DNA of 64,000 nt from Candidatus Rubrimentiphilum sp. Lineage in GTDB: Bacteria; Vulcanimicrobiota; Vulcanimicrobiia; Vulcanimicrobiales; Vulcanimicrobiaceae. The DNA lies in the NCBI GenBank assembly GCA_035710515.1, contig DASTDE010000002.1, positions 124,001 through 188,000 of the forward strand, in the 5' to 3' direction. The notes beneath the pieces were generated by a model, which saw only the letters and a program-made list of their open reading frames with translations, searched no databases and was not told where the DNA came from. Position 1 is the first letter of the stretch; each line of letters starts with the position of its first letter. Made by a program: the position numbers and the translations under genes. Of this stretch, positions 1-64,000 are shown piece by piece.

Positions 1-1
1 G

Positions 2-607
2 AATGAGGGCGACCCACTCTTCTACGATAAAGACGGCTACGCTGAGTGTTCGCAGACGATGCTCTATTACATCGGCGGGTTACTGACGCACATCGATTCG
101 CTGATGGCCTTTTGCGCACCGACGACCAACTCGTATAAACGGTTGGTGCCGCACTACGAAGCGCCGGTCAACGTGGCTTTCTCGGCGCGCAATCGCTCGG
201 CCGCGATTCGCATTCCGATGTTCTTCCAAGGTAACCCCAAAGCCAAGCGTCTCGAGTTCCGCCCGCCCGATCCGACCGCGAATCCGTACCTCGCGTTCTC
301 CGCACTCCTCTGCGCTGGACTCGACGGCATCAAACGGAAGATCGATCCGGTTGCGGCCGGCTTCGGACCGCTCGAGGAAAACATCTACGACCTGCCGCCG
401 GAGAAAGCCGCAAAGATCCGCTCGGTTCCGGGTTCGCTGCGCCAGTCGCTCGATGCGCTGCGCGACGATCATGCATATCTGACGGAAAACGGCGTCTTTA
501 CCGACGACTTCATCGACCTGTGGATCGCCTACAAAACGGAACGCGAGCTCAAACCGGTGGAGATCCGGCCGCATCCGTACGAGTTCTACCTCTACTACGA
601 CGCGTAG
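2..607 (+). CDS. glnA: Glutamine synthetase type I, C-terminal part (5' end outside window)
   Basis: This is the C-terminal ~200 residues of type I glutamine synthetase, which makes glutamine from glutamate, ammonia and ATP in the cytoplasm. The frame is open from base 2, so the gene starts upstream of the window. Visible family motifs are the substrate-binding stretch [11 protein letters not shown] and [18 protein letters not shown], typical of the catalytic barrel. [10 protein letters not shown] matches the adenylylation loop (NLYDLP) with its tyrosine present, so the enzyme is probably of the GSI-beta kind that can be switched off by adenylylation; that regulation is inferred from the motif only. 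A strong hairpin follows directly after the stop. Confidence 0.95.
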
Positions 608-615
608 CGTTTGAC

Positions 616-662
616 GGTCTCGTCCCCAACCGCGGGTATGGTTAGCGGTTGGGGCCGAGACC
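616..662 (+). terminator. Long hairpin after glnA, probable transcription end or RNA-processing stem
   Basis: A 17-bp inverted repeat (616-632 with 646-662) has a single mismatch and a 13-nt loop. It lies nine bases after the glnA stop. No run of T follows, so it is not a textbook intrinsic terminator; it could be a Rho-assisted end or a 3'-stabilising stem. A TTGACT hexamer at 671-676 could be the -35 of a promoter for the next gene, but I see no convincing -10. Confidence 0.55.
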
Positions 663-717
663 ATCTTCACTTGACTTGAGATAGGCAAACCTCAAAGGGG
701 CTGCGAAGCGAGCTGCC

Positions 718-2070
718 ATGCAGACGCGGTCGCTTGCGGCCATTTTCAAAAGCTATGACGTCCGCGGAATCTATCCCGACGAACTCAACGATGATTTAGC
801 CTATCAAATCGGGCGCTGCTTCGTGCCGCTGCTCAACGCGAAGAACGTGGCAGTCGGACGCGACATGCGGGAATCGGGCGAACATCTTTTCGAGGCGTTT
901 GCCCGGGGAGCGACCGAAGCGGGCGGCAACGTCATGGATGTCGGCCGGGTTTCGACCGATGCGCTGTACTTCGCGGTCGGCAAGTACAAGCTGGATGGCG
1001 GCGTGATGATCACCGCATCGCATAATCCCGCCAACTACAACGGCATGAAGTTTACACGCGATCAGGCGCAGGCTATTTCGTTAGATACCGGCCTCGCTCA
1101 AATTCGCGACCAGATCGCCTCAGCGAATCTTCCGCCAAAGACGACGGGCACGCCGGGGCAGGTTACGCAAAAGTTTATCTTAGATGAATTTGCGGCACAT
1201 TGCCTCTCATTCATCGAACCGAAGAAGATCAAGCCGTTCAAGATAGCGATCGATGCCGGCAACGGCATGGCCGGCGAAACCATTCCGCACGTCTTCAAAC
1301 ATTTGCCCTGCGAGGTGGTGCCGCTCTACTTTGAGCTCGACGGCAGTTTTCCGAACCATCCGGCCAGCCCGATCGAACCCGAAAATATGATCGACCTGCA
1401 GGCCGCCGTGCGCAAGCATAAATGCGACCTGGGCGTGGCATTCGATGGCGACGCCGACCGTATGTTCATCGTCGACGAAAAGGCCGGCTTGATCGACGGA
1501 AGCACGGTGACCGCGCTGGTCGCCCTCAACACTCTCAAGCGCCGCCCCGGCAGCAAGATTCTTTACAACCTTATCTGCAGCCGAAGCGTACCTGAATTGA
1601 TAAAGAAAAACGGCGGCATCCCGGTCCGGTCACAGGTGGGGCACTCGCTTATCAAGCAGCGCATGCGCAGCGAGGACATTATTTTTGGAGGAGAACACAG
1701 CGGCCACTTCTACTTCCGCGATAACTGGTACGCCGATTCGGGAATGATCGCCCTGATGGAATGCCTCGAACTCTTCAGCGAAACCGATAAGCCGGTCAGC
1801 GAGTTCATCACGCCTATCGACACGCGCTTCCGCTCGGGGGAAATCAACACGACCGTCAAAGACGTGCAGGCGAAGATGCGCGAGATCGAAGAGCATTACA
1901 AAGGCGCCGACGTCGACCATTTGGATGGCGTGACCATTTCCTATCCGGACTGGTGGCTGAATGTACGGCCTTCAAATACCGAGCCGCTTTTGCGTTTGAA
2001 CGTTGAGGGCGACACGCGCGAACTTATGGAACGGCATCGCGACGAGGCGCTGGCGGTGATTCGCTCATGA
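718..2070 (+). CDS. manB: Phosphomannomutase/phosphoglucomutase
   Basis: A 450-residue alpha-D-phosphohexomutase that interconverts hexose 6- and 1-phosphates, feeding nucleotide-sugar synthesis. The active-site phosphoserine is in TASHNPANYNGMKF (Ser about 101). The Mg loop is DGDADRMF (about 243-250), the sugar-binding loop GGEHSGH lies near 324, and the phosphate-binding RPSNTEPLLR near 418, so all four domains are complete. The length equals that of bacterial PMM/PGM. It overlaps nagA by 4 bases (ATGA), so the two are probably co-transcribed. The mannose-6-phosphate isomerase at 59957 could supply the same pathway. Which hexose is preferred cannot be told from sequence. Confidence 0.93.
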   Translation: MQTRSLAAIFKSYDVRGIYPDELNDDLAYQIGRCFVPLLNAKNVAVGRDMRESGEHLFEAFARGATEAGGNVMDVGRVSTDALYFAVGKYKLDGGVMITASHNPANYNGMKFTRDQAQAISLDTGLAQIRDQIASANLPPKTTGTPGQVTQKFILDEFAAHCLSFIEPKKIKPFKIAIDAGNGMAGETIPHVFKHLPCEVVPLYFELDGSFPNHPASPIEPENMIDLQAAVRKHKCDLGVAFDGDADRMFIVDEKAGLIDGSTVTALVALNTLKRRPGSKILYNLICSRSVPELIKKNGGIPVRSQVGHSLIKQRMRSEDIIFGGEHSGHFYFRDNWYADSGMIALMECLELFSETDKPVSEFITPIDTRFRSGEINTTVKDVQAKMREIEEHYKGADVDHLDGVTISYPDWWLNVRPSNTEPLLRLNVEGDTRELMERHRDEALAVIRS

Positions 2071-3230
2071 ACCGTTTCGTCATCGGCCCGGCTTCGATAG
2101 CTTTAGGCGACGGTTCGTCGGCCGAAGGACGCATCGCGATTGAAAACGGGCGCATCGCCGAGCTACTCCCGAGCGATGGCCCGGCCGATCATCCTTTGCC
2201 GGCGGGAACGCATATCGCGCCCGGATTAATCGACATTCACACCAACGGTGCGGGCGAGTTTCTTTTCAATCGCGATCAAGGCTACGCCGTCCCGGTGGCG
2301 GCGGTCGACTATGCGCGCCAGGGCGTTACCGGTTTTGTGGCCGGCATCATGACGGCGCCGTGGGAATCGATGCTGCATGCCGCCGGCGAAGTCGTCGAAG
2401 CCGCGCACCAGCTCGAGGAAGACTCGCCGCGCGGCGCGCGCTGCTTGGGTATTCACTTCGAGGGGCCGTTCATCAATCCGAAATTCCGGCGCGTTCATCA
2501 ACAGCAGTGGATCGTTCCCGCGACACGCGAACGCACGCGCGCATTAGTCGACGCGTGCCGGGGCGCGTGTTTGATGGTGACGATGGCGCCGGAAGTGGAC
2601 GGCGTCTCTGACGCAGCACGATATTTCCTGGAGCACGGCATCGTCTGTTCGGCAGGCCATACCGCCGCGCGATACCGCGAAGGAATGCTCGCGATCGGGC
2701 TGGGGTTCCGCTCGCTCACGCACGCATTTAATGCGATGCCGCCGCTCGACCATCGCGATCCCTCGATTCTGGCGGCATTCATCCAGGACGGCAGGACGAC
2801 TGTTCAGGTCATCTGCGACGGCATTCACGTCGCGCCCGTTATGGTCGATCTTCTGCGCCGTACGGTGCACGAGCGGCTGATTTTGGCAACGGACAACATG
2901 CCCTCAGCCGGCCCCGGCTATCACATCTCGGGCGGCGTCATGCGCGCTGAGGACGGAACGATTGCGGGCAGCGCGATTCGCATGGATGAAGCGGTTCGCA
3001 ATTACATGAGCTACACGGAATTGCCGTTCGCCAAAGCAGTCGTCGCTGCGACACACACGCCCGCAAAACTCCTGTCACTCGACCGTGAAATGGGACGCAT
3101 TGCGCCCGGCGCACGTGCGGATCTTTCGTTCTGGGATAGCAAGCACAACGTCATCGGTACGATGGTCGGCGGCGTTACCGTTTTCGGCGAGATGTTCACG
3201 CCCGCCGCCGCTCAAGCCGTGTCATCCTGA
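2067..3230 (+). CDS. nagA: N-acetylglucosamine-6-phosphate deacetylase
   Basis: This 387-residue amidohydrolase-family enzyme removes the acetyl group from GlcNAc-6-phosphate in amino-sugar and cell-wall recycling. The N-terminal metal segment reads DIHTNGAGEF. The other family motifs follow in order: HFEGPFINP (Glu ligand), SAGHTAA (His ligand), LTHAFNAMPPLDHR, CDGIHVAP and the catalytic Asp in ATDNMPSAG. HxN instead of HxH is as in E. coli NagA and is not a defect. It is coupled to the mutase by a 4-base overlap. The last codons (V-S-S-stop) lie in a dispersed repeat that begins at 3219, so the original C-terminus may have been different. Confidence 0.92.
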   Translation: MNRFVIGPASIALGDGSSAEGRIAIENGRIAELLPSDGPADHPLPAGTHIAPGLIDIHTNGAGEFLFNRDQGYAVPVAAVDYARQGVTGFVAGIMTAPWESMLHAAGEVVEAAHQLEEDSPRGARCLGIHFEGPFINPKFRRVHQQQWIVPATRERTRALVDACRGACLMVTMAPEVDGVSDAARYFLEHGIVCSAGHTAARYREGMLAIGLGFRSLTHAFNAMPPLDHRDPSILAAFIQDGRTTVQVICDGIHVAPVMVDLLRRTVHERLILATDNMPSAGPGYHISGGVMRAEDGTIAGSAIRMDEAVRNYMSYTELPFAKAVVAATHTPAKLLSLDREMGRIAPGARADLSFWDSKHNVIGTMVGGVTVFGEMFTPAAAQAVSS

Positions 3231-3327
3231 GCGGTGTTCGCGTAGCGAACGCGCAGCAGTGTCATCCTGAGCGGCGTTCGCGAAGCGAACGCCCAGTCGA
3301 AGGGCCCCTGAGCCTGGCGAAGGGCCA
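3219..3327. repeat. Dispersed palindromic repeat, about three tandem units
   Basis: Two units begin TGTCATCCTGAGCGG and each carries a perfect-looking palindrome around GTTCGCG[TA]AGCGAAC (3237-3251 and 3277-3291). A third, diverged part reads AGGGCCCCTGAGCCTGGCGA. The first unit overlaps the nagA stop codon (TGA 3228-3230). It is the same family as the copies at 9431, 17778, 28908, 29676, 35952, 46761, 50295, 50848, 51660, 56176 and 62952. Confidence 0.85.
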
Positions 3328-3330
3328 AAC

Positions 3331-4062
3331 CTACCGTCGTGCACTTGGCCATACCGATGCGTCGGCAAGCGTCGGAAACATCCAGCTCCCATCGTATAGA
3401 TTTAAGAGCCACCATTCTCCGCTAAAATAAAATAGCTTCGCCGTTATCGCGTTGTGCGTCGGTGCCAATACCACACTGTGCGACCGAATGAACCCGTCGT
3501 CGGCCCAACTCGCCGGCTCGCTAGGCTTCCACGAAAAGGCTATGCGGTACAAGTGCCCTCGCCGTATGCGTTCATTTTTCGTTGGCAGTATCGGCTCGAC
3601 CCATAGAATTCGCTTGGGCACGATCGTCGAATAACAAAAATAGGGGAGGTTGCCGTGATTATCGTTGTAGCTATTCGTTGCATAGAAATATGGGATGGAG
3701 TTCCATGTCAGATAGTAGTCGAACCCAGCAGCCCTGGGTGTTCGCACCAACATGCCGGCCTGCACCAAGTGATTTAAGACATTATAGACAGCGAGAGCCT
3801 CCGGCTTATTCAGGTCACTTTTCTCGATTCTGCCTCGCCAAATAGCATCGAGAAACTCGACATACGTCGCCAATGTTGCGGTGTAACCGGGATAGTACGT
3901 GGCGCCGGTCTTAACCGGCGCCCATCCCAACGGGACGCACTCATGATATTGGTACTTCAGACGATCGGATAGCTGCTCCAGAAGGGCCTGATTCGGAATT
4001 GAAGGCTTGGGCGCACACGCACTCAGCAAGACGGCGAAAAGCGCAACGGACCCGATCTTCAC
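3331..4062 (-). CDS. Hypothetical lipoprotein
   Basis: 243 residues with an N-terminal signal ending in the lipobox LLSACAP, so it should be exported and lipid-anchored. The mature part is rich in Tyr and Trp (YYPGYTATLATYV, YYLTWNSIPYFYATNSY, WWLLNLYDGSWMF) and has only scattered Cys. I recognise no family. It runs convergent to nagA with only the repeat between them, and divergent from the TetR gene, whose operator lies just upstream (4104-4131). Some control by that repressor is therefore possible but not shown. Confidence 0.75.
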   Translation of the reverse strand: MKIGSVALFAVLLSACAPKPSIPNQALLEQLSDRLKYQYHECVPLGWAPVKTGATYYPGYTATLATYVEFLDAIWRGRIEKSDLNKPEALAVYNVLNHLVQAGMLVRTPRAAGFDYYLTWNSIPYFYATNSYNDNHGNLPYFCYSTIVPKRILWVEPILPTKNERIRRGHLYRIAFSWKPSEPASWADDGFIRSHSVVLAPTHNAITAKLFYFSGEWWLLNLYDGSWMFPTLADASVWPSARR

Positions 4063-4103
4063 AACAGGACACTTCCGAGCCGTGGCCGCAATCGCCGCTT
4101 ACC

Positions 4104-4138
4104 CATACTTGAAACGACTGTTTCAAGTATGATATTCT
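4104..4138 (+). promoter_or_regulatory. TetR-type operator with overlapping promoter
   Basis: Perfect inverted repeat CATACTTGAAAC-GACT-GTTTCAAGTATG (4104-4131, 12-bp arms, 4-base spacer). A -35-like TTGAAA (4109-4114) lies within the left arm, and a -10-like TATTCT (4133-4138) is 18 bases further on. The GTG start of the repressor (4145) is only 7 bases after this -10, so the transcript may be leaderless. A symmetric site over the promoter is the usual arrangement for TetR autorepression. Confidence 0.75.
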
Positions 4139-4144
4139 GGGCGG

Positions 4145-4747
4145 GTGACCCGGACCGCGGACCCCGAGCGCCCTAGCGAACTGCTCGAGAAGATCATCGA
4201 GTACGTCCTTGAACACGGGCTGACCGGCCTGTCGCTGCGGCCATTGGCTAAAGCAATCGGGTCGAGCCCGCGCGTTTTGCTCTATTATTTTGGCTCCAAA
4301 GAATCGCTAGTAGCACAGATTTTCGCGCACATCAGGAAGCAGCAGCACGCCGCCGTCGCGCGACTTAACGAGCAAACGTACGTGCATCCGACCGATGCCT
4401 GCCGCGCCGGATGGACGATGATGAGCTCAAAGCAATTCTTGCCGCTCTACATGCTCTTCTTCGAAACGTACGCCTATGCGCTGCGCAATCGCAAAGATCA
4501 CGGCCCGTTTCTACGGCACGCGATCGAGGACTGGCTAGAATTCATCGAAGCGCCCGCGCTTGAGGCCGGCGCTGATGCGCAACAAGCGCGCCGCTACGCG
4601 ACGATTGTCCTTGCCGGCTTTCGCGGCTTCATCATGGATTTGTGCGCCACCGGGGACCGTGAGCGCGTCGACTCAGCGGTGAGCGAGTGGCTGGAAACAT
4701 TGCACTATCATCTTCCGAGGAAGAAACGCCATGCAGCCACAGCCTGA
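4145..4747 (+). CDS. TetR/AcrR-family transcriptional repressor
   Basis: A 200-residue TetR-type regulator. The N-terminal helix-turn-helix is seen in LSLRPLAKAIGSSPRVLLYYFGSKESLVAQIF (roughly residues 30-60); the family signature is a tandem of alpha-helices ending in YYFGSKE. The C-terminal ligand domain is not specific enough to predict an inducer. Start is GTG at 4145 without a Shine-Dalgarno, consistent with a leaderless message from the promoter at 4109-4138. It overlaps the MFS pump gene by 17 bases, so repressor and pump form one unit, as in many drug-efflux modules. Confidence 0.9.
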   Translation: MTRTADPERPSELLEKIIEYVLEHGLTGLSLRPLAKAIGSSPRVLLYYFGSKESLVAQIFAHIRKQQHAAVARLNEQTYVHPTDACRAGWTMMSSKQFLPLYMLFFETYAYALRNRKDHGPFLRHAIEDWLEFIEAPALEAGADAQQARRYATIVLAGFRGFIMDLCATGDRERVDSAVSEWLETLHYHLPRKKRHAATA

Positions 4748-6002
4748 AATTCGAAAAAATGCGCTAACGTTTGTACTCATCTCGGTCCTGCTGGACATGA
4801 TGGCGTTAGGCGTGATCGTGCCTGTTCTCACGCCGCTGATCAAGAGCTTTACGCACACGAACGTCAGCGCGACCGAGTGGATCGGCATCTTCTCCACGAT
4901 CTTCGCCTTGATGCAATTTATCTTTTCGCCGTTGCTGGGCGTGCTCTCCGACCGGTTCGGCCGGCGTCCGATCATTTTGCTATCCAACCTCGGACTGGGC
5001 TTGGACTACATCATCATGGCAATCGCCCCGAGCGTTGGCTGGCTGCTGGTCGGGCGCGTGATCTCCGGCGTCAGTTCGTCAAATATTTCGGTCGTCTACG
5101 CCTACATCACCGACGTGACGCCGCCCGAAAAGCGCGCCGCCGGATTCGGCATGATTGGGGCAGCGTTCGGGATCGGATTCGTCCTCGGCCCCACGGTGGG
5201 CGGCTTGCTGTCGGCGCACGGGGATCTGCGGCTTCCATTTTGGGTGAGCGCGGGTTTAAGCTTGCTCAACTTTCTCTACGGATACTTCGTACTGCCTGAG
5301 TCGTTGCCGGAAAACTTGCGCAACCGCTTTGAACTAAAACGCGCGAACCCGCTCGCGGCGCTAAAACTCTTGCGTTCTCACGGTGAGCTCTTCGGCATTT
5401 CGATAGCGTATTTTCTTGCGATGGTCGCGCACGATGCGCTCCCGACCATCTGGGCGATTTACGGGATCACGCGCTATCATTGGGACTCCAGGACGATTGG
5501 ATTGTCCGTTGCGATGGTCGGACTCTGCCAAATCGTCGTTTCCGCAAAATTTGTCGGGCCGGCAGTGAAATGGCTGGGAGACCGGTACGCGATGGTAGCG
5601 GGATATGCATTTGGAGCCGTCGCCTACATCATTTGGGGGACGGCTCCGTCGAGCGGCTACTTTTACGCCGGCATTCCCATTCTCGCGCTTTGGGCCATCG
5701 CGACGCCGGGACTCCAAGCGATTGCGGCGCGACACGTGACGGCATCCGAACAAGGCGAGTTGCAAGGTGCGCTTGGCAGCATTCGCGGCATTGCGACCAT
5801 CGTCGGTTCCAGCCTTTTCCCGATAACGTTCTATCTGTTCATCGGCAGTCTCGCATCATTGCACGTCATCGGTGCGGCGTGGTATCTCGGGGGTCTCCTT
5901 CTCATCGGCACATGCGCCATCGGATGGTACGCGACGCGCGGCGAGCCGGAGCTGCATGCGGTTTTGCAAACGCAGCCCGCACTGGAAGAAGTCGAATTCT
6001 AA
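4731..6002 (+). CDS. MFS efflux transporter, TetA/TCR-like
   Basis: A 423-residue major facilitator with about 12 hydrophobic segments. After TM1 (LLDMMALGVIVPVLTPLI) comes the MFS motif A, DRFGRRPIILLSN, between TM2 and TM3. A second half-motif around FVGPAVKWLGDRYAMVAGYAFG follows at mid-protein. The D-x2-G-x-G-x2-P start and DRFGRRP are typical of TetA-type drug:H+ antiporters. The TetR repressor is immediately upstream, overlapping, so the pump is probably induced by its own substrate, which is unknown. It ends convergent with livF with a 4-base overlap. Confidence 0.88.
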   Translation: MQPQPEIRKNALTFVLISVLLDMMALGVIVPVLTPLIKSFTHTNVSATEWIGIFSTIFALMQFIFSPLLGVLSDRFGRRPIILLSNLGLGLDYIIMAIAPSVGWLLVGRVISGVSSSNISVVYAYITDVTPPEKRAAGFGMIGAAFGIGFVLGPTVGGLLSAHGDLRLPFWVSAGLSLLNFLYGYFVLPESLPENLRNRFELKRANPLAALKLLRSHGELFGISIAYFLAMVAHDALPTIWAIYGITRYHWDSRTIGLSVAMVGLCQIVVSAKFVGPAVKWLGDRYAMVAGYAFGAVAYIIWGTAPSSGYFYAGIPILALWAIATPGLQAIAARHVTASEQGELQGALGSIRGIATIVGSSLFPITFYLFIGSLASLHVIGAAWYLGGLLLIGTCAIGWYATRGEPELHAVLQTQPALEEVEF

Positions 6003-6715
6003 ACCTGGGCCGCTCCTAAGTACGCTTCGGCAACTGCGGGATTTTGTAACAACGCCGCGCCGCTGTCTTCGAACCGCATCGAGCCGGTTTCCAGCACATA
6101 GCCGCGGTTTGCGATCCGCAGCGCTTGTTGCGCATTTTGCTCGACCAGCAGAATCGTCGTGCCCCGTTTGTTGATGTCTCTGATGACGCCGAAGATCGTT
6201 TGAACGATGATTGGCGCCAGGCCTAACGACGGCTCATCGAGCATGAGCAGCCGCGGCGCACTCATAAGCGCCCGCCCAATCGCAAGCATCTGCTGCTCGC
6301 CGCCGGACAGGGTGCCCGCCGCCTGGTCGAGCCGCTCTTCCAGTCGAGGGAACGTAGCGAGGACGAATGCCAGCCGCTCCTCGATCTCACTTTTGGAGCG
6401 CACCGTGTACGCGCCAAGCGCAAGATTCTCGCTTACGGTCATGCGCGCAAAGACTCGCCTGCCCTCGGGCGCGTGCCCAAGGCCGAGCCGCACGATCTCG
6501 TCGGGCGAACGCTTGCGCAAATCTTTGCCGTCGAATGATATCGTGCCCGAATATGGCACGAGTCCTGAGATCGCGCGCAGCATCGTCGTTTTTCCGGCGC
6601 CGTTGGAGCCGAGGAGTGCGACTATTTCGCCTTCCTCGACGCGCAGCGAAACGTCGCGCAGCGCGCGGATTCCGCCATATGAGACGCTGAGGCCGGTAAC
6701 CTCGAGAAGTGTCAC
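5999..6715 (-). CDS. livF: Branched-chain amino-acid ABC transporter, ATP-binding protein LivF
   Basis: One of the two ATPases of a high-affinity branched-chain amino-acid importer. With the GTG start at 6715 the protein is 238 residues (MTLLEVTGLSVSYGG...), the usual LivF length. Walker A GSNGAGKTT, signature LSGGEQQM and Walker B LLMLDEPSLGLAP are complete, as is the family's LGHAPEGRRVF. The open frame runs on upstream to 7030, but that part is antisense-like composition over livG. The start overlaps the livG stop as GTGA, supporting translational coupling. Last gene of livKHMGF. Confidence 0.93.
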   Translation of the reverse strand: MTLLEVTGLSVSYGGIRALRDVSLRVEEGEIVALLGSNGAGKTTMLRAISGLVPYSGTISFDGKDLRKRSPDEIVRLGLGHAPEGRRVFARMTVSENLALGAYTVRSKSEIEERLAFVLATFPRLEERLDQAAGTLSGGEQQMLAIGRALMSAPRLLMLDEPSLGLAPIIVQTIFGVIRDINKRGTTILLVEQNAQQALRIANRGYVLETGSMRFEDSGAALLQNPAVAEAYLGAAQV

Positions 6716-7470
6716 GCCACGGCTGTTCCGAGATACGCGGCAATCACGCGAGGATCGTTGCGCACTTCTGCGGGCGTACCGTGCGCGATCCGTTCTCCGT
6801 GATCGAGAACAGTGATCTCCTCGCTCACGTTCATGACGAGCCCCATGTCGTGCTCGATTAGCAGAACGGTCACGCCACGCTCCCGGATCGCGTGCACCAG
6901 CTCGCTGAGCTCGTGCTTCTCCTTCGGGTTCATGCCGGCGGCGGGCTCGTCCAACAACAGGAGCTTCGGCCGGCTCGCCAGAGCGCGGGCAATTTCCAAT
7001 CGCCGTTGCGAGCCGTACGGCAAGTTGCACGCGTAGGTTTCAGAGACGCCTTCCAAACCGACGAACTGCAGCAGGCCGCGCGCTCGCTGTCTAGCTTCCC
7101 GTTCCTCGCGGCGCTGACGCGGAGTGTGGAGAAGCGAATCCCACAACTGCGCGTTGAGGTGCACGTCTTCGCCGGCCATTACGTTATCGATTGCCGCCAT
7201 GAAAGAAAAAAGCCGGATATTCTGAAAAGTGCGCGCGATGCCGGCGGCTGCAATCCGGTGAGTCGGCCAGCCATCGATTCGTTTGCCTTCAAAAAGAATC
7301 TCGCCCGAACTCGGCGGATATATTCCCGTGATCGTATTGAACAGCGTGGACTTGCCTGCGCCGTTCGGGCCAATGATCGCGGCGATCGCTCCGCCTTTCA
7401 CGAGCAAAGAGACGTCATCAACTGCAACCAGCTCGCCGAAGCGCTTGGAAATGCGCTCAAGCCGCAGCAT
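6712..7470 (-). CDS. livG: Branched-chain amino-acid ABC transporter, ATP-binding protein LivG
   Basis: 252 residues from ATG at 7470 (MLRLERISKRFG). Walker A GPNGAGKST, the LivG-specific FQNIRLFSFMAAIDNVMAG, a signature close to LPYGSQRRLEIARAL and Walker B LLLLDEPAAGMNP are all present. The second ATPase of the Liv importer; it works as a LivF-LivG dimer under the LivH-LivM channel. It overlaps livM by 14 bases and livF by 4. An upstream in-frame extension to 7713 is ignored because it lies over livM. Confidence 0.93.
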   Translation of the reverse strand: MLRLERISKRFGELVAVDDVSLLVKGGAIAAIIGPNGAGKSTLFNTITGIYPPSSGEILFEGKRIDGWPTHRIAAAGIARTFQNIRLFSFMAAIDNVMAGEDVHLNAQLWDSLLHTPRQRREEREARQRARGLLQFVGLEGVSETYACNLPYGSQRRLEIARALASRPKLLLLDEPAAGMNPKEKHELSELVHAIRERGVTVLLIEHDMGLVMNVSEEITVLDHGERIAHGTPAEVRNDPRVIAAYLGTAVA

Positions 7471-8515
7471 GATGCAGTTCCTCCTTGCGCTGACGGCTCG
7501 GCAACAGGCCTTCCGGTCTGAAGAGCATGATCGCCACCAAGATCGCCCCGTAAATGAAGAAATGGTAGTTGCCGAAATCCACGTGCAGGCCCACATTTGC
7601 AGCAATGACGTTCGCCTGGGGCAGCACAACGTTGTTGACGAGCACGAGCACCAGCGCACCCACGACGACTCCCGGCACATTGCCCATGCCTCCCAACACC
7701 AGCATCGACACAATCAGCACGCTGACTTGAAACTGGAACAGGTCCGGTGACACCAAGCTCAGCTTGGCGGCAAAGACGACGCCGGCTAGGCCGCTGAACG
7801 ATGCGCCAAGCGCGAACGCTGCGAGCTTCACGGCGGTGGTGTTGATTCCCATGTGCCGCGCGGCGAGCTCGTCCTCACGGATCGCCATCCACGCGCGTCC
7901 CAGCCGGCTGTCGCGCAGATTGTTCGCGAAGAGCAGCACGAGCGCAATCAAGCCAAGCACCACGTAATAGTACGGAATCGTATTCTGTCCGAACGACCGG
8001 CCGAAGAAAGACGGGAAATCCAACGCTCCAATGCCGTTCGGGCCGCCGGTATATTTCGTCAGGTTTTGAAAGATCTGCGGAACGATTTCACCGAAGCCGA
8101 GCGTGACAATCGCCAAATAGTCGCCGCGCAAGCGCAGCGTCGGCGCCCCCAAGATGATTCCGAAGAGCGCCGCAAATGCCGCGGCCAAGAACAGCAGCAG
8201 CCAAAACGGCAGATGCAAATTGAACTGTGGGCTGGCCATCATAGCGTACGTATACGCGCCAATTGCAAAGAACGCGGCGTAGCCGAGGTCCAGCAGACCG
8301 GCGTAGCCGACGACGATATTCAGGCCAAGCGCCAGAATCACGAAGATGCCGGCGTCGGCGAGCACATTGAAGGTTGCGTCATTGCGATCGAAGATCGGCG
8401 CGCACAAAAGAGCCACGCCGAGCGCAAAGTACAAGCCGCGCTTGGCGCGCAGGTTGCCGACGCGCTGCGCAGCGACGACAATCGCGATCGCGACCAAGAA
8501 ATAGACGTAAATCAT
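7457..8515 (-). CDS. livM: Branched-chain amino-acid ABC transporter permease LivM
   Basis: 352-residue inner-membrane permease with about 8-10 hydrophobic segments. Family motifs include DAGIFVILALGLNIVVGYAGLLDLGYAAFFAIGAY and the cytoplasmic coupling segment DSRLGRAWMAIREDELAARHMGIN. It forms the channel together with LivH. The ATGA junction at 8512-8515 couples it to livH; the C-terminal tail (RQRKEELHHAAA) overlaps the livG start. Confidence 0.93.
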   Translation of the reverse strand: MIYVYFLVAIAIVVAAQRVGNLRAKRGLYFALGVALLCAPIFDRNDATFNVLADAGIFVILALGLNIVVGYAGLLDLGYAAFFAIGAYTYAMMASPQFNLHLPFWLLLFLAAAFAALFGIILGAPTLRLRGDYLAIVTLGFGEIVPQIFQNLTKYTGGPNGIGALDFPSFFGRSFGQNTIPYYYVVLGLIALVLLFANNLRDSRLGRAWMAIREDELAARHMGINTTAVKLAAFALGASFSGLAGVVFAAKLSLVSPDLFQFQVSVLIVSMLVLGGMGNVPGVVVGALVLVLVNNVVLPQANVIAANVGLHVDFGNYHFFIYGAILVAIMLFRPEGLLPSRQRKEELHHAAA

Positions 8516-9423
8516 GCGCGCTCGAACACCGCTTCACCCAAAAGTCCGGACGGGCGAAAGACCAGCACGAGAATCAAGATTGCGAATACCGTGACGTTGC
8601 TCCACTGGCCGCCGAATTTCCAGGTCGCAAACGACTCGATGATGCCGATCAGGAAACCGCCGAGCATCGCGCCGCCGATGTTGCCAATCCCACCCAGCAC
8701 GGCCGCTGTGAAGGCTTTGAGACCGGCGCCGAAACCGTTGAAGAACCACGTCGATTGGTAGTAGACGCCCGACACGAAGCCGGCTACGCCGGCCAGCGCG
8801 CTGCCGATCAGGAATGTCAGCATGATCGTTTTGTTGATGTTGATGCCCATCAGCTGCGCGGCGTCGCGATCTTGCGCCGTGGCGCGCATTGCGCGGCCTA
8901 ATCGCGTGTTATGAATGAAGAGCTGGAGCCCGACCATCATCACGACCGCCAACCCGACCAGAAGAATCTGCTGCGCGCCGATTGCCACGCCGGCGACCGC
9001 GATCGACGGATTCGGGACGACCGCCGGAAACGACACCGGCGACGGACCCTTCCAGACTTGCATGATGTTTTCGAGGATGAATGAGACGCCGATCGCCGTG
9101 ATAAGCGGCGCCAGGCGCGGTGCGTTCCGTAAACGGCGATATGCGAGCCGCTCGATCAGCACGCCTACGATGCCGCAGAGTAGCGCCGCGCCGATCAGCG
9201 CGATCGCTACGTCCACAACGAGCGCGACGCCATGCAGTTCGCCCGAAACGCCCAGCGCGGTCAAGATTGTGAGTGCGAAAAACGAGCCGAGTGTGTACAC
9301 ATCGCCGTGGGCGAAGTTTATGAGCCCGATGATGCCATACACCATCGTATAGCCGAGCGCGATCAGCGCGTAGATGCCGCCTAGTGAAATCCCGTTGACG
9401 AGTTGCGCTAGGAATTCATGCAT
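8512..9423 (-). CDS. livH: Branched-chain amino-acid ABC transporter permease LivH
   Basis: 303 residues, about 8 membrane segments. LivH hallmarks: NGISLGGIYALIALGYTMVYGIIGLINFAHGD at the N-terminus and the coupling loop TRLGRAMRATAQDRDAAQLMGIN. The pair of the LivM permease. A 145-base gap containing two copies of the dispersed repeat separates it from livK, so livK transcription must read through these hairpins; they may reduce livHMGF relative to the binding protein, as intergenic hairpins often do in such operons (inference). Confidence 0.93.
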   Translation of the reverse strand: MHEFLAQLVNGISLGGIYALIALGYTMVYGIIGLINFAHGDVYTLGSFFALTILTALGVSGELHGVALVVDVAIALIGAALLCGIVGVLIERLAYRRLRNAPRLAPLITAIGVSFILENIMQVWKGPSPVSFPAVVPNPSIAVAGVAIGAQQILLVGLAVVMMVGLQLFIHNTRLGRAMRATAQDRDAAQLMGININKTIMLTFLIGSALAGVAGFVSGVYYQSTWFFNGFGAGLKAFTAAVLGGIGNIGGAMLGGFLIGIIESFATWKFGGQWSNVTVFAILILVLVFRPSGLLGEAVFERA

Positions 9424-9430
9424 TTCGTGC

Positions 9431-9563
9431 GCCCCTCGTCACGCGTGCCTTTGGCACGCTGCTCGGGGATGGTTCGACAAGCTCACCATGACACTCTCGC
9501 GAGCGCCCCTCGTCACGCGCCCTGGGCGCGCTCCTCGGGGTCCTTCGATACCTCAGGATGACA
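9431..9563. repeat. Two composite copies of the dispersed repeat between livK and livH
   Basis: Each copy shows both modules: a stem module CCCCTCGTCACGCG...CTCGGGG with a different palindromic centre (GTGCCTTTGGCAC in the first, GCGCCCTGGGCGCGC in the second), followed by an end module, GGTTCGACAAGCTCACCATG in the first and CCTTCGATACCTCAGGATG in the second. It fills nearly all of the 145-base intergenic gap. The copies give the clearest view of the unit's architecture. Confidence 0.88.
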
Positions 9564-9568
9564 CTACA

Positions 9569-10816
9569 CTACAGCTTCAACTGGATCTGCCGAATGAAGT
9601 ACGACTGTCCGTTCTTAAAGCCGTACAGGCTCAGTACCGGATTCGTCACGTCGCCGTTCTTGTCGAAGCTTATGCTTCCGATGGGCGTCTCGATCTTGGT
9701 CGTCGCGACGCGCGCCACGACATCCGCGCGTGAAGGCACGCCGCCTCCCTTTCCAATTGCTCGAATAACTGCGTTAGCGGCGACTTGCGCAGCCGCATAC
9801 GCGTTCGCGCTGTACGGCCCGATGTCAGAGCTATAACGCGCTCGGTACGCTTTAACGAACGCCTGAGCCGCCGGAAGTTTCTCGGCGTTCGGAGCGGCCA
9901 GCGTGTAATAGCTGCCGTCGGCTTGCGCACCGGCGACCGTCGCAAGATCGGCGATGCCGTCGCCACCGAAATAGGCAACTTTCCCGAGGCCGACGCCGTA
10001 CATTTGCTTGCGCAACAGGCCGCCTCCGGTGCTCGTCACGCCGCCAAAGAACACGACATCCGGCTTCGCGGCCGCGACCTTGAGCAGCAACGCCTTGAAG
10101 TCTTGGGTGTTCTTGGCGAGATGATCGCGCGCAAGCACGGTGCCGCCGTCGGCCGTGAAATCTTTTTCAAAACGATCGGCCAAATCCAGCCCGTACGTTT
10201 CGTTGTCGTCGATGATGTAAGCGCGTTTGTATCCAAGCGATTGCGCGAATTGCGCGAGCGCCGATCCCTGGCGCGAGTCCGTCGTGCAGACCCGGAAAAA
10301 CGTGATGAGATTGGGATTCGTACGCCGCAGCTGCTTTGCTTCGGGTCCTAACGTAAGATTATCGGCCACAACCGACGGACCGATCTGCGCCATACTCGCT
10401 GCGTTGGTTACCGGAATCTGCGCGCGCGCTACGTTCGAATTATACGGACCCACAACCGCGAGCACTGCGTTGTCGCTGATAAAGCTGCGCACATTGGCTG
10501 CGCCCTGCTCCGGGTTATGCACTCCCTGCACGGCATCGTCGACGGCCACTCCCTGCAGCGTGAAACCGCGAGGCATGCTCTTTTGCATCTGCTCGATCGC
10601 AAGGAGCGCGCCTTGCTCTGTACTGATGCCGACCGAAGCGTCTCCACCCGAAAGCGGCAAGTCGATGCCGATTTTCACGACGGTCCCCGCAGTCGCCGGG
10701 CTCGGCGCGGCGGTCACCGCGGACGTGGTTGTGGTCGTGTTTGTTTTCGTACCGGAGCTGTTGCCGGAACATGCCGTGAGCGCGGCCAGCGCTGCAGTCG
10801 CAAGAATCAAACGCAT
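9569..10816 (-). CDS. livK: Branched-chain amino-acid ABC transporter substrate-binding lipoprotein
   Basis: 415-residue periplasmic-binding-protein type I receptor of the LivJ/LivK family. A signal peptide with lipobox ALTACSG predicts a lipid anchor; a Thr/Ser/Ala-rich linker precedes the domain beginning VVKIGIDLPLSGGDASVG. Family segments such as VVGPYNSNVARAQIPV, DDNETYGLDLADRF and ANAYAAAQVAANAV are visible. It lies first in livKHMGF, directly behind metH (9-base gap). Ligand could be Leu/Ile/Val or another amino acid or amide; the neighbouring asparaginase and Cys/Met genes make a general amino-acid role plausible. Confidence 0.92.
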   Translation of the reverse strand: MRLILATAALAALTACSGNSSGTKTNTTTTTSAVTAAPSPATAGTVVKIGIDLPLSGGDASVGISTEQGALLAIEQMQKSMPRGFTLQGVAVDDAVQGVHNPEQGAANVRSFISDNAVLAVVGPYNSNVARAQIPVTNAASMAQIGPSVVADNLTLGPEAKQLRRTNPNLITFFRVCTTDSRQGSALAQFAQSLGYKRAYIIDDNETYGLDLADRFEKDFTADGGTVLARDHLAKNTQDFKALLLKVAAAKPDVVFFGGVTSTGGGLLRKQMYGVGLGKVAYFGGDGIADLATVAGAQADGSYYTLAAPNAEKLPAAQAFVKAYRARYSSDIGPYSANAYAAAQVAANAVIRAIGKGGGVPSRADVVARVATTKIETPIGSISFDKNGDVTNPVLSLYGFKNGQSYFIRQIQLKL

Positions 10817-10825
10817 GCCGCCGGG

Positions 10826-13800
10826 TTACGCTGAAGCGGGTTCGAGTTCCCTCACGGCCGCGGCATTAAAGTACGCCGCCTTCGGATGATGCATGATGAT
10901 CGCGGCGGTCGATTGCTCCGGCACGATTTGGAAGGCCTCGGTCAGATGTACGCCGATCGCGTTGGTCGCGTCGAGCAAGCGGAACGCGATTTCGTGCTGC
11001 GAGAGATCCGGACAGGCGCCGTAACCCCACGAATAGCGTTTGCCCTCTTCGTTCGTCAAGCCGAGTTCCGATCGAATGCGCCGGTGCGCGTATTCCGCCA
11101 GCGCTTCTGCGCTTTGCACCGAGAACCCGTGCAGGAAGTACGACTCGCTGTACTCTCCGGCAGCATGCAGTTCGGCGATTTTCTCCGCGACGCGCGATCC
11201 CACCGTGACGATCTGCAACGCGACGACGTCCACGCCGCGCCCGTCTTCGGGCTCGCGCAGATAATCCGCGAGCGAGAGATGTTCGCCGCCGGCCTGGCGC
11301 GTGAACGGGAAGCGTGCGATCTCGCGCGATGAATCCTTGGGATCGTAGACGATCACGTCGTTGCCGCTGCCGGCAGCGGGGAAATACCCGTAGACGAAGC
11401 GCGGCTCGAGCAATTCGTCTTTGATCGCCACGCTTTCATAACGCTGCAAGCGCGGCTCAAACTCTTCTTTCACCAGTTTGTCGAATGCGTCGCCCTTTGT
11501 ATTGGCGGCGCCCCACGACAGCCGGTACAAGCTGCGCAGGTCGAAACACTCCCACAGCTTCGCTGGATCGATCTCGCGCACGACGCGCGGCCCGAAGAAT
11601 GGCGCCTTGGGCACCGGCACGCGATCGGATTTCACGGCCGAGTACTGAATCGCGCCATTGGTGGAGGCCACCGCTTGCGGCGCGGCGCGCGGCGCCAGCG
11701 CTTCGCTCTTGGCCTGCTCGACGAACCGTTCGCGCGCCGCCGGATCGCCGGTGAGCGTTTCCATGACCTGCAAGCCCTCGAATGCGTCTTTGGCGTAAAA
11801 CAGGCCGGGCTCGAAAAAGCGATTGCCTTCGAGCACGGAGATGCGGCGGCCGAAGTCGCGGTTGATCGCCGCGCCGCCCACCAGCACGGGAAACTGCAGG
11901 CCGCGGGTATCTTGCTCCTGGACGCAGACCGGCATCTGTTTGCTGGTCGAGACGAGCAGCGCGGAAAGCCCAATCGCGTCGGCTTCAACTTCAACGGCCT
12001 TCTCCAAGATCGTATTCATCGGCACTTGCTTGCCGAGATCGAAGACCGTGTAGCCGTTGTTTGCTAAAATCGTGTGGACGAGATTCTTGCCGATGTCGTG
12101 GACATCGCCGAACACCGTCGCCAGCACGATCTTACCTTTGGTTTGGCCTTCCTTCTTCTCAAGGAACTGTTCCAGATGCGCGACGGCTTTCTTCATCACT
12201 TCGGCTGATTGCAAAACGAACGGCAAGATCAACTCGCCCGCGCCGAACTTATCGCCGACCTCTTTCATAGCGGGCAATAGAATATCGTTGAGAACCGCGA
12301 CGGGGTCGCGCGTCTCGAGCGCAGCGTCGATCTTCGCCTCGATGCCGTCTTTGCGGCGGCGCAAGATTGCATTGTGAATGCGTACTTCGGGCGGAGCGTC
12401 TGCGTCCTCGTCGACGGCGTCGCCCTTCGATGAGCTCTGCGTAACGCTTGACTCGTAGTGCTCGATCAGGCGCTGTAACGCGTCCGGACGCCGGTTGTGC
12501 ACGAGGTCGTCGCACAAGTCGCGCTCCGTGGCATCGAGCTCGGCGTACGGCGTTATTTCTTTGGCATAGACGAGGGCTAAGTCAAGTCCGGCTTGCACGC
12601 AATGATGCAGGAACACCGAGTTCAGTGCCGCGCGCGCGGCCGGCTTTAAGCCGAACGACACATTGCTCACGCCAAGCGACGTCAGCACACCCGGCAGCTC
12701 TTTCTTAATGGCTTTAATGCCTTCGATCGTCTCGATTGCCGAGTTGATGTACTCGTCGTCGCCGGTGGCCAGTGTAAAGGTCAGATCGTCGAAGATCAGC
12801 GCGCCGGCGGGCAGCTTGTATTCATCGACGACGATGTCGTAAATGCGTTTGGCGACCTCGAGCTTACGCTGCGCGGTCTTGGCCATGCCCGTTTCGTCGA
12901 TCGTCAGCGCTACGACGGCCGCACCGTGCTCGATGGCCAGCGGCAGCACGGCATCGATCTTCGCGCGCCCGCTCTCCAGGTGAACGGAGTTGACGATCGC
13001 GCGGCCCGGATATGCCTCGAGCGCGGCTTGAAGGACGCGCGGCTCTGTCGAGTCGATCATTAACGGTGACTCGACCGATTGCGCGAGCTTGCGCACCAAG
13101 TCGTGCATTTGTACGTCTTCGTCGGTGCGTTCGGTCAACGCGCAGCAGATATCGAGCGCGTGGGCTCCGGCTTCGACCTGTTCGCGCGCGACCAGCGCGA
13201 TATCATCGTAGTCGTCCTCGAGAAGCAACCGTTTAATCTTGCGCGAGCCTTGCGAGTTGATGCGCTCGCCTACCAGCAAGGGACGCGGCTCCTGTTCGAG
13301 CGCGATCGCAGTCATGGCCGAGGCGACAAATTGCTTGGGTTGTGGGACCGGCGTGCGCCCGCGTTTGCCTTGCGCCTCGAGCGCATCCACTTCGGCACGA
13401 ATCGCCGCGATGTGCTCCGGCGTCGTGCCGCAGCAGCCGCCGACGACGTTCACGCCGAAGTCGCGCACGAACTCCGCGAGCTCGCGTGAGAGTTCGGCCG
13501 CCGTCTCCGGATAGATCGTTTCGCCCTTTGGGCCCATCAGCGGTAAGCCCGCGTTGGGAATCACGCTGACAAAGCGATCGGAATTCTCGCACAGATACCG
13601 GATCGAATCGCGCATCTGCGACGGGCCCGTCGAACAGTTCAAACCGATGACGTCCACCGGCAGCGCACCGACGGTCGCACAGATCGCGCGAATGTCAGTG
13701 CCGAGCAGCATGCGGCCTTCCGTGATCAGCGTCGGCTGCGCCTGAATCGGAACGCGACGCAACCCTTTGGCGAACTCGCGTGTAATGCCGGCGACCGCCG

Positions 13801-14320
13801 CTTTGAGTTCCAATAGATCTTGCATCGTCTCGAGCAGCAGCAGGTCGGCGCCGCCCTCGACAAGATGCCGCGCTTGTTCGCCGTAGATCGCAACGAGTTC
13901 GTCAAACGTGATCTTCGATAGCGACGGATCGGACGAAGAGATCAACATGCCCGTCGGTCCCATCGAACCGGCGACGAAGCGCGGGCGTTCGGGCGTTGAA
14001 TATTTGTCGCAGGCGGCGCGCGCCAGCTGGGCCGCATTGCGATTGACTTCGGCAACTTTACTGCCGAGTTCGTATTCGTCGAGCTTCAAGCGCGAGGCGG
14101 TAAACGTGTCCGTTTCCAGTACGTCGGCGCCGGCTTCCAAATACTTTTCGTGAATATCGCGGACAATGTCGGGGCGCGTTAAAACGAGAGCTTCGTTGCA
14201 GCCCTGATAGCGAACACCGCCGAAATCCTCGGCGGTGAGTTCGAGCGCCATGATCTGGGTGCCCATGGCCCCGTCGAAGACGAGCACCCGCTCGCCCAAG
14301 AGTTGCAGATAGTCCGCCAA
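10826..14320 (-). CDS. metH: Cobalamin-dependent methionine synthase
   Basis: 1164 residues with all four MetH modules in order: homocysteine-binding barrel (zinc Cys in GLNCSTGP near 230 and GGCCGTTPEH near 297), pterin-binding barrel (GERINSQGSRK near 350), B12 domain (DVHDIGKNLV near 740, with the axial His) and the C-terminal S-adenosylmethionine activation domain (YSWGYGACPD). Slightly shorter than the 1227-residue E. coli enzyme but complete. It methylates homocysteine with methyl-THF. The start is TTG at 14320, supported by AAAGGA five bases upstream, which is embedded in the last codons of the asparaginase gene; the two genes are thus coupled. Confidence 0.96.
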   Translation of the reverse strand: MADYLQLLGERVLVFDGAMGTQIMALELTAEDFGGVRYQGCNEALVLTRPDIVRDIHEKYLEAGADVLETDTFTASRLKLDEYELGSKVAEVNRNAAQLARAACDKYSTPERPRFVAGSMGPTGMLISSSDPSLSKITFDELVAIYGEQARHLVEGGADLLLLETMQDLLELKAAVAGITREFAKGLRRVPIQAQPTLITEGRMLLGTDIRAICATVGALPVDVIGLNCSTGPSQMRDSIRYLCENSDRFVSVIPNAGLPLMGPKGETIYPETAAELSRELAEFVRDFGVNVVGGCCGTTPEHIAAIRAEVDALEAQGKRGRTPVPQPKQFVASAMTAIALEQEPRPLLVGERINSQGSRKIKRLLLEDDYDDIALVAREQVEAGAHALDICCALTERTDEDVQMHDLVRKLAQSVESPLMIDSTEPRVLQAALEAYPGRAIVNSVHLESGRAKIDAVLPLAIEHGAAVVALTIDETGMAKTAQRKLEVAKRIYDIVVDEYKLPAGALIFDDLTFTLATGDDEYINSAIETIEGIKAIKKELPGVLTSLGVSNVSFGLKPAARAALNSVFLHHCVQAGLDLALVYAKEITPYAELDATERDLCDDLVHNRRPDALQRLIEHYESSVTQSSSKGDAVDEDADAPPEVRIHNAILRRRKDGIEAKIDAALETRDPVAVLNDILLPAMKEVGDKFGAGELILPFVLQSAEVMKKAVAHLEQFLEKKEGQTKGKIVLATVFGDVHDIGKNLVHTILANNGYTVFDLGKQVPMNTILEKAVEVEADAIGLSALLVSTSKQMPVCVQEQDTRGLQFPVLVGGAAINRDFGRRISVLEGNRFFEPGLFYAKDAFEGLQVMETLTGDPAARERFVEQAKSEALAPRAAPQAVASTNGAIQYSAVKSDRVPVPKAPFFGPRVVREIDPAKLWECFDLRSLYRLSWGAANTKGDAFDKLVKEEFEPRLQRYESVAIKDELLEPRFVYGYFPAAGSGNDVIVYDPKDSSREIARFPFTRQAGGEHLSLADYLREPEDGRGVDVVALQIVTVGSRVAEKIAELHAAGEYSESYFLHGFSVQSAEALAEYAHRRIRSELGLTNEEGKRYSWGYGACPDLSQHEIAFRLLDATNAIGVHLTEAFQIVPEQSTAAIIMHHPKAAYFNAAAVRELEPASA

Positions 14321-14322
14321 TT

Positions 14323-15351
14323 TTATCCTTTGCGGGCGCTGATTTCGCCCACGGCGCGCCCAGCTCGATTATATACTATCGGCCGCTCGAGGTCCGCGAG
14401 TTTGGTCAGTTGCGCCTCCGAGAGTAGCTGCAGGCTCCGCAGCATAGCCAGCACCGCGGGTCCTCGCGCTCGTACCGTGCCGTCCAGAATCTTGCAGACC
14501 AGGCCAACGCTTTGCGGCAGCGCGGCCACGCCGTGAACGCCTTCCGCCCCGGCCTTGGAGGCAATCGAACCGCCCGCGGTTTGCATCAAGCGCGCATCGA
14601 ATTCGCCGGTTCCTGAGACGTATTCGGGAAAAGCGATCATCGCATCGCGTACCGTCTGCAAAGCAACCGCTTCGTCATCGGAAACGCCGTCCGGCGCAGC
14701 CAAACGCAGAAAGGAAAGCGCGGCGTTCCGCAACGGCACCGCGTAAACCGGAATACCGCATCCGTCAACGCCGATTGGCATTGCCTCAGCCGTCGTTCCC
14801 GAGACGCGCGCGCAAAAATCTAAAATGCGCTGCTCCGCAGGATTGCTCGCCTCGAGGTACGTCTTGGGATCGGCGCCGATGATCTTGCACAGCGCCAGAA
14901 TGCCGGCGTGTTTGCCCGAACAATTGTTGTAGACTTCCGTCGGTGCGATTCCGGCGCGTTGGAGTTCCTGCGCCGCGGCTGCGTTATATGGCGGATGCAC
15001 GCCGCACTGCAGCGCGCTTTCCGGCATGTCAATCTTGCGTAGAATCGATCGCACTGCCTCGACGTGAAAGGATTGCCCGCCATGCGAGCCAGCCATGACC
15101 GCAATCTCGCGCGGTTCAAGACCGAAACGTTCGCGCGCACCGGCAGCGAGCACCGTTGCGGCGATAAACGGCTTCGCGCTCGATCGCAAGAAGACCGGAG
15201 CCGCGAGGACTTCTCCCATTGAAAGGACCGGCTCGCCACGAGAGTCGACGGCGCAGGCCGCGACGTGATGGATCGACTCCACCACGCCGCCGCGCGTTAC
15301 TTCAACAAAGGGCTCGCCGCGTAACGCGCTAGACGATTGCGGCTTCGACAA
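14323..15351 (-). CDS. ansA: L-asparaginase II (Rhizobium-type thermolabile family)
   Basis: 342 residues of the plant/rhizobial-like asparaginase II family (PF06089), unrelated to E. coli AnsB. Conserved motifs: [28 protein letters not shown] and [14 protein letters not shown]. It should hydrolyse asparagine to aspartate and ammonia in the cytoplasm. The gene overlaps cysK by 23 bases and abuts metH with two bases between, so it is in the middle of a probable cysK-ansA-metH-liv unit. Confidence 0.9.
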
Positions 15352-16300
15352 CCGGCGTTTCTTGTTCGGCGAAAACCGGATTCGAGAGGTAGCGCTCTCC
15401 GGTGTCGGCGGCGACAGTCACGATGAGCTTGCCTTTCGACTCCGGCCGCGCCGCGACTTGCAACGCCGCCCAAATGTTCGCCCCCGACGAGATGCCAACG
15501 AGCATGCCTTCTTCTCGCGCGGCCCGGCGCGTCGTTGCGATCGCGTCGGCGTCGGTGACGCGGATTACTTCCTCATAGATCTTCGTGTTCAGAACCTTCG
15601 GAACGAAACCGGCTCCGGTGCCTTGAATTTTGTGCGGTCCCGGAGTGCCGCCCGAAAGAACCGGTGACGCATCGGGCTCGACCGCGATCACGCGCACGCC
15701 GGGTTTACGCTCGCGCAGAACCTCGCCAACGCCGGTAATGGTACCGCCGGTTCCAACCGCGGCGACGAAGACGTCGACCGTTCCGTCCGTATCGCGCCAG
15801 ATCTCCTCGGCGGTCGTGCGGCGGTGAATCTCCGGGTTCGCGGGATTCTCGAACTGCTGCGGCATGAAATACTTGGGCGGGTCGCTCGCGCGAATCTCGT
15901 TGGCCTTGGCAATGGCGCCCTTCATGCCGTCCGCGCCCGGCGTCAGCACCACTTGCGCGCCGTAAGCTTTAAGGAGGTTGCGGCGTTCGACCGTCATGGT
16001 GTCGGGCATCACCAGAATCAACGGATAGCCCTTGGCGGCGGCGACGAACGCGAGCGCGATTCCGGTATTGCCGCTGGTCGGTTCGATGATGACGGAATCG
16101 GGACGCAGACGGCCCTCACGCTCGGCGGCTTCGATCATCGAGATGCCGATGCGGTCTTTCACCGAGCCGGCCGGATTGAACGACTCCATCTTCACGGCTA
16201 CCATTCCGGGCAGGCCCTTGGCCAGCCGGGGCAGTTTTACGAGCGGGGTGTTGCCGAACGAATCGGCGAGATTTTCATATATGCGGCTCATGCCAGCCAT
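15329..16300 (-). CDS. cysK: Cysteine synthase (O-acetylserine sulfhydrylase)
   Basis: 323-residue PLP enzyme of the CysK/CysM family. The PLP lysine is in [11 protein letters not shown] (Lys 48), the substrate loop is [11 protein letters not shown], the phosphate-binding loop is [11 protein letters not shown] and the C-terminal cofactor-binding serine is in [10 protein letters not shown]. It makes cysteine from O-acetylserine and sulfide. An alternative start is the second ATG at 16291; no clear ribosome site decides. It is the first gene of the leftward amino-acid cluster and divergent from the DNA ligase. Confidence 0.94.
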
Positions 16301-16338
16301 GAACCAGGCTCGGCCGCCAAAAGCTGCAACCTAACGCC

Positions 16339-16692
16339 ATGGTCCGCTTCGGACAAACCTGCGCGGCGATCGCAGCGCGCGCCGGAAAACTCGAAAAGAT
16401 TGCCTTGCTCGCGGAGTACCTCCGTTCGCTTAGCGACGCGGACTTAAGCGCGGCGGCTCGATTCTTCACCGGCAATCCGTTCGCGGCGCGCGATCAGCGT
16501 AGCCTCGGCATCGGTTACCGAACGATCGTCGCGGCGGCCAGGAACGCGTGGGGATTCGACGACGCCCAGCTCGGCTCGATGTACCGCGAGCGGCGACTTG
16601 GGCGTGGCCTTAGGTCCGTTCGTGAGGCCGCCTATGGACCTGGCGCTTTTCTCGGAAACGCTGACGCCGGCGTCGCTCTTCCTGATTTTTGA
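16339..16692 (+). CDS. N-terminal fragment of ATP-dependent DNA ligase (frame 1, before a frameshift)
   Basis: The first ~84 codons (through LGSMYR) look like the start of the DNA-binding domain (PF04675) of an archaeal-type ATP-dependent ligase: LEKIALLAEYLRSLSDADLSAAARFFTGNPF. After position ~16587 this frame turns into basic low-complexity sequence, while the expected continuation ASGDLGVALGPFV is found in the next frame. A +1 shift near 16585-16590 joins the two. Either one base is wrong in the assembly, or the gene carries a real or programmed frameshift. Confidence 0.7.
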   Translation: MVRFGQTCAAIAARAGKLEKIALLAEYLRSLSDADLSAAARFFTGNPFAARDQRSLGIGYRTIVAAARNAWGFDDAQLGSMYRERRLGRGLRSVREAAYGPGAFLGNADAGVALPDF

Positions 16693-18061
16693 AGAGATCG
16701 CGGCGGCCTCCGGCAAGTCGGCGGGCCGAAAACGCGAGATTCTTTGCGAACGCATTTTGCGAGCGTGCACCGGCGCGACCGAAGCGACGTACGTCATTAA
16801 AATCATGACGGGTGACCTGCGGATCGGTTTGCGTGAAGGACTTGTGGCGGACGCGGTTGCCGCGGCGTTCGCGTGCGACGCGCACGAGGTGCGTCGCGCC
16901 GTCATGGCTGCCGGCGACATTGGAGCCGTCGCGATAGCGGCGCGCGCAGGGCGGCTAAGCGAGGTCCGAATCGGGTACGGCTCGCCCATCGGGTTCATGC
17001 TTGCTACGCCCGTGATGTATGGATCAGAGTATAAAGACTTACGCGGCGAGCAGTGGCTGGTTGAAGATAAATTCGACGGCATCCGCGCGCAAGCGCACAA
17101 AACCGGCGACAACGTGCGGATATTCTCTCGCACGCTCAATGACGTAACACAATCCTATCCCGAGGTGGCGGATGCGCTGCGCGCGACTTCCGGAGACTTC
17201 ATGCTCGACGGCGAGATCGTCGCGCAGCGCGGCGAGAGCGTGCTGCCGTTTCGCTACCTGCAAGCACGCTTGCAGCGCAAGATAGTCGACCCGCAATTGC
17301 TGAAAGACGTTCCCGTCAAGTTCTTTGTGTTCGACATTCTTGCTTCGGGCGAGCAGTTTCTGATCGACGAGCCGCTCATTGAACGGCGCGCACGGTTGGC
17401 GGAAACGGCGGTAGGCGGCCCGCATCTGGCCGTTGCGGACTTCGCACCGTTGCCGGAAGGCGTGACTCCCGAGGAGATACACGAACGGTTCGAAGCTGCG
17501 CGAGCGCGCGGGCACGAAGGCATCATGCTCAAACGCAGCGATGCGCCGTACCATCCGGGGCGGCGCGGCAAATGGTGGCTCAAACTCAAACGCGAGCTGT
17601 CAACGCTCGACGTCGTCGTAGTGGCGGTCGAATGGGGGCACGGGAAGCGCGCCAAGGTGCTTTCGGATTACACGTTCGCAGTGCGCGGACACGATAACGA
17701 GCTGCTGACGATCGGAAAAGCGTATTCGGGTCTAACCGACGTTGAGATCGCGGAACTCACGCAATGGTTTTTAGCGCACCCTTCGATACCTCAGGGTCCT
17801 TCGATACCTCAGGATGACAACAGACCTCACGATGACAACGACAAGCGGTTCCCGCATGCAATAGCGGTTGAGCCGAAGATCGTGCTCGAGGTGGCGTTCG
17901 ACATCATTCAACCCAGCGATCTGCACGAAAGCGGATTCTCGCTGCGATTCCCGCGCATCGTGCGTATCCGGGACGACAAGCCGGCCGAAGAAATCGACAC
18001 GATCGAGCGCGTTCGAGAAATCTACAGCGACATGCTCGCGCGCGAGGGCTTGCAGCCTTAG
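16598..18061 (+). CDS. lig: ATP-dependent DNA ligase, catalytic and OB domains
   Basis: 487 residues from a TTG at 16598. Nucleotidyltransferase motif I is EDKFDGIRAQ with the adenylated Lys (158 here); motif III is FMLDGEIV, IV HEGIMLKR and V WWLKLKR, and the OB domain follows (PKIVLEVAFDIIQPSDLHESGF). It seals DNA nicks; ligases of this long, archaeal-like type in bacteria probably serve repair. The N-terminal domain is completed by the frame-1 segment from 16339. Between the OB strands WFLAH and AIAVEPKI there is an in-frame repeat insertion (PSIPQ twice, then DDN-rich). Its effect on activity is unknown. Confidence 0.9.
   Translation: MGVALGPFVRPPMDLALFSETLTPASLFLIFEEIAAASGKSAGRKREILCERILRACTGATEATYVIKIMTGDLRIGLREGLVADAVAAAFACDAHEVRRAVMAAGDIGAVAIAARAGRLSEVRIGYGSPIGFMLATPVMYGSEYKDLRGEQWLVEDKFDGIRAQAHKTGDNVRIFSRTLNDVTQSYPEVADALRATSGDFMLDGEIVAQRGESVLPFRYLQARLQRKIVDPQLLKDVPVKFFVFDILASGEQFLIDEPLIERRARLAETAVGGPHLAVADFAPLPEGVTPEEIHERFEAARARGHEGIMLKRSDAPYHPGRRGKWWLKLKRELSTLDVVVVAVEWGHGKRAKVLSDYTFAVRGHDNELLTIGKAYSGLTDVEIAELTQWFLAHPSIPQGPSIPQDDNRPHDDNDKRFPHAIAVEPKIVLEVAFDIIQPSDLHESGFSLRFPRIVRIRDDKPAEEIDTIERVREIYSDMLAREGLQP
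17778..17840. repeat. Dispersed repeat inserted in frame inside the ligase gene
   Basis: Two head-to-tail copies of the end module (CCTTCGATACCTCAGG and TCGATACCTCAGGATGAC), then a short third piece ACCTCACGATGACAAC. Together they encode the peptide PSIPQGPSIPQDDNRPHDDND, which has no counterpart in the ligase family. The insertion lies in a surface loop of the OB domain and keeps the frame. Confidence 0.87.
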
Positions 18062-18073
18062 CGGAAGGACCGC

Positions 18074-18142
18074 ATGAGTACCAAGGACGAACGCGGCAAC
18101 CCGATGGGGATGGAGCTCCCCGATAACCGCCTCTCCGGCTGA
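18074..18142 (+). CDS. Possible 22-residue small protein
   Basis: An ATG-initiated ORF of 22 codons (starts MSTKDERGNP, ends PDNRLSG) lies between the ligase and the antiporter. A good ribosome site GGAAGGA is 5-6 bases upstream. It is charged, hydrophilic and has no membrane segment. I recognise no family; conservation would be needed to call it real. Confidence 0.35.
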   Translation: MSTKDERGNPMGMELPDNRLSG

Positions 18143-18181
18143 TGGCTCCTGTCAACGCGAACGCTAGACGGGAGTTTTTTT

Positions 18182-19327
18182 ATGAATATGTGGACGGTTG
18201 CGGCGATTTGGATGGCGCTGGCGGCAGTAAGCGCCGTGATCGCGATTCGCATCAAAATGCCCGCCGCTTTGGCGGAGATCATCATCGGCATGCTGGCCGG
18301 CAACCTAATCGCGTTGCGCACAAATGCATGGATCGATTTCGTGGCCGGTTTCGGCGCCATTCTTTTCACGTTTTTAGCTGGCGCGGAGATCGACCCCGCC
18401 GTTCTTCGCAAACAACTCGTCCCCTCAACCGTGCTCGGCGCTGCTTCGTTCCTTGCGCCGTTTTTGGCGGCGATGGGATTCGCATTATTCCTGGCGCACT
18501 GGCCGGCAAACGCTGCCAAAATCGCCGGGCTCGCAATGTCGACGACGTCGGTCGCGGTCGTGTATGCGGTTATGGTCGAATCGGGCCTGGCCAGCCGGGA
18601 ATTCGGACAATTGATTCTGGCGGCATGCTTCTTCACCGACTTGGGAACCGTAGCCGCGCTCGGCTTGTTGTTTGCGAACTACAATGTGTGGCTGGCTCTT
18701 CTTGGCGTGGGAATCGTGGTTGCAATGGTGGCCGTCCCGAAGGTATTGCCCATCGTTGTGGAGCGGACGCGTCGTTATGTCAGCGAGCCGGGCCTGCGCA
18801 TACTGTTTGCGATCATTTTCGTTCTCGCTGCTTTGGCGACGTACGCGAAGAGCGAGGGCGTTCTTCCAGCCTACTTCCTTGGAATCGCGTGCGCCGGCTT
18901 TATGTTCACGTATCCCGACATCAAGCGCCGGCTGCAAACGATGACGATGACGCTGCTCGCACCGTTCTACTTCATCAAAGCCGGAACGTATATTTCATTT
19001 GCTGCAGCCGCGGGCAGCGTTTGGCTCATCGTCGCGCTGTTTTTCGTGAAAGTGGTCGCCAAGATCGCGGCCATCCTGCCAATCGCCCGTTACGCCTTCA
19101 AATACTCGAAAAACGACGCGAGCTATCTCACGCTGATGATGGCTACGGGCTTGACGTTCGGGACGATCTCGAGCCTGTACGGATTGACCCACCATTACAT
19201 CACTCAAGCCCAATACACGACGCTGGTGACGGTCGTCATTCTGACCGCCATCATCCCCACGCTGGTGGCGCAGGCGCTCTTCAAACCGGCCGAGGAGCCT
19301 GAAGAGATGGAAGCCGAGGTGCCGTGA
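18182..19327 (+). CDS. Cation:proton antiporter, CPA2 (KefB/NapA-like)
   Basis: 381-residue membrane protein with ~11-12 hydrophobic segments and the Na_H_Exchanger fold. Typical stretches: IKMPAALAEIIIGMLAGNL, AILFTFLAGAEIDPAVL and MSTTSVAVVYAVMVE in the ion-binding region, then FFTDLGTVAALGLLF and LAPFYFIKAGTYISF. There is no C-terminal RCK/TrkA domain, so it is the short form. It should exchange Na+ or K+ for protons. Ribosome site ACGGGAG precedes the ATG. Confidence 0.88.
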   Translation: MNMWTVAAIWMALAAVSAVIAIRIKMPAALAEIIIGMLAGNLIALRTNAWIDFVAGFGAILFTFLAGAEIDPAVLRKQLVPSTVLGAASFLAPFLAAMGFALFLAHWPANAAKIAGLAMSTTSVAVVYAVMVESGLASREFGQLILAACFFTDLGTVAALGLLFANYNVWLALLGVGIVVAMVAVPKVLPIVVERTRRYVSEPGLRILFAIIFVLAALATYAKSEGVLPAYFLGIACAGFMFTYPDIKRRLQTMTMTLLAPFYFIKAGTYISFAAAAGSVWLIVALFFVKVVAKIAAILPIARYAFKYSKNDASYLTLMMATGLTFGTISSLYGLTHHYITQAQYTTLVTVVILTAIIPTLVAQALFKPAEEPEEMEAEVP

Positions 19328-19356
19328 TGGGTATGCAGGGAGCAGGAGGTCATACC

Positions 19357-19839
19357 ATGTTTCGAGGTCTCACCGCTGCCGTGACCAGCGCCGTTCTCTT
19401 CGCCGGCGCGGCGCTCGCCGCGCAGGCGGCAAAGCCGGCAGCTTCACCGCTAGTTCAAGCCCAGTTGAAAGGTCACTGGGTATGCATGCAGACCGGGACC
19501 AGCTCCGGGACATTCAACGAAGACTGGACTCCCGTTTTCGGCGGCTCGTGGCTGCGCGCCACGGACAGCGTGAAGGGCGTCACGACGGCCGAGCACACGC
19601 TCACATACAGTAAAGCGATCAGCACCTGGATCGTTCTCGACGCATTCCCGACCGGAGCCTACGATATCTTACACGGAACCGGCACAGGTGCGACGCGCAT
19701 CGCCTTTCATGCCGTTTATCCGAAATTGGCCCTTGCCGTAACCTACGCGCGGCTTTCGCCCGCGAAATACACGGTGGACGTAAACGGAAACATTCAAGGC
19801 AAGAAACTGGCCACGCACAGCGTCTGCGCGAAGCGCTAG
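19357..19839 (+). CDS. Hypothetical secreted protein
   Basis: 160 residues from the ATG at 19357, chosen because a strong AGGAGGT sits six bases upstream; an in-frame ATG at 19324 overlaps the antiporter stop and would spoil the signal peptide. N-terminal signal with cleavage near ALAAQAAK. The mature part has two Cys (HWVCMQTGT and HSVCAKR) that could form a disulfide, and a beta-rich look (GHWVCM...FGGSWLRATDSV). Similar in character to DUF1579-like proteins, but I do not assign a family. Confidence 0.7.
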   Translation: MFRGLTAAVTSAVLFAGAALAAQAAKPAASPLVQAQLKGHWVCMQTGTSSGTFNEDWTPVFGGSWLRATDSVKGVTTAEHTLTYSKAISTWIVLDAFPTGAYDILHGTGTGATRIAFHAVYPKLALAVTYARLSPAKYTVDVNGNIQGKKLATHSVCAKR

Positions 19840-20303
19840 GGTTGAGGCGAGGGCGACGCTTGTAGCTCGTCGATAATTTGGAGCGGGGTTTTTATCTGGG
19901 CGACCAGTTCGTCGGCCAGGCGTAACTCCGCAACGTTCGAACGGTGCGCGCGCTCGATGGCGAGCGCTTGCGTCATAGCTGCCTCAGCGGTAGCGCGTCC
20001 CGTTGCGACGTTACCGCGCTGCGCGTCGGCGGCCCCGATGTATGCTGACAGCCCGGTTTCAAAGAGCAGCAGTTTGTAGCGCACGTCGGCGCGATCTTCC
20101 CGGCTCCCACACTTTTGCGCCTGAGCGCGCAGCGCAATAAAGGCGTTATAGGCGGTCTGCGGCTTGCGCCGCATGACGTCCCGCGCCGACTCGAAGCCGT
20201 GCAAGAACGTCTTGTACGATCCGCGCCCGCAGCGCGCCTCGGCGGACATCGCGCACGTGCAAAGCGCGAACGCCGCAGCGGTGATTGCAAACACGTAACG
20301 CAT
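19836..20303 (-). CDS. Hypothetical secreted protein, helical
   Basis: 155 residues from ATG at 20303 (MRYVFAITAAAF), which lies just beyond the ABC ATPase stop; the longer open frame to 20336 would overlap it. Signal peptide, cleavage near SAEARCGRG; three cysteines in the first 75 residues. The rest is Ala/Arg/Glu-rich and probably alpha-helical (TPR-like spacing possible). It may be the third gene of the MacB-like export operon. No family recognised. Confidence 0.62.
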   Translation of the reverse strand: MRYVFAITAAAFALCTCAMSAEARCGRGSYKTFLHGFESARDVMRRKPQTAYNAFIALRAQAQKCGSREDRADVRYKLLLFETGLSAYIGAADAQRGNVATGRATAEAAMTQALAIERAHRSNVAELRLADELVAQIKTPLQIIDELQASPSPQP

Positions 20304-20307
20304 GGCT

Positions 20308-20979
20308 CTAGATTTTCCCATCATCCAGCAAAACAACCCGCTCGGCGGCGCGGCGGATCCGGTAATCGTGCGAGGTTATCACCACCGTCGTTCCGCGGCT
20401 GCGCGCCAACTCCGTAAGGATGTTCGTGACGATGGCTCCGTTCTCGGCGTCGAGCTGCGACGTCGGTTCGTCGGCCAGAATCGCGCACGGATTTCCTGCC
20501 AGCGCACGCGCGATGGCCACCCGCTGTTTTTCGCCGCCCGATAGGTCTCGCGCCGGCCGGTCCGCCTGCTCGTGCAGCCCGAGTTCGGACAGCAGATCGC
20601 GAGCCGCCTTGCGCGCATCTCGGCCCCGCACGCCGCGCACGTGAAAAGCCAGCTCGACGTTTTCCGAGCCCGTCATCGAATTGAAAAGATTGAAGCCTTG
20701 AAACACGTAGCCGAAATGCCGCAAGCGAAAGCGCGCGAGTTCCTTGCGGCCAAGGTGCGTTAGGTCGGTTCCTGATGTGACGACGCTGCCGCTCGTTGGC
20801 GTTAACAAGCCGCCGATAATCGAGAGCAGCGTGCTCTTGCCCGAGCCCGAGGGTCCCATCACCAAAAGCATCTCGCCACGTTTGATCTCGAGCGAAACAC
20901 CTTTGAGCGCGTGGACGGGTTTCGGGCCCGGATAGGTCATCCGGAGATCGCGCACGGCAACCGTTACGTCGTTGTTCAC
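20308..20979 (-). CDS. ABC transporter ATP-binding protein, MacB/LolD type
   Basis: 223 residues. Walker A GPSGSGKST, signature LSGGEKQRVAIARAL and Walker B AILADEPTSQLD are intact, and YVFQGFNLFNSMTGSENVEL is typical of the MacB/LolD/DevA group. These ATPases pair with FtsX-like permeases and drive mechanotransmission from the inner membrane. The permease gene is 3 bases upstream. Confidence 0.9.
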   Translation of the reverse strand: MNNDVTVAVRDLRMTYPGPKPVHALKGVSLEIKRGEMLLVMGPSGSGKSTLLSIIGGLLTPTSGSVVTSGTDLTHLGRKELARFRLRHFGYVFQGFNLFNSMTGSENVELAFHVRGVRGRDARKAARDLLSELGLHEQADRPARDLSGGEKQRVAIARALAGNPCAILADEPTSQLDAENGAIVTNILTELARSRGTTVVITSHDYRIRRAAERVVLLDDGKI

Positions 20980-20982
20980 GTG

Positions 20983-22119
20983 CTATGCCCGGAAGACCAG
21001 CGCGGGATCGGCTCGCGTGACCCGCTGCATGGCGACGACGCCTGCGCCCGTGCAGATTACGAGAGCCAGGATGAGCACCTCGATCGCGCCGGCCGGCGTA
21101 ATCAGAATGTCCACGCCGCGGTCCGCCGCTATCGAGCGTAGCCCGAACGTTAGCGCCAAACTCAGCACGTACCCGATGCCCGCCATGATCGCCGCTTGCA
21201 GTGCGATTACTCCGTAGAGATAGCCGTCGCTTACGCCAATCGCTTTGAGCGTGCCGTACTCTTGAAAATGCTCGTTTATCGACGTGTACAGGATCTGGCC
21301 GACGACGGCGATGCCCACGATCGCGCCCATCAGTGCAATCAGCGTGAGGATAAACCCGATCCCGGTTCGTTTCACCCAATAATCGCGCGTGGTTCGAATC
21401 ATTTGTTCGCGCGTCAATGCGCGAACATGTGGAATGCGCCGCTCGATCGCCCCTGCCAGCTGCGCGACGGCGGCCGGATTCTTGGCCTTCACAAGGACGT
21501 ACATGATCGGGTCGCTCTCTTCGAGCGGCGGCGGCGCGGCGCCGGACGGCGAGAAAAACGAGAGTGCTGTCGGCGTATACACGTTTGCCGTTTCAAGCGA
21601 CGTATAAAAAAACGTCGCCGAGACAATCGGCTGCGTGCCATGAGTAACGTAGGCAAGATGCGCGGGAAGCGTCCCAATTGTGCCGCTCTCTCCGGAATGC
21701 TGCAAACCGAGGAGGCGCAGCTGCGTTGCATCAATCGCGACCGCGTAGGGCCGGCGCAACTGCCGAACGGTTGCGCGATCGACGTTACCCGGGTTGAATA
21801 GCGTTCCGTTCGGATCGAAGCCGACGATGCGTCCCAGCGCAAGCAAGTCGTGCGGACCCCGCCAACGCGCAACTCCAAGCGAAAGTGCTTCCACTTGCGC
21901 GACGCCCGGAACGGCGCGGACCTTGGCGACGTCCCCGTACTGAAGCGGCAGCGTGCCCTCGAAGTACAACATTTCTGGCGCCGTCACCCAAATGTCGGCC
22001 GGAGATTCTGAAATCGGCAGCGCCGTTGAGTTGACGAATCCGGTGAACAGCGCGACCTGCACCGTGAGCAGGGTCACGGCAAAAACGATCCCGCCCAACG
22101 CCACGAAGAACCGCGGCAT
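20983..22119 (-). CDS. FtsX-like ABC permease (DevC/MacB type)
   Basis: 378 residues: TM1 at ~5-25, a long extracytoplasmic domain, then three TM segments (IGFILTLIALMGAIVGIAVVGQIL, LYGVIALQAAIMAGIGYVLSLAL, AIEVLILALVICTGAGVV), the FtsX layout. The open frame continues upstream to 22155 with a family-like LTLARKTLFEDMPRF but no ATG, so the true start may be a rare codon (ATT 22155 or CTG 22146) beside the hydratase stop. Partner of the ATPase below; no membrane-fusion protein is seen here. Confidence 0.85.
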   Translation of the reverse strand: MPRFFVALGGIVFAVTLLTVQVALFTGFVNSTALPISESPADIWVTAPEMLYFEGTLPLQYGDVAKVRAVPGVAQVEALSLGVARWRGPHDLLALGRIVGFDPNGTLFNPGNVDRATVRQLRRPYAVAIDATQLRLLGLQHSGESGTIGTLPAHLAYVTHGTQPIVSATFFYTSLETANVYTPTALSFFSPSGAAPPPLEESDPIMYVLVKAKNPAAVAQLAGAIERRIPHVRALTREQMIRTTRDYWVKRTGIGFILTLIALMGAIVGIAVVGQILYTSINEHFQEYGTLKAIGVSDGYLYGVIALQAAIMAGIGYVLSLALTFGLRSIAADRGVDILITPAGAIEVLILALVICTGAGVVAMQRVTRADPALVFRA

Positions 22120-22156
22120 GTCCTCGAAGAGCGTCTTGCGCGCCAGCGTTAAAATG

Positions 22157-23017
22157 TTATTTGTTCTTGAACCGTGCCGTGCGCTTTTCGTTGTAGGAAG
22201 CGAGCCCTTCTTTCGCGTCTTCGCTCTTGAAGAGCAGCGACTGGAGCTCGCGTTCTAGCGCTAGTGCGTCCTGAAGCGGCAGTTCCATGCCCGTCTGAAC
22301 GCTGCGCTTGATGTGACCGACCGCCATCGGCGCTTTGTTCGGCGACGTAAACTGCTTGGCGTATGTCAGCGCCTGATCGCGGAAGCTCGCCGCGTCGCCT
22401 TCGTACACGTCGTTAACGATTCCCCAATCCAACGCTTGCTCGAAGCTGAAAGTGCGTCCCATCGCCATCAATTCGATCGCGCGAGACTTTCCGACCAGCC
22501 GCGCCAACCGCTGCGTTCCGCCGGTGCCCGGCAACACGCCGAGCGCAACCTCGGGCAAGCCGATCTTGCCGGCGTCCTGACGCGCGATGCGTATGTCGGC
22601 CGCCATCGCGATCTCCAGACCGCCCCCGACGGTGTGCCCGTTCAACGCCGCGATGACGAGCTTCGGCGTCTGTTCCAAGCGCGAAAGCGTCTCGTTGGCG
22701 TGCAGGCAAAAATTGTACTTGAACTCGGGTGTGACGTTGTTGAGCATGGCGATGTTCGCCCCGGCCGAAAAGAATTTTTCACCCTTGCCGATCAGAACGA
22801 TGACTTCCACATCAGTATCGAACCGCGCATCCAAGATCGCTTCGTCGAGTTGACGCATCATCTCGTGCGTGTACGTGTTGGCGGGCGGATCGTCCATCTC
22901 GATGATCGCGACATGTCCGTCCTTGCTGTAATTGATGACGCGTTTGCCGTCGAAGCCGCGCGCCTCGCGCCCGAACGGCGTTTGCGCGGCAGCGGGGCCA
23001 TTCACGGTAGTAGCCAT
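22157..23017 (-). CDS. Enoyl-CoA hydratase/isomerase
   Basis: 286 residues, crotonase fold. Oxyanion-hole segments are seen in KFFSAGANIAML and LNGHTVGGGLEIAMAADIRI; the catalytic region is GLPEVALGVLPGTGGTQRLARLVG, which has the Glu pair of true hydratases. It hydrates an unsaturated acyl-CoA or acts on a CoA-thioester ring product. It begins at the oxygenase stop (TAATG, one base shared), so the two are translated together. It is a single domain, unlike BoxC (two-domain). Confidence 0.9.
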   Translation of the reverse strand: MATTVNGPAAAQTPFGREARGFDGKRVINYSKDGHVAIIEMDDPPANTYTHEMMRQLDEAILDARFDTDVEVIVLIGKGEKFFSAGANIAMLNNVTPEFKYNFCLHANETLSRLEQTPKLVIAALNGHTVGGGLEIAMAADIRIARQDAGKIGLPEVALGVLPGTGGTQRLARLVGKSRAIELMAMGRTFSFEQALDWGIVNDVYEGDAASFRDQALTYAKQFTSPNKAPMAVGHIKRSVQTGMELPLQDALALERELQSLLFKSEDAKEGLASYNEKRTARFKNK

Positions 23018-24135
23018 TATTCTTTTCCTTTAGGTGCGATCCAACTCGCGTCTTTGGTGTATTCTTGAACCTTTGCTTCGTCTTCCACGGTCGGCAGCAT
23101 GGTGGGCAGGTACGCATCCCATTCGGCCTGGGTCAGCTGCCGTCCGTCCACGCTCCAAAACTGGCCCGCATACTGACCGATTTTCCGGTTGAAGCGGATG
23201 TCCGGCACGTAGAGCTTCGCATCGGCTGCGTTAACGGCATTGACGCGCTCGACCGTCTTGCTGATTTCATCGTAGAACTGTCCGCGCGCGCGCTCGTTCA
23301 GGTGCTCGCGATCGGCGGAGTCGCCGGCCTTGTCTTCGTCCACGCGGCCTTTAATGCCCCACGTGTACGCCCACTGCGCCGAGCCTGAGTGATCCGTTCC
23401 GAAGAGATCCAGCGATCCTGAGATCCACTTGTTGTAGTACTTCTGCTGCAGGTCGACCGGAATCACGCCGGCCTGTGCGATGCGCCGCAGGCCGGAGATG
23501 CCGGTGCCCATGTGATACGACTCCTCGCGTAGCATTGGGCCCATCGACTGTGCGAGCGGAGCGAAAGCCGAATGCGAGAGCATCGTCAGTTGGAACTTGC
23601 CGTCGCGGTCCATGAAGTTGGTGTAGGCGAAAAAGTCGAGCCAGTGCGTGACGTCGTCGTTGAACGCATGCAGCAGCCGGTTTTTCTTGCCGTAGGCGCG
23701 CCGCTCGAGCAGTTTTTGTGCTTCGATCTTTCCGTCGTTGCCGAAATACTTGATGAGCACGTGACACATTTGGTAGCCGTGGCGCGTCTCTTCGACCATG
23801 ATGCGCACGAGCGATGCCAAATCGTATTCCGACGGGGCATTGTTCACGAGAAAGCGCTGCTGTTCGTTTGAAGCGAACTCTGTGTCGCCCTGATAGACGA
23901 TCATGTTCAAGAGCGCGTCGCGCATGCGCTGGTCGGGCACCTCCATGACTTTGTCCCAACGGCGCTCGCCCTTGAAATCCCCGAAGTAAATCTCATTCGT
24001 CGGCAACTCGCCGTATTTGGCTTCGAACTGGTAGCCCGGCATGTAACGGTCGATCAGCTCCTGATTTAAGCCGATGTCCTGTTGCCAGTCCTTGAGCAGG
24101 TCCAGCCAATCGTCAAAGGTCGCGATGCGTGCCAT
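23017..24135 (-). CDS. BoxB-like diiron oxygenase (PaaA/BoxB family)
   Basis: 372 residues resembling BoxB, the benzoyl-CoA 2,3-epoxidase, and more distantly PaaA. Diiron-ligand motifs are GDTEFASNEQ, VEETRHGYQM and REESYHMGTG; other BoxB-like segments are FMDRDGKFQLTML, SGSLDLFG and GIKGRVDE. It is about 100 residues shorter than BoxB. AAGGAG lies five bases before the ATG. The substrate is a CoA-thioester by family inference; aromatic or not is unknown. No reductase (BoxA, PaaE) is present in the window, so electrons must come from elsewhere. Hydratase follows, overlapping. Confidence 0.82.
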   Translation of the reverse strand: MARIATFDDWLDLLKDWQQDIGLNQELIDRYMPGYQFEAKYGELPTNEIYFGDFKGERRWDKVMEVPDQRMRDALLNMIVYQGDTEFASNEQQRFLVNNAPSEYDLASLVRIMVEETRHGYQMCHVLIKYFGNDGKIEAQKLLERRAYGKKNRLLHAFNDDVTHWLDFFAYTNFMDRDGKFQLTMLSHSAFAPLAQSMGPMLREESYHMGTGISGLRRIAQAGVIPVDLQQKYYNKWISGSLDLFGTDHSGSAQWAYTWGIKGRVDEDKAGDSADREHLNERARGQFYDEISKTVERVNAVNAADAKLYVPDIRFNRKIGQYAGQFWSVDGRQLTQAEWDAYLPTMLPTVEDEAKVQEYTKDASWIAPKGKE

Positions 24136-24251
24136 GAATACTCCTTATACCACCAAGCCCTTCGAGCCTCGCCACCTCCCGCATAACTCCCCTAGGTAAC
24201 CGTGCGGAAATCCCCCGGCAACAAGCGGCCATTAACGTCCTCGATTGGGTC

Positions 24252-24323
24252 GGGGCCGTAGCGTAATTGGTAGCGCGCCGTGTCGCCAACTCGGAGGTGC
24301 GGGTTCAATCCCCGCCGGCTCCA
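24252..24323 (+). tRNA. tRNA-like gene, anticodon GCC (Gly) with an odd anticodon loop
   Basis: A 72-base cloverleaf can be folded: acceptor GGGGCCG/CGGCTCC (one G-T pair), T8-A9, D arm GCGT/GCGC with AATTGGTA loop, T arm GCGGG-TTCAATC-CCCGC and discriminator A. The anticodon stem CCGTG/CTCGG has one T-T mismatch and the loop TCGCCAA gives anticodon GCC but C instead of the near-universal T at position 33. CCA is not encoded. It could be tRNA-Gly(GCC), an atypical isoacceptor or a decaying copy. It sits alone on the plus strand inside a leftward gene cluster. Confidence 0.58.
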
Positions 24324-24408
24324 GGCCCAACGTGGTTGGGTCTTCCGCCCAGGTCTCTCGCGTGCTAAGATTGCTACGGCGACACGGCAAACTTACGCTA
24401 CGCGAGGG

Positions 24409-24438
24409 GCCGCTCAATGAGAGCGGCTCTTTTATTTT
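24409..24438 (+). terminator. Intrinsic terminator (tRNA side; may also act leftward)
   Basis: GCCGCTC-AATGA-GAGCGGC stem (24409-24427) followed by TCTTTTATTTT. It lies 85 bases behind the tRNA-like gene and would end its transcript. On the other strand it sits just behind the small ORF at 24439, where no T run follows. Confidence 0.78.
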
Positions 24439-24711
24439 CTAATCTGCGTCTTCGTGAAAGTGTAGATGACAGCCGTCCTCGGCGTCTCGCAATACTTCTT
24501 GAGCTTCGGAGAGCATCGATTGAGAGACCGGCGGCGCGGATTCGATCTCCCCTTCTTCCGCCAGAAAATCGCTCTCGGACCAATCTTCCCAGGTCTCGAG
24601 CGGCTGACGGTCGACTTCGGCCGGAAATTGCACGCAAAAACCTTCGACTAAGTGCAAACCGACCACGAGCACGCGCGTTCCGCGCGGAAAGAATGTTCCG
24701 TCCTTCCACAA
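24439..24711 (-). CDS. Small acidic protein in frame with the preceding aldehyde dehydrogenase
   Basis: 90 residues from TTG 24711; acidic, with EDWSESDFLAEEGEIESAPP and a His-rich tail HLHFHEDAD, no signal or TM. The coding look continues upstream of the TTG (KIGTSYQTTYGTLWKDG) to the codon after the dehydrogenase TAG (24763-24765), in the same frame and without ATG. An ATA at 24759 has GGAG eight bases upstream. So initiation could be at ATA, ATT (24744) or TTG, or the segment could be read by stop-codon readthrough. No family recognised. Confidence 0.55.
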   Translation of the reverse strand: MWKDGTFFPRGTRVLVVGLHLVEGFCVQFPAEVDRQPLETWEDWSESDFLAEEGEIESAPPVSQSMLSEAQEVLRDAEDGCHLHFHEDAD

Positions 24712-24762
24712 CGTGCCGTATGTGGTTTGATAGGACGTTCCAATTTTTAACGCGTCTATGGT

Positions 24763-26256
24763 CTATACTCCGAACGGATCGATCGGCTTCTCACCGATGT
24801 ACGTAATGATACTCTTGATTTCCGAATAGAGTGCCATCGTCTCCATCCCTAATTCGCGCCCGTAGCCGGATTGCTTGTAGCCGCCGAACGGCACGCCCGG
24901 AAACACCGCGTACGGCGTGTTGATGGCCACCGTCCCCGTTCGCAGCGCCTTGGCGGCGCGGCTTGCGCGCCCGATGTTCTGCGACCAGATGCTCGCGGAA
25001 AGACCGTATTCGCTGTCGTTGGCCAGCTCGATCGCCTGCGCTTCATCTTTAAAACGCGTGAAGCTGGCGACCGGGCCGAAGACTTCCTCGCGCGAGACCC
25101 GGTGCGAGGGCTGCGTCTCGTAGGCGCTGACGCTCCAGAACTTCCCATTCTCGAACCCGGGCCCGGCGTTGACCGGCCCGCCGCCCAGCAGCAGCTTTGC
25201 ACCCTCGCTCGCGCCGATCTCACAATACGATTTGATCTTATCGAGTTGTTCTTGGGTTGTGATCGCGCCGATCTGCGTCTGCGGATCCTCCGGATTGCCG
25301 ACGCGCAGTTTGCGCGCCTTCGTGGTAAACATCTCGATGAATTCGTCCGCGATGCTCTCTTGCACGAGTATGCGCGAGCGCGCCTCGCAACATTGGCCGG
25401 CGTTGTAAAATACGCCATAGAGTGCGCCGTTGACGGCTTGCCGTACATCGGCGTCGTCGAAAACCAGCGAGGGAGATTTCCCACCGAGCTCCAGCGTTAC
25501 GCGCTTTACGGTCTGCGCCGCCGTTGCCGCAACCCGTTTACCTGTTGCCGTGCTTCCGGTGAACGCGATCTTGTCGATACCCGGATGCTCCACCATCGCC
25601 TGTCCGAGACCGCGGCCCTCGCCCGTGATGACGTTGAGCACGCCTTCCGGCAGACCGGCCTCGAGCGCAATCTTTGCCAGTTCGAGTGCAGTGAGCGGCG
25701 TCTGTCCCGCCGGCTTGAGGACAATCGTGCAGCCGGCAGCTAACGCGGGCGCAACTTTCCACGACGTTAGCAGCAACGGAAAATTCCACGGCACGATCGC
25801 TCCGACGACACCGACCGGCTCGCGCACGGTCTGCGCGAGATAATTCGGCATCGGGCCGGGCAAACTGTTCCCATAATTCTTGGTCGCCGCGCCGGCATAG
25901 AATTCGAAGCAATCCACAATCGCGCCGAGTTCGCCCTTGGCGGTTCCAAGCGACTTGCCGTTGTCGCGCACCTCGAGCAGGGCGATGTCGCCCGCGCGCT
26001 CCGCGATCAGCTGCGCCATCTTATAGATGATCTTGGCGCGGCGCGACGCCGCCATCGTCGACCATTTTCCCCGCTCGAACGCATCGCGTGCGGCGGTGAC
26101 CGCGCGATCGACGTCGGCGGCGGAGGCGTTGGCGACTTGAGCGATCACCGCACCCGTGGCCGGATTCGTGTCGTCGCACGTCGCGCCGTCCGACGCGTCG
26201 AGCCATTGGTTTCCGATGAAGAGCTGAGTCTTGGTCGCCGTTGCAGTTACCGCCAT
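24763..26256 (-). CDS. NAD(P)-dependent aldehyde dehydrogenase
   Basis: 497 residues from ATG 26256 (MAVTATATKTQL). The ALDH signature is complete: GCTIVLKPAGQTPLTAL, cofactor loop IAFTGSTATGKRV, catalytic Glu in VTLELGGKSPSLVF and catalytic Cys in FYNAGQCCEARSRILVQ. It oxidises an aldehyde to the acid, or acts as a PaaZ-like enzyme after ring opening; it lacks PaaZ's second hydratase domain. The ATG overlaps the thiolase stop as TAATG, marking translation coupling. Confidence 0.92.
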   Translation of the reverse strand: MAVTATATKTQLFIGNQWLDASDGATCDDTNPATGAVIAQVANASAADVDRAVTAARDAFERGKWSTMAASRRAKIIYKMAQLIAERAGDIALLEVRDNGKSLGTAKGELGAIVDCFEFYAGAATKNYGNSLPGPMPNYLAQTVREPVGVVGAIVPWNFPLLLTSWKVAPALAAGCTIVLKPAGQTPLTALELAKIALEAGLPEGVLNVITGEGRGLGQAMVEHPGIDKIAFTGSTATGKRVAATAAQTVKRVTLELGGKSPSLVFDDADVRQAVNGALYGVFYNAGQCCEARSRILVQESIADEFIEMFTTKARKLRVGNPEDPQTQIGAITTQEQLDKIKSYCEIGASEGAKLLLGGGPVNAGPGFENGKFWSVSAYETQPSHRVSREEVFGPVASFTRFKDEAQAIELANDSEYGLSASIWSQNIGRASRAAKALRTGTVAINTPYAVFPGVPFGGYKQSGYGRELGMETMALYSEIKSIITYIGEKPIDPFGV

Positions 26257-27431
26257 TAAAGCCTTTCGAAGATCGTACTGATGCCCTGGCCGACGCCGAT
26301 GCACATCGTCGCCAATCCATACCGCGCCTCGCGCCGCCGCAGTTCGTGCAGGAGCGTCGTCGCGATGCGAGCGCCGCTTGCGCCTAACGGATGGCCGAGC
26401 GCAATCGCGCCGCCGTTCACGTTCGCCCTCTCCGGGTCGATCTCCAGGTCACGCAAGCATGCAATCGATTGCGCTGCGAACGCCTCGTTAATCTCGACCA
26501 GGTCCATCTGATCGATGCGCAGGCCCGCGTGCGCCAGCGCCTTGCGCGTCGCCGGGATCGGCCCGAGGCCCATGACATCCGGATGCACGCCGGCCGCCGC
26601 CGTGGCAACGACGCGCGCGATCGGTTTGAATCCAAGCTTCTTGGCCGTCTCCGCTTCGCAGAGCAAAAGCGCGGCGGCACCGTCGTTGATGCCCGACGAA
26701 TTACCGGCCGTGACCGTGCCGCCGGTTTTAAAAGCCGGTTTGAGCTTCGCCAACGCTTCCAGGGTCGTGTCGGGCCGCGGATGTTCATCCGCACCTACGT
26801 CGCCGACCGCGATCGTTTCTTGCGCGAAGGTGCCGCGCGCGACCGCGGCTTTGGTGCGCATCTGCGATTGGTACGCGAAGCGGTCTTGCTCCTCGCGCCC
26901 AATCTTGTAACGCTCGGCGACGTTCTCGGCAGTTTCGCCGAGCGAGATCGGCGGATAGAGCTCCTGCATGCGCGGGTTTATCATGCGCCAACCGATCGTC
27001 GTGTCGAACATTTCGATGGCACGATCGAACGGCTTCTCGCCTTTGAGTTGCACGAAGGGCGCGCGCGTCATCGATTCGACGCCGCCCGCGATAACGACGT
27101 CGCTTTCGCCATAGGCAATTGCGTGGGCGGCCGAGTTTATGGCCTGCAGGCTGCTGCCGCACAAACGATTCATCGTCGCGCCGGCAACTTCAACGGGAAG
27201 GCCCGCGAGAAGTGCAGCCATACGGGCGACGTTACGGTTGTCTTCGCCGGCTTGATTGGCCGCACCAAGAAACACGTCTTCGATCTGCTGCGGCGCAACG
27301 CCGGTGCGTTTGACGATCGCTTCAATAACGATCGCGGCGAGATCGTCCGGGCGTACGTTGGCCAGCACGCCGCCGTATCGTCCGATCGGCGTACGGACCG
27401 CGTCGACGACTACGACGTCACGCATTTTCAA
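26256..27431 (-). CDS. Acyl-CoA thiolase (acetyl-CoA C-acyltransferase)
   Basis: 391 residues, thiolase family. Nucleophile Cys in MNRLCGSSLQAINSAAHAI (about residue 90), His in NVNGGAIALGHPLGASGARI, and second Cys in TMCIGVGQGIS. It cleaves a 3-ketoacyl-CoA with CoA, as PaaJ or FadA does in degradation. It starts inside the dehydrogenase gene end (4-base overlap at 27428-27431). Placement between 3-hydroxyacyl-CoA dehydrogenase and ALDH suits a degradative route to acetyl-CoA and succinyl-CoA. Confidence 0.92.
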   Translation of the reverse strand: MKMRDVVVVDAVRTPIGRYGGVLANVRPDDLAAIVIEAIVKRTGVAPQQIEDVFLGAANQAGEDNRNVARMAALLAGLPVEVAGATMNRLCGSSLQAINSAAHAIAYGESDVVIAGGVESMTRAPFVQLKGEKPFDRAIEMFDTTIGWRMINPRMQELYPPISLGETAENVAERYKIGREEQDRFAYQSQMRTKAAVARGTFAQETIAVGDVGADEHPRPDTTLEALAKLKPAFKTGGTVTAGNSSGINDGAAALLLCEAETAKKLGFKPIARVVATAAAGVHPDVMGLGPIPATRKALAHAGLRIDQMDLVEINEAFAAQSIACLRDLEIDPERANVNGGAIALGHPLGASGARIATTLLHELRRREARYGLATMCIGVGQGISTIFERL

Positions 27432-29080
27432 AACGGCATTCCCGGATAGATCACGCTGCCGCCCGGCTTCGATTCCACGGCGCCCTCGGCGACCGCGACG
27501 TCCATCGCGTTGTCTTCATCTTGCACATCCAGCACCCACAACGCGCGGTGCGGCGAAAAAGCTGCGCCTTCGGCTCCGGCCAGGCGTTGCAGGATGCGCA
27601 CGACGCGGTCGCCGCCGATTTCGCGTCCCCAGGCGATTGGCCCGAGCGGGTAGTTCGTCCCCAAACGCATCGCCAGGTCCACGTCGGCCGGCGACGCGAC
27701 TTCTTCTTCTTGCACCGCGTAGACGGCTTCATTGATGATCGAGCCGATCGTGCGCCCGAGAAAGAGTCCCGGCCGGTCTTCCACGAGCACGACGCGCTTG
27801 CCGATCGCTTCGAAGACCTCTTGCGCGAGTTCGAGGGCATCGTCGCTCGTGTTTTCGGCGTCCACGATCTCGATCACGCTTTGCCGCTCGAGCGAGCCGA
27901 GCAAACCGAACCCCACAACGCGTTCGGGGTGGCGCAAACGCTTGGCAAGCGACGTCAGATCGGTCGCATACGCGTCAGCGAAAATCACCGTCTCCGGTGG
28001 AAAAAGCCGATCGAGGTCGGCGATAAACGCGCCGCGATCGCTCACGCCGTCGCCCGCATCGATCACGGTAGTCGTGTCGAGCGGCATCTCGTCGATCGCT
28101 TCGGCGTTCTCGCAGACGTTCACATGACCGTACGCCTTGTCCAGCGCCTCGCGCAACTCGATAGCGACGTTCGTGATGCCAACGATGAGAATCCGTTCGT
28201 CCTGGTTCAGCTCGCCCGGCGGTTGCGGGGGCGAATCGTCGTGACGCGGCGTGCCGCCGCTGTAATCGTAGAATCCGGAACCGGTCTTTCGACCGAGCTT
28301 GCCGCCCGCCACCAGTTCTTGCTGCAACGCAACCGGCTTGAGCCGCGCGGCGCCGGTGCGTTCGTAAATCGATTGCGATGTTGCCAAGTTAACGTCCAGT
28401 CCGATGAGATCCATGAGCTCGAACGGCCCCATGCGAAAACCGGCTCCGCGGGCCAAGCGATCGAGATCCTCCATCGGCGCGACGCCCTCTTCGTACGCGT
28501 GCATCGCTTGCAGATAAAATGGGCGCGCGACGCGATTCACTATGAAGCCGGGCGTGTCGGCCGTAACGACCGCCGTCTTTCCAAAACGTTCCGCGATCGC
28601 GCGAGCTTGTGCGACGGCTTCGTCGGAGGTCTCATCGCCGCGAACGATTTCTACGAGTTTCATCACAACAGGCGGATTAAAGAAATGCAGCCCGAGAACG
28701 CGCTCGGGATGCTCGACGGATTCGGCGATCTCGCTTACGGAGAGCGACGACGTATTTGTGGCCAGTAACGCCTTCGGACCGAGCGCGTCAGCAAGCGTTT
28801 TAAAAATGGTGCGCTTTAAGTCGAGCCGCTCGGGCACGGCTTCGATCGCGAGCTCGGCATCCAGTCCAGTGGGAACGGAGTCGTAGAACTGAACGCGCTG
28901 CATGATCGTGTCATCTTGCGCCCCTGTGTCATCCTGAGCTTGTCGAAGGATGACGTCGCGTGCTCGTGATTGGGCACCCGCATCGGGCTCGATCAGCGAA
29001 ACGCTGTCGCCGGCGAGGGCCGCAACCGCTGCGATGCCCGCCCCCATCGTTCCGGCGCCCACGACGACAATGTTTGCCAC
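27428..29080 (-). CDS. 3-hydroxyacyl-CoA dehydrogenase, two-domain PaaH-like
   Basis: 550 residues. N-terminal NAD-binding fold VVGAGTMGAGIAAVAA (GxGxxG), then NPPVVMKLVEIVRGDETS, and a first C-terminal dimer domain (GFIVNRVARPFYLQAMHAYEEGVA); a second such domain follows (FLGRTIGSIINEAVYAVQEEE, LGTNYPLGPIAWGREIG). This doubled layout is like E. coli PaaH. It oxidises a 3-hydroxyacyl-CoA with NAD. Around residues 42-58 a dispersed repeat is inserted in frame (LRQAQDDTGAQDD), just after the first beta-alpha-beta unit, so function should be checked. First gene of the leftward cluster. Confidence 0.9.
   Translation of the reverse strand: MANIVVVGAGTMGAGIAAVAALAGDSVSLIEPDAGAQSRARDVILRQAQDDTGAQDDTIMQRVQFYDSVPTGLDAELAIEAVPERLDLKRTIFKTLADALGPKALLATNTSSLSVSEIAESVEHPERVLGLHFFNPPVVMKLVEIVRGDETSDEAVAQARAIAERFGKTAVVTADTPGFIVNRVARPFYLQAMHAYEEGVAPMEDLDRLARGAGFRMGPFELMDLIGLDVNLATSQSIYERTGAARLKPVALQQELVAGGKLGRKTGSGFYDYSGGTPRHDDSPPQPPGELNQDERILIVGITNVAIELREALDKAYGHVNVCENAEAIDEMPLDTTTVIDAGDGVSDRGAFIADLDRLFPPETVIFADAYATDLTSLAKRLRHPERVVGFGLLGSLERQSVIEIVDAENTSDDALELAQEVFEAIGKRVVLVEDRPGLFLGRTIGSIINEAVYAVQEEEVASPADVDLAMRLGTNYPLGPIAWGREIGGDRVVRILQRLAGAEGAAFSPHRALWVLDVQDEDNAMDVAVAEGAVESKPGGSVIYPGMPF
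28908..28954. repeat. Dispersed repeat inside the 3-hydroxyacyl-CoA dehydrogenase gene
   Basis: Plus-strand GTGTCATCCTGAGCTTGTCG followed by AAGGATGACG, with a half copy GTGTCATCTTGCG just before. In the coding strand it gives LRQAQDDTGAQDDT, a peptide absent from the enzyme family. It is read in a phase free of stop codons. Confidence 0.86.
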
Positions 29081-29113
29081 AAACCCCTCATTGGTCGGGG
29101 ACGGCGCGGGACC

Positions 29114-29674
29114 ATGCCGAAGACGCCGCCGATGGAGAAACCCGGCTGGCGCGTCACGTCCTCTTATGCCATCGACTCACCGCACTTAAAGCTGCGCAAA
29201 GACAGAGTCGAACTGCCGAACGGCGGCATTATCGAAGACTATTACGTGAAGGAGAGCCGCGGGTTCGCGATCGTCTTCGCGATGACGAGCGAGAAACGCG
29301 TTGTTTTAGTCCGCCAGTATAAGCACGGAATCGGCAAGGTACTGCTGGAGCTTCCGGCGGGCGCTATCGATCCGGGCGAGACGCCGCAGCAAACCGCAAC
29401 GAGGGAGTTTACCGAAGAGACCGGCTACGCCGGCGCGATGGAGTTTGTGCGCAGCTTCGTTACCGATGCAACCAACGCGAACACGGTCGCGCATTTGTTC
29501 TTCGCGCCCGACGTGCGGCTAGCCGGAAAGCAGAACCTCGGGATCGGCGAGGACATCAGTGTGGAGCTCTATACGCTGGACGAGCTTCACGCATTCGTTC
29601 GCGACGGCACAATTGACTCGGTCGCGCACGTCGCATCGATCTACTTGATGCTGGATCGACTGAAGGTTCCGTAA
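29114..29674 (+). CDS. Nudix hydrolase (ADP-ribose pyrophosphatase-like)
   Basis: 186 residues from ATG 29114. The Nudix box is complete: GAIDPGETPQQTATREFTEE followed by TGY, matching Gx5Ex7REUxEExGU. The segments VVLVRQYKHG and LELPAG before it are usual for ADP-ribose/sugar-nucleotide pyrophosphatases. It breaks nucleoside-diphosphate compounds in house-cleaning. Divergent from the dehydrogenase gene with 33 bases between the starts. Confidence 0.87.
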   Translation: MPKTPPMEKPGWRVTSSYAIDSPHLKLRKDRVELPNGGIIEDYYVKESRGFAIVFAMTSEKRVVLVRQYKHGIGKVLLELPAGAIDPGETPQQTATREFTEETGYAGAMEFVRSFVTDATNANTVAHLFFAPDVRLAGKQNLGIGEDISVELYTLDELHAFVRDGTIDSVAHVASIYLMLDRLKVP

Positions 29675-29675
29675 T

Positions 29676-29729
29676 CCCCTCGATACCTCGGGGTGGTTCG
29701 ATACCTCACCATGACAATTAGGATGACAA
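29676..29729. repeat. Dispersed repeat at the nudix/lhr convergent junction
   Basis: CCCCTCGATACCTCGGGGTGG is followed by TTCGATACCTCACCATGACA and a partial third unit ATTAGGATGACAAT. It covers the whole intergenic gap. On the lhr strand the third unit supplies the last codons TTG-TCA-TCC-TAA. Confidence 0.86.
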
Positions 29730-32700
29730 TGCGAGTTCGGGGCGCGTAGCCGGAAGAACGATGCCGGCAAGCTGGAGCGGATCGTAAGAGCCAACCTGCA
29801 CGAGTTCGCCATCGTCGCCGCCGCGGTGGACGGCGCGCAGCGCTTCGATCGCCTCCGGCAACGCAAACTGCTCGCCGACGTAGCCCGAAACGAAACGGCC
29901 GCCTCGAATTTCTCCGCGTGCCTCGAGCCGGCGCAGCGCCTGCAAGAGCTCCCGCCACGGCGGCGCAAGACTTTCGCGCGCGATCACGTCGCGGAAAAGC
30001 ACGCCCCAGCGTTCGAGCAGCTGCCGCGCGAATTTTTCTGGATCGATACGCTCGGTCGTGGAAGCGAGCAGAGTCCAGCGCCCGCTCGAAGAGCGAGGAC
30101 GAGCGCGCAGCCCCTTCTCCCCCAGCCTGCGCTTGGCATCGATCAGCGAGCGCAGCGCATCGAATCCATCTGCGGTAACAAGCCCGGCAGCGACGAGCTG
30201 CCAAAGCGCCTCCTCGACCTCCGCCGGTAAGCGTTTGGTTTCGCGAACGATCTCGGTGAAGAACGGCGCGCGCAGATTCTGTATAACTTCGAGGACCTCG
30301 CGCGACGCATGAGAGAGGCCACTGACGCCATCCTCACGCCGTACGATCAGGTCGCCGGAGTCCTCGCGCGTGAAGAGTGAAATCGGCGCGATCTTCGTCG
30401 GACGGATGCGGCGCGCGACTTCGCCCTCTTCAATAGCAAGTGAGGGATGCGGCGCCAGGCGTCCCCACATCACTTCGCCCGAGTAACAGAGCTTGTCCAA
30501 GTATTCGGAGCGGTATCCCGCGACGCGTTTAGGCAGAATTTGCGTTTCCCACGCCGCCGCCGGAATTTCGTATCCTTGGAGCTGCTTGACGATCTGCAGC
30601 GTGCCGTCGACGCCGTGCAGGCGTGTCGCCGGCTCGACGTGCTGCCAGCGATGCAGAAACCGGACGAACTCCGCGGAGGTAACCGGCTCGATTTCGCGCC
30701 GCAGCTGTCCGATCGTACGACGATGAATCCGCGCGAGCACGCGGCGATTGCACCACTCTTCTTGCTCGCCGCCGCGAAAACGGCCACGCAACAGTTGCCC
30801 CTGTGTTTCGAGGCGGATTAACGCCGCTTCAATTAGCGCGGCATCCACGCGAAAACGCTCCGCCATTTCGCCAACCGTCAACGGACCGCTGCATTCCAGC
30901 CATCCCCGCAGCACTTCCGCAACGGATTCTTCTTGCTGCTGCAGCAAGGCGGACCGGGCGAGATCCGCGCGTTCGGCAGCGACCCAGAAAGGCGTGCCGG
31001 CGACGTCCAAAGTTATGACGCGATTTTGCGCGGCGAGCTCGTCGTACCAAGCGTTCCAGTGCGCTGCGGGCGCCAGTACGATCAGCGTGAGCATGGCGTC
31101 GTGCAGTTCGTCGGCGTCGCGGACGACGGGCCACGACTCTTCGGCGACTTCGGCGATGACGGTCGCGTCGAGGATGCCGGCGCCGTCGAGATCGTCGCGA
31201 ACCGTCCGGCGCAGCTGCACCGCACGCGCGCGGCGCTCTTCCAGCGGGGCGTCGTCCAGGTAGGCATACGGGTTTGCATTGAGGATCTCGTGACAAAACG
31301 GCGAGGGCTCGGGCGTATCGACCGCAACAGTTCGTATACTGCCGTCTTCGATAGCCTGCAAAATGGTCATCAGCCCGGGCAAGTCCATGGCTTCGTGCAG
31401 ACAGTTGGCGATCGTCTCGCGCACCAGGACGTGATCCGGAATCCGAATCGGCCCCGTCAGATTCTCGGCGCAGGCGGCTTGGTCCGGAAAGACCGAGGCC
31501 AGCAGATCGTCGGCGCGCATGCGCATCAGTTGCGGCGGCACTTTGCGTCCGCCGCGCATGCGCAGAATCGCAAGCGCGCGCGTCGCATTCCAGCGCCAAC
31601 GCGCACCAAACATCGGTGCCGCGAGCAGCGCTTGCGTCAGCGTGTACTCGACGCTGGCGGTCTTCACGTATTCGAAGACGATATCGAGCGGAAAGGCGTG
31701 CTGGTCGGTGAGCGAGAGGCAGATGCCGTTGTCGGTGGCGGCAGCTTGCAACTCGAGGTTGAACGACCGGCAGAATTTCTTGCGCAGCGCCAGCCCCCAC
31801 GCGCGATTGATGCGCGCGCCGAAGGGCGTGTGCAGAATCAGCTGCATGCCGCCGCCTTCGTCGAAAAAGCGCTCGGCAACGATGGTGCGATCCGTCGGGA
31901 CGACGCCCAGCACTTTCTTGCCGGCGCGTACGTAGGTGACGGCTTGCTCCGCGCCCGCGCGATCCAGGCCGCACTCGCGTTCGAGCAGCTCTATCGCGGT
32001 TGGATCGTCGCGTTCGTCGATCGCGGCGCGCAGCGCCGAAACTTCATGCGAGAGCTCGATCGTACGGCCGCGGCCTTCGCCGTTCCAAAACGGAATCGTC
32101 GGCGCGGCGCCGTGCGCATCTTCGACGCGCACGATGCCCGGCTCGATGCGCCGGATGCGCCAGGACGTGATGCCCAGCAAGAACACGTCGCCCGCCAAGC
32201 TTTCCACTGCGAAGTCCTCGTCAAGCGTGCCTACGACATGCCCTTCGGGTTCGGCGACTACGTTGTAGTTGGCGGTGTCCGGTATTGCTCCGCCGGACGT
32301 GATTGCCGCTAAGCGGGCGCCGCGCCGGGCGCGTACGCGCTGGTTCACGCGGTCGTAATGCAGAAACGCGCCGCTGCGTCCGCGCGAATGCGCGACGCCG
32401 TCGGCCAGCATGTCGAGGACGTCGTCAAAATCTTTGCGCGTCAGATCGCGGTAGGGATACGCGGAGCGCACCAGGTCGAAGAGCGCGTCGACCTCGTACT
32501 CGCCGCTCGCGGTTGCGGCAACGATCTGCTGCGCGAGAATGTCCAGCGGCGCCGCGGGAATCACGAGCGCATCCAAAGTGCCGCTGCGGATCGAACGCAC
32601 GAGCGCCGCGCACTCCAGCAGCTCGTCGCGCGTGGTGGCGAAGAGCCGGCCTTCGGGTTTTGCGCCGACCCAGTGGCCGGATCTGCCGATGCGCTGCAGC

Positions 32701-33815
32701 GCGACCGCGATCGAGCGCGGCGATCCCAGCTGCACGACCAGATCGATGGAACCGATGTCGATGCCCAGTTCGAGCGACGCCGTGGCGACGACCGCGCGCA
32801 ACTCGCCGTTCTTCAGCCGATTTTCGGCGTTAAAGCGCGATTCTTTGGAGAGGCTGCCGTGATGCGGCATGACGACGCCTTCGCCCAGGCGCTCCGTGAG
32901 CGCGAAGGCAACGCGTTCGGTCATGCGCCGCGTGCTTACGAAGACCAGCGTGGTGCGGTGCGCGCGAATGTGATCGGCGACGCGGTCGTAGATCTCCGCC
33001 CACATCTCCGTGCTGGCGACGGGTCCCAATTCGTCATTAGGCACCTCGACGACGGTGTGCATCTCGCGCCGGAGACCCAGATTGACGATCTGTGCGTTCG
33101 GGCTGAGGAACGCCGCGACGTTTTCGATCGGATGAACGGTGGCCGACAACCCGATGCGCTGCGGTTTGCGCCCGCTGCCGGCTTGCACGAGCGCATCAAG
33201 GCGTGCCAGCGTCAGCGCCAGATGCGAACCGCGTTTGTCGGCGGCCATGGCGTGGATCTCGTCGACGATAACCGTCGAGACGCGCGTGAAGAGCGCGCGC
33301 GACTTTTCAGACGTCATAAGAATGAAGAGCGACTCGGGCGTGGTGACCAGCACGTGCGGCGGTTTACGCAGCATGCGTTGGCGGTCGGCCGTGCTGGTAT
33401 CGCCGGTGCGGACGAACGCGCGAATCGGTGCAAGCGGAGTCAGCCGCTGATTGGCTAGCGCCAGAATCTCGCCAAGTGGAAGTTCGAGGTTCTTGTGCAC
33501 GTCGTTGCTGAGTGCCCGCAGGGGCGAGACGTAGACGACCAGCGTGGCGTCCGGTAGAGCGTCGTCGACCGCGGCGCGAACGAGTTCATCGAGGCAAAGC
33601 GAGAAGGCAGCCAGCGTCTTGCCCGAGCCCGTCGGGGCCGAGATCAGAACGTCGTGGCCGGCGCGAATCAGCGGCCAGCCTTGAATCTGTGGGTCGGTAG
33701 GCGTCCAATTCCGGGACGTGAACCACTCGCGCACCAGCGGATGGAAGCCGCTCAATGCGGCAGTCGCGGCTCCGTTGCTTCCTTCTAAGTGCAGACCGTC
33801 AAGAACGGGATTCAT
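29718..33815 (-). CDS. lhr: Large DEAD/DEAH helicase Lhr
   Basis: 1365 residues, superfamily-2 helicase of the Lhr (large helicase-related) group. Motif I SAPTGSGKTLAAF (about 60), motif II VDEIHAM, motif III SATVHPI, motif VI LQRIGRSGH; then a winged-helix and the Lhr beta-barrel region, and a long C-terminal part. It unwinds DNA or RNA:DNA with 3'-5' polarity in repair. Length is near the 1500-residue long form, so it should carry part of the Lhr C-terminal extension. The last residues LSS come from a repeat. Confidence 0.93.
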   Translation of the reverse strand: MNPVLDGLHLEGSNGAATAALSGFHPLVREWFTSRNWTPTDPQIQGWPLIRAGHDVLISAPTGSGKTLAAFSLCLDELVRAAVDDALPDATLVVYVSPLRALSNDVHKNLELPLGEILALANQRLTPLAPIRAFVRTGDTSTADRQRMLRKPPHVLVTTPESLFILMTSEKSRALFTRVSTVIVDEIHAMAADKRGSHLALTLARLDALVQAGSGRKPQRIGLSATVHPIENVAAFLSPNAQIVNLGLRREMHTVVEVPNDELGPVASTEMWAEIYDRVADHIRAHRTTLVFVSTRRMTERVAFALTERLGEGVVMPHHGSLSKESRFNAENRLKNGELRAVVATASLELGIDIGSIDLVVQLGSPRSIAVALQRIGRSGHWVGAKPEGRLFATTRDELLECAALVRSIRSGTLDALVIPAAPLDILAQQIVAATASGEYEVDALFDLVRSAYPYRDLTRKDFDDVLDMLADGVAHSRGRSGAFLHYDRVNQRVRARRGARLAAITSGGAIPDTANYNVVAEPEGHVVGTLDEDFAVESLAGDVFLLGITSWRIRRIEPGIVRVEDAHGAAPTIPFWNGEGRGRTIELSHEVSALRAAIDERDDPTAIELLERECGLDRAGAEQAVTYVRAGKKVLGVVPTDRTIVAERFFDEGGGMQLILHTPFGARINRAWGLALRKKFCRSFNLELQAAATDNGICLSLTDQHAFPLDIVFEYVKTASVEYTLTQALLAAPMFGARWRWNATRALAILRMRGGRKVPPQLMRMRADDLLASVFPDQAACAENLTGPIRIPDHVLVRETIANCLHEAMDLPGLMTILQAIEDGSIRTVAVDTPEPSPFCHEILNANPYAYLDDAPLEERRARAVQLRRTVRDDLDGAGILDATVIAEVAEESWPVVRDADELHDAMLTLIVLAPAAHWNAWYDELAAQNRVITLDVAGTPFWVAAERADLARSALLQQQEESVAEVLRGWLECSGPLTVGEMAERFRVDAALIEAALIRLETQGQLLRGRFRGGEQEEWCNRRVLARIHRRTIGQLRREIEPVTSAEFVRFLHRWQHVEPATRLHGVDGTLQIVKQLQGYEIPAAAWETQILPKRVAGYRSEYLDKLCYSGEVMWGRLAPHPSLAIEEGEVARRIRPTKIAPISLFTREDSGDLIVRREDGVSGLSHASREVLEVIQNLRAPFFTEIVRETKRLPAEVEEALWQLVAAGLVTADGFDALRSLIDAKRRLGEKGLRARPRSSSGRWTLLASTTERIDPEKFARQLLERWGVLFRDVIARESLAPPWRELLQALRRLEARGEIRGGRFVSGYVGEQFALPEAIEALRAVHRGGDDGELVQVGSYDPLQLAGIVLPATRPELALSS

Positions 33816-33855
33816 GAGGCGAACAAGTGTTCGACGGCGGGAGGCCGGCCCTCTG

Positions 33856-34611
33856 CTACGGGATGGTCGCGGCTTGCGCGAGGGAGTCGGTGGTCAGGGT
33901 GAGGGTGAGCTGCTGCTCGATTCGGTCGTCCTGGCCCTGGCCCACGTGCCGGCGGGTGACGGTGTCCTCCTTCAGCTTGAGCGGCACGCTCAGCTTCTGA
34001 TTGTAGGAGATGTTGCCGCTGGTGTCCGCACGATAGCCGTTGGCGCCCTCGATGGTCAGGGCGCGCTGGTAATCGATGCTCAGCAGACCGTTGTTATTGT
34101 CGCTCGAGATCGTGTAATCGTTGACTTCCTTGCCGCCGGGCATGGCGTTCACGTTCTGCCAGTGCTTTTTCAGATCCAGCTGCGAGGGGTTCACGAAATT
34201 TCTTCCGAGCACGCGCAGCAGCGACATCTCTTCTTCGTTCACTTTCTTGTCAGGGTCGCAAACAACGCTGCCGATCCCATAAACGACGCACGTTGCCGGC
34301 GCCGCGGTCCGGTCGCCACGGCCTTGCTCGGCTACGGAGACGACCAAGCCGGTATCCGGCTGAACCATAAGGACGTCGATCGTTATCGTGCCTTTGTCGC
34401 TGTTGCCGCCGCCGTAGTGCGTCATTCCGCTGCCCGTGCCGCCGCCGGCCTCGCCGACGCCTGAACTATGCACGGTGCGATCCTGCGTGATGCTTATATC
34501 GAAGCTATAGGCGAGCTGGCGCATCGGTTTGCCCTGCTGAGCGCCGGCCGTTGTGCCCGCGAAGCCGGAAAGTAAAGCAAATGCACAGGTAAGATGAAGG
34601 CAGCGGTTCAT
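33856..34611 (-). CDS. Hypothetical secreted protein
   Basis: 251 residues with signal peptide (cleavage near TTAGAQQ). The mature part is beta-rich: AYSFDISITQDRTVHSSG, GTITIDVLMVQPDTGLVVSV and a C-terminal RIEQQLTLTLTTDS. One Cys pair (TCVVYGIGSVVCDPD) may form a disulfide. No family recognised. It is convergent-free and divergent from the short membrane protein at 34675. Confidence 0.72.
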   Translation of the reverse strand: MNRCLHLTCAFALLSGFAGTTAGAQQGKPMRQLAYSFDISITQDRTVHSSGVGEAGGGTGSGMTHYGGGNSDKGTITIDVLMVQPDTGLVVSVAEQGRGDRTAAPATCVVYGIGSVVCDPDKKVNEEEMSLLRVLGRNFVNPSQLDLKKHWQNVNAMPGGKEVNDYTISSDNNNGLLSIDYQRALTIEGANGYRADTSGNISYNQKLSVPLKLKEDTVTRRHVGQGQDDRIEQQLTLTLTTDSLAQAATIP

Positions 34612-34674
34612 AGGCTGGAAAGTTCGAGCCGGCCCGGACGAAACCCGTCACCCTCGACCTCAGTAGTAGAGGGC

Positions 34675-34863
34675 ATGCTGAACGCGTTCATCCGCCTTAC
34701 CTTGATCGTCGCGCTGGCGATCGTGGCTTTCTTCGTCGCCATCTTCCTTTTGAAGGTGGTCGTCGTGGCCGCGGTCATCGCCGCTTTGGTTTTGGGAATT
34801 CTGTTCCTGACTAACCTCGCGCGCCGGCGAAAAGACGCTCCGATAACCCGCTACCGGCCCTAA
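34675..34863 (+). CDS. Small membrane protein
   Basis: 62 residues from ATG 34675 (an open frame to 34594 exists but begins inside the divergent gene). Almost the whole central part is hydrophobic: LTLIVALAIVAFFVAIFLL and VVVVAAVIAALVLGILFL make two membrane helices, with a basic C-terminus NLARRRKD. Ribosome site TAGAGGGC is near. Function unknown. Ends overlapping the alpha/beta-hydrolase stop by 4 bases. Confidence 0.6.
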   Translation: MLNAFIRLTLIVALAIVAFFVAIFLLKVVVVAAVIAALVLGILFLTNLARRRKDAPITRYRP

Positions 34864-35681
34864 GCCGCAAATGCGGCGAGCGCCGCCGTCAGCGCCGCGG
34901 GCTCCTCGAGCATCGGGAGGTGCCCGCTGCTCTGCATGACCTGCAGCTGCGCCGCCGGAAAGGCGCGGCACGTTTCCCGAGCCTCGTCCAGCGACCCAAT
35001 CTTGTCGCCCGCGCCGGCAACGATCAGCACCGGCATCTTCAATTCTTCCGCAATGTCGTAGGAGTCCGTGCGCTGCGCCATCCCGCGCAGCATTGCGGCA
35101 GCTCCTTGCGGCGAATTCGTCTGCACGATTGCACGCACGCGTTCGATCACACTCGGATTGTCGCGCAACGTCGCGTCCGAAAAAAGCCGCGGCAAGTACG
35201 ATTCAAGCGCCGGTTCGATACTATTTTCGCGTTCCAACCGATCCGCCAGATCGTTGCGAAAGCCCGCTATTTCAGGCGAATCCGCCGCAAGGCGGCTGCA
35301 AATCAGCGCTAGACGCGATACGCGCTCCGTATACATCCGCGCGAACGCCAGCGCCACAAAACCGCCGAGCGAATGACCTGCGATCGTCGCGCGATCGATC
35401 GACATCGCATCGAGTATCGCCGCCACATCACCCGCCAAAGTTTCCATCAAGTACGGTCCGCCGGGCGCGCTGGATCGTCCCATGCCGCGCAGATCCGGAG
35501 TGATAACACGATGCGTTTGCGCGAGCGCGGAAGTCTGCGCGTTCCAGATTTCGCGCGTCAGCGGAAAGCCGTGAAGCAGAACGATCGCGTCGCCGTTACC
35601 ATCGCTGACGACATCGAGCACGGCGTCGTCAACGCGAAAACTTGTCACGACGCTCGTAATACTGTATAACATAGGCAACAC
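34860..35681 (-). CDS. Alpha/beta hydrolase
   Basis: Up to 273 residues. Nucleophile elbow AGHSLGGF, oxyanion LLHGFPLTREIW, Asp in VLIVAGAGDKIGSLDEA and His in SSGHLPMLEEP complete the triad. Similar to esterases/epoxide hydrolase-type enzymes such as 3-oxoadipate enol-lactonase; substrate unknown. An alternative GTG start at 35648 (MTSFRVDD) is attractive because the region 35649-35681 carries the promoter of the divergent H1-like gene. Confidence 0.88.
   Translation of the reverse strand: MLPMLYSITSVVTSFRVDDAVLDVVSDGNGDAIVLLHGFPLTREIWNAQTSALAQTHRVITPDLRGMGRSSAPGGPYLMETLAGDVAAILDAMSIDRATIAGHSLGGFVALAFARMYTERVSRLALICSRLAADSPEIAGFRNDLADRLERENSIEPALESYLPRLFSDATLRDNPSVIERVRAIVQTNSPQGAAAMLRGMAQRTDSYDIAEELKMPVLIVAGAGDKIGSLDEARETCRAFPAAQLQVMQSSGHLPMLEEPAALTAALAAFAA
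35642..35670 (+). promoter_or_regulatory. Sigma70-like promoter for the H1-like gene
   Basis: TTGTCA (35642-35647), 17-base spacer, TATAAC (35665-35670). Transcription would begin near 35677, giving a leader of about 48 bases with the hairpin at 35684-35703. It is one of the best promoter matches in the window. Confidence 0.7.
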
Positions 35682-35683
35682 CC

Positions 35684-35703
35684 CTGGCTGCTTACCCAGC
35701 CAG
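35684..35703 (+). other. Leader hairpin upstream of the H1-like gene
   Basis: Perfect 7-bp stem CTGGCTG/CAGCCAG around loop CTTACC. It lies in the 5' leader, about 20 bases before the ATG at 35725. It may stabilise the mRNA or affect translation; no T run follows, so it is not a terminator. Confidence 0.55.
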
Positions 35704-35724
35704 AGAAAGGATGACTGAGCTTAA

Positions 35725-35883
35725 ATGGCAGTCAAACGTAGAAGGAAAAAGGCAGCTGCAAAAGCAGCTCCCCGTAAGCGCCGTAAAGCAGCGCGCAAGG
35801 GCGGACGCAAGAAGGCCGCTCGTAAAGCAACGGGACGTAAAAAGGCCACGAAGCGGCGCCGCCGCCGGAAAAAGGCCGCCTAA
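35725..35883 (+). CDS. Histone H1-like Lys/Arg/Ala-rich DNA-binding protein
   Basis: 52 residues, beginning MAVKRRRKKAAAKAAPRKRR and ending RRRRRKKAA. More than half of the residues are Lys or Arg, most of the rest Ala, with no Trp, Tyr or Cys. The composition is like the C-terminal tail of histone H1 and of bacterial Hc1/AlgP-type proteins. It should bind DNA or RNA non-specifically and could act in nucleoid compaction (inference). It has its own promoter (35642-35670), a leader hairpin and an intrinsic terminator (35909-35936), so it is a monocistronic, probably well-expressed gene. Start is ATG after GAGCTTAA. Confidence 0.82.
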   Translation: MAVKRRRKKAAAKAAPRKRRKAARKGGRKKAARKATGRKKATKRRRRRKKAA

Positions 35884-35908
35884 CTAAACGCTTCGGCGTT
35901 TTCCTTAT

Positions 35909-35936
35909 AGCGCGCCGTTCACCGGCGCGCTTTTTT
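35909..35936 (+). terminator. Intrinsic terminator of the H1-like gene
   Basis: Perfect 9-bp stem AGCGCGCCG-TTCAC-CGGCGCGCT (35909-35931) followed by TTTTT. It starts 25 bases after the stop codon. Confidence 0.88.
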
Positions 35937-35951
35937 CATACCGTCCGTCCC

Positions 35952-36000
35952 GCGTGTCATGGTGAGCCTGTCGAACCACGCCCGAGCGAAGTCGAGGGCC
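35952..36000. repeat. Dispersed repeat copy
   Basis: TGTCATGGTGAGCCTGTCGA then ACCACGCCCGAGCGAAGTCG AGGG: the end module in a diverged form plus half of the stem module. It lies between the H1-like terminator and the next lipoprotein gene, not touching a coding region. Confidence 0.75.
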
Positions 36001-36037
36001 GCATGAACGGTGGCTAGAGGGACTGAATCACCCATAA

Positions 36038-36445
36038 ATGGCACCGACTCTTCGCCGCTGGATTCCAGGCTCGGTTTTTGGTGTCTTGATGCTGACGGCA
36101 TGTGCCGCTACCGAAAAAGAGCCCGTTACAACAAATCATTGCAGCGCGAAGGCGCGCGGCGATCACGTTGTCGGGTCATTTGATGCTATGGATACGACCG
36201 AGCGTGCGACCCGCCACCTGAGCCTCATGTTTGCGACCCGTGATGAAAGCGGCTATTACAGCGGGGCAGACCACCAGGAGTACACCGTTCACATTCTGCC
36301 TAAGCGCTCGGCGAAGCTACGGTTCAGGATCTACGTGGGCAGAGAGTTCATAGCCGACTATCGCGGCGTGGAATGCGTCATCGAAGATGTTACTTTTGAC
36401 GACGGCTCAACATGGTCGAGAAAAGTCCCAATGCAATGGCCCTAG
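36038..36445 (+). CDS. Hypothetical lipoprotein
   Basis: 135 residues with signal and lipobox MLTACAAT. The mature part is small and beta-rich (EYTVHILPKRSAKLRFRIYV, GVECVIEDVTFDDGSTW) with two Cys after the lipid Cys. No family recognised. It runs convergent with the MFS gene and overlaps its stop by 4 bases. Confidence 0.68.
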   Translation: MAPTLRRWIPGSVFGVLMLTACAATEKEPVTTNHCSAKARGDHVVGSFDAMDTTERATRHLSLMFATRDESGYYSGADHQEYTVHILPKRSAKLRFRIYVGREFIADYRGVECVIEDVTFDDGSTWSRKVPMQWP

Positions 36446-37686
36446 ACCGTCCGGAGAATTGGGCGCGTCAGCCACGGCCAGAGCGTGAAGAGCGCCGTCG
36501 CCGCTCCGACGAGCAAGAACGTATAGTGCAGACCGATGAGCGACCCGATCGCGCCTACGATCAGCGCGCCGCCCGGTACCAGTCCCAGCGCAACCATCGT
36601 GTAGACCGAGATCGCACGCCCCCGCACGTCGTCCGGCGAGAGCGTTTGGATGAGCATGTTCGAGGCGCCGAGCAATAGCATCGTGGCGGTGCCGATGATG
36701 AATAGCACCGGCAGCGCGAGCCACAGACTCCAAATAAATCCCAAACTGAAAACGCCGAGCGACATTACTGCCGCAGCCCCCAACAAAATGGCGCCGCGCC
36801 GCTCCCGCGTGCCCATGTACGCTGCCAGCAACGCGCCGAAGAAACCACCTGCGCCGGTCGCCGAGATCGCCAGGCTCAGATCCAAGGCGTTGCCGCGCAG
36901 CGTGTTTACCACGAACGCCGGCAGCAGTATGCTGTATGGCCGAATTAGGATCGCGGTAACGACGAAAATCAGGATAATCCATTTTAAAATGGCGTGTTCG
37001 AAGAGAAAGCGCAGGCCGTAGGCGATCGACCCCAGCCAGCTCTCGGGCCGAACCGTGCTCGGCGGAGCGGGCTTCATGAAAATCAGGGCAACGATCACGG
37101 CCAGCGTCGCGATAGCGTTGACGTAGAACGAATCGGCGATGCCGACCGAAACGATCAGCAGGCCCGCGATGGCGGGTCCCAGCACGGCCGGCGCGTTGAA
37201 AGCGATGGAGTTCAAACCGATCGCGTTGCCGACGTACTCACGATCGACCATCAGCGGCACCCAGCTCTGCCGAGCCGGAGAATCGAACGAAAGCGCCGCC
37301 GCGCTGGCGGCGTTGATCAGAATCAGGCCGACGATATTCATCCAGCCGAGGCTCGTAAAAACGGCCAGCATCATCGCCAGCAGCGCCATCGCCGAATTCG
37401 TTATGAACAGTATCCGGCGGCGCGGCCAGATATCGGCGACAAGGCCGGCGACCGGCGAGAGCACGATCACGGGCACCGCGCGAGCCAACCCTTGGAATCC
37501 GAGGTACAGCGCCGCGGTGTGCGCGTTGCCCGCGAGCTGCGCGATGTAATAGCCCGTCGCGGTCAGTTGCATCCACGAGCCGACGTTCGAGATGAGCAGG
37601 CCCGTCCACAGCAACCGGAAATCGCGAAACCTCAGCGCGGAGAAGATCGATATGCGGCGGCGCGGAAGCGCGCGCTCGACGCTCAC
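36442..37686 (-). CDS. MFS exporter (EntS/MefA-like)
   Basis: 414 residues from GTG 37686 (the open frame to 38034 covers the kinase gene antisense). About 12 hydrophobic segments; motif A-like GLVADIWPRRRILFITN. The first helix stretch FRLLWTGLLISNVGSWMQLTATGYYIAQL is typical of the EntS/macrolide-efflux MFS group. The GTG overlaps the upstream kinase stop as GTGA, so the pair is co-translated. Substrate unknown. Confidence 0.87.
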   Translation of the reverse strand: MSVERALPRRRISIFSALRFRDFRLLWTGLLISNVGSWMQLTATGYYIAQLAGNAHTAALYLGFQGLARAVPVIVLSPVAGLVADIWPRRRILFITNSAMALLAMMLAVFTSLGWMNIVGLILINAASAAALSFDSPARQSWVPLMVDREYVGNAIGLNSIAFNAPAVLGPAIAGLLIVSVGIADSFYVNAIATLAVIVALIFMKPAPPSTVRPESWLGSIAYGLRFLFEHAILKWIILIFVVTAILIRPYSILLPAFVVNTLRGNALDLSLAISATGAGGFFGALLAAYMGTRERRGAILLGAAAVMSLGVFSLGFIWSLWLALPVLFIIGTATMLLLGASNMLIQTLSPDDVRGRAISVYTMVALGLVPGGALIVGAIGSLIGLHYTFLLVGAATALFTLWPWLTRPILRTV

Positions 37687-38285
37687 CGCGCGCGTGCTGC
37701 CGCGATAATGATGGCCGCGCTGCCTTCCACGCCGAAGGTCGAGGTATCGACCGCCAAGTCGTAATTCGCGGCGTCCGTCCAATCGATGCCGTAATAGGCG
37801 CGAACGTATTCGCCCCGCGCGCGATCGATACGGTCGAGTTCGGCCGTGGCAGTCTTTTCGTCTACGTTCGCGTTGTCCATGACGTGGCGGATGCGCCATT
37901 CGCGCGGCGCCAGCATGAAAACGCGCAGCACGCCCGGCCTGCGCCCCAAAATCGCGTGCGCACCGCGCCCGATGAGCACCGCGTTGCCGTGCGCGGCGTA
38001 CTCGCGCACCGCTTCTTGCACTTCGCGCAGACACTCTTCATCGAACGTCGGCCCCGGTTCCGCGCGGACTTCGGGCGTTCCGAGCTCGAGGCTGCGCAAC
38101 ACCCGCTCGCCCATCGTCTGTCCGATGTCTTCGGCGGACTCGACAGCCTCCGGCGAGGTTTGCAAGCGCTTCGCGACGACGACCGGCAGCTGCTCGTCAA
38201 CGTACTCGTAGCCGAGCGTCTCGGCGACGTGCTGCGCGACCAGCAGCGCTCCGCAGCCGTAGCGATTCGAGATCGTGATGACCAC
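37683..38285 (-). CDS. Cytidylate kinase-like family protein
   Basis: 200 residues of the cytidylate kinase-like family (PF13189). The P-loop is degenerate: ITISNRYGCGALLVAQHVAE in place of GxxGxGK; the later segment AVLIGRGAHAILGRRPGVLRVFMLAPREWRIRHVM is a family hallmark. It may phosphorylate a nucleotide or a small regulator, but family members are poorly characterised. Co-translated with the MFS gene downstream. Confidence 0.8.
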   Translation of the reverse strand: MVITISNRYGCGALLVAQHVAETLGYEYVDEQLPVVVAKRLQTSPEAVESAEDIGQTMGERVLRSLELGTPEVRAEPGPTFDEECLREVQEAVREYAAHGNAVLIGRGAHAILGRRPGVLRVFMLAPREWRIRHVMDNANVDEKTATAELDRIDRARGEYVRAYYGIDWTDAANYDLAVDTSTFGVEGSAAIIIAAARAR

Positions 38286-38338
38286 TTTCGCGTCTTTCTC
38301 CGAGGGCCCGCGCGAGCCTCGGCCTAAGCAGGCTCCTG

Positions 38339-39343
38339 ATGCCCCCGATCATTCGGACGCGCGATCTTCGCAAGACCTTTCGCACGCCAAAACGGCGGCC
38401 CGGCGTGGGCGGCGCGCTGCGCACGCTCTTTTCGCGCGAGTACGAAGACAAGATCGCCGTCCGCGACGTCACTATGGAGCTGGAAGCGGGGGAGTTGGTC
38501 GGGTACATCGGCCCCAACGGCGCCGGCAAGTCAACGACCATCAAGATGCTCACCGGCATTTTGGTGCCGACGTCGGGCACGATCGAAGTCGCGGGCCTCG
38601 TCCCTTACGAGCGGCGCAACGACAATGCGCGCAACATCGGCGTCGTCTTCGGGCAGCGCAGCCAGCTCTATTGGGATTTGCCGCTGGTCGAATCGTTCGA
38701 ACTCTTGCGCGCGATCTACTCGATTCCGCGCGATCGGTACGAGCGCAACGTGCAGCGCTTCAAAGAAATGCTCGAGATGGAGCCGTTTTTGCGGACGCCG
38801 GTGCGGCAGCTCTCGCTCGGACAGCGAATGCGCGGTGACTTCGCGGCGGCGATGCTGCACGACCCGCGCATCGTGTACTTGGACGAGCCGACCATCGGCC
38901 TCGACGTCGTCGCGAAGGAAGCCATCCGCGAATTCGTCCGCCACATCAACCAGGATCGCGGAACGACCATCATTCTGACCACGCACGATCTGGCCGACGT
39001 CGAGCGGCTCTGCCGGCGCATCATCTTAATCGATAAAGGCACGATCATCTACGACGGCGGCGTCGAGCGCATTAAGGAACAGTACGGAACGCACCGCACG
39101 CTCGTGCTGACACTCTCGGAGCCCCACCCGGATCCGGTGCTCGAGGGAGCGGAGATCGAGTCGAACGATCGCGGCTTGGTGCGCTACCGGTTCGATCGGC
39201 GGCGTGTGCGCCCCGATCAACTCATTCGTGAAGCGACGCAACGCTACGAACTGCGCGACATCAGCATCGAAGAACCGGACTTGGAGTCCATTATCCGAAG
39301 AATCTACGTCGAAGGCTACGACCAGGAGCCCGTTAACTCATGA
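38339..39343 (+). CDS. ABC-2 exporter ATP-binding protein
   Basis: 334 residues. Walker A GPNGAGKSTT, Q-loop GVVFGQRSQLYWDLPLVESF, signature LSLGQRMRGDFAAAMLHDP and Walker B IVYLDEPTIGLD. The N-terminal GGALRTLFSREYEDKIAVRDV and the LYWDLP stretch are typical of ATPases encoded next to ABC-2 permeases of COG4587/COG3694. These export drugs or lipids, substrate unknown. It begins 53 bases after the divergent kinase start; its ATGA end overlaps the next gene. Confidence 0.9.
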   Translation: MPPIIRTRDLRKTFRTPKRRPGVGGALRTLFSREYEDKIAVRDVTMELEAGELVGYIGPNGAGKSTTIKMLTGILVPTSGTIEVAGLVPYERRNDNARNIGVVFGQRSQLYWDLPLVESFELLRAIYSIPRDRYERNVQRFKEMLEMEPFLRTPVRQLSLGQRMRGDFAAAMLHDPRIVYLDEPTIGLDVVAKEAIREFVRHINQDRGTTIILTTHDLADVERLCRRIILIDKGTIIYDGGVERIKEQYGTHRTLVLTLSEPHPDPVLEGAEIESNDRGLVRYRFDRRRVRPDQLIREATQRYELRDISIEEPDLESIIRRIYVEGYDQEPVNS

Positions 39344-40110
39344 TTATTTCGAGCGGAACGAAGAAACCCAACATCCACGCGAGCGCCTACGTCGCGCCGA
39401 CCGCGACCATCAGCGGCGACGTCACGATTGAAGAGGGCTGCGCCGTGCTCTTCGGCGCCGTCGTCAGCGCGGAGGGCGCGCCGGTCGTGGTCGGCGCGAA
39501 CAGTGTGGTGATGGAGAACGCCGTCGTCAAGTCGAGCGGCGGAAAGGTCATGCAGTTTCCGTGCACCATCGGCGAGAGCTGCCTCATCGGCCCGGCGGCC
39601 TACATCGTCGGCGCGACGATCGAACCGGGCGTCTTTATCGCTTCCGGCGCGCGTATCTTTAACGGCGCGACGGTCGAGGAAGGCGTCAGCGTCGCGATCG
39701 GCGGCATCGTTCACGTGAACACGCGGGTCAAGTCCGGCCAGCACGTGCCGATGCTCAATATCGCGCACGGCGATCCCGCCACCATCTATTCGCCGCGCCA
39801 AGCCGAAGAGGTGCACGCCAAGATGCACTTCTTCCAGGATGTCTTCAACCTGCCCGACTCGGACGACGTACGCGCCAAAGCCGCGGAGAACTACGCGAAG
39901 TTCCTGCGCAAGACGCATGCGCAAGATGCGGTGATAGCTGAAGCGACCAAGAAGGCCGCGCCCAAACCGCCGCCGCGGCGCACTGAAGAACCGCCGCCGA
40001 CGCAGGCCACCGAAGTCGAGAAAGTCGTGGACGTGATGTTCGTCGAGCTCGAGGAAGCGCGGCTGCGGCGCGAAGCCGCGATCGAACGGGAGAAAAAAGC
40101 CAAAAAATGA
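39340..40110 (+). CDS. Hexapeptide-repeat (gamma-carbonic-anhydrase-like) protein with charged tail
   Basis: 256 residues. Residues 1-~160 form a left-handed beta-helix of hexapeptide repeats (NIHASAYVAPTATISGDVTI, SCLIGPAAYIVGATI). The zinc histidines of gamma-carbonic anhydrases are not in their usual context (VVMENAVVKSSG, GGIVHVNTRVKSGQHV), so carbonic anhydrase activity is doubtful. The C-terminal ~80 residues are Pro/Glu/Lys-rich (PKPPPRRTEEPPP) and end in a charged helix ARLRREAAIEREKKAKK, possibly a coiled coil. Overlapped 4 bases at both ends with ABC genes, so it may be part of the exporter unit. Confidence 0.78.
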   Translation: MIISSGTKKPNIHASAYVAPTATISGDVTIEEGCAVLFGAVVSAEGAPVVVGANSVVMENAVVKSSGGKVMQFPCTIGESCLIGPAAYIVGATIEPGVFIASGARIFNGATVEEGVSVAIGGIVHVNTRVKSGQHVPMLNIAHGDPATIYSPRQAEEVHAKMHFFQDVFNLPDSDDVRAKAAENYAKFLRKTHAQDAVIAEATKKAAPKPPPRRTEEPPPTQATEVEKVVDVMFVELEEARLRREAAIEREKKAKK

Positions 40111-40898
40111 CCTTGGCGCCGTACGTCGAGTTCGCTAAAAAAGCGTTCGCGCGTGAAGCGACGTACCGGCTCGAGGTCTTCACGGAGATCGGCTCGCTTA
40201 TCGTACGGGTCTATCTGCTGCGCTCGGTCTGGACGGCGCTCTACGCGCAGAACCTCGCGCCGATGAACCTGCCGCTCCACAGCATGATCACCTACGCCAC
40301 GGTCGCGCTGCTGATGTCGCTCATCTTAGAAGTTGACGGAACGCGGCTGATCCGCGAGAAGATTCGTGAAGGCACGATCGCAACCGACCTGTTGAAACCC
40401 ATCAGCGTGCCGTTCTACTTCTTCAGCGACGGGTTCGGGCAGACGGGGCTGCACGCGCTGCTGGTTATCCCCTCGATACTGTTTGCACTGCTGCTCGTGC
40501 ACATCGACGTACCGTCCGCTCCTGTTTTCGCCGCCTTTCTCTTCTCGTTTGCGATCGGCTACTTGCTGAATTTTTTCGTGAACTTTGTGATGAACGCGAT
40601 CGCGTTCTGGACGCTGGAGACGTTCGCGATTCAACTGATCGTCCGATGGGTTTCGGATCTGCTCAGCGGCCAAATCATCCCGCTGACGTTCTTTCCGGGC
40701 ATTTTTGGACGGATCGTTTTCGCGCTGCCGTTCGCAGCGATCTATTCGACGCCGCTGCTCATCTACGTCGGTGTGGTTCAGCCGCAGGACTATGCACGGT
40801 ACTTCACCATACAAGTTTTGTGGCTGATGTTTTTTAGCGCGCTTTCGTTCGTCATTTGGCGCGCCGCCGCGCGGCGCGTGGTGATTCAAGGTGGCTAG
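40107..40898 (+). CDS. ABC-2 type permease (COG4587-like)
   Basis: 263 residues with six hydrophobic segments. The opening AKKAFAREATYRLEVFTEIG and the middle IREKIREGTIATDLLKPISVPFYFF are hallmarks of the permease of the ATPase at 38339. Normally its sister permease follows directly; here cydA overlaps its end by 8 bases and the sister permease is at 45094. Confidence 0.87.
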   Translation: MTLAPYVEFAKKAFAREATYRLEVFTEIGSLIVRVYLLRSVWTALYAQNLAPMNLPLHSMITYATVALLMSLILEVDGTRLIREKIREGTIATDLLKPISVPFYFFSDGFGQTGLHALLVIPSILFALLLVHIDVPSAPVFAAFLFSFAIGYLLNFFVNFVMNAIAFWTLETFAIQLIVRWVSDLLSGQIIPLTFFPGIFGRIVFALPFAAIYSTPLLIYVGVVQPQDYARYFTIQVLWLMFFSALSFVIWRAAARRVVIQGG

Positions 40899-42222
40899 CG
40901 CCGTCTTCGCGGATCGCATTCAATTCGCGTTTACGGTCATGTTCCATTACTTGTTTCCAATCGGGACGATGGGACTGGCGCCGTTCATCGCGTGGTACAC
41001 CGTGAAGGGCGTCCGGCAAAATGACGAAAACGCGATTCGCGCGGCGCGTTTCTGGGCGAAAATCTTCACAATCAACTTTGCCGTCGGCGTCGTGACCGGA
41101 ATTCCGATGGAATTCCAGTTCGGAACGAACTGGGCTATCTTTTCAGCGCGCGCGGGCAGCGCCGTCGGCCAACCGCTCGCGATGGAAGGCGTGTACGCGT
41201 TTTTCCTCGAGTCTGTGTTCATCGGCATCTTTATTTTGGGACGCACTCGAGTTTCGGCGGGGTTCTATGCGTTCTCGGCGGTAGCGATTTGGATTGGAGC
41301 CTGGGTTTCGGGATTTTTCATCGTCGCGACCGATGCGTGGATGCAGCATCCCGTCGGTTACACGATGCTTTCGGGCGGAAAGATTGCGTTGACCTCGCTG
41401 CCGGCTCTTTTGCTGCAGCCGTTTGCCTGGTGGCAGTTCGCGCACGTCATGACGGGCGCGCTGTTGACCGGATCCTTCATCGTAGCGGGCGTGGGAGCAT
41501 ACTATTTGCTCGGCAACCGGCAAACCGGCTTCGGCGAACGCTTCGTCCGGGCCGGCGTCATCGTGGGCCTGATCGCATCCGTGATCGTCATTTTCCCGAC
41601 CGGCGACCGGAACAGCGTCGACGTCACCCGCGATCAGCCGATCAAACTCTCCGCGATGGAGGGCCTTTTTCACACCAAGCAGGGTGCGCCGATCGCGATC
41701 TTCGGCATGCCGGATGTTCCTCATCAGAAGCTCATCGATCCGATCTACGTCCCCGATGCGCTGAGTTTTCTCGCTTATGGTAATTTCCGGGCGACCGTCA
41801 AAGGGCTGGAAGAATACCCCGGCGACCAGCGACCGCCGATCGAACTGACGTACTACGCCTACCACGTGATGGTCGGGCTCGGGACGATCTTCGTTGCGAT
41901 CATGGTGATCGCAGCGGTGTTGTTGTTTTTGCGGCGTTTGCCGCGCGCGCGCTGGATGCTATGGATTCTCATGCTGGCAATGCCGTTTCCGTATATTGCG
42001 AATGAGGCGGGCTGGACTGCAACCGAGGTAGGCCGGCAGCCGTGGATCGTCTACGGACTCATGCGAACCGCGGATGCCACTTCGCCCAACGTCGTTGCTG
42101 GCGAAGTCATCTTCACCACGATCGGATTCGCCGGCATGTACTTCATCATCGGACTGCTCTTCATGCTGTTGGTCCTGCGCCAAATCGCGCTCGGACCCGA
42201 GAGCGAGGCGGTAGCAAAATGA
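40891..42222 (+). CDS. cydA: Cytochrome bd-type quinol oxidase subunit I
   Basis: 443 residues from GTG 40891. Heme-binding His in RIQFAFTVMFHYLFPIGTMG, GWTATEVGRQPWIVYGLMRT near the C-terminus, and GVVTGIPMEFQFGTNWAIF with conserved acids. The Q-loop is short, as in the cyanide-insensitive/short-Q-loop group. It oxidises quinol and reduces O2 to water in the membrane. It is paired with cydB by ATGA overlap. No cydX-like peptide or cydDC seen. Confidence 0.93.
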   Translation: MASAVFADRIQFAFTVMFHYLFPIGTMGLAPFIAWYTVKGVRQNDENAIRAARFWAKIFTINFAVGVVTGIPMEFQFGTNWAIFSARAGSAVGQPLAMEGVYAFFLESVFIGIFILGRTRVSAGFYAFSAVAIWIGAWVSGFFIVATDAWMQHPVGYTMLSGGKIALTSLPALLLQPFAWWQFAHVMTGALLTGSFIVAGVGAYYLLGNRQTGFGERFVRAGVIVGLIASVIVIFPTGDRNSVDVTRDQPIKLSAMEGLFHTKQGAPIAIFGMPDVPHQKLIDPIYVPDALSFLAYGNFRATVKGLEEYPGDQRPPIELTYYAYHVMVGLGTIFVAIMVIAAVLLFLRRLPRARWMLWILMLAMPFPYIANEAGWTATEVGRQPWIVYGLMRTADATSPNVVAGEVIFTTIGFAGMYFIIGLLFMLLVLRQIALGPESEAVAK

Positions 42223-43190
42223 ATACCGCCGCGTTTGTCGTGCTGGCCGGAATGCTGGGCGCCTATGTTCTCTTGGACGGCTTCGATCTTGGCGTGGGCG
42301 CGCTGCACCTCTTCGTCGCGCGCACGGACCGCGAGCGCACCGCGTCGTTCGCGACCATCGGTCCGTTCTGGAGCGGCAACGAAGTCATGCTCATTGCCGC
42401 CGGCGGCACGCTCTTTGCATTTTTTCCGCAGGCATATGCCGCATCGTTCAGCGGGTTCTATCTGCCGTTCATGGTCGCGCTGTGGCTGTTGATGGTTCGC
42501 GGGTTGTCGATCGAACTGCGCGGACACTTCGCCGACCCGCTGTGGCGCGGGTTTTGGGACGTCGGGTTCTCAATTGCGAGCTCGCTCTTGGCGCTCCTGA
42601 TGGGCGTAACAATCGGCAATCTCTTGCGCGGGCTTCCGATGGGGCAAAACGGATTCTTCTCCGGAACGTTCGCATTTTTGCTGAATCCGTACGCGCTCGG
42701 CGTCGGCGTCTTCAGCGTGATCGTTCTCGCGCTTCACGGCGCCGCGTTCATGCGCTGGCGTTCCGATCCCGGCTCGGAGATCGGAGCGCACGCCCAAAAA
42801 GCGTTCGTTATCCTATGGCCGATCGCGCTCGTGGCCTACGCCGGCGTCACGGCGGCGACAATGGCCGTCCATCCCGTGCATAACGCCGTGCTCTGGCTCG
42901 TCCCGATCCTCGGCGTCGCCTCGCTTGTCGCTGCGCGTTTCGTGAAGTCAGCCGCGCTTTGCTTAACCGCGACATCGATCTTTCTGCTGGCGCTGATGAT
43001 CTCGGCGGCCGGCACACTCTATCCGTACTTGTTGCCCGCGTTTCCGATCGGCTCGGGCGGATTGGACATTGCCGCGGCCTCGACGCCGCAGTCGCTGCCG
43101 AGCGCCTTTATCGCCGTTGCGATTGGTTTGCCTGCCGTGCTGATTTACGCAACGCTGGCTGCGCGCCGCGTGCTAAGCCGTAAAGCCTAG
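42219..43190 (+). CDS. cydB: Cytochrome bd-type quinol oxidase subunit II
   Basis: 323 residues from ATG 42219. CydB hallmarks: VLLDGFDLGVGALHLF near the N-terminus and IGPFWSGNEVMLIAAGGTLFAFFPQAYA. About eight membrane helices. Forms the bd oxidase with CydA. The gene ends convergent with the zinc-finger gene (one base between). Confidence 0.93.
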   Translation: MNTAAFVVLAGMLGAYVLLDGFDLGVGALHLFVARTDRERTASFATIGPFWSGNEVMLIAAGGTLFAFFPQAYAASFSGFYLPFMVALWLLMVRGLSIELRGHFADPLWRGFWDVGFSIASSLLALLMGVTIGNLLRGLPMGQNGFFSGTFAFLLNPYALGVGVFSVIVLALHGAAFMRWRSDPGSEIGAHAQKAFVILWPIALVAYAGVTAATMAVHPVHNAVLWLVPILGVASLVAARFVKSAALCLTATSIFLLALMISAAGTLYPYLLPAFPIGSGGLDIAAASTPQSLPSAFIAVAIGLPAVLIYATLAARRVLSRKA

Positions 43191-43191
43191 A

Positions 43192-43455
43192 TTACTCCCA
43201 CATCAGCTCGTCGACGTAACACCACTTCCAGTTTTCACCCGGCTGAAACGATTGGATGATCGGGTGTTTCGTGGCGTGGAAATGTTTGGTGGCATGTTTG
43301 TTAATCGAATTGTCACAGCAGCCGATATGACCGCACTCCAAACACTCGCGCAGGTGCACCCAGTCGCTGCCGATCTTCAGGCACTCTTCGCAGCCTTCGG
43401 GCGTACGCGGTTGAACTTTGTGAATGTGGTCGAGATGCGTGCAGGTTTCGCTCAT
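43192..43455 (-). CDS. UBP-type zinc finger protein
   Basis: 87 residues: a single ZnF-UBP domain with CTHL, CEEC, CLECGHIGCCDN and HATKHFHATKHPIIQSF supplying zinc Cys/His. Such stand-alone bacterial UBP fingers are widespread but poorly understood. Starts as ATGA overlap with the pirin gene, so co-translated with it. Confidence 0.88.
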   Translation of the reverse strand: MSETCTHLDHIHKVQPRTPEGCEECLKIGSDWVHLRECLECGHIGCCDNSINKHATKHFHATKHPIIQSFQPGENWKWCYVDELMWE

Positions 43456-44177
43456 GCTGCCGGCACGTCCCAGAGAACCGTTTCACCCGTACCCTGCAGC
43501 TCGATGCGTTCGATATCGTAGGTGCGCAGCGCGTCACCGGCGCGCAAAGTCTCGTCGTTGACCTTTATCTGCCCTTCAGCGACGAACAAGAACCCGTAGC
43601 GTTGCGGCTGGAAGGTGTGCCGCAAAGTGTGATTCTCCAAACGCGCCACGCGGAGCGTTGCATTTTGCGTGAGCACAATCGGCGTCTCGACGTTTGGCTC
43701 GCCCGATGCAACCGTTAACCAGCGATTGTGGCGATCGGCGGCCGTAAAATCGACTTGCCCATAGGTCGGCGGGGTTCCCAGGCGGCCCGGCAGCACCCAC
43801 ATCTGCACGAGATGCAAGTCCAAGTCTTTGCGCGCGTTGTTCTCGGAGTGCCGCACGCCCGTGCCGGCGCTCATGAACTGCACGCCGCCGGCTTTGACGA
43901 CGCCTTTGTTTCCCATGCTGTCCTGATGCTCCAATTCACCGCTGAGAACGTAGGTCAGGATCTCCATGTCGCGGTGCGGGTGCGTCGGAAAACCGGCGCC
44001 CGCTGCGATGTAGTCGTCGTTGAATACCCGCAGCGCGCCCCACTGTACGTTCTGCGGATCGTGGTACTCGGCGAAACTGAAGGAATGATACGTCTTCAGC
44101 CAGCCGTGATCGGCGAAAAACCGTTCGCCGGCCCGCTGAACGGCGAAAGTGGTGGGCGGCTCGGAAATTGTGTTCAT
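43452..44177 (-). CDS. Pirin family protein (YhaK/YhhW-like)
   Basis: 241 residues, bicupin pirin. Metal ligands are in FPTHPHRDMEILTYVLSGELEHQD (His, His, Glu nearby) and GTGVRHSENN. Family members are iron proteins; some have quercetinase activity. Overlaps alkA by 4 bases (ATGA) and the UBP finger by 4, forming alkA-pirin-UBP. Confidence 0.92.
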   Translation of the reverse strand: MNTISEPPTTFAVQRAGERFFADHGWLKTYHSFSFAEYHDPQNVQWGALRVFNDDYIAAGAGFPTHPHRDMEILTYVLSGELEHQDSMGNKGVVKAGGVQFMSAGTGVRHSENNARKDLDLHLVQMWVLPGRLGTPPTYGQVDFTAADRHNRWLTVASGEPNVETPIVLTQNATLRVARLENHTLRHTFQPQRYGFLFVAEGQIKVNDETLRAGDALRTYDIERIELQGTGETVLWDVPAA

Positions 44178-45106
44178 GTAAGGCTAGAATCGGCCGGGGC
44201 GGCCGCGAGGTTGCGCATTCGCCCGAGCAACAGATGAAAGTAGAGCATTCCCTTGACCGGGCCCAAAGCGGAAAGCAGCGCGTCCGCGTCGAGGCCCGGA
44301 TCGCCGGAGAGGGCGCGCAGCGATTGGGCCACGCCCGAGTCTTTGAGCGGAAAGACGTCGAGGCGCCCGAGGCCCCGCAAGAGCACGACCGAGGCACTCC
44401 ACGGACCGATGCCTCGCAACGTGCGCAACCGTTCGGCGGCCTCCGCGCTGTCCATCGTGGCGAGAAGTTCTTCGGACAGCGCCCCGTCTTCGACCGCGGC
44501 GGCAGCCGTGCGGAGGTGATCGACCTTATTGGCGCTCAGTCCGGCGGCCCGCAGCGGTTCGTCCGGCGCGAACAATACTTGCGACGGATCGAAGAATGGA
44601 TAGTAGGTGACGCCGCCATGTTCGATTGGTTCGCTCATCGTCTCGACCGTGCGCCGCATGATGGCGGTCGCGGCGTGAATGCTGATCTGCTGAAAGACGA
44701 TGGCGTGCGCGAGCGCCTCCCACAGCGTGGGATAACGCGGCGGATGCATGCCGCGGAGTTGCTCGGTGAGCTCGGCGAGCCACGGAAAAGGTTGTACGCG
44801 CGATTCCCACTCGTCGAGTTCCGCTTGCGTTCCCAGCATCGCCGTCACGACCGGCACCCAGCGCTCGGGCTGCGCTCCGGTGATCTTCAGCGCAAGCGTG
44901 CCGGCGTCGCGTTGCTGCACCTCGATCAAATTCGAACCGTCCGCGTCGGTCAGCATGCGGCGATAGGTCCCGTCTTCGGCGACGAGGTCCACGGCGTTGG
45001 CGGCCAGCCGCCGCAACGCTTCGGCCGTAAGATCTAAACGGTACGGCGCCTTAACGGGAAGGGTCGTTTCAAGAGTAAAACGTTCGGTTAAGGATGCTCG
45101 CGACAT
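44174..45106 (-). CDS. alkA: DNA-3-methyladenine glycosylase II
   Basis: 310 residues. N-terminal AlkA domain, then helix-hairpin-helix LRTLRGIGPWSASVVLLRGLG and catalytic Asp in LDVFPLKDSGVAQSL. It removes alkylated purines from DNA as the first step of base-excision repair. It is divergent from, and overlaps by 13 bases, the ABC-2 permease at 45094. Confidence 0.9.
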   Translation of the reverse strand: MSRASLTERFTLETTLPVKAPYRLDLTAEALRRLAANAVDLVAEDGTYRRMLTDADGSNLIEVQQRDAGTLALKITGAQPERWVPVVTAMLGTQAELDEWESRVQPFPWLAELTEQLRGMHPPRYPTLWEALAHAIVFQQISIHAATAIMRRTVETMSEPIEHGGVTYYPFFDPSQVLFAPDEPLRAAGLSANKVDHLRTAAAAVEDGALSEELLATMDSAEAAERLRTLRGIGPWSASVVLLRGLGRLDVFPLKDSGVAQSLRALSGDPGLDADALLSALGPVKGMLYFHLLLGRMRNLAAAPADSSLT

Positions 45107-45888
45107 ATTACCAGTATTGGCGCATCAACTTCCTGACGATGCTCGAGTATCGCGCGAATTTCATCATGTGGTTCGCTTTCACGATCATCTACCACGCAAC
45201 CGCGATCGCGGCGCTTTGGGTGACGCTGCGGATGTTCCCGTCGATGAACGGCTGGGATTTCAAGCAGATGGCCTTTCTCTACGCGCTCTGGATGCTGGGA
45301 CACGAGTTTCACAACGCGTTCTTCTTTAACGTCGTCAGCGTCCCGGAGTACGTCCGTGAGGGCCGCTTCGACAGGTTCCTGGTGCGTCCCCAGGACACGC
45401 TCTTCCAGACCCTGACGGTTCCCGCGCAGCTCTTCCCCGACGGCATTATTTTGGCGCTCATCTACTTCGTGCTGGCGACGCGTTACAGCGGCGTGAACGT
45501 CGACGCGGCCTTTGTGTTGTTCGTTCCGCTGGTCATGGTCGGGGGCGCCCTCATCGATTTGGGAATATCGCTGGCCGTGGCGACTATCTCGTTTTGGTTC
45601 GTGCGCGTGGATACGCTGCGGTGGGTCGTGATGTCGCTGGAGCAAGAGTTTACGCGGTATCCCATCAGCATCTATACGCGCGGCGTGCGCTTTTTGTTGG
45701 CTTTCGTCTTCCCGTTTGCGTTCATGAACTATTTCCCGGCGACGTTTCTGCTGCACAAGGCCGAAACGGGATTCTCCCTTTCGCCGCAGATCGGATTACT
45801 GACGCCGCTCGTCGGATTCGCGTGGCTGGCGTTGTCCTACGCTTTCTGGCGATTCGGTTTGCAGCACTACCAGGGAACTGGCTCGTGA
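45094..45888 (+). CDS. ABC-2 type permease (COG3694-like), second subunit
   Basis: 264 residues, six TM segments. YYQYWRINFLTMLEYRANFI and VPEYVREGRFDRFLVRPQDT are hallmarks of the DUF990/COG3694 permease that partners COG4587 and the ATPase. So this is probably the missing half of the exporter at 38339/40107, separated from it by cydAB, UBP, pirin and alkA. Overlaps the next gene as GTGA. Confidence 0.85.
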   Translation: MLATYYQYWRINFLTMLEYRANFIMWFAFTIIYHATAIAALWVTLRMFPSMNGWDFKQMAFLYALWMLGHEFHNAFFFNVVSVPEYVREGRFDRFLVRPQDTLFQTLTVPAQLFPDGIILALIYFVLATRYSGVNVDAAFVLFVPLVMVGGALIDLGISLAVATISFWFVRVDTLRWVVMSLEQEFTRYPISIYTRGVRFLLAFVFPFAFMNYFPATFLLHKAETGFSLSPQIGLLTPLVGFAWLALSYAFWRFGLQHYQGTGS

Positions 45889-46760
45889 AGCGCAGCGCAT
45901 TCGTCGCCGGGGTGACCGCGGCGGCATGCTGGCCGCAGGCGGCCTTGGCGCAATCGTTCGGCGCGCTTTTACACGAAGCCATCAAGGGAATTCCGGCGAC
46001 CGTCGGCGTCTATGCGCGCACCATGGCGGATGGCCCGCCCGTCGTTGCTTACAACGCTGATGTCTCGTTTCCAAGCGCCTCGACGATCAAGATGCTGATC
46101 ATGCTGACGGCGTTCCGGTTAGCGGAAAGCGACCCGTCGGTAATGAGTGAGCCCGTCACATTTCATAGCCACGATTACATCGGCGGCTCGGACTTCATGT
46201 CGCGCGCATCAAGCGGCGAGCGCTTCAGCGTGCACGAGCTGATCGTGCCGATGATCCAAGTGAGCGACAACACCGCAGCGAACCTGTTAATCACGCACTT
46301 CGGATTCGATGAACTCAATGCGACTGCGCGTCACGCCGGAATGCCGCACACCAAACTCCGGCGTCATTTTCTGGATACGGCGGCGGTCTTGCGTCACCAC
46401 GACAACCGCACGACGCCGCGGGACATGGCTCATCTGCTCTTCGAGATCGAACGCGGCACGCGCGAAGGAATTCGCACGGTCGCCGATCCGGAAACCTGCC
46501 GAGCGATGATTCAAATCATGCTGGGGCAAACGGATCGCGATAAAATTCCGGCAGGCGTGCCGCACGGCGTGCCCGTTGCGAATAAAACCGGCGAGCTGAC
46601 CGGTACGCGCGCCGACGTCGGAATCGTCGATCCGTTCGGACTCTCGCCGTACGTCCTCACCGTGTATACGATGCAACTCAACGGCTGGACCGTCGCCGCT
46701 CACGGCATTGCGAACATCTCGCGGTTGGTGTACCGCAAGCTCGCCGGAACTATGCTTTAG
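45885..46760 (+). CDS. Class A beta-lactamase-fold serine hydrolase
   Basis: 291 residues from GTG 45885, with signal peptide (QAALAQ). SxxK is SASTIKM (Ser 66, Lys 69), SDN is SDNTAAN (about 127) and KTG is NKTGEL (about 234). The omega-loop glutamate of true class A beta-lactamases is not visible: the region reads RRHFLDTAAVLRHHDNRTTPRDMA. So it is a penicillin-recognising hydrolase, probably a DD-peptidase-like or esterase enzyme, rather than a resistance enzyme. Coupled to the permease by GTGA. Confidence 0.87.
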   Translation: MKRSAFVAGVTAAACWPQAALAQSFGALLHEAIKGIPATVGVYARTMADGPPVVAYNADVSFPSASTIKMLIMLTAFRLAESDPSVMSEPVTFHSHDYIGGSDFMSRASSGERFSVHELIVPMIQVSDNTAANLLITHFGFDELNATARHAGMPHTKLRRHFLDTAAVLRHHDNRTTPRDMAHLLFEIERGTREGIRTVADPETCRAMIQIMLGQTDRDKIPAGVPHGVPVANKTGELTGTRADVGIVDPFGLSPYVLTVYTMQLNGWTVAAHGIANISRLVYRKLAGTML

Positions 46761-46784
46761 CCCTTCGATACCTCAGGATGACCG
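46761..46784. repeat. Dispersed repeat, single end module
   Basis: CCCTTCGATACCTCAGGATG ACC, lying exactly between the hydrolase stop (46758-46760) and the cyclophilin 3' end. On the minus strand it provides TCA-TCC-TGA, the last codons of the cyclophilin. Confidence 0.86.
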
Positions 46785-47267
46785 AGACTCGATCACTACT
46801 TTTGTGATCTCGTCGCCGCGCCGGATCGCGTCGAGTGTTTCAAACCCATCGGTGAGTTGTCCAAAAACCGTATATTGCTTATCCAAGAAGCGCGCGTCAT
46901 CTAAGCAGATGTAAAACTGCGAGCCCGCCGAGTCGGGAGACGAGGCGCGTGCCATCGCGACGGTGCCGCGCACGTGCGGACGATCGTTGAATTCGGCCTT
47001 CAAATTGTAGCCGGGGCCGCCGGTGCCGTCGCCTTTCGGGTCGCCGCCTTGGATGACGAAGCCCGGCTCCACTCTATGGAAGGCCAGCCCGTCATAAAAC
47101 CCGGCTTCCGCCAGTTTGACGAAGGCCGCCGAGTGCTGCGGCGCGTCGTCGGCATAAAAAGTAAAGACCATGTCGCCCTTGGGCGTCGTGATGCGCGCCG
47201 TCGAGGTTTTTGCGCGGTCGAGAAGGGTGCGCAACTCCTCGCCGACGGGAGCCGTATGTGTTGCCAT
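46773..47267 (-). CDS. ppiB: Peptidyl-prolyl cis-trans isomerase, cyclophilin type
   Basis: 164 residues. Catalytic region FHRVEPGFVIQGGDPKGDGTGGPGY with the Arg, and GSQFYICL; no signal peptide, so cytoplasmic. It speeds proline isomerisation in folding. The final residues SRSS and the stop come from the repeat. Immediately downstream of the GIY-YIG gene (TAG-ATG). Confidence 0.92.
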   Translation of the reverse strand: MATHTAPVGEELRTLLDRAKTSTARITTPKGDMVFTFYADDAPQHSAAFVKLAEAGFYDGLAFHRVEPGFVIQGGDPKGDGTGGPGYNLKAEFNDRPHVRGTVAMARASSPDSAGSQFYICLDDARFLDKQYTVFGQLTDGFETLDAIRRGDEITKVVIESRSS

Positions 47268-47540
47268 CTAGGAAGCTTTGTGCACTTCGAGTCCGAAGGC
47301 CTTGCCCGCGTCCAATGCCGTCAGCTTTTCGTCTCGGCTCAGCTGCTTAAAGCGAGCCTCAACGCTTTTTGCCTGCGACGAATCGTCCGCTTGCATCCAG
47401 GCAAGCAGCCGAACGGGGAGGCGCGACCGGGTGTATTTCGATCCTCGGCCCTTTTGGTGCAGATCCACGCGACGCTCCAGGTCGTCGGTCCAGCCGGTAT
47501 AGAGCGAACCGTCTTCACAGGCCAGGATGTAGACGAACAT
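47268..47540 (-). CDS. GIY-YIG nuclease superfamily protein
   Basis: 90 residues, the minimal GIY-YIG domain: FVYILACEDGSLYTGWTDDL then RRVDLHQKGRGSKYTRSRLP, with Arg and the Glu in KSVEARFKQLSR. UPF0213/YhbQ-like family; possible role in DNA repair, unproved. Sits directly before the cyclophilin gene. Confidence 0.88.
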   Translation of the reverse strand: MFVYILACEDGSLYTGWTDDLERRVDLHQKGRGSKYTRSRLPVRLLAWMQADDSSQAKSVEARFKQLSRDEKLTALDAGKAFGLEVHKAS

Positions 47541-47560
47541 AGTGTCGTGAACTGAGTTAC

Positions 47561-48895
47561 ATGCACTCTTCCCGCTTTCTTTCAGCGCTTGCGCTGCTCG
47601 CCCTGACGATTACCTCGGCCTCCGCAAAACCGGCGCTGGACCCGCGGATTGCCGCTCTGGTGCGAGCCGTTTCGGCCGCCGATTTGCGTGCGTACGATAC
47701 GCGCCTGGTGGATTTTTACACGCGCAATGATTTTTCAGACGATCTCAACTCGCCCACGCAAGGTGTCTTTGCGGCTCGCGATTGGATCAAATCGCAGTTC
47801 GAGGCGGCCGCGCTCCGGAGCGGCGGGCGGATGACTGTTTCTTTGGATACGTTCTTGCAAGACAAGACAGCCCGGACGCCGCGCGCCGTAACGGAATCGA
47901 GCATCATCGCGACACTGCGCGGCGATGCCCCCGGGCCAACGTACGTTATGTCCAGCCACTATGACGACTGCGACGGCGACTGCACCGACGGACGCGGCCG
48001 CGCGCCCGGCGCGGACGACAACGGGTCCGGGACCAGCGCGGTGTTAGAAGCCGCTAAGGTGATGGCGGCGCAACAGTTTCACGGCACCATTATTTTTGCA
48101 GTCTTCGATGGCGAGGAACTCAACTTGTGGGGCTCGGATCATTTCGCGCGTGAATTGAAAGCGGCGGGCACCGACGTCGTTGCCGATCTCAACAACGACA
48201 TCATCGGCACTTCGAATGCTCCGGCCGGCTCGTCCGATCGCCGCCTGGTTCGCGTCTTCAGCCAAGGCATTCCCGACGATGCAAAAATCAGTGCGGTCAA
48301 CGTGGCAGGCTCCGAAAACGACTCGCCCTCGCGCGAAATCGCACGCTTCGTCAAGAACATCTCGGAGCAGTACGTCGCGCCAATGCACGCCACGCTCATC
48401 TTTCGCGCCGACCGTTTCCGCCGGGGCGGCGACCAAGAGTCGTTCACGGCCCAGGGCTTCCCCGCAATCCGCTTCGTCGAAATACACGAAGATTTCCGGC
48501 ACCAGCACCAAAACGTGCGCGTCGAGAACGGCGTGCAATACGGCGACCTGCCGCAATACAACGATTGGAATTATCTGGCAGCGGTCACGCGCATGAACGT
48601 TGCGGCGCTCGCCGCGCTGGCGCTCGGGCCGGATCAGCCGGGGACGGCGCAAATTCTAATCGATCGCCTCACGAACGATTCGACGCTGCGCTGGAAGCCT
48701 GCGGCCCGGGCCGTCAGTTATGAAATCGTTTGGCGCGAGACAACCTCGCCGTTGTGGCAGCATTCGCAAAACGTCGGTAATGTCACGCAAGCGACGGTGC
48801 CGGTCAGCAAAGACAACTTTATCTTAGGTGTACGGTCGGTAGACGCACAGGGACTGGTAAGTCCGGCGGTCTATCCGGTGGCGGTGCGGCAGTAG
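47561..48895 (+). CDS. Secreted M28 family zinc peptidase
   Basis: 444 residues with signal peptide (ITSASAKPALD). Two-zinc ligands: SHYDDCDGDC (His, Asp), PGADDNGSGTS (Asp), DGEELNLWGSDHFA (Glu pair), LNNDIIG (Asp) and FVEIHEDFRHQHQ (His). Acts as an exported aminopeptidase. After ~residue 350 there is a fibronectin-type III-like tail (STLRWKPAARAVSYEIVWRET). Confidence 0.9.
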   Translation: MHSSRFLSALALLALTITSASAKPALDPRIAALVRAVSAADLRAYDTRLVDFYTRNDFSDDLNSPTQGVFAARDWIKSQFEAAALRSGGRMTVSLDTFLQDKTARTPRAVTESSIIATLRGDAPGPTYVMSSHYDDCDGDCTDGRGRAPGADDNGSGTSAVLEAAKVMAAQQFHGTIIFAVFDGEELNLWGSDHFARELKAAGTDVVADLNNDIIGTSNAPAGSSDRRLVRVFSQGIPDDAKISAVNVAGSENDSPSREIARFVKNISEQYVAPMHATLIFRADRFRRGGDQESFTAQGFPAIRFVEIHEDFRHQHQNVRVENGVQYGDLPQYNDWNYLAAVTRMNVAALAALALGPDQPGTAQILIDRLTNDSTLRWKPAARAVSYEIVWRETTSPLWQHSQNVGNVTQATVPVSKDNFILGVRSVDAQGLVSPAVYPVAVRQ

Positions 48896-48905
48896 CCGGT
48901 TGAGC

Positions 48906-50291
48906 TCATCGCAGCATACCCCGCATGATTTTGCCTTCGGTGTTCAGGTAGTATTTCGCGCTGTCGAATCGCGGTGAGTCGGCGAACATCAGGTAGAGAT
49001 ACTTGAAGTTCTCCGAAAACGAATATGCCGGGAAATAGTCGCCTTGCGTCATTGGCCGCGTGCGAACGTCCGTGAGCACCGTGTAGCCGCGCGGCGCCCG
49101 GCAATTCGAACGCAGCGCTTCAAAATACTGGTAGGCTGTGACGCGATATTTCGGGTCTTTTGTTAGAAACCAGAGATCGAATGATGAGTTCGGATACTCA
49201 GGCCGCAGCCAGTGCCGCGGGCTTACGATCGAGAGATCACTGTAATTGATCACTTCCGGAATTAGGTCGTACTTGTCGAGCGCTGCCGTCCAGGAGTCGT
49301 AGAACGCCGAACCGACCGCGCGATCTCCGCCTTTGGCCACCAGACCCGCGTAAAACGCAGCGAGTTCGGAACTCGTCGTGTCGGTAGTCGGTTGCCCGTC
49401 CTTGTAATTCACCGTCCTGAACCAGAGATTTCCTGAAACGCGCGTTACTTTGTATTTGAGGATAGCGTCGGTCAGCAGGCGGTACCAGTCGCGGGTTTGA
49501 GTCAGCCCAAGCATTTGCCAGCCGCCCCAAAGATATTCGTAAAAGGAATCGACCGGTTCGTCGGGCGCGACGTCGTCCGTATCGCTGAACTCGCCTTTTT
49601 CGACGTCGAACGTCGTTCCGAGTAGATTCAACGACGAGCGTTTTGCAATGACGGCTTCATAGGCTTTGAGCGAAGCCTGCACGTACTTCTGGTCGCCCGT
49701 TAGCCGCGAAAGATCGCCGAACTCCAAGATGTTGGAACCGATTTCGGCGAGCACCATCTGTGGTTCGCGCACCGCGCCGGTCTTTAGATTGGCGTAACGA
49801 TAGGGCGCACCGGTGGGAGACTTCGTAAAGCACACCAGCAGGCGGTCGGCCAGATCGCGCGCGCCGTCGAGCAAGAACTTTTCGCCGGTGGCGTAGTAAC
49901 CGGTGATCAGCCCGGCCACCATGCGGATCATGGCTTCGAACATCTGCACGTCGCCGTCGACGTCGAAGTCAAGATGATCGCGCAGCCACGCCACGCACGA
50001 CTCGAGCTCGGCATCCAGGCCCATCACATAGAGCGTGTCCATCGCTTCGATGATCGAGAGCCCGAACGAATGGTTCTTCAGAAAAAAGTTTGACGGCCTG
50101 CCGCTCACCGGGCGCACCTCGTCGTAGCCCCACGCGATGTATTTATAGCCGTTCCACGCATGCAAGAATTCGTCGCGCACTTGCCGGGCGATCGCATCCG
50201 GCGGTGGCATCACCGCTGGCGGCAGACATGCGAGCTCGGCGGGCAGCAGCGCTGCTGCGCTCGCTGCGGTTAGAAAGCTACGACGTTTCAT
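48906..50291 (-). CDS. GH47 alpha-1,2-mannosidase homologue
   Basis: 461 residues with an N-terminal RR-signal (KRRSFLTAASAAALL), probably exported. The family is recognised from EFLHAWNGYKYIAWGYDEVRP, FGLSIIEAMDTLYVMGLDAEL, TGEKFLLDGARDLADRLL and the C-terminal SENFKYLYLMFAD. GH47 is mainly known from eukaryotic ER/Golgi trimming of high-mannose glycans; bacterial members are rare. Acid residues of the active site should be checked by alignment. Tail-to-tail with the peptidase, 10 bases. Confidence 0.82.
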   Translation of the reverse strand: MKRRSFLTAASAAALLPAELACLPPAVMPPPDAIARQVRDEFLHAWNGYKYIAWGYDEVRPVSGRPSNFFLKNHSFGLSIIEAMDTLYVMGLDAELESCVAWLRDHLDFDVDGDVQMFEAMIRMVAGLITGYYATGEKFLLDGARDLADRLLVCFTKSPTGAPYRYANLKTGAVREPQMVLAEIGSNILEFGDLSRLTGDQKYVQASLKAYEAVIAKRSSLNLLGTTFDVEKGEFSDTDDVAPDEPVDSFYEYLWGGWQMLGLTQTRDWYRLLTDAILKYKVTRVSGNLWFRTVNYKDGQPTTDTTSSELAAFYAGLVAKGGDRAVGSAFYDSWTAALDKYDLIPEVINYSDLSIVSPRHWLRPEYPNSSFDLWFLTKDPKYRVTAYQYFEALRSNCRAPRGYTVLTDVRTRPMTQGDYFPAYSFSENFKYLYLMFADSPRFDSAKYYLNTEGKIMRGMLR

Positions 50292-50294
50292 GCA

Positions 50295-50340
50295 GCCCTT
50301 CGACTGCGCTCAGGGTCGTTCGATACCTCACGATGACAAC
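50295..50340. repeat. Dispersed repeat, both modules
   Basis: CCCTTCGACTGCGCTCAGGG (stem module) followed by TCGTTCGATACCTCACGATG ACAAC. On the minus strand it supplies TTG-TCA-TCG-TGA, the last codons of hemL; the GH47 start ATG lies 4 bases away. Confidence 0.87.
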
Positions 50341-51662
50341 AATGATTCATCAATTGCAGTCAGCGTTTCATCCACGTCGGCGACGGTGTGTGCGGTCGAC
50401 AGAAACATCACTTCGTTTTGTGAAGGCGGCAAGAGTATTTTTCGCCTGCGCATTTCGTGATAGTAAGCCGCATACCGCGCTGAATCGGCCAACAGTGCGT
50501 CGTCGTAGTTGCGGTTTGGCGCGCCGGCGCGGAACTTAAAATCCACCGCAGACTCGTGCTGGACGACCGCGTAGGGTAGACTGCGTCGCTCGAAAATGCT
50601 TCTAATGCCAGTTGCCAGCCGCTTCGCAAGCCGGTCCGTATTTTCGTAACACTCGGGATACGCTTCCAGCAGATCGAGCACGCGATGCGCCATCCCCACG
50701 GCAAATGGGTTGCCCGCGTGGGTGCCGCCCGTAAAGACGGGGCCGTCAGGCGCGAGCATCGTCATGACATCTTCCCGGCCACCGAATGCGGCAATCGGGA
50801 AACCACCGCCCAGTATTTTCCCGATCGCGGTAATATCAGGCTGCACGCCCCTCGACTCCGCTCGGGGCCGCTCGCTTCGCTCGCGGTCCTTCGATACCTC
50901 AGGATGACAATCAAACTCACGATGACGGAAGCGAAGCCAGGTAATGATCTCGTCGAAAATGAGCAACGCACCGCTGCGATCCGCGCGCTCGCGCAAGCCT
51001 TCGAGAAACCCGGGAACAGGCAGCACCAAGCCCATATTCGCCGCAACCGGCTCGACCAGAATTGCCGCGATCTCGTCCTCGCGGCCGCGCAGGGCATCGT
51101 CCACGCTCTCCAAGTCGTTGTAGCGCGCGACGGCGACGTCGCGCTGTACGCCGGCGGGTATTCCGCTGCGACGGGCGTGCGCGGTCTTTGCCGAAGCCCC
51201 GGCGGCGAAGAGCGCCGCGTCGAAGTGACCATGATAGTTCCCGGCAAATCGCAGAATGAGATCTCGTTGCGTGAAAGCGCGCGCGACGCGCACCGCGCTC
51301 ATCATCGCCTCGCTGCCGGTTGTGGTGAACCGGATGCGCTCCATCGAAGGAATCCGCGCGCGAATGCGCTCCGCTAGACGCACTTCTTCGGGATGCGTCG
51401 ACCCGTAGAGCACACCACGCGACGCAAGGTCGTCGAGATCGCGCGTCAGCGCCGGATGATTGTATCCGAAGAGCAACGGGCCATAACCCATGATGTAGTC
51501 GATGTAACGCTCGCCGTTTTCATCGAACGCATATGCGCCGTCGCCGCGACTCTGAATGAACGGTGTGCCGCCCACGGCCCAGCCCGAACGCACGGGGGAA
51601 TCACATCCGCCTGCGAGTGCGGCGCTCGCAAGCTCCGCGATTGTCTGCATGTTTTGCGCCAC
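50328..51662 (-). CDS. hemL: Glutamate-1-semialdehyde 2,1-aminomutase-type aminotransferase
   Basis: 444 residues, class III PLP aminotransferase. PLP Lys in ITAIGKILGGGFPIAAFGGR, GSEAMMSAVRVARAF near 120, and FTGGTHAGNPFAVGMA. HemL makes 5-aminolevulinate for heme and B12. The frame carries an insertion (CHPEVSKDRERSERPRAESR) near residues 243-266 where HemL has none, and ends in LLSS from a second repeat. Other class III enzymes are possible; no other heme gene is near. Confidence 0.82.
   Translation of the reverse strand: MAQNMQTIAELASAALAGGCDSPVRSGWAVGGTPFIQSRGDGAYAFDENGERYIDYIMGYGPLLFGYNHPALTRDLDDLASRGVLYGSTHPEEVRLAERIRARIPSMERIRFTTTGSEAMMSAVRVARAFTQRDLILRFAGNYHGHFDAALFAAGASAKTAHARRSGIPAGVQRDVAVARYNDLESVDDALRGREDEIAAILVEPVAANMGLVLPVPGFLEGLRERADRSGALLIFDEIITWLRFRHREFDCHPEVSKDRERSERPRAESRGVQPDITAIGKILGGGFPIAAFGGREDVMTMLAPDGPVFTGGTHAGNPFAVGMAHRVLDLLEAYPECYENTDRLAKRLATGIRSIFERRSLPYAVVQHESAVDFKFRAGAPNRNYDDALLADSARYAAYYHEMRRRKILLPPSQNEVMFLSTAHTVADVDETLTAIDESLLSS
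50848..50935. repeat. Dispersed repeat inside the hemL gene
   Basis: CCCCTCGACTCCGCTCGGGG, then palindrome CGCTCGCTTCGCTCGCG, then TCCTTCGATACCTCAGGATG ACA and a short ACTCACGATGACGG: the full composite plus one extra end. On the coding strand it gives HPEVSKDRERSERPRAESRG without stop. The insertion is in frame. Confidence 0.88.
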
Positions 51663-51722
51663 TCGTCAGGCCCGCTTAACGGCGCGCTGCTCGGGGGTCC
51701 TTCGACAAGCTCAGGATGGCAC
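51660..51722. repeat. Dispersed repeat between dprA and hemL
   Basis: A diverged stem module CACTCGTCAGGCCCGC...CTCGGGGG, then TCCTTCGACAAGCTCAGGATG GCA. It fills the gap between hemL start and dprA end; the dprA stop TGA (51711-51713) is inside. Confidence 0.85.
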
Positions 51723-52565
51723 TCCAACGGGCGAAGCGGAAAGAAACTCCTGTAGCGCATGTAGCGCGCGGTCAACATCGAACGGCAGCACGCGCGCGCC
51801 GTCGGCATGGGCCTGCGCGTTTCCGCTATACGACGGATCGCCATAGGCGGCGACTGCAAAACGCGGACGGCCAAGCTGTTTGGCAAAACGCATCGTCAGC
51901 ATTGCGCCGCCGTTGCTTTCGCTCGCAACAAGAACCACCGCGCGCGCGTGCGCGGCCTGCAAGCGATCGCGATGCACGAGCGCCGGCTTCGATACCGGCT
52001 CGTCAGGCAGGCGTTCGCTGACGATCGCGCCGCCATGCGCGACGATCTCTTCTTCCAGCGACCGGTTCTCGGGCGGGTAGGTTACGCCTAGGCCGGTTCC
52101 AACATAGGCAACGGTCGGCACGCCCGCGTCCAATGCGCCGCGATGCGCTGCCGAATCAATGCCCGCCGCAAGTCCGCTGACGATCGGCAACTCGAGCCGC
52201 CGCGCAAATTCGCGAGCGAACTCTTGCGCCGCCGGCAGCGGCGTGCGCGTTCCTACGATCGCAATTCCATCGGCCGGCAACGCGCCGCGGACGCACAGAA
52301 ACGCCGGCGGATCGTCGAGATCGCGCAAAGCCTTCGGATAGCGCGGGTCGGCAATCGTCACGAGCGACGCGCCCAGGCGCGCCAATTTCGCAGAGGCCTC
52401 CCGGGCTTGACGGCGGGCGTGCGCCAGACGCCGGGCGGAATCGCCTTCCAGCCATTCTTTTAATGAGGGATCCTCGCCGCGGGCGAGCGAGCGCAAACGG
52501 CGTGCGGGCATGTGCAGATAGGCCCCGGCAAGCAATACGAGCTGCTCGTGCGACATCTCTCGCAT
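51711..52565 (-). CDS. dprA: DNA-processing protein DprA
   Basis: 284 residues. Rossmann-like DprA domain: VGTRTPLPAAQEFAREFA, SGLAAGIDSAAHRGAL, GTGLGVTYPPENRSLEEEI, HRDRLQAAHARAVVLVASE. DprA loads RecA on incoming single-stranded DNA in natural transformation. The last residues (VPS) come from the repeat. A short HhH-like N-terminus is probable. Confidence 0.88.
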   Translation of the reverse strand: MREMSHEQLVLLAGAYLHMPARRLRSLARGEDPSLKEWLEGDSARRLAHARRQAREASAKLARLGASLVTIADPRYPKALRDLDDPPAFLCVRGALPADGIAIVGTRTPLPAAQEFAREFARRLELPIVSGLAAGIDSAAHRGALDAGVPTVAYVGTGLGVTYPPENRSLEEEIVAHGGAIVSERLPDEPVSKPALVHRDRLQAAHARAVVLVASESNGGAMLTMRFAKQLGRPRFAVAAYGDPSYSGNAQAHADGARVLPFDVDRALHALQEFLSASPVGVPS

Positions 52566-52570
52566 AAGAC

Positions 52571-52588
52571 CGGGGGCTTCGCACCCCG
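52571..52588. other. Small GC hairpin between dprA and mrp
   Basis: CGGGG-GCTTCGCA-CCCCG, a 5-bp stem in the 35-base gap. Could stabilise the leader of mrp; no T run. Confidence 0.35.
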
Positions 52589-52600
52589 AACTCCCTCCCC

Positions 52601-53695
52601 ATGCCGCACGTCGAGATCGAGATCGGTCCGCAGAGCAATATCGCCGAGTTGGTCCAGGATCTGCCCATCGCGGCCGAGGTGCTGGGCCGGTTCGGCCTGC
52701 ATTGCGCCGGCTGCGGCGTGAACAAGTACGAAACCATCGAGCAGGGCGCCAAAGCGCACGGGCTGCGCATCGAGCCGATAATCGCGGCGCTCGTGCAAGC
52801 GCGGCTCTCCGGTTTTGTCCCCAATATCAACAACGAAGATCGCCAGCCGCTGCGGCGCGCGCCGGGCGAATTCAAACGGCATGCAAAGATCGCGCACGTC
52901 CTGCCGATCATGTCCGGCAAGGGCGGCGTCGGCAAGTCGCTGGTCACCGCCTTGATCGCGCTCGGGCTGCGCCGCCGCAATCTGCGTGTCGGCATTCTGG
53001 ATGCGGACATCACCGGGCCGTCGATTCCCAAACTCTTCGGCTTGCGCACCCCGCTGTTGATTGAAGCCGATCCCGATGCGAAACCAACGCCCCAAGGCAA
53101 TCCGCCGCCGCTTATGGTGCCGGCGCAGTCGCGCAGCGCAATCGAAATCGTCAGTTCAAATTTGTTGACCGACCAAGAAGACACAGCGATGATCTGGCGC
53201 GGCCCGATTCTTTCCGGCGTGATCCGTCAGTTTTACGAACAGGTATTGTGGAGCGATCTCGACTTTCTGCTAATCGATCTTCCGCCCGGCACTTCGGACG
53301 CGCCGCTCACGGTTCTGCAGTCGCTTTCGATCGACGGCGTGATCCTCGTGACGATGCCGCAAGCGCTGGCCACGATGATCGTGCGCAAAGCGGCCAACCT
53401 CGTTCACCAATTAAAGAAGCCGATTCTCGGCGTGGTTGAGAACATGTCGTACTTCATCGCGCCTGATACCGGCAAGAAGTACGAAATCTTTGGCCCCTCT
53501 TATGCGGAGCGCGTGGCGGAACTCGCCAGGGCGCCATTGCTGGCACGCATTCCGATCGATCCGCAGAAAGCGCTGCTGGCGGATGAAGGCCGCGTCGAAG
53601 AGATCGACGATCCCATCTGCGACGAATTGGCCGCTGCGGTGCTTGCGGCGATCGAAGCTCACCCCAAACCGAAGGAAACGATCTCTATTATCTAG
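52601..53695 (+). CDS. mrp: Mrp/NBP35-type Fe-S carrier ATPase with N-terminal DUF1858 domain
   Basis: 364 residues. Residues 1-~70 form a DUF1858-like domain with HCAGCGVNKYETIEQGAKAHG (CxxC); then the deviant Walker A SGKGGVGKSLVTALIAL (about 107), DADITGPSIPKLFGL, IDLPPGTSD, and VVENMSYFIAPDTGKKYEIFG. Mrp-type proteins carry [4Fe-4S] clusters; the C-terminal CxxC of the classic family is not seen, so cluster binding may rely on the N-terminal cysteines. No Shine-Dalgarno before the ATG. Confidence 0.9.
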   Translation: MPHVEIEIGPQSNIAELVQDLPIAAEVLGRFGLHCAGCGVNKYETIEQGAKAHGLRIEPIIAALVQARLSGFVPNINNEDRQPLRRAPGEFKRHAKIAHVLPIMSGKGGVGKSLVTALIALGLRRRNLRVGILDADITGPSIPKLFGLRTPLLIEADPDAKPTPQGNPPPLMVPAQSRSAIEIVSSNLLTDQEDTAMIWRGPILSGVIRQFYEQVLWSDLDFLLIDLPPGTSDAPLTVLQSLSIDGVILVTMPQALATMIVRKAANLVHQLKKPILGVVENMSYFIAPDTGKKYEIFGPSYAERVAELARAPLLARIPIDPQKALLADEGRVEEIDDPICDELAAAVLAAIEAHPKPKETISII

Positions 53696-54668
53696 TGCCC
53701 TTCGCGGCGGAAGCGACCGCGTCGATAACTTGCGGCGCCACGGGAAGTTTGGGATTCGAATAGCCGGCCACAATCGCAGCTTGCGACGACGTGTCCGGCG
53801 AAATCTTGAGGACGTGGTTCATTCCTTGAACGACGACCAGTTTCGCCGATGGACTCCCACTCTTCAGCGCTTCGGCGTCGGCCATTGTCACCTGTACGTC
53901 GGCGGTACCCTGGACGATCGTTACCGGAATCCGAAGTTTGCCGACCTCGACCGCCGGATCGTATTTAAACCATGAAATGAGATAAGGCTGGATCGACGGA
54001 CGGAATAGACCCTCAAGGCCGGCCGGAATGTCGCCCGTATAGACGTTACCGGCTTTCAATTGCGCCATAATTGCGTCGGCTTGGACGAGCGACGCCGGCG
54101 CGAGTGCCGGCCGCAACTGCTCGCGCAGAACCGTGTATGCGGGCCGTCCCGCACCCTCCAGCGACACGTACGCCGCGACATTTCCCCGCTGGGCGGCGAT
54201 GGCGCCGAGCAACGATCCTTCGCTATGTCCGGCAACCGTAATCTTTGCGCAACGCGGGTTAGCACGCAGCAACTTGATCCAGCCTGCGGCGTCGTCTATA
54301 TACGTATCGAAGCGAATGTCTTTCTCGGCGGTCATCGCCGCGGCACTTGCCCCAATACCGCGTTTGTCGAAACGCAATGTCGCTATGCCGCGCGCCGCCA
54401 TAGCATTGGCCAAGAGTTTCAGCGCATCGTTCTTGCCGGGCAATGTCGGATTGTTGCCGTCGCGATCCGTAGGACCCGATCCGGCGATCAGCAGCACCAC
54501 CGGAACGGGCTTCGAGCCCGCCGGCATGAGCAGGGTTCCGGAAATGGAGCCCGTCGCAGTTCGAAGTACTAGATCGGATTCAGACGCAAAAGAAGGCAAC
54601 GGCAGCGCCGACGCGGCGACCGCGCCGCCCGTTAGAACTAGAAACTTATCTCGTTTGATCTTCTGCAT
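53688..54668 (-). CDS. Secreted alpha/beta hydrolase (esterase-like)
   Basis: 326 residues, signal peptide (ALPLPSFASES). LLIAGSGPTDRDGNNPTLPG, RFDKRGIGAS and the nucleophile elbow AGHSEGSLLGAI, with Asp in VTIVQGTADVQVT and His in GMNHVLK. Like EstD-type esterases. Overlaps mrp by 8 bases (convergent) and is overlapped 23 bases by the amidohydrolase. Confidence 0.88.
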   Translation of the reverse strand: MQKIKRDKFLVLTGGAVAASALPLPSFASESDLVLRTATGSISGTLLMPAGSKPVPVVLLIAGSGPTDRDGNNPTLPGKNDALKLLANAMAARGIATLRFDKRGIGASAAAMTAEKDIRFDTYIDDAAGWIKLLRANPRCAKITVAGHSEGSLLGAIAAQRGNVAAYVSLEGAGRPAYTVLREQLRPALAPASLVQADAIMAQLKAGNVYTGDIPAGLEGLFRPSIQPYLISWFKYDPAVEVGKLRIPVTIVQGTADVQVTMADAEALKSGSPSAKLVVVQGMNHVLKISPDTSSQAAIVAGYSNPKLPVAPQVIDAVASAAKGTR

Positions 54669-56178
54669 ACACTACTTCCCCATCGCACCACGTTGCAAGA
54701 ACGCGGCAATCGGTAAACTCGTCGCCGTCGAGCGGATCGCGATCGAGGATCGCCAGATCGGCCGCATATCCTTCGGCGAGCATTCCGGTGCGCATCTCCG
54801 CGTGCGCCAAGCGAGCCGCGTTGTAGGTGTACATCGTGATGGCCTGCCCCGGTGAGAGCCGTTCGCGCGGCTCATGATGATCGACTGTGGCTTGCATGCC
54901 TTGCAAAGGTGCGAGTTCGCAGACCGGACTGTCGTCGCCCCCGCACAGGACCGCGCCGGCCCGTTCGATTCGTCCGAGGGCGTTCATGCTGCGCATCCGC
55001 TGAGATCCCAACCGCTGCTCGTACATGCCGCCCACACCACCCCAAAGCATATCAAACTGCGGCTGCATCGAAAGGTAAATGCCCAGGCGCGCGCAGCGTT
55101 CGATGTGATCGTCGCGCGCTATTTCGAAATGTTCGATAAAGTGGCGGCAACCGGTCGCGCTCGGTTTTCCGCCGAGGACGCGCTCCCACGTTGCGACGCA
55201 TTGTTCGATCGCGCGGTCGCCGATGGCGTGAACGCCCGCCGAGACCCCGAGCGAGTCGGCGGTCGAAAAATACTCGTAGACCTGTTCGTCGGAGTAATTC
55301 AGCTCGCCGCGGTTCGGCGGCCCGCCGTTCTGTGAAACGAAAGGCTCGCTAACGGCTGCCGTGCAGCTTCCGATCGATCCGTCGAGAAACACGTCGCCGC
55401 CGATAAACGGCAGGCCGAGCTCTTTGGCGAGTCGAGGATCCGGCTCGCAGATCTTCGGATACCATTTAGCTCTTGGCAGATCGCCGAGCGCCGCGATTTC
55501 GTCTGCATATTGATCGCGTGCGAAGCCCACGAATTGCGCGTGCAGGTGCAAGCAGCCGCGCGAGAGCGCCAATTCGGTCGCGCGTTTGTCAGCGGCTCGT
55601 TTTGCGGCTAGCGGCAGCTTCGCCATGAAGGCCGCTTGTGCGCGCCAGTTCGCTTCGAGAAACAGTTTTCCGGTCGGTCCACCCTCGTGGTTTCTCTCGC
55701 TTCCGCCCACAGCGGGCGGAAGGTTAAGCCACGCAAGCGTCTTGCGATTCACGATGCATGAATGTCCATCAACGCGCACGAGCATCGCAAACGCATCCGC
55801 GAGTTCGCGCTCCAGTGGCGCCGCGTCGGCGAGACGTCCGTCGCGCCACGCGCTCTCGTCGTATTGCCCGGCCAGCACGTATGTTTCGCGCGGCAAACGA
55901 GTCACCGCGGCGGCGAATTCGTCGTAAGAGCGCACGCCGTTCAAATTGCGTTCGTCGAGGAAATGCCCGGTATCGGTAAGATGCACGTGACAGTCGGCAA
56001 ACGCCGGCAGAACCGTTGCGCCTTGCAGATCGATTCCTTCGACGGTCGCGCCGGCGCTCGATGGATCGAGCGAAACGATCGTCGGGCCGTCCAGCACCAG
56101 CCCGTTGTGCCGGGAGTACGAACCACGGCGCGGATCGTACCGATAAACGCGCGCGTTACGGAGCGCCTTCACCTTCAC
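54646..56178 (-). CDS. Amidohydrolase family protein, YtcJ-like
   Basis: 510 residues from GTG 56178. Metal site FADCHVHLTDTGHF (HxH) near 70; further His in GCLHLHAQF and VHAIGDRAIEQCV, and LCGGDDSPVCELAPLQGMQATV near the C-terminus. YtcJ-type enzymes (PF07969) are metal-dependent hydrolases, substrates mostly unknown. No signal peptide. The repeat at 56176 abuts the start. Confidence 0.88.
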   Translation of the reverse strand: MKVKALRNARVYRYDPRRGSYSRHNGLVLDGPTIVSLDPSSAGATVEGIDLQGATVLPAFADCHVHLTDTGHFLDERNLNGVRSYDEFAAAVTRLPRETYVLAGQYDESAWRDGRLADAAPLERELADAFAMLVRVDGHSCIVNRKTLAWLNLPPAVGGSERNHEGGPTGKLFLEANWRAQAAFMAKLPLAAKRAADKRATELALSRGCLHLHAQFVGFARDQYADEIAALGDLPRAKWYPKICEPDPRLAKELGLPFIGGDVFLDGSIGSCTAAVSEPFVSQNGGPPNRGELNYSDEQVYEYFSTADSLGVSAGVHAIGDRAIEQCVATWERVLGGKPSATGCRHFIEHFEIARDDHIERCARLGIYLSMQPQFDMLWGGVGGMYEQRLGSQRMRSMNALGRIERAGAVLCGGDDSPVCELAPLQGMQATVDHHEPRERLSPGQAITMYTYNAARLAHAEMRTGMLAEGYAADLAILDRDPLDGDEFTDCRVLATWCDGEVVYAEDQTR

Positions 56179-56219
56179 CCTTCGACTGCGCTCAGGACTC
56201 GATACCTCACGATGACAAA
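56176..56219. repeat. Dispersed repeat at folK-folE2/amidohydrolase boundary
   Basis: CCCTTCGACTGCGCTCAGGA, then CTCGATACCTCACGATGACA. On the minus strand it ends folK-folE2 with TTG-TCA-TCG-TGA and reaches the amidohydrolase start. Confidence 0.87.
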
Positions 56220-57619
56220 ATGGGGCGGGAGCCGAGCCAGGCGGCCAAATCCGTTTTGCGCGTTACGTAGTTGCCCGTGCGCAGCTCCGAGCGCAATTCG
56301 CCGAAGGTGCCGAACGCTTCCGCGAACGCATCATGCTTGTGAATCGACTCGTAGTTCACTTGCGTGGCCGCCACGAACGTTTCGTCCGGGAAATCCGCGT
56401 ACATCTCCAGCGCGCCCGCCAGGATGCCGCGCACGACGTCCTCCACGAACTTTGGATTGTGGTGCGCCTTATTTACGATGAAGAATTCATCCGGGCGCTT
56501 CAGGAGGTCGTAGGTCTCACTCGACATCGCGTTTTCAACGATCTCGACCAGGTCTTCCACCTGAGGAATCTCTCCTGATGTGATTCCGATGAGCACGCTG
56601 CCGCGTCCGCGCTGATTGTGCGTCGCAACCGGCAACGCGTGCAATGCGCGCTCGGCGTCGGCCGCTGAAAAACCGGCGTCGCGCAAATCGCGCAGGCTCT
56701 GCTCGCGCACCATCGCTTGCGCGCACGGACAGGCGGTCATGCCTTCCGCTTCAACACCGATGGCGCGGCGCACGCCCTCGCGATCGGCGTGCGCGATGCC
56801 GATCAGCGTGTATGTTTCCTCACCGCGTTTCCCGCTGACCGGCGTCCAGCGTTCCAGCGCGAATTCAGCGCGTAATCGTACATCCGCGCGCACAGCGCGC
56901 TGCGATTGCACGATCTCGCGCGCGATCGCTTCGACCAGATTCTCGATCTGCGCGGGCGCGCCGGGGCTTGCGAGTACTTCGAGTGCGGCTTGCTCGAGAA
57001 TTTCATTGAAGCGCGACATGTGTAGGCCGGCTTTATCTGGCGTGAGATCGGCCACCATCGTAAACTCGCCGTTGAAGACTTGTTCGCGCCCGGCAACGTT
57101 TAGGCGCACTATGCGGCGTACGCGCGAAACTCCAACGCGATCGAGCGAGAGCCGCACATCGGGCGTCTCTTCCTGACGGTTCGCATTGAAATGCAGCGAG
57201 CGAGCGCGGCGCCGAACGCCGTTCGACGTCAGCGTTGCCGCCATACCGGCAAACTCCGGCGCAATTTCCGCGAGCGGAATGAGATTGTACGGGCGGCGCG
57301 CCAACTGCGGATGGACGTAATCGCCCGCTGCCAATACATCGATATCGATAGCGCGGGCCTCCAAGCGGCGTTTGCCCGCCCTGCCAATTGCGGCTTCGAC
57401 GGCGCGCGCAAACTCTTCGAAGCCGCCGCGGTCGAGCGGCGTTTCGAGCTGCGCGGCCAGGTTGAGAAACGGCGGCCCTTCCGCGCCCTCCGCGGGGGCG
57501 CTTTCAAAAAACGACGAAACGGCCACCACGCGGCTCTTGCGCCGCAGCCGCTGCAGGGCAGCCAAAATATTCGCCTGCCTGTCGCCGAGGTTGGAGCCGA
57601 TACCCACGTGAACGCGCAC
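56207..57619 (-). CDS. FolK-FolE2 fusion: HPPK and type IB GTP cyclohydrolase
   Basis: 470 residues from GTG 57619. Residues ~1-140 are HPPK: VGIGSNLGDRQANILAALQR, PPFLNLAAQLET, RAIDIDVLAAGDY. Residues ~155-470 are FolE2: VRLSLDRVGVSRVRRIVRL, TPDKAGLHMSRFNEIL, zinc Cys in TACPCAQAM, NQRGRGSVLIG. It would join the first and a later step of folate synthesis in one chain. FolE2 works with metals other than zinc, useful when zinc is low. An earlier GTG at 57658 is possible. Last codons come from a repeat. Confidence 0.88.
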   Translation of the reverse strand: MRVHVGIGSNLGDRQANILAALQRLRRKSRVVAVSSFFESAPAEGAEGPPFLNLAAQLETPLDRGGFEEFARAVEAAIGRAGKRRLEARAIDIDVLAAGDYVHPQLARRPYNLIPLAEIAPEFAGMAATLTSNGVRRRARSLHFNANRQEETPDVRLSLDRVGVSRVRRIVRLNVAGREQVFNGEFTMVADLTPDKAGLHMSRFNEILEQAALEVLASPGAPAQIENLVEAIAREIVQSQRAVRADVRLRAEFALERWTPVSGKRGEETYTLIGIAHADREGVRRAIGVEAEGMTACPCAQAMVREQSLRDLRDAGFSAADAERALHALPVATHNQRGRGSVLIGITSGEIPQVEDLVEIVENAMSSETYDLLKRPDEFFIVNKAHHNPKFVEDVVRGILAGALEMYADFPDETFVAATQVNYESIHKHDAFAEAFGTFGELRSELRTGNYVTRKTDLAAWLGSRPILSS

Positions 57620-57652
57620 GATTGGGTACTTATGGACGAGGAGAGTGATCGC

Positions 57653-58291
57653 ATGCACGACGCACGCAATGTCGCCCCCATCGAGCGGTGTCTCTCATTC
57701 GGCGCCGGCGTCCTGTTCGGCGGCGCAGCCGCCTACTTGCTCTACCGCGCCGTTACCGGCTATTGCGCTATCTACGCGGCGCTCGGCATTCGCAGGTTGT
57801 CCGATCGCGAGCCGCACAACCCAAACGCGAGCGTACCGTATGGAAGCGGCGTTCGCGTCGAAGAGACGGTCTTGATCGAATTGCCTGCGCGAGAACTCTA
57901 CGCATTTTGGCGCCGGTTAGAGACGCTTCCGCAATTCATGAGTCATGTCAAAGAAGTCACCGTGCTAACACCGACGCGGTCGCGCTGGCGCGTTCGGGCG
58001 CCGGCCGGAAACCAATTGACCTGGGAAGCCGAAATCATCAACGACATCGCAGGCGAGCTGATCGGTTGGCGTTCCTTGCCCGGATCGGCGATCCATCACG
58101 CAGGCTCGGTTCATTTCGATCAGCGGGCCGGCGGGACGGAAGTGCGCGTCGAGCTCGAATACGCGCCGCCCGCGCGCTATATCGGCGCATCGCTGGCGCG
58201 AATCTTCGGCGAGAACCCGCAGAAACAGATCGCCGAAGATCTACGGCGTTTTAAATCAATCGCCGAACGCGGGGAAATCTGCGCGTCGTAG
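57653..58291 (+). CDS. SRPBCC-domain membrane protein
   Basis: 212 residues from ATG 57653, supported by GAGGAG nine bases upstream; an in-frame ATG lies at 57632. One or two hydrophobic helices (LSFGAGVLFGGAAAYLLYR), then a START/SRPBCC (COG5637-like) fold: VEETVLIELPARELYAFWRRLETLPQFMSHVKEV and GSVHFDQRAGGTEVRVELEY. Possibly binds a lipid or polyketide; function unknown. Divergent from folK-folE2. Confidence 0.75.
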   Translation: MHDARNVAPIERCLSFGAGVLFGGAAAYLLYRAVTGYCAIYAALGIRRLSDREPHNPNASVPYGSGVRVEETVLIELPARELYAFWRRLETLPQFMSHVKEVTVLTPTRSRWRVRAPAGNQLTWEAEIINDIAGELIGWRSLPGSAIHHAGSVHFDQRAGGTEVRVELEYAPPARYIGASLARIFGENPQKQIAEDLRRFKSIAERGEICAS

Positions 58292-58332
58292 CGGGAACGG
58301 ATCCCGCGCTGCTCTTCGAGTCGCCGCTCGAT

Positions 58333-59964
58333 GTGCTGCGGGCGCGTACGCCGCAAGAGGCCTGGAACGCTCTCGCCCGCGCCGACAGCGCGCTGGCCGC
58401 AGGCTATTACGTCGCCGGATTTCTTTCATACGAGCTCGGCGCGGCGTGCGTTGGTCTACCGCGGCGGAATGCGACGGCTCCACTCCTTGCGCTCGGCATT
58501 TACGACAATGCGAGGCCTATCGTCTTGGCCGCGAGCGCGGACGATTTCGCGATGGGTCCGCCGCTGCCGCGCGTTTCGCGAGCGAAATACGGCGAGACGA
58601 TCGACGCAATCACCTCAGCGATCCGCGACGGTGAGGTCTATCAAATCAACTATACGCTGCCGTTCGATTTTGCGTTCTCGGGCGAACCCTTCGACGTCTA
58701 TTGCCGGCTGGCGTCGCGCTCCGGGGCGCAATATTGCGCGTATGTCGAAGACGAGGAGCGCGCGATTGTCTCGTTTTCGCCTGAGCTGTTCTTACGCTTT
58801 GAAGACGGGCGGCTCGTGACGAAACCGATGAAAGGCACCGCGCCGCTCGATGCGATCGACGAGCTGACGAACGAGAAAAACCGAGCGGAGCACCTGATGA
58901 TCGTGGATTTATTGCGCAACGATCTGCATCGCATCTGCACCGGCGTCACCGTCGACGAGCTTTTCACGATCGAGCGCTACCCGACGTTCGGAACCATGAC
59001 CTCAACCATCTCCGGCGCGCTTCCGGCCGGCGCGCCGCTGGCGGAGATCGTGCGAGCAACGTTTCCGTGCGGCAGTGTCACCGGGGCGCCGAAACGCGCG
59101 GCGATGGCGCACATCGCGCGCTTCGAACCGGACACGCGCGAGATCTATACGGGCAGCATAGGCTATCTGGCTCCTCAGCGCACGGGCTGGTGGAACGTCG
59201 CGATTCGCACGATGCAGATCGATCGCGCGAGCGGATCGGGCCGTTTGGATGCGGGCGGCGGAATTGTTTCCGATTCTGAAGCGGCGGACGAATGGAGCGA
59301 AGTCTTATTGAAAACCGCGTTCGTGCGTCCCGCGATCGAACCGTTCGCATGTTTGGAGACGCTGCGATGCGGTCCGGATCCGAGTCCAGCGGACGCGCAC
59401 CTCAGCCGGTTGCGCGCGACCGCCGAGCGCTTCGCCATTCCGTTCGATGACACGGTCTTGCGCGAGCAGATTGACGCGTTGAATGCGCACCCGGCCTTGA
59501 CCCTAGTGCGGATCAGGCTTGCACCGGACGGAAATGCCACTCTCGCGTCGGAACCGTTCGAAAGCGCCGGCGAATCCGCGCGCATTTGCATCGCTGAAGC
59601 GCGCGTGCGATCCAACGATGCAATGCTGGGTTTCAAGACATCGTGGCGTCCCGCCCATGACGCCGCGGCGGAAACTGCTCAACGGCTTGGATGCTTCGAC
59701 GCACTGTTGCGCAACGAACGCGATGAGTTGACCGAAGGCTCGCGTACGAATCTCTTTGTTTGCATCGGGGGCGTACTCTACACGCCGCCGCTGCACTCCG
59801 GCGTGCTGCCCGGAATACTGCGCGGCGAACTGGTATCGAGCGGCCGTGCCGTCGAACGTGTGCTTCATGAACGCGATCTGCGCGACGCGGACGAGATCTT
59901 TGTCGGCAACTCCGCCCGCGGACTTTTGGAAGCCCATCTCGTGAGCGAGCCAAACCGTGTCTGA
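58333..59964 (+). CDS. Aminodeoxychorismate synthase I/lyase fusion (PabB-PabC)
   Basis: 543 residues from GTG 58333. PabB part: GEVYQINYTLPFDF, SFSPELFLRFEDG, KPMKGTAPLD, and NEKNRAEHLMIVDLLRNDLH, then TFPCGSVTGAPKRAA. PabC part from ~335: the PLP Lys in MLGFKTSWRPAHD, and RDELTEGSRTNLFVC. It makes p-aminobenzoate for folate with a PabA partner not seen here. The frame is open upstream (LLFESPLDV) without a good start, so the N-terminus may be longer. Overlaps manA by 8 bases. Confidence 0.9.
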   Translation: MLRARTPQEAWNALARADSALAAGYYVAGFLSYELGAACVGLPRRNATAPLLALGIYDNARPIVLAASADDFAMGPPLPRVSRAKYGETIDAITSAIRDGEVYQINYTLPFDFAFSGEPFDVYCRLASRSGAQYCAYVEDEERAIVSFSPELFLRFEDGRLVTKPMKGTAPLDAIDELTNEKNRAEHLMIVDLLRNDLHRICTGVTVDELFTIERYPTFGTMTSTISGALPAGAPLAEIVRATFPCGSVTGAPKRAAMAHIARFEPDTREIYTGSIGYLAPQRTGWWNVAIRTMQIDRASGSGRLDAGGGIVSDSEAADEWSEVLLKTAFVRPAIEPFACLETLRCGPDPSPADAHLSRLRATAERFAIPFDDTVLREQIDALNAHPALTLVRIRLAPDGNATLASEPFESAGESARICIAEARVRSNDAMLGFKTSWRPAHDAAAETAQRLGCFDALLRNERDELTEGSRTNLFVCIGGVLYTPPLHSGVLPGILRGELVSSGRAVERVLHERDLRDADEIFVGNSARGLLEAHLVSEPNRV

Positions 59965-61015
59965 GGAGCTGTATCCGTACGTCCTTCAACCGAAACTCTC
60001 GCCTGCGATTTGGGGCGGCACCGACTTGGTCAAAGAGTTTGGGAAAGCCGGCGACGCACAAGTAAAGATCGGCGAGAGTTGGGAGTGCTGGGACGAAAAC
60101 AAAGTTACGAACGGACCGCTGGCAGGACAGACGGTCGCGCAGTTGCGCGAAACGCTTGGTTCGAAACTGCTGGCTAACATCGATCCGCAGCGCATCTTTC
60201 CGATTCTCACCAAGATCATCGATGCATGCGACTCGCTCTCGGTGCAAGTTCATCCTGACGACGCCTACGCGCAGCGCGTTGAGCATCAGCCGAACGGGAA
60301 GACAGAGTGCTGGTATGTACTGCGCGCGGCGCCCGACGCGCAATTAGTTATGGGTTGGACGCGCGACACGTCGCGCGAAGAGTACGAACGGCGCGTCGCC
60401 GACGGCACGCTCGGCGAAATCTTGCGCCACGTGCCAATCAAAGCGGGCGATGCATTCTACATTCCGGCGGGGCTTCTGCATGCCATCGGCCCGGGCATCG
60501 TGATCTTCGAAACGCAGCAGGCCAGCGATCTCACGTATCGCATTTTCGATTGGAATCGACTCGGGCCGGACGGCAAGCCGCGCCCGCTGCACGTGCAGAA
60601 AGCCGCCGACGTGCTCGATTATAAGGAAGGCACCGCGAGCGCGCTCTCGGAGTTGGCCTATGCCTACGAAGGGTTCCAGCGCACGGCGTTAATCGCCGAT
60701 GCGCACTTCGTGGTGGAGCGCGTCACCGCGACGGAGACGCCCGCCGCCATGGGGACGCATGACCGTCCGCTGATCGTCATGGCGCTCGAAGATCCGCTCG
60801 AACTCGCCTGCGAGGAAGGCGGCGCGCATCTCAACCCCTACCAAACTGCCCTCATTCCGGCAGCCGCACAGAGTGTCCGCATCTCCGGAGCCGACGCGGC
60901 ATCGCCGTTCATGCTCGTTACGCCGCCCGCATCGCCCGAGGCAATAGTCAAACGTTTGCACGACGCCGGCGTTGCTCAGCCGGTGATCACGCAGTTCTTG
61001 TCACAATTTCGCTAA
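59957..61015 (+). CDS. manA: Mannose-6-phosphate isomerase, class I
   Basis: 352 residues. Zinc/substrate motifs QVHPDDAYAQ, GKTECWYVL, and IPAGLLHAIGPGIVIFETQQ followed by DLTYRIFDW, as in Bacillus ManA. Interconverts fructose-6-P and mannose-6-P; the mutase at 718 would use the product. Its 3' end overlaps the amidase stop by 4 bases. Confidence 0.9.
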   Translation: MSEELYPYVLQPKLSPAIWGGTDLVKEFGKAGDAQVKIGESWECWDENKVTNGPLAGQTVAQLRETLGSKLLANIDPQRIFPILTKIIDACDSLSVQVHPDDAYAQRVEHQPNGKTECWYVLRAAPDAQLVMGWTRDTSREEYERRVADGTLGEILRHVPIKAGDAFYIPAGLLHAIGPGIVIFETQQASDLTYRIFDWNRLGPDGKPRPLHVQKAADVLDYKEGTASALSELAYAYEGFQRTALIADAHFVVERVTATETPAAMGTHDRPLIVMALEDPLELACEEGGAHLNPYQTALIPAAAQSVRISGADAASPFMLVTPPASPEAIVKRLHDAGVAQPVITQFLSQFR

Positions 61016-61587
61016 GAAAGCGCCGGCATATTCGCTTGAATGCGGCGGCGCAGCTCGTTGCCGGCCGTGAACGCGTCCTGCGGAACGAGCCTGCGCCGGT
61101 CGGGCTTGAGGCGGGCAATATCCCAGCGCTGCTCCGGACGCGTGCCGAAATACCCATCCCGAACAGCGGCTTCCGCGTGCGTCATAATATGCTCGGGATC
61201 AACCGGAACGTGATAATGAGCGGCAAGCTTCGCTCCGACCAGGCAAAGCGCATCGATCAGCTCTTCCGTTAACGGATACGGGCCGAAGTCGTCGGGTTTT
61301 GAGTCCTGCATCCCCATGACGGCGATCCCGAGCGCAAATGAGTTGCGCTTGCGCGTATGCTGGGCGTACGGCTCCTCAGGCGCGTCATAGACCGAGCGCA
61401 TGTTCTCGCGGACGTCGTGCGTATTCACGACGATAATCTCGTTCGCATCGTTCAACGCGACACAAAAATGGTACGCGGGAAAAACCGAATGGTAGTCGTG
61501 CGCCGACCAGTGAATGTAGACGTTGTCGACGCGGCCGTGCGGCAAGTCGGCTTGCCACTCGCCGATGCGCCAGTTCGGGTAGTCCAT
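61012..61587 (-). CDS. N-acetylmuramoyl-L-alanine amidase, type 2 (PGRP-like)
   Basis: 191 residues from ATG 61587 (further open frame to 61644 overlaps lysA antisense). VYIHWSAHDYHSVFPAYHFCV contains the zinc His, and IMTHAEAAVRDGYFG the second His. No signal peptide, so cytoplasmic wall recycling (AmpD-like) or release by lysis. Divergent from lysA with which it shares the regulatory gap. Confidence 0.8.
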   Translation of the reverse strand: MDYPNWRIGEWQADLPHGRVDNVYIHWSAHDYHSVFPAYHFCVALNDANEIIVVNTHDVRENMRSVYDAPEEPYAQHTRKRNSFALGIAVMGMQDSKPDDFGPYPLTEELIDALCLVGAKLAAHYHVPVDPEHIMTHAEAAVRDGYFGTRPEQRWDIARLKPDRRRLVPQDAFTAGNELRRRIQANMPALS

Positions 61588-61633
61588 AGCGTTAGCGGGA
61601 TTGTTCGATCGAACCGGGCAAATCCGCTTTGCG

Positions 61634-62941
61634 ATGATCCGCAATTCTTCTGCGCCCGCGCAGTGGCGCGGCGGCCTCGCTCCGGGACACGAGCGGCGCG
61701 ACGGCGAGCTGATCGTGGGAGGCGTCAGCGCCGGCGAACTCGCCGCGGCCTACGGCACGCCGCTGCTCGCTATCGACTATGACGTCTTCGATGCGGCTAT
61801 CGCGCGCTTTCTCGAAGCGTGCGCGCCGCACGGAATCGAGGTCGCGTACGCCGGAAAGGCGCTGCTGCTCGTCGCGCTAGCACGGCACCTGAAACACACG
61901 CCGCTGCATTTGGATGTTTGCTCGCTCGGCGAACTCGCGGCGGCCGAACGCGCCGGATTTCCGCCCGAGCGCATGAGCTTTCACGGTTGCGGAAAAACCA
62001 CTGAGGAGTTGGATGCGGCCGCGGAGGGACGCGTTGCGCGCGTGATCGTCGACAACGGCGAGGAACTGCGCCGGCTGACGGCCCTCGGGAATTCGGCGCC
62101 GATCGCGGTTCTATTACGGATCAATCCGGGCATCGAAGCGCACACGCATGAGTTCGTTCGCACCGCCGGTGGTAAGACAAAGTTTGGCTTCGACCCGGAC
62201 GGCCTCGCGGTTGCGATTCCGCTGCTAAGCGAATCGCCGGGCCTGCGTTATGAGGGATTGCACGCGCACATCGGATCGCAAATCTACGATCGGCATGCCT
62301 TCGTCGAAAACACGCAAGCCTTGATGGAACGCGCGGCCGTCGCCGCGGCAGCGGGTCTACAGAGCGAGCGGATCGTCGTCGGCGGCGGCTTTGGCGTGCA
62401 GATGCATCCCGATGATCGGAACGAGTTGAATTTGGAAGAGACGCTCGCTGCCGTTGCACAAGCCGTCAGCAAGGGCGCGAAGCGCTGGAATCTGCCGGAG
62501 CCGCGCATCGGAATCGAACCCGGGCGCTCGCTGATTGCCGAAGCGGGGACAACGCTTTATCGCGTCATGGCTGCAAAGCGCGAATTCGGCAAAGCGTTCG
62601 CCATCGTGGACGGCGGCGTCTATGAAAACCCGCGGCCCGCGTTATACGGCGCCTATCACCACGCGTACGCGGCTTCACGCGAAGGAACAAAAGACATCGA
62701 CACCATTCTATGCGGACGCTCGTGCGAAAATGACGAACTCGGAGTTGCAAAACTGCCCGAAGACTTGAGCGAAGGGGAACTCGTCGCGATGTGCACGACC
62801 GGGGCCTATACGTATAGCATGGCCGGAAATTACAATCGCTTCCCGCGCCCCGCCGTTGTGGCGGTGCGCGCAGGCACGCATACGCTCATCGCCCGGCGCG
62901 AAACGGTTGAGGACGTCTTGCGAAATGATTGCGATGAGTAA
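61634..62941 (+). CDS. lysA: Diaminopimelate decarboxylase
   Basis: 435 residues from ATG 61634 (a TTG at 61601 is less likely). PLP Lys 75 in VAYAGKALLLV, HIGSQI, GGGFGVQM, EPGRSLIAEAGT and CGRSCENDEL complete the alanine-racemase-fold type III enzyme. It turns meso-DAP into lysine; DAP also crosslinks the wall, made by enzymes such as the downstream PBP4. The stop overlaps the dacB start. Confidence 0.93.
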   Translation: MIRNSSAPAQWRGGLAPGHERRDGELIVGGVSAGELAAAYGTPLLAIDYDVFDAAIARFLEACAPHGIEVAYAGKALLLVALARHLKHTPLHLDVCSLGELAAAERAGFPPERMSFHGCGKTTEELDAAAEGRVARVIVDNGEELRRLTALGNSAPIAVLLRINPGIEAHTHEFVRTAGGKTKFGFDPDGLAVAIPLLSESPGLRYEGLHAHIGSQIYDRHAFVENTQALMERAAVAAAAGLQSERIVVGGGFGVQMHPDDRNELNLEETLAAVAQAVSKGAKRWNLPEPRIGIEPGRSLIAEAGTTLYRVMAAKREFGKAFAIVDGGVYENPRPALYGAYHHAYAASREGTKDIDTILCGRSCENDELGVAKLPEDLSEGELVAMCTTGAYTYSMAGNYNRFPRPAVVAVRAGTHTLIARRETVEDVLRNDCDE

Positions 62942-64000
62942 GTGGGTGAGGCCTCGGCAGGCTCGGCCGTGGTTCGACAAGCTCACCATGACAGTTATGT
63001 CCGCCAGCCTCGTTTTTGCGCCACTGCCTGCAACGGCAGCCGATATGTCGTCCGTGACGACGCTTCCAAAGCCGGCGCCGGGCGGCATCGCTTGGAAACC
63101 GGCGCAGATCGCCGCGCTGAACCGCACCATTGAGAAGTTGCTGTCCGCACCGACGCTGCGCGGCGCACAAATAGGCCTTATTGTCGCCGACACCGTTCGC
63201 GGCTCCATGGTTTACTCGCAAAACCCCGATCAAGAGTTTATGCCGGCCTCCAATTTCAAACTGCTCGTGGGTTCGGCAGCGTTGAACGCGCTTGGGCCGA
63301 GTTTCAGCTACACAACAACGGTAACGGCGGATGCCGCGCCGCAAAACGGCACCATTACAGGCAACCTGTACCTGCGCGGCGGCGGCGACGCACTGCTGAG
63401 CGCTAAAGACCTTGACGATGCCGCAGCGGCTGTGGCGGCGCAAGGCGTCAAAGCGATAACGGGCGTCGTCGTCCCCGACCCTTCTCACTTTGACAGTCAG
63501 CGTTACGGCTTCGGCTGGTCCTGGGACGACCTTCCCTATTATTACGCGCCGGTGGTGAGTGCGCTGGAACTTGAAGACGGCATCGTGCACATCTACATGT
63601 CTCCGGGCGCCGCGCCCGGGGCGCCCGCGAATCTTCGGATTGTGCCGCAAACTGGTGCTTTTGCGATCCAGGACAACTTGATTACCGGTGCTGCCGGATC
63701 CAAAGACACATCGGAGATCGTCCGGCCGTGGTATGCACCAACAAGGATTGAAATTACCGGCAGCTATCCCCTCGACGCTAAGGAATCGGGTGACATCCAT
63801 CCAAGCGTTCCAGATCCTACGAAGTACGCTGCCGACGTTTTCGCCGGTGCTTTACGGTCTCATGGCATATCCGTGAACGGAACGATGATTGTTGACGGTG
63901 ATGGCAGGGTTGTAGCCGGCACGACGCTGTTGTGGACACACCAATCCGAGCCGCTGCCGCAACTGCTTGCGGATTTTTGGTATCCGAGCGACAACTTGAT
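62934..64000 (+). CDS. dacB: D-alanyl-D-alanine carboxypeptidase/endopeptidase (PBP4, S13), 3' end outside window
   Basis: At least 355 residues, open to the window edge. Signal peptide (MSKW...SASLVFAPLPATAA); then AALNRTIEKLLSAPTLRGAQ, the SxxK motif PASNFKLLVG, LYLRGGGDALLSAKDL, and SxN in YPSDNLI at the edge. It trims peptidoglycan stem peptides. The ATG at 62934 overlaps lysA by 8 bases; alternative ATGs at 62988 and 62997 lie after a repeat that fills the signal's n-region (RPWFDKLTMT). Confidence 0.9.
   Translation, partial: MSKWVRPRQARPWFDKLTMTVMSASLVFAPLPATAADMSSVTTLPKPAPGGIAWKPAQIAALNRTIEKLLSAPTLRGAQIGLIVADTVRGSMVYSQNPDQEFMPASNFKLLVGSAALNALGPSFSYTTTVTADAAPQNGTITGNLYLRGGGDALLSAKDLDDAAAAVAAQGVKAITGVVVPDPSHFDSQRYGFGWSWDDLPYYYAPVVSALELEDGIVHIYMSPGAAPGAPANLRIVPQTGAFAIQDNLITGAAGSKDTSEIVRPWYAPTRIEITGSYPLDAKESGDIHPSVPDPTKYAADVFAGALRSHGISVNGTMIVDGDGRVVAGTTLLWTHQSEPLPQLLADFWYPSDNL
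62952..62994. repeat. Dispersed repeat in the dacB signal-peptide coding region
   Basis: CCTCGGCAGGCTCGGCCGTG then GTTCGACAAGCTCACCATGACA. It encodes RQARPWFDKLTMT, basic residues that serve as the n-region of the signal peptide, or moves the start to the ATG at 62988 that belongs to the repeat itself. Confidence 0.82.

Follow-up and report, generated by a model that had tools for sequence, protein, structure and literature searches.

Tagged hairpin repeats with an invariant tandem G·A mismatch, a probable REP-type mobile element in Candidatus Rubrimentiphilum and other bacteria

The genome of a Candidatus Rubrimentiphilum sp. (2.54 Mb, five contigs) carries a dispersed family of repeats built from a single hairpin design, in which a tandem G·A mismatch is invariant and the paired arms vary in sequence. 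We regard these repeats as a non-autonomous, REP-type mobile hairpin element, with a probability of about two in three. The stretch analysed, called the window, comprises 64,000 nucleotides (positions 124001-188000 of contig C2). The initial annotation had claimed at least 12 loci of a dispersed repeat in it, and 12 sites were found, of which the one at 9.5 kb holds two units (Table 1). The original observation is real and extends beyond what was described; the earlier reading is partly supported, the tandem G·A invariant and the spread over many phyla having been missed.

Repeats with a CGTC or TGTC tag have been orphans since 2013, mobile in appearance and without an enzyme. They now have an exact, testable recognition signature, namely the tag, the tandem G·A and paired arms of any sequence, as well as a large sample from across the phyla and a genus in which they spread recently with neither reverse transcriptase nor Y1 transposase, and the question of what copies such hairpins becomes experimentally approachable. 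The family would be missed by conventional repeat and REP searches of the sort that forbid mismatches or require conserved sequence.

The hairpin module and its pairing

On the GTCAT strand, one module is composed of an arm, GA, an apical part, GA, and the complementary arm. The arms have 4-5 pairs of variable sequence and are strictly complementary, the tandem G·A mismatch is invariant between the arms and the apical part, in Py-GA-Pu context on both strands, and the apical part is either a short loop or another palindrome, likewise variable. A (TT)GTCAT tag marks the leading hairpin of a unit, with one to two further hairpins head to tail. Among 133 tag-headed units in the sampled sequence, 20 contain one module, 92 two and 21 three, all arranged head to tail, so that 113 of the 133 continue in the same orientation with one or two more hairpins. 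The minus strand of 9431-9563 gives examples of the module: tcct-GA-GGTATC-GA-agga, cccc-GA-GGAGCGCGCCCAGGGCGCGTGAC-GA-gggg, atggt-GA-GCTTGTC-GA-accat and cccc-GA-GCAGCGTGCCAAAGGCACGCGTGAC-GA-gggg. The modules of this site span 9541-9558, 9506-9540, 9469-9489 and 9432-9468. A two-module build had been proposed, with a CCCCTCG..CGGGG "stem" and a TTCGA..CTCAGGATGAC "end"; the two turn out to be one hairpin design, repeated one to three times.

The stem of the tagged hairpin opens with AT and has eight positions (five pairs, GA and one pair), two of which are G·A mismatches, and the loops are 4-5 nt long (GTAT or CTTGT). Most units bear the unpaired tag TTGTC at one end. The common unit is about 42 nt long (TTGTCAT..AGGG) and has sharp ends, with T at -1 in 90% and at -2 in 71% of cases and no conservation outside; the ends TTGTCAT and AGGG are not inverted repeats of each other, and up to eight loci share an identical 40-mer. 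Half-units, composed of tag, left arm, GAG and loop and lacking the right arm, occur at 41 of 172 tag sites of the own genome, always on the tag side and in the same orientation as the next tag, 15-23 nt upstream of it (three at 34-41) and mostly at 18, 21 or 22 nt. We also noticed that several half-units end in TCGGG (for example at L027 1501-1558, L006 1493-1537, L020, and 17819-17838 and 50909-50928 of the window).

Table 1. Repeat sites in the 64,000-nucleotide window
Site	Strand	Composition	Gene context
3219..3324	+	Tag-led half-unit (palindrome GTTCGCGTAGCGAAC), second with GTTCGCGAAGCGAAC, then CCCT-GA-GCCTGGC-GA-AGGG	First TGA is stop codon of ORF 2067-3230
9431..9563	-	Two tandem composite units, each a GTCAT-tagged GA-hairpin then a CCCC/GGGG GA-hairpin with variable inner palindrome	
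9431..9563, unit one	-	Tagged hairpin 9541-9562 and hairpin 9506-9540, centre GCGCCCTGGGCGC	
9431..9563, unit two	-	Tagged hairpin 9469-9492 and hairpin 9432-9468, centre GTGCCTTTGGCAC	
17778..17838	-	Half-unit, tagged hairpin and CCCT/AGGG hairpin	In frame inside ORF 16598-18061(+)
28928..28954	+	Single unit, stem fully extended (GTCATCCT..AGGATGAC)	In frame inside ORF 27428-29080(-)
29676..29717	-	Tagged hairpin TGGT/ACCA and CCCC/GGGG hairpin	Immediately 3' of stop codon of ORF 29718-33815(-)
35954..35999	+	Tagged hairpin TGGT/ACCA and GCCC/GGGC hairpin	
46761..46782	-	Single tagged hairpin	Provides stop codon of ORF 46773-47267(-)
50296..50339	-	Tagged hairpin TCGT/ACGA and CCCT/AGGG hairpin	TGA is stop of ORF 50328-51662(-)
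50847..50928	-	Half-unit, then GA-hairpins TCCT, CCGC and CCCC in a row	In frame inside ORF 50328-51662(-)
51659..51720	-	Tagged hairpin TCCT/AGGA and degenerate second module	TGA is stop of ORF 51711-52565(-)
56176..56216	-	Decayed composite unit, right arm of first hairpin lost	TGA is stop of ORF 56207-57658(-)
62950..62994	-	Tagged hairpin TGGT/ACCA and GGCC/GGCC hairpin	

A 5'-Py-GA-Pu-3' context is known from nucleic-acid chemistry to form tandem sheared G·A pairs. The closing pairs of the hairpins are pyrimidine-purine in 63 of 66 cases and the inner pairs purine-pyrimidine in 63 of 66, and sheared G·A pairs are predicted for TTGTCATCCTGAGGTATCGAAGGA. The hairpin structure is strand-specific, because GA stands on one strand only and the other has T·C mismatches. 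A kink-turn was considered and dropped, the 3-nt bulge being absent beside the G·A pairs. Nearest-neighbour folding of the short stems is ordinary (z of about -0.8 to 0.3 for composite units, GA strand); plain thermodynamic stability as the selected property was thus rejected, and stability alone is not what is selected. Rfam gave no family match for the repeats of the window, where only a tRNA and a fluoride riboswitch scored above the gathering score. The riboswitch (RF01734, 51.7 bits) lies at 18097-18158(+), upstream of ORF 18142/18182-19302.

Own-genome statistics were obtained from the window together with stretches around copies (376 kb) and from genome-wide pattern counts. The genome-wide search that had been called for returned 133 tag-headed matches to GTCATNNTGAGN{2,32}CGAANNA, against 0 for the reversed control. 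In a count made before any motif was assumed, GAG/CGA was among the commonest inner-triplet pairs of the window hairpins (4-bp arms, 9-15 nt loops), with 20 occurrences against a class mean of 1.3. Two tests of pairing are unselected. Seeding on the loop only (GAGN4-5CGA) gave at least four flanking pairs in 62 cases vs 4.6 with right flanks re-dealt, and four one-base control seeds gave no excess of flanking pairs. Counting mismatch classes in the sampled sequence gave 166 GA..GA hairpins vs 10.9 expected, whereas the "repaired" forms are at or below chance (GA..TC 0 vs 0.9, TC..GA 3 vs 5.4) and six other mismatch classes are also at chance level.

Covariation was scored on two alignments, both hand-picked subsets of distinct sequences. 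In the own-genome alignment, seeded on the loop GAGGTA(T/A)CGA alone, 95.3% of cells pair and both sides change in four of five pairs; the score is 0.469 vs 0.198 when shuffled (0/500), and slid partners reach at most 0.17. The cross-phylum alignment (CTTGT-class loops) scores 0.473 vs 0.156 when shuffled (0/500) and, being made up mostly of tagged copies, has tag columns that are not independent. The inner palindromes of the long modules are all different and self-complementary; in bona fide modules, about 22 of them reach 5 bp or more. The initial annotation is borne out on both of these points, having described variable yet self-complementary centres between constant flanks and suggested either selection on structure or a copying mechanism that preserves it; the family keeps structure rather than sequence.

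Complementarity could also be kept by mutation, through template switching in quasi-palindromes (snap-back synthesis), with the repeats arising via replication slippage. Nine or more arm sequences, all of them paired, would fit such a process, as would the 41 half-units upstream of the next tag, which aborted copying would leave behind. Template switching should, however, erase the mismatches too, and the rarity of GA..TC (0) and TC..GA (3) next to 166 GA..GA forms is the reverse of this; the absence of repaired hairpins largely refutes it as the sole cause. Dispersal to new sites is also left unexplained. We judge this account of the family improbable, and template switching survives as a contributor to arm diversity.

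Genomic context and spread among congeners

In a cleaned set of 128 units with paired arms, 83 lie outside genes predicted by a simple codon-usage model, whose calls are approximate, even though coding sequence makes up 92% of the bases sampled. Where both neighbouring genes run in one direction, the tag in the gap points to the 3' end of the upstream gene in 39 cases vs 12 (p = 0.0002); convergent gaps number 28 and divergent ones only three. In 12 cleaned units, and in 16 of a looser set, the gene uses the TGA within GTCATNNTGA as its stop codon. Intragenic copies are equal on both strands (24 vs 21). REPs are known to be distributed in this way, and the pattern argues against a purely RNA-level role.

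The seven genomes of the genus hold 20-112 copies each. The loop TGAGGTATCGAA is present in 88 copies in the own genome vs 0, 0, 0, 1, 1 and 1 in six congeners, every one of which carries its own copies with other loops. The initial annotation had proposed to compare empty sites in close relatives; occupied, empty and variant states were all found, and the family is mobile by this comparison. An orthologous site may hold the element, lack it or carry a different one, and most sites are not conserved between congeners. The copies at 17778..17838 and 28928..28954 are net insertions of 19 aa and 8 aa, each absent from four of four congeners in a conserved host gene, and that at 50847..50928 is a net insertion in a third gene relative to the two congeners giving a match. 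The site of 46761..46782 is empty in G006, holds another loop in G002 and a copy in opposite orientation in G004; that of 9431..9563 shows other module variants in G002, G005 and G006 and is nearly empty in G004. At the site of 35954..35999, flanks and GCCC/GGGC arms are shared with G002, whose loops differ, so modules are swapped, or rewritten in place. The loop expansion confined to one species, together with the in-frame copies missing in four congeners, indicates that the spread of the family is recent. A MITE of a DDE transposon would have terminal inverted repeats and a target-site duplication; the unit ends are as given above, and identity to the nearest relatives, at only about 75-80%, is too low for a duplication to be read.

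Two further observations concern the relatives. Genome G016, of the same family and another genus, has about 40 copies of the variant GTCATGCTGAGGAGCGATGCGAAGCA, many clustered about 100-300 nt apart, which is a separate species-specific burst. The tRNA gene at 24252-24323(+) of the window adjoins a synteny break with several congeners.

The same positions invite the reading that the repeats are resident RNA elements of 3' untranslated regions, acting as mRNA stabilisers or as signals for decay or the end of translation and selected site by site, with a GA motif that is an RNA structure bound by a cellular protein. In RNA, too, tandem sheared G·A is a stable motif. The tag mostly lies behind the 3' end of a gene, both in tandem gaps (39 vs 12) and by the predominance of convergent over divergent gaps (28 and 3), and its TGA doubles as the gene's own stop in 12-16 copies. 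However, a transcript-level function sits poorly with copies lying inside genes on both strands equally, with most sites being unconserved between congeners and with an expansion of the GTAT loop in the own species only; the Rfam search without a match and the unremarkable folding energies point the same way. We consider resident RNA elements unlikely.

Distribution over bacteria and the search for an enzyme

A scan of the collection identified at least 120 stretches with the hairpin, from roughly 17 phyla among the matches listed, the phyla being read from record titles, individual ones of which stand for just one contig of an uncultured genome. They are Bacteroidota, Pseudomonadota, Nitrospirota, Nitrospinota, Zixibacteria, Calditrichota, Elusimicrobiota, Spirochaetota, Chloroflexota, Eremiobacterota/Vulcanimicrobiota, Patescibacteria, Bacillota, Verrucomicrobiota/Lentisphaerota, Cloacimonadota, Latescibacterota, Methylomirabilota and Thermodesulfobacteriota. 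In 78 of 94 matches the two free arm positions pair completely, vs about six expected, so most cross-phylum matches are not due to chance. Eighteen carrier genomes contain 2-139 copies each and no reversed-control match. Intergenic copies are found on plasmids of Sphingobium, Rhizobium, Methylobacterium, Hymenobacter, Comamonas and Gloeothece; in phage genomes, matches are at chance level only.

In Hymenobacter the GA-hairpin forms head-to-head doublets with starts 65-73 nt apart and a variable palindromic centre, resembling REPINs. In Hymenobacter G062 (L274-L278), the flanking 1-7 nt beyond both tags of a head-to-head doublet are often complementary to one another, as in AAATCT..AGATTT, and the doublets look as though they were inside pre-existing palindromes or extended them.

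The initial annotation had advised looking for a REP-associated (RAYT) transposase or a reverse transcriptase, the latter being what copying by a retroelement such as a group II intron, DGR or retron would require. Profile searches of the own genome gave no match to Y1_Tnp/RAYT (PF01797, NF047646) or to reverse transcriptase RVT_1 (PF00078), and Y1 (PF01797, NF047646) is also absent from the other six genomes of the genus. The Y1 searches do work elsewhere in the class, where they pick up RAYT-like proteins in other families, mostly without repeats, and IS200-like Y1 genes in G026 and G032 of the same family. In family f3, which is without repeats, RAYT-like Y1 genes are frequent; in family f1, which has the repeats, these genes are nearly absent. 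Among the 18 carriers from other phyla, 13 have Y1 genes and five have none. At 30 sampled Y1 loci of these carriers a motif copy lies within the 3.3-kb locus in only one case; over 60 Y1 loci of relatives and carriers there is one motif copy in the flanks, two further matches being chance.

Conventional REP/REPIN biology would have a RAYT/Y1 transposase, recently lost or supplied in trans from elsewhere, moving the units. The anatomy of the unit does parallel REPs, IS200-like Y1 genes exist within the family (G026, G032), and Hymenobacter combines REPIN-like doublets with Y1 genes. The absence of Y1 from all seven genomes of a genus with 20-112 copies each, the scarcity of repeats in Y1-bearing families of the same class and the single flanking copy among 60 loci nevertheless make it quite unlikely, and Di Nocera et al. 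(PMC3733652) describe such a dissociation for CGTC repeats as well. On the evidence of the profile searches, the mobilising enzyme in the genus is probably not of the known Y1/RAYT type.

For the mobile hairpin element favoured here, we infer that DNA rather than RNA is what matters in vivo: wherever the GA strand becomes exposed, as it might on the lagging strand, it would form a single-stranded DNA hairpin, and a trans-acting protein would recognise the tag, the mismatch and the paired stem. This putative protein would read shape rather than arm sequence and copy or paste the unit elsewhere, a proposal modelled by analogy on TnpA-REP, for which GTAG and a two-mismatch stem are read in E. coli. 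Copies would accumulate just after stop codons and in frame in genes because insertions are tolerated mainly there, and half-units may be abortive copies. More tentatively, a single structural class (TGTC tag, Py-GA-Pu sheared G·A and free paired arms) may extend over most bacterial phyla, multiplied by an enzyme system other than HUH-Y1 whose copying renews the arms yet keeps their pairing and leaves half-units as aborted products; we hold this as possible but somewhat doubtful.

Comparison with known systems

A literature search with the literal repeat sequences found no description of them, and the GA-hairpin motif is not present in PMC12306157, on REP biology. The closest relatives appear to be the CGTC REPs, compared here by the text description of four CGTC families and including Neisseria dRS3 and Rickettsia RPE-4/RPE-6 (Di Nocera, De Gregorio and Rocco 2013, PMC3733652). 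As described in that text, they have a CGTC tag that is frequently TGTC instead, AT at the start of an 8-9 bp stem and a loop of 4-5 nt, are without a transposase, form dimers that are mostly head to head, head-to-tail ones being "negligible", and in Rickettsia lie in frame in genes. To the extent of this description, the GA-hairpins share the TGTC tag, A-T at the first two stem positions, eight stem positions, the loop of 4-5 nt, a dispersed and extragenic location 3' of genes with some copies in frame, and the missing transposase. They differ in having an obligatory G·A/A·G mismatch at two positions of the stem, in forming head-to-tail chains of two to three hairpins (113/133), with head-to-head relatives in Hymenobacter, and in occurring in many more phyla. 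The published pipeline discarded units with more than one stem mismatch (PMC3733652), and GA-hairpins would therefore be removed by its filter. We place the GA-hairpin family as a variant within the CGTC/TGTC REP kind and not as a proven member of it, given its two mismatched stem positions and head-to-tail chains as against a fully paired stem and head-to-head dimers; it may overlap with one of the four CGTC families.

Synthetic DNA mini-hairpins of the d(GCGAAGC) type are extraordinarily stable and have sheared G·A pairs. Rickettsia palindromic elements (RPEs), as described, are longer elements of Rickettsia. Our modules share with the mini-hairpins (PMC10527192) the Py-GA-Pu rule and, in some modules (for example 50868-50886), loops such as GCGAAGC, and differ from these synthetic oligonucleotides in being a genomic repeat family with a predicted sheared geometry. 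With RPEs (Ogata et al., cited in PMC3733652) they have in common, from what is cited there, that they are palindromic, in frame inside protein genes and open in several frames; unlike here, a GA-hairpin module is not reported for RPEs in the text of PMC3733652.

GTAG REPs and REPINs of E. coli, Pseudomonas and Stenotrophomonas are likewise imperfect hairpins with a 5' tetranucleotide tag and a conserved two-base mismatch, strand-specific, extragenic and high in copy number, and the Hymenobacter copies form REPIN-like doublets. In contrast, the tag here is TGTC and not GTAG, RAYT is absent from the genome and the genus, and no motif-flanked RAYT is found in other carriers. The TnpA-REP of E. 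coli requires GTAG together with the conserved bulge of two mismatches and is no longer active once the stem has been repaired (PMC8266576), which by analogy makes it the best functional precedent for GA staying fixed while the arms vary. Judged against these systems, the GA-hairpin appears to be a widespread REP-type mobile hairpin variant, new relative to described REPs.
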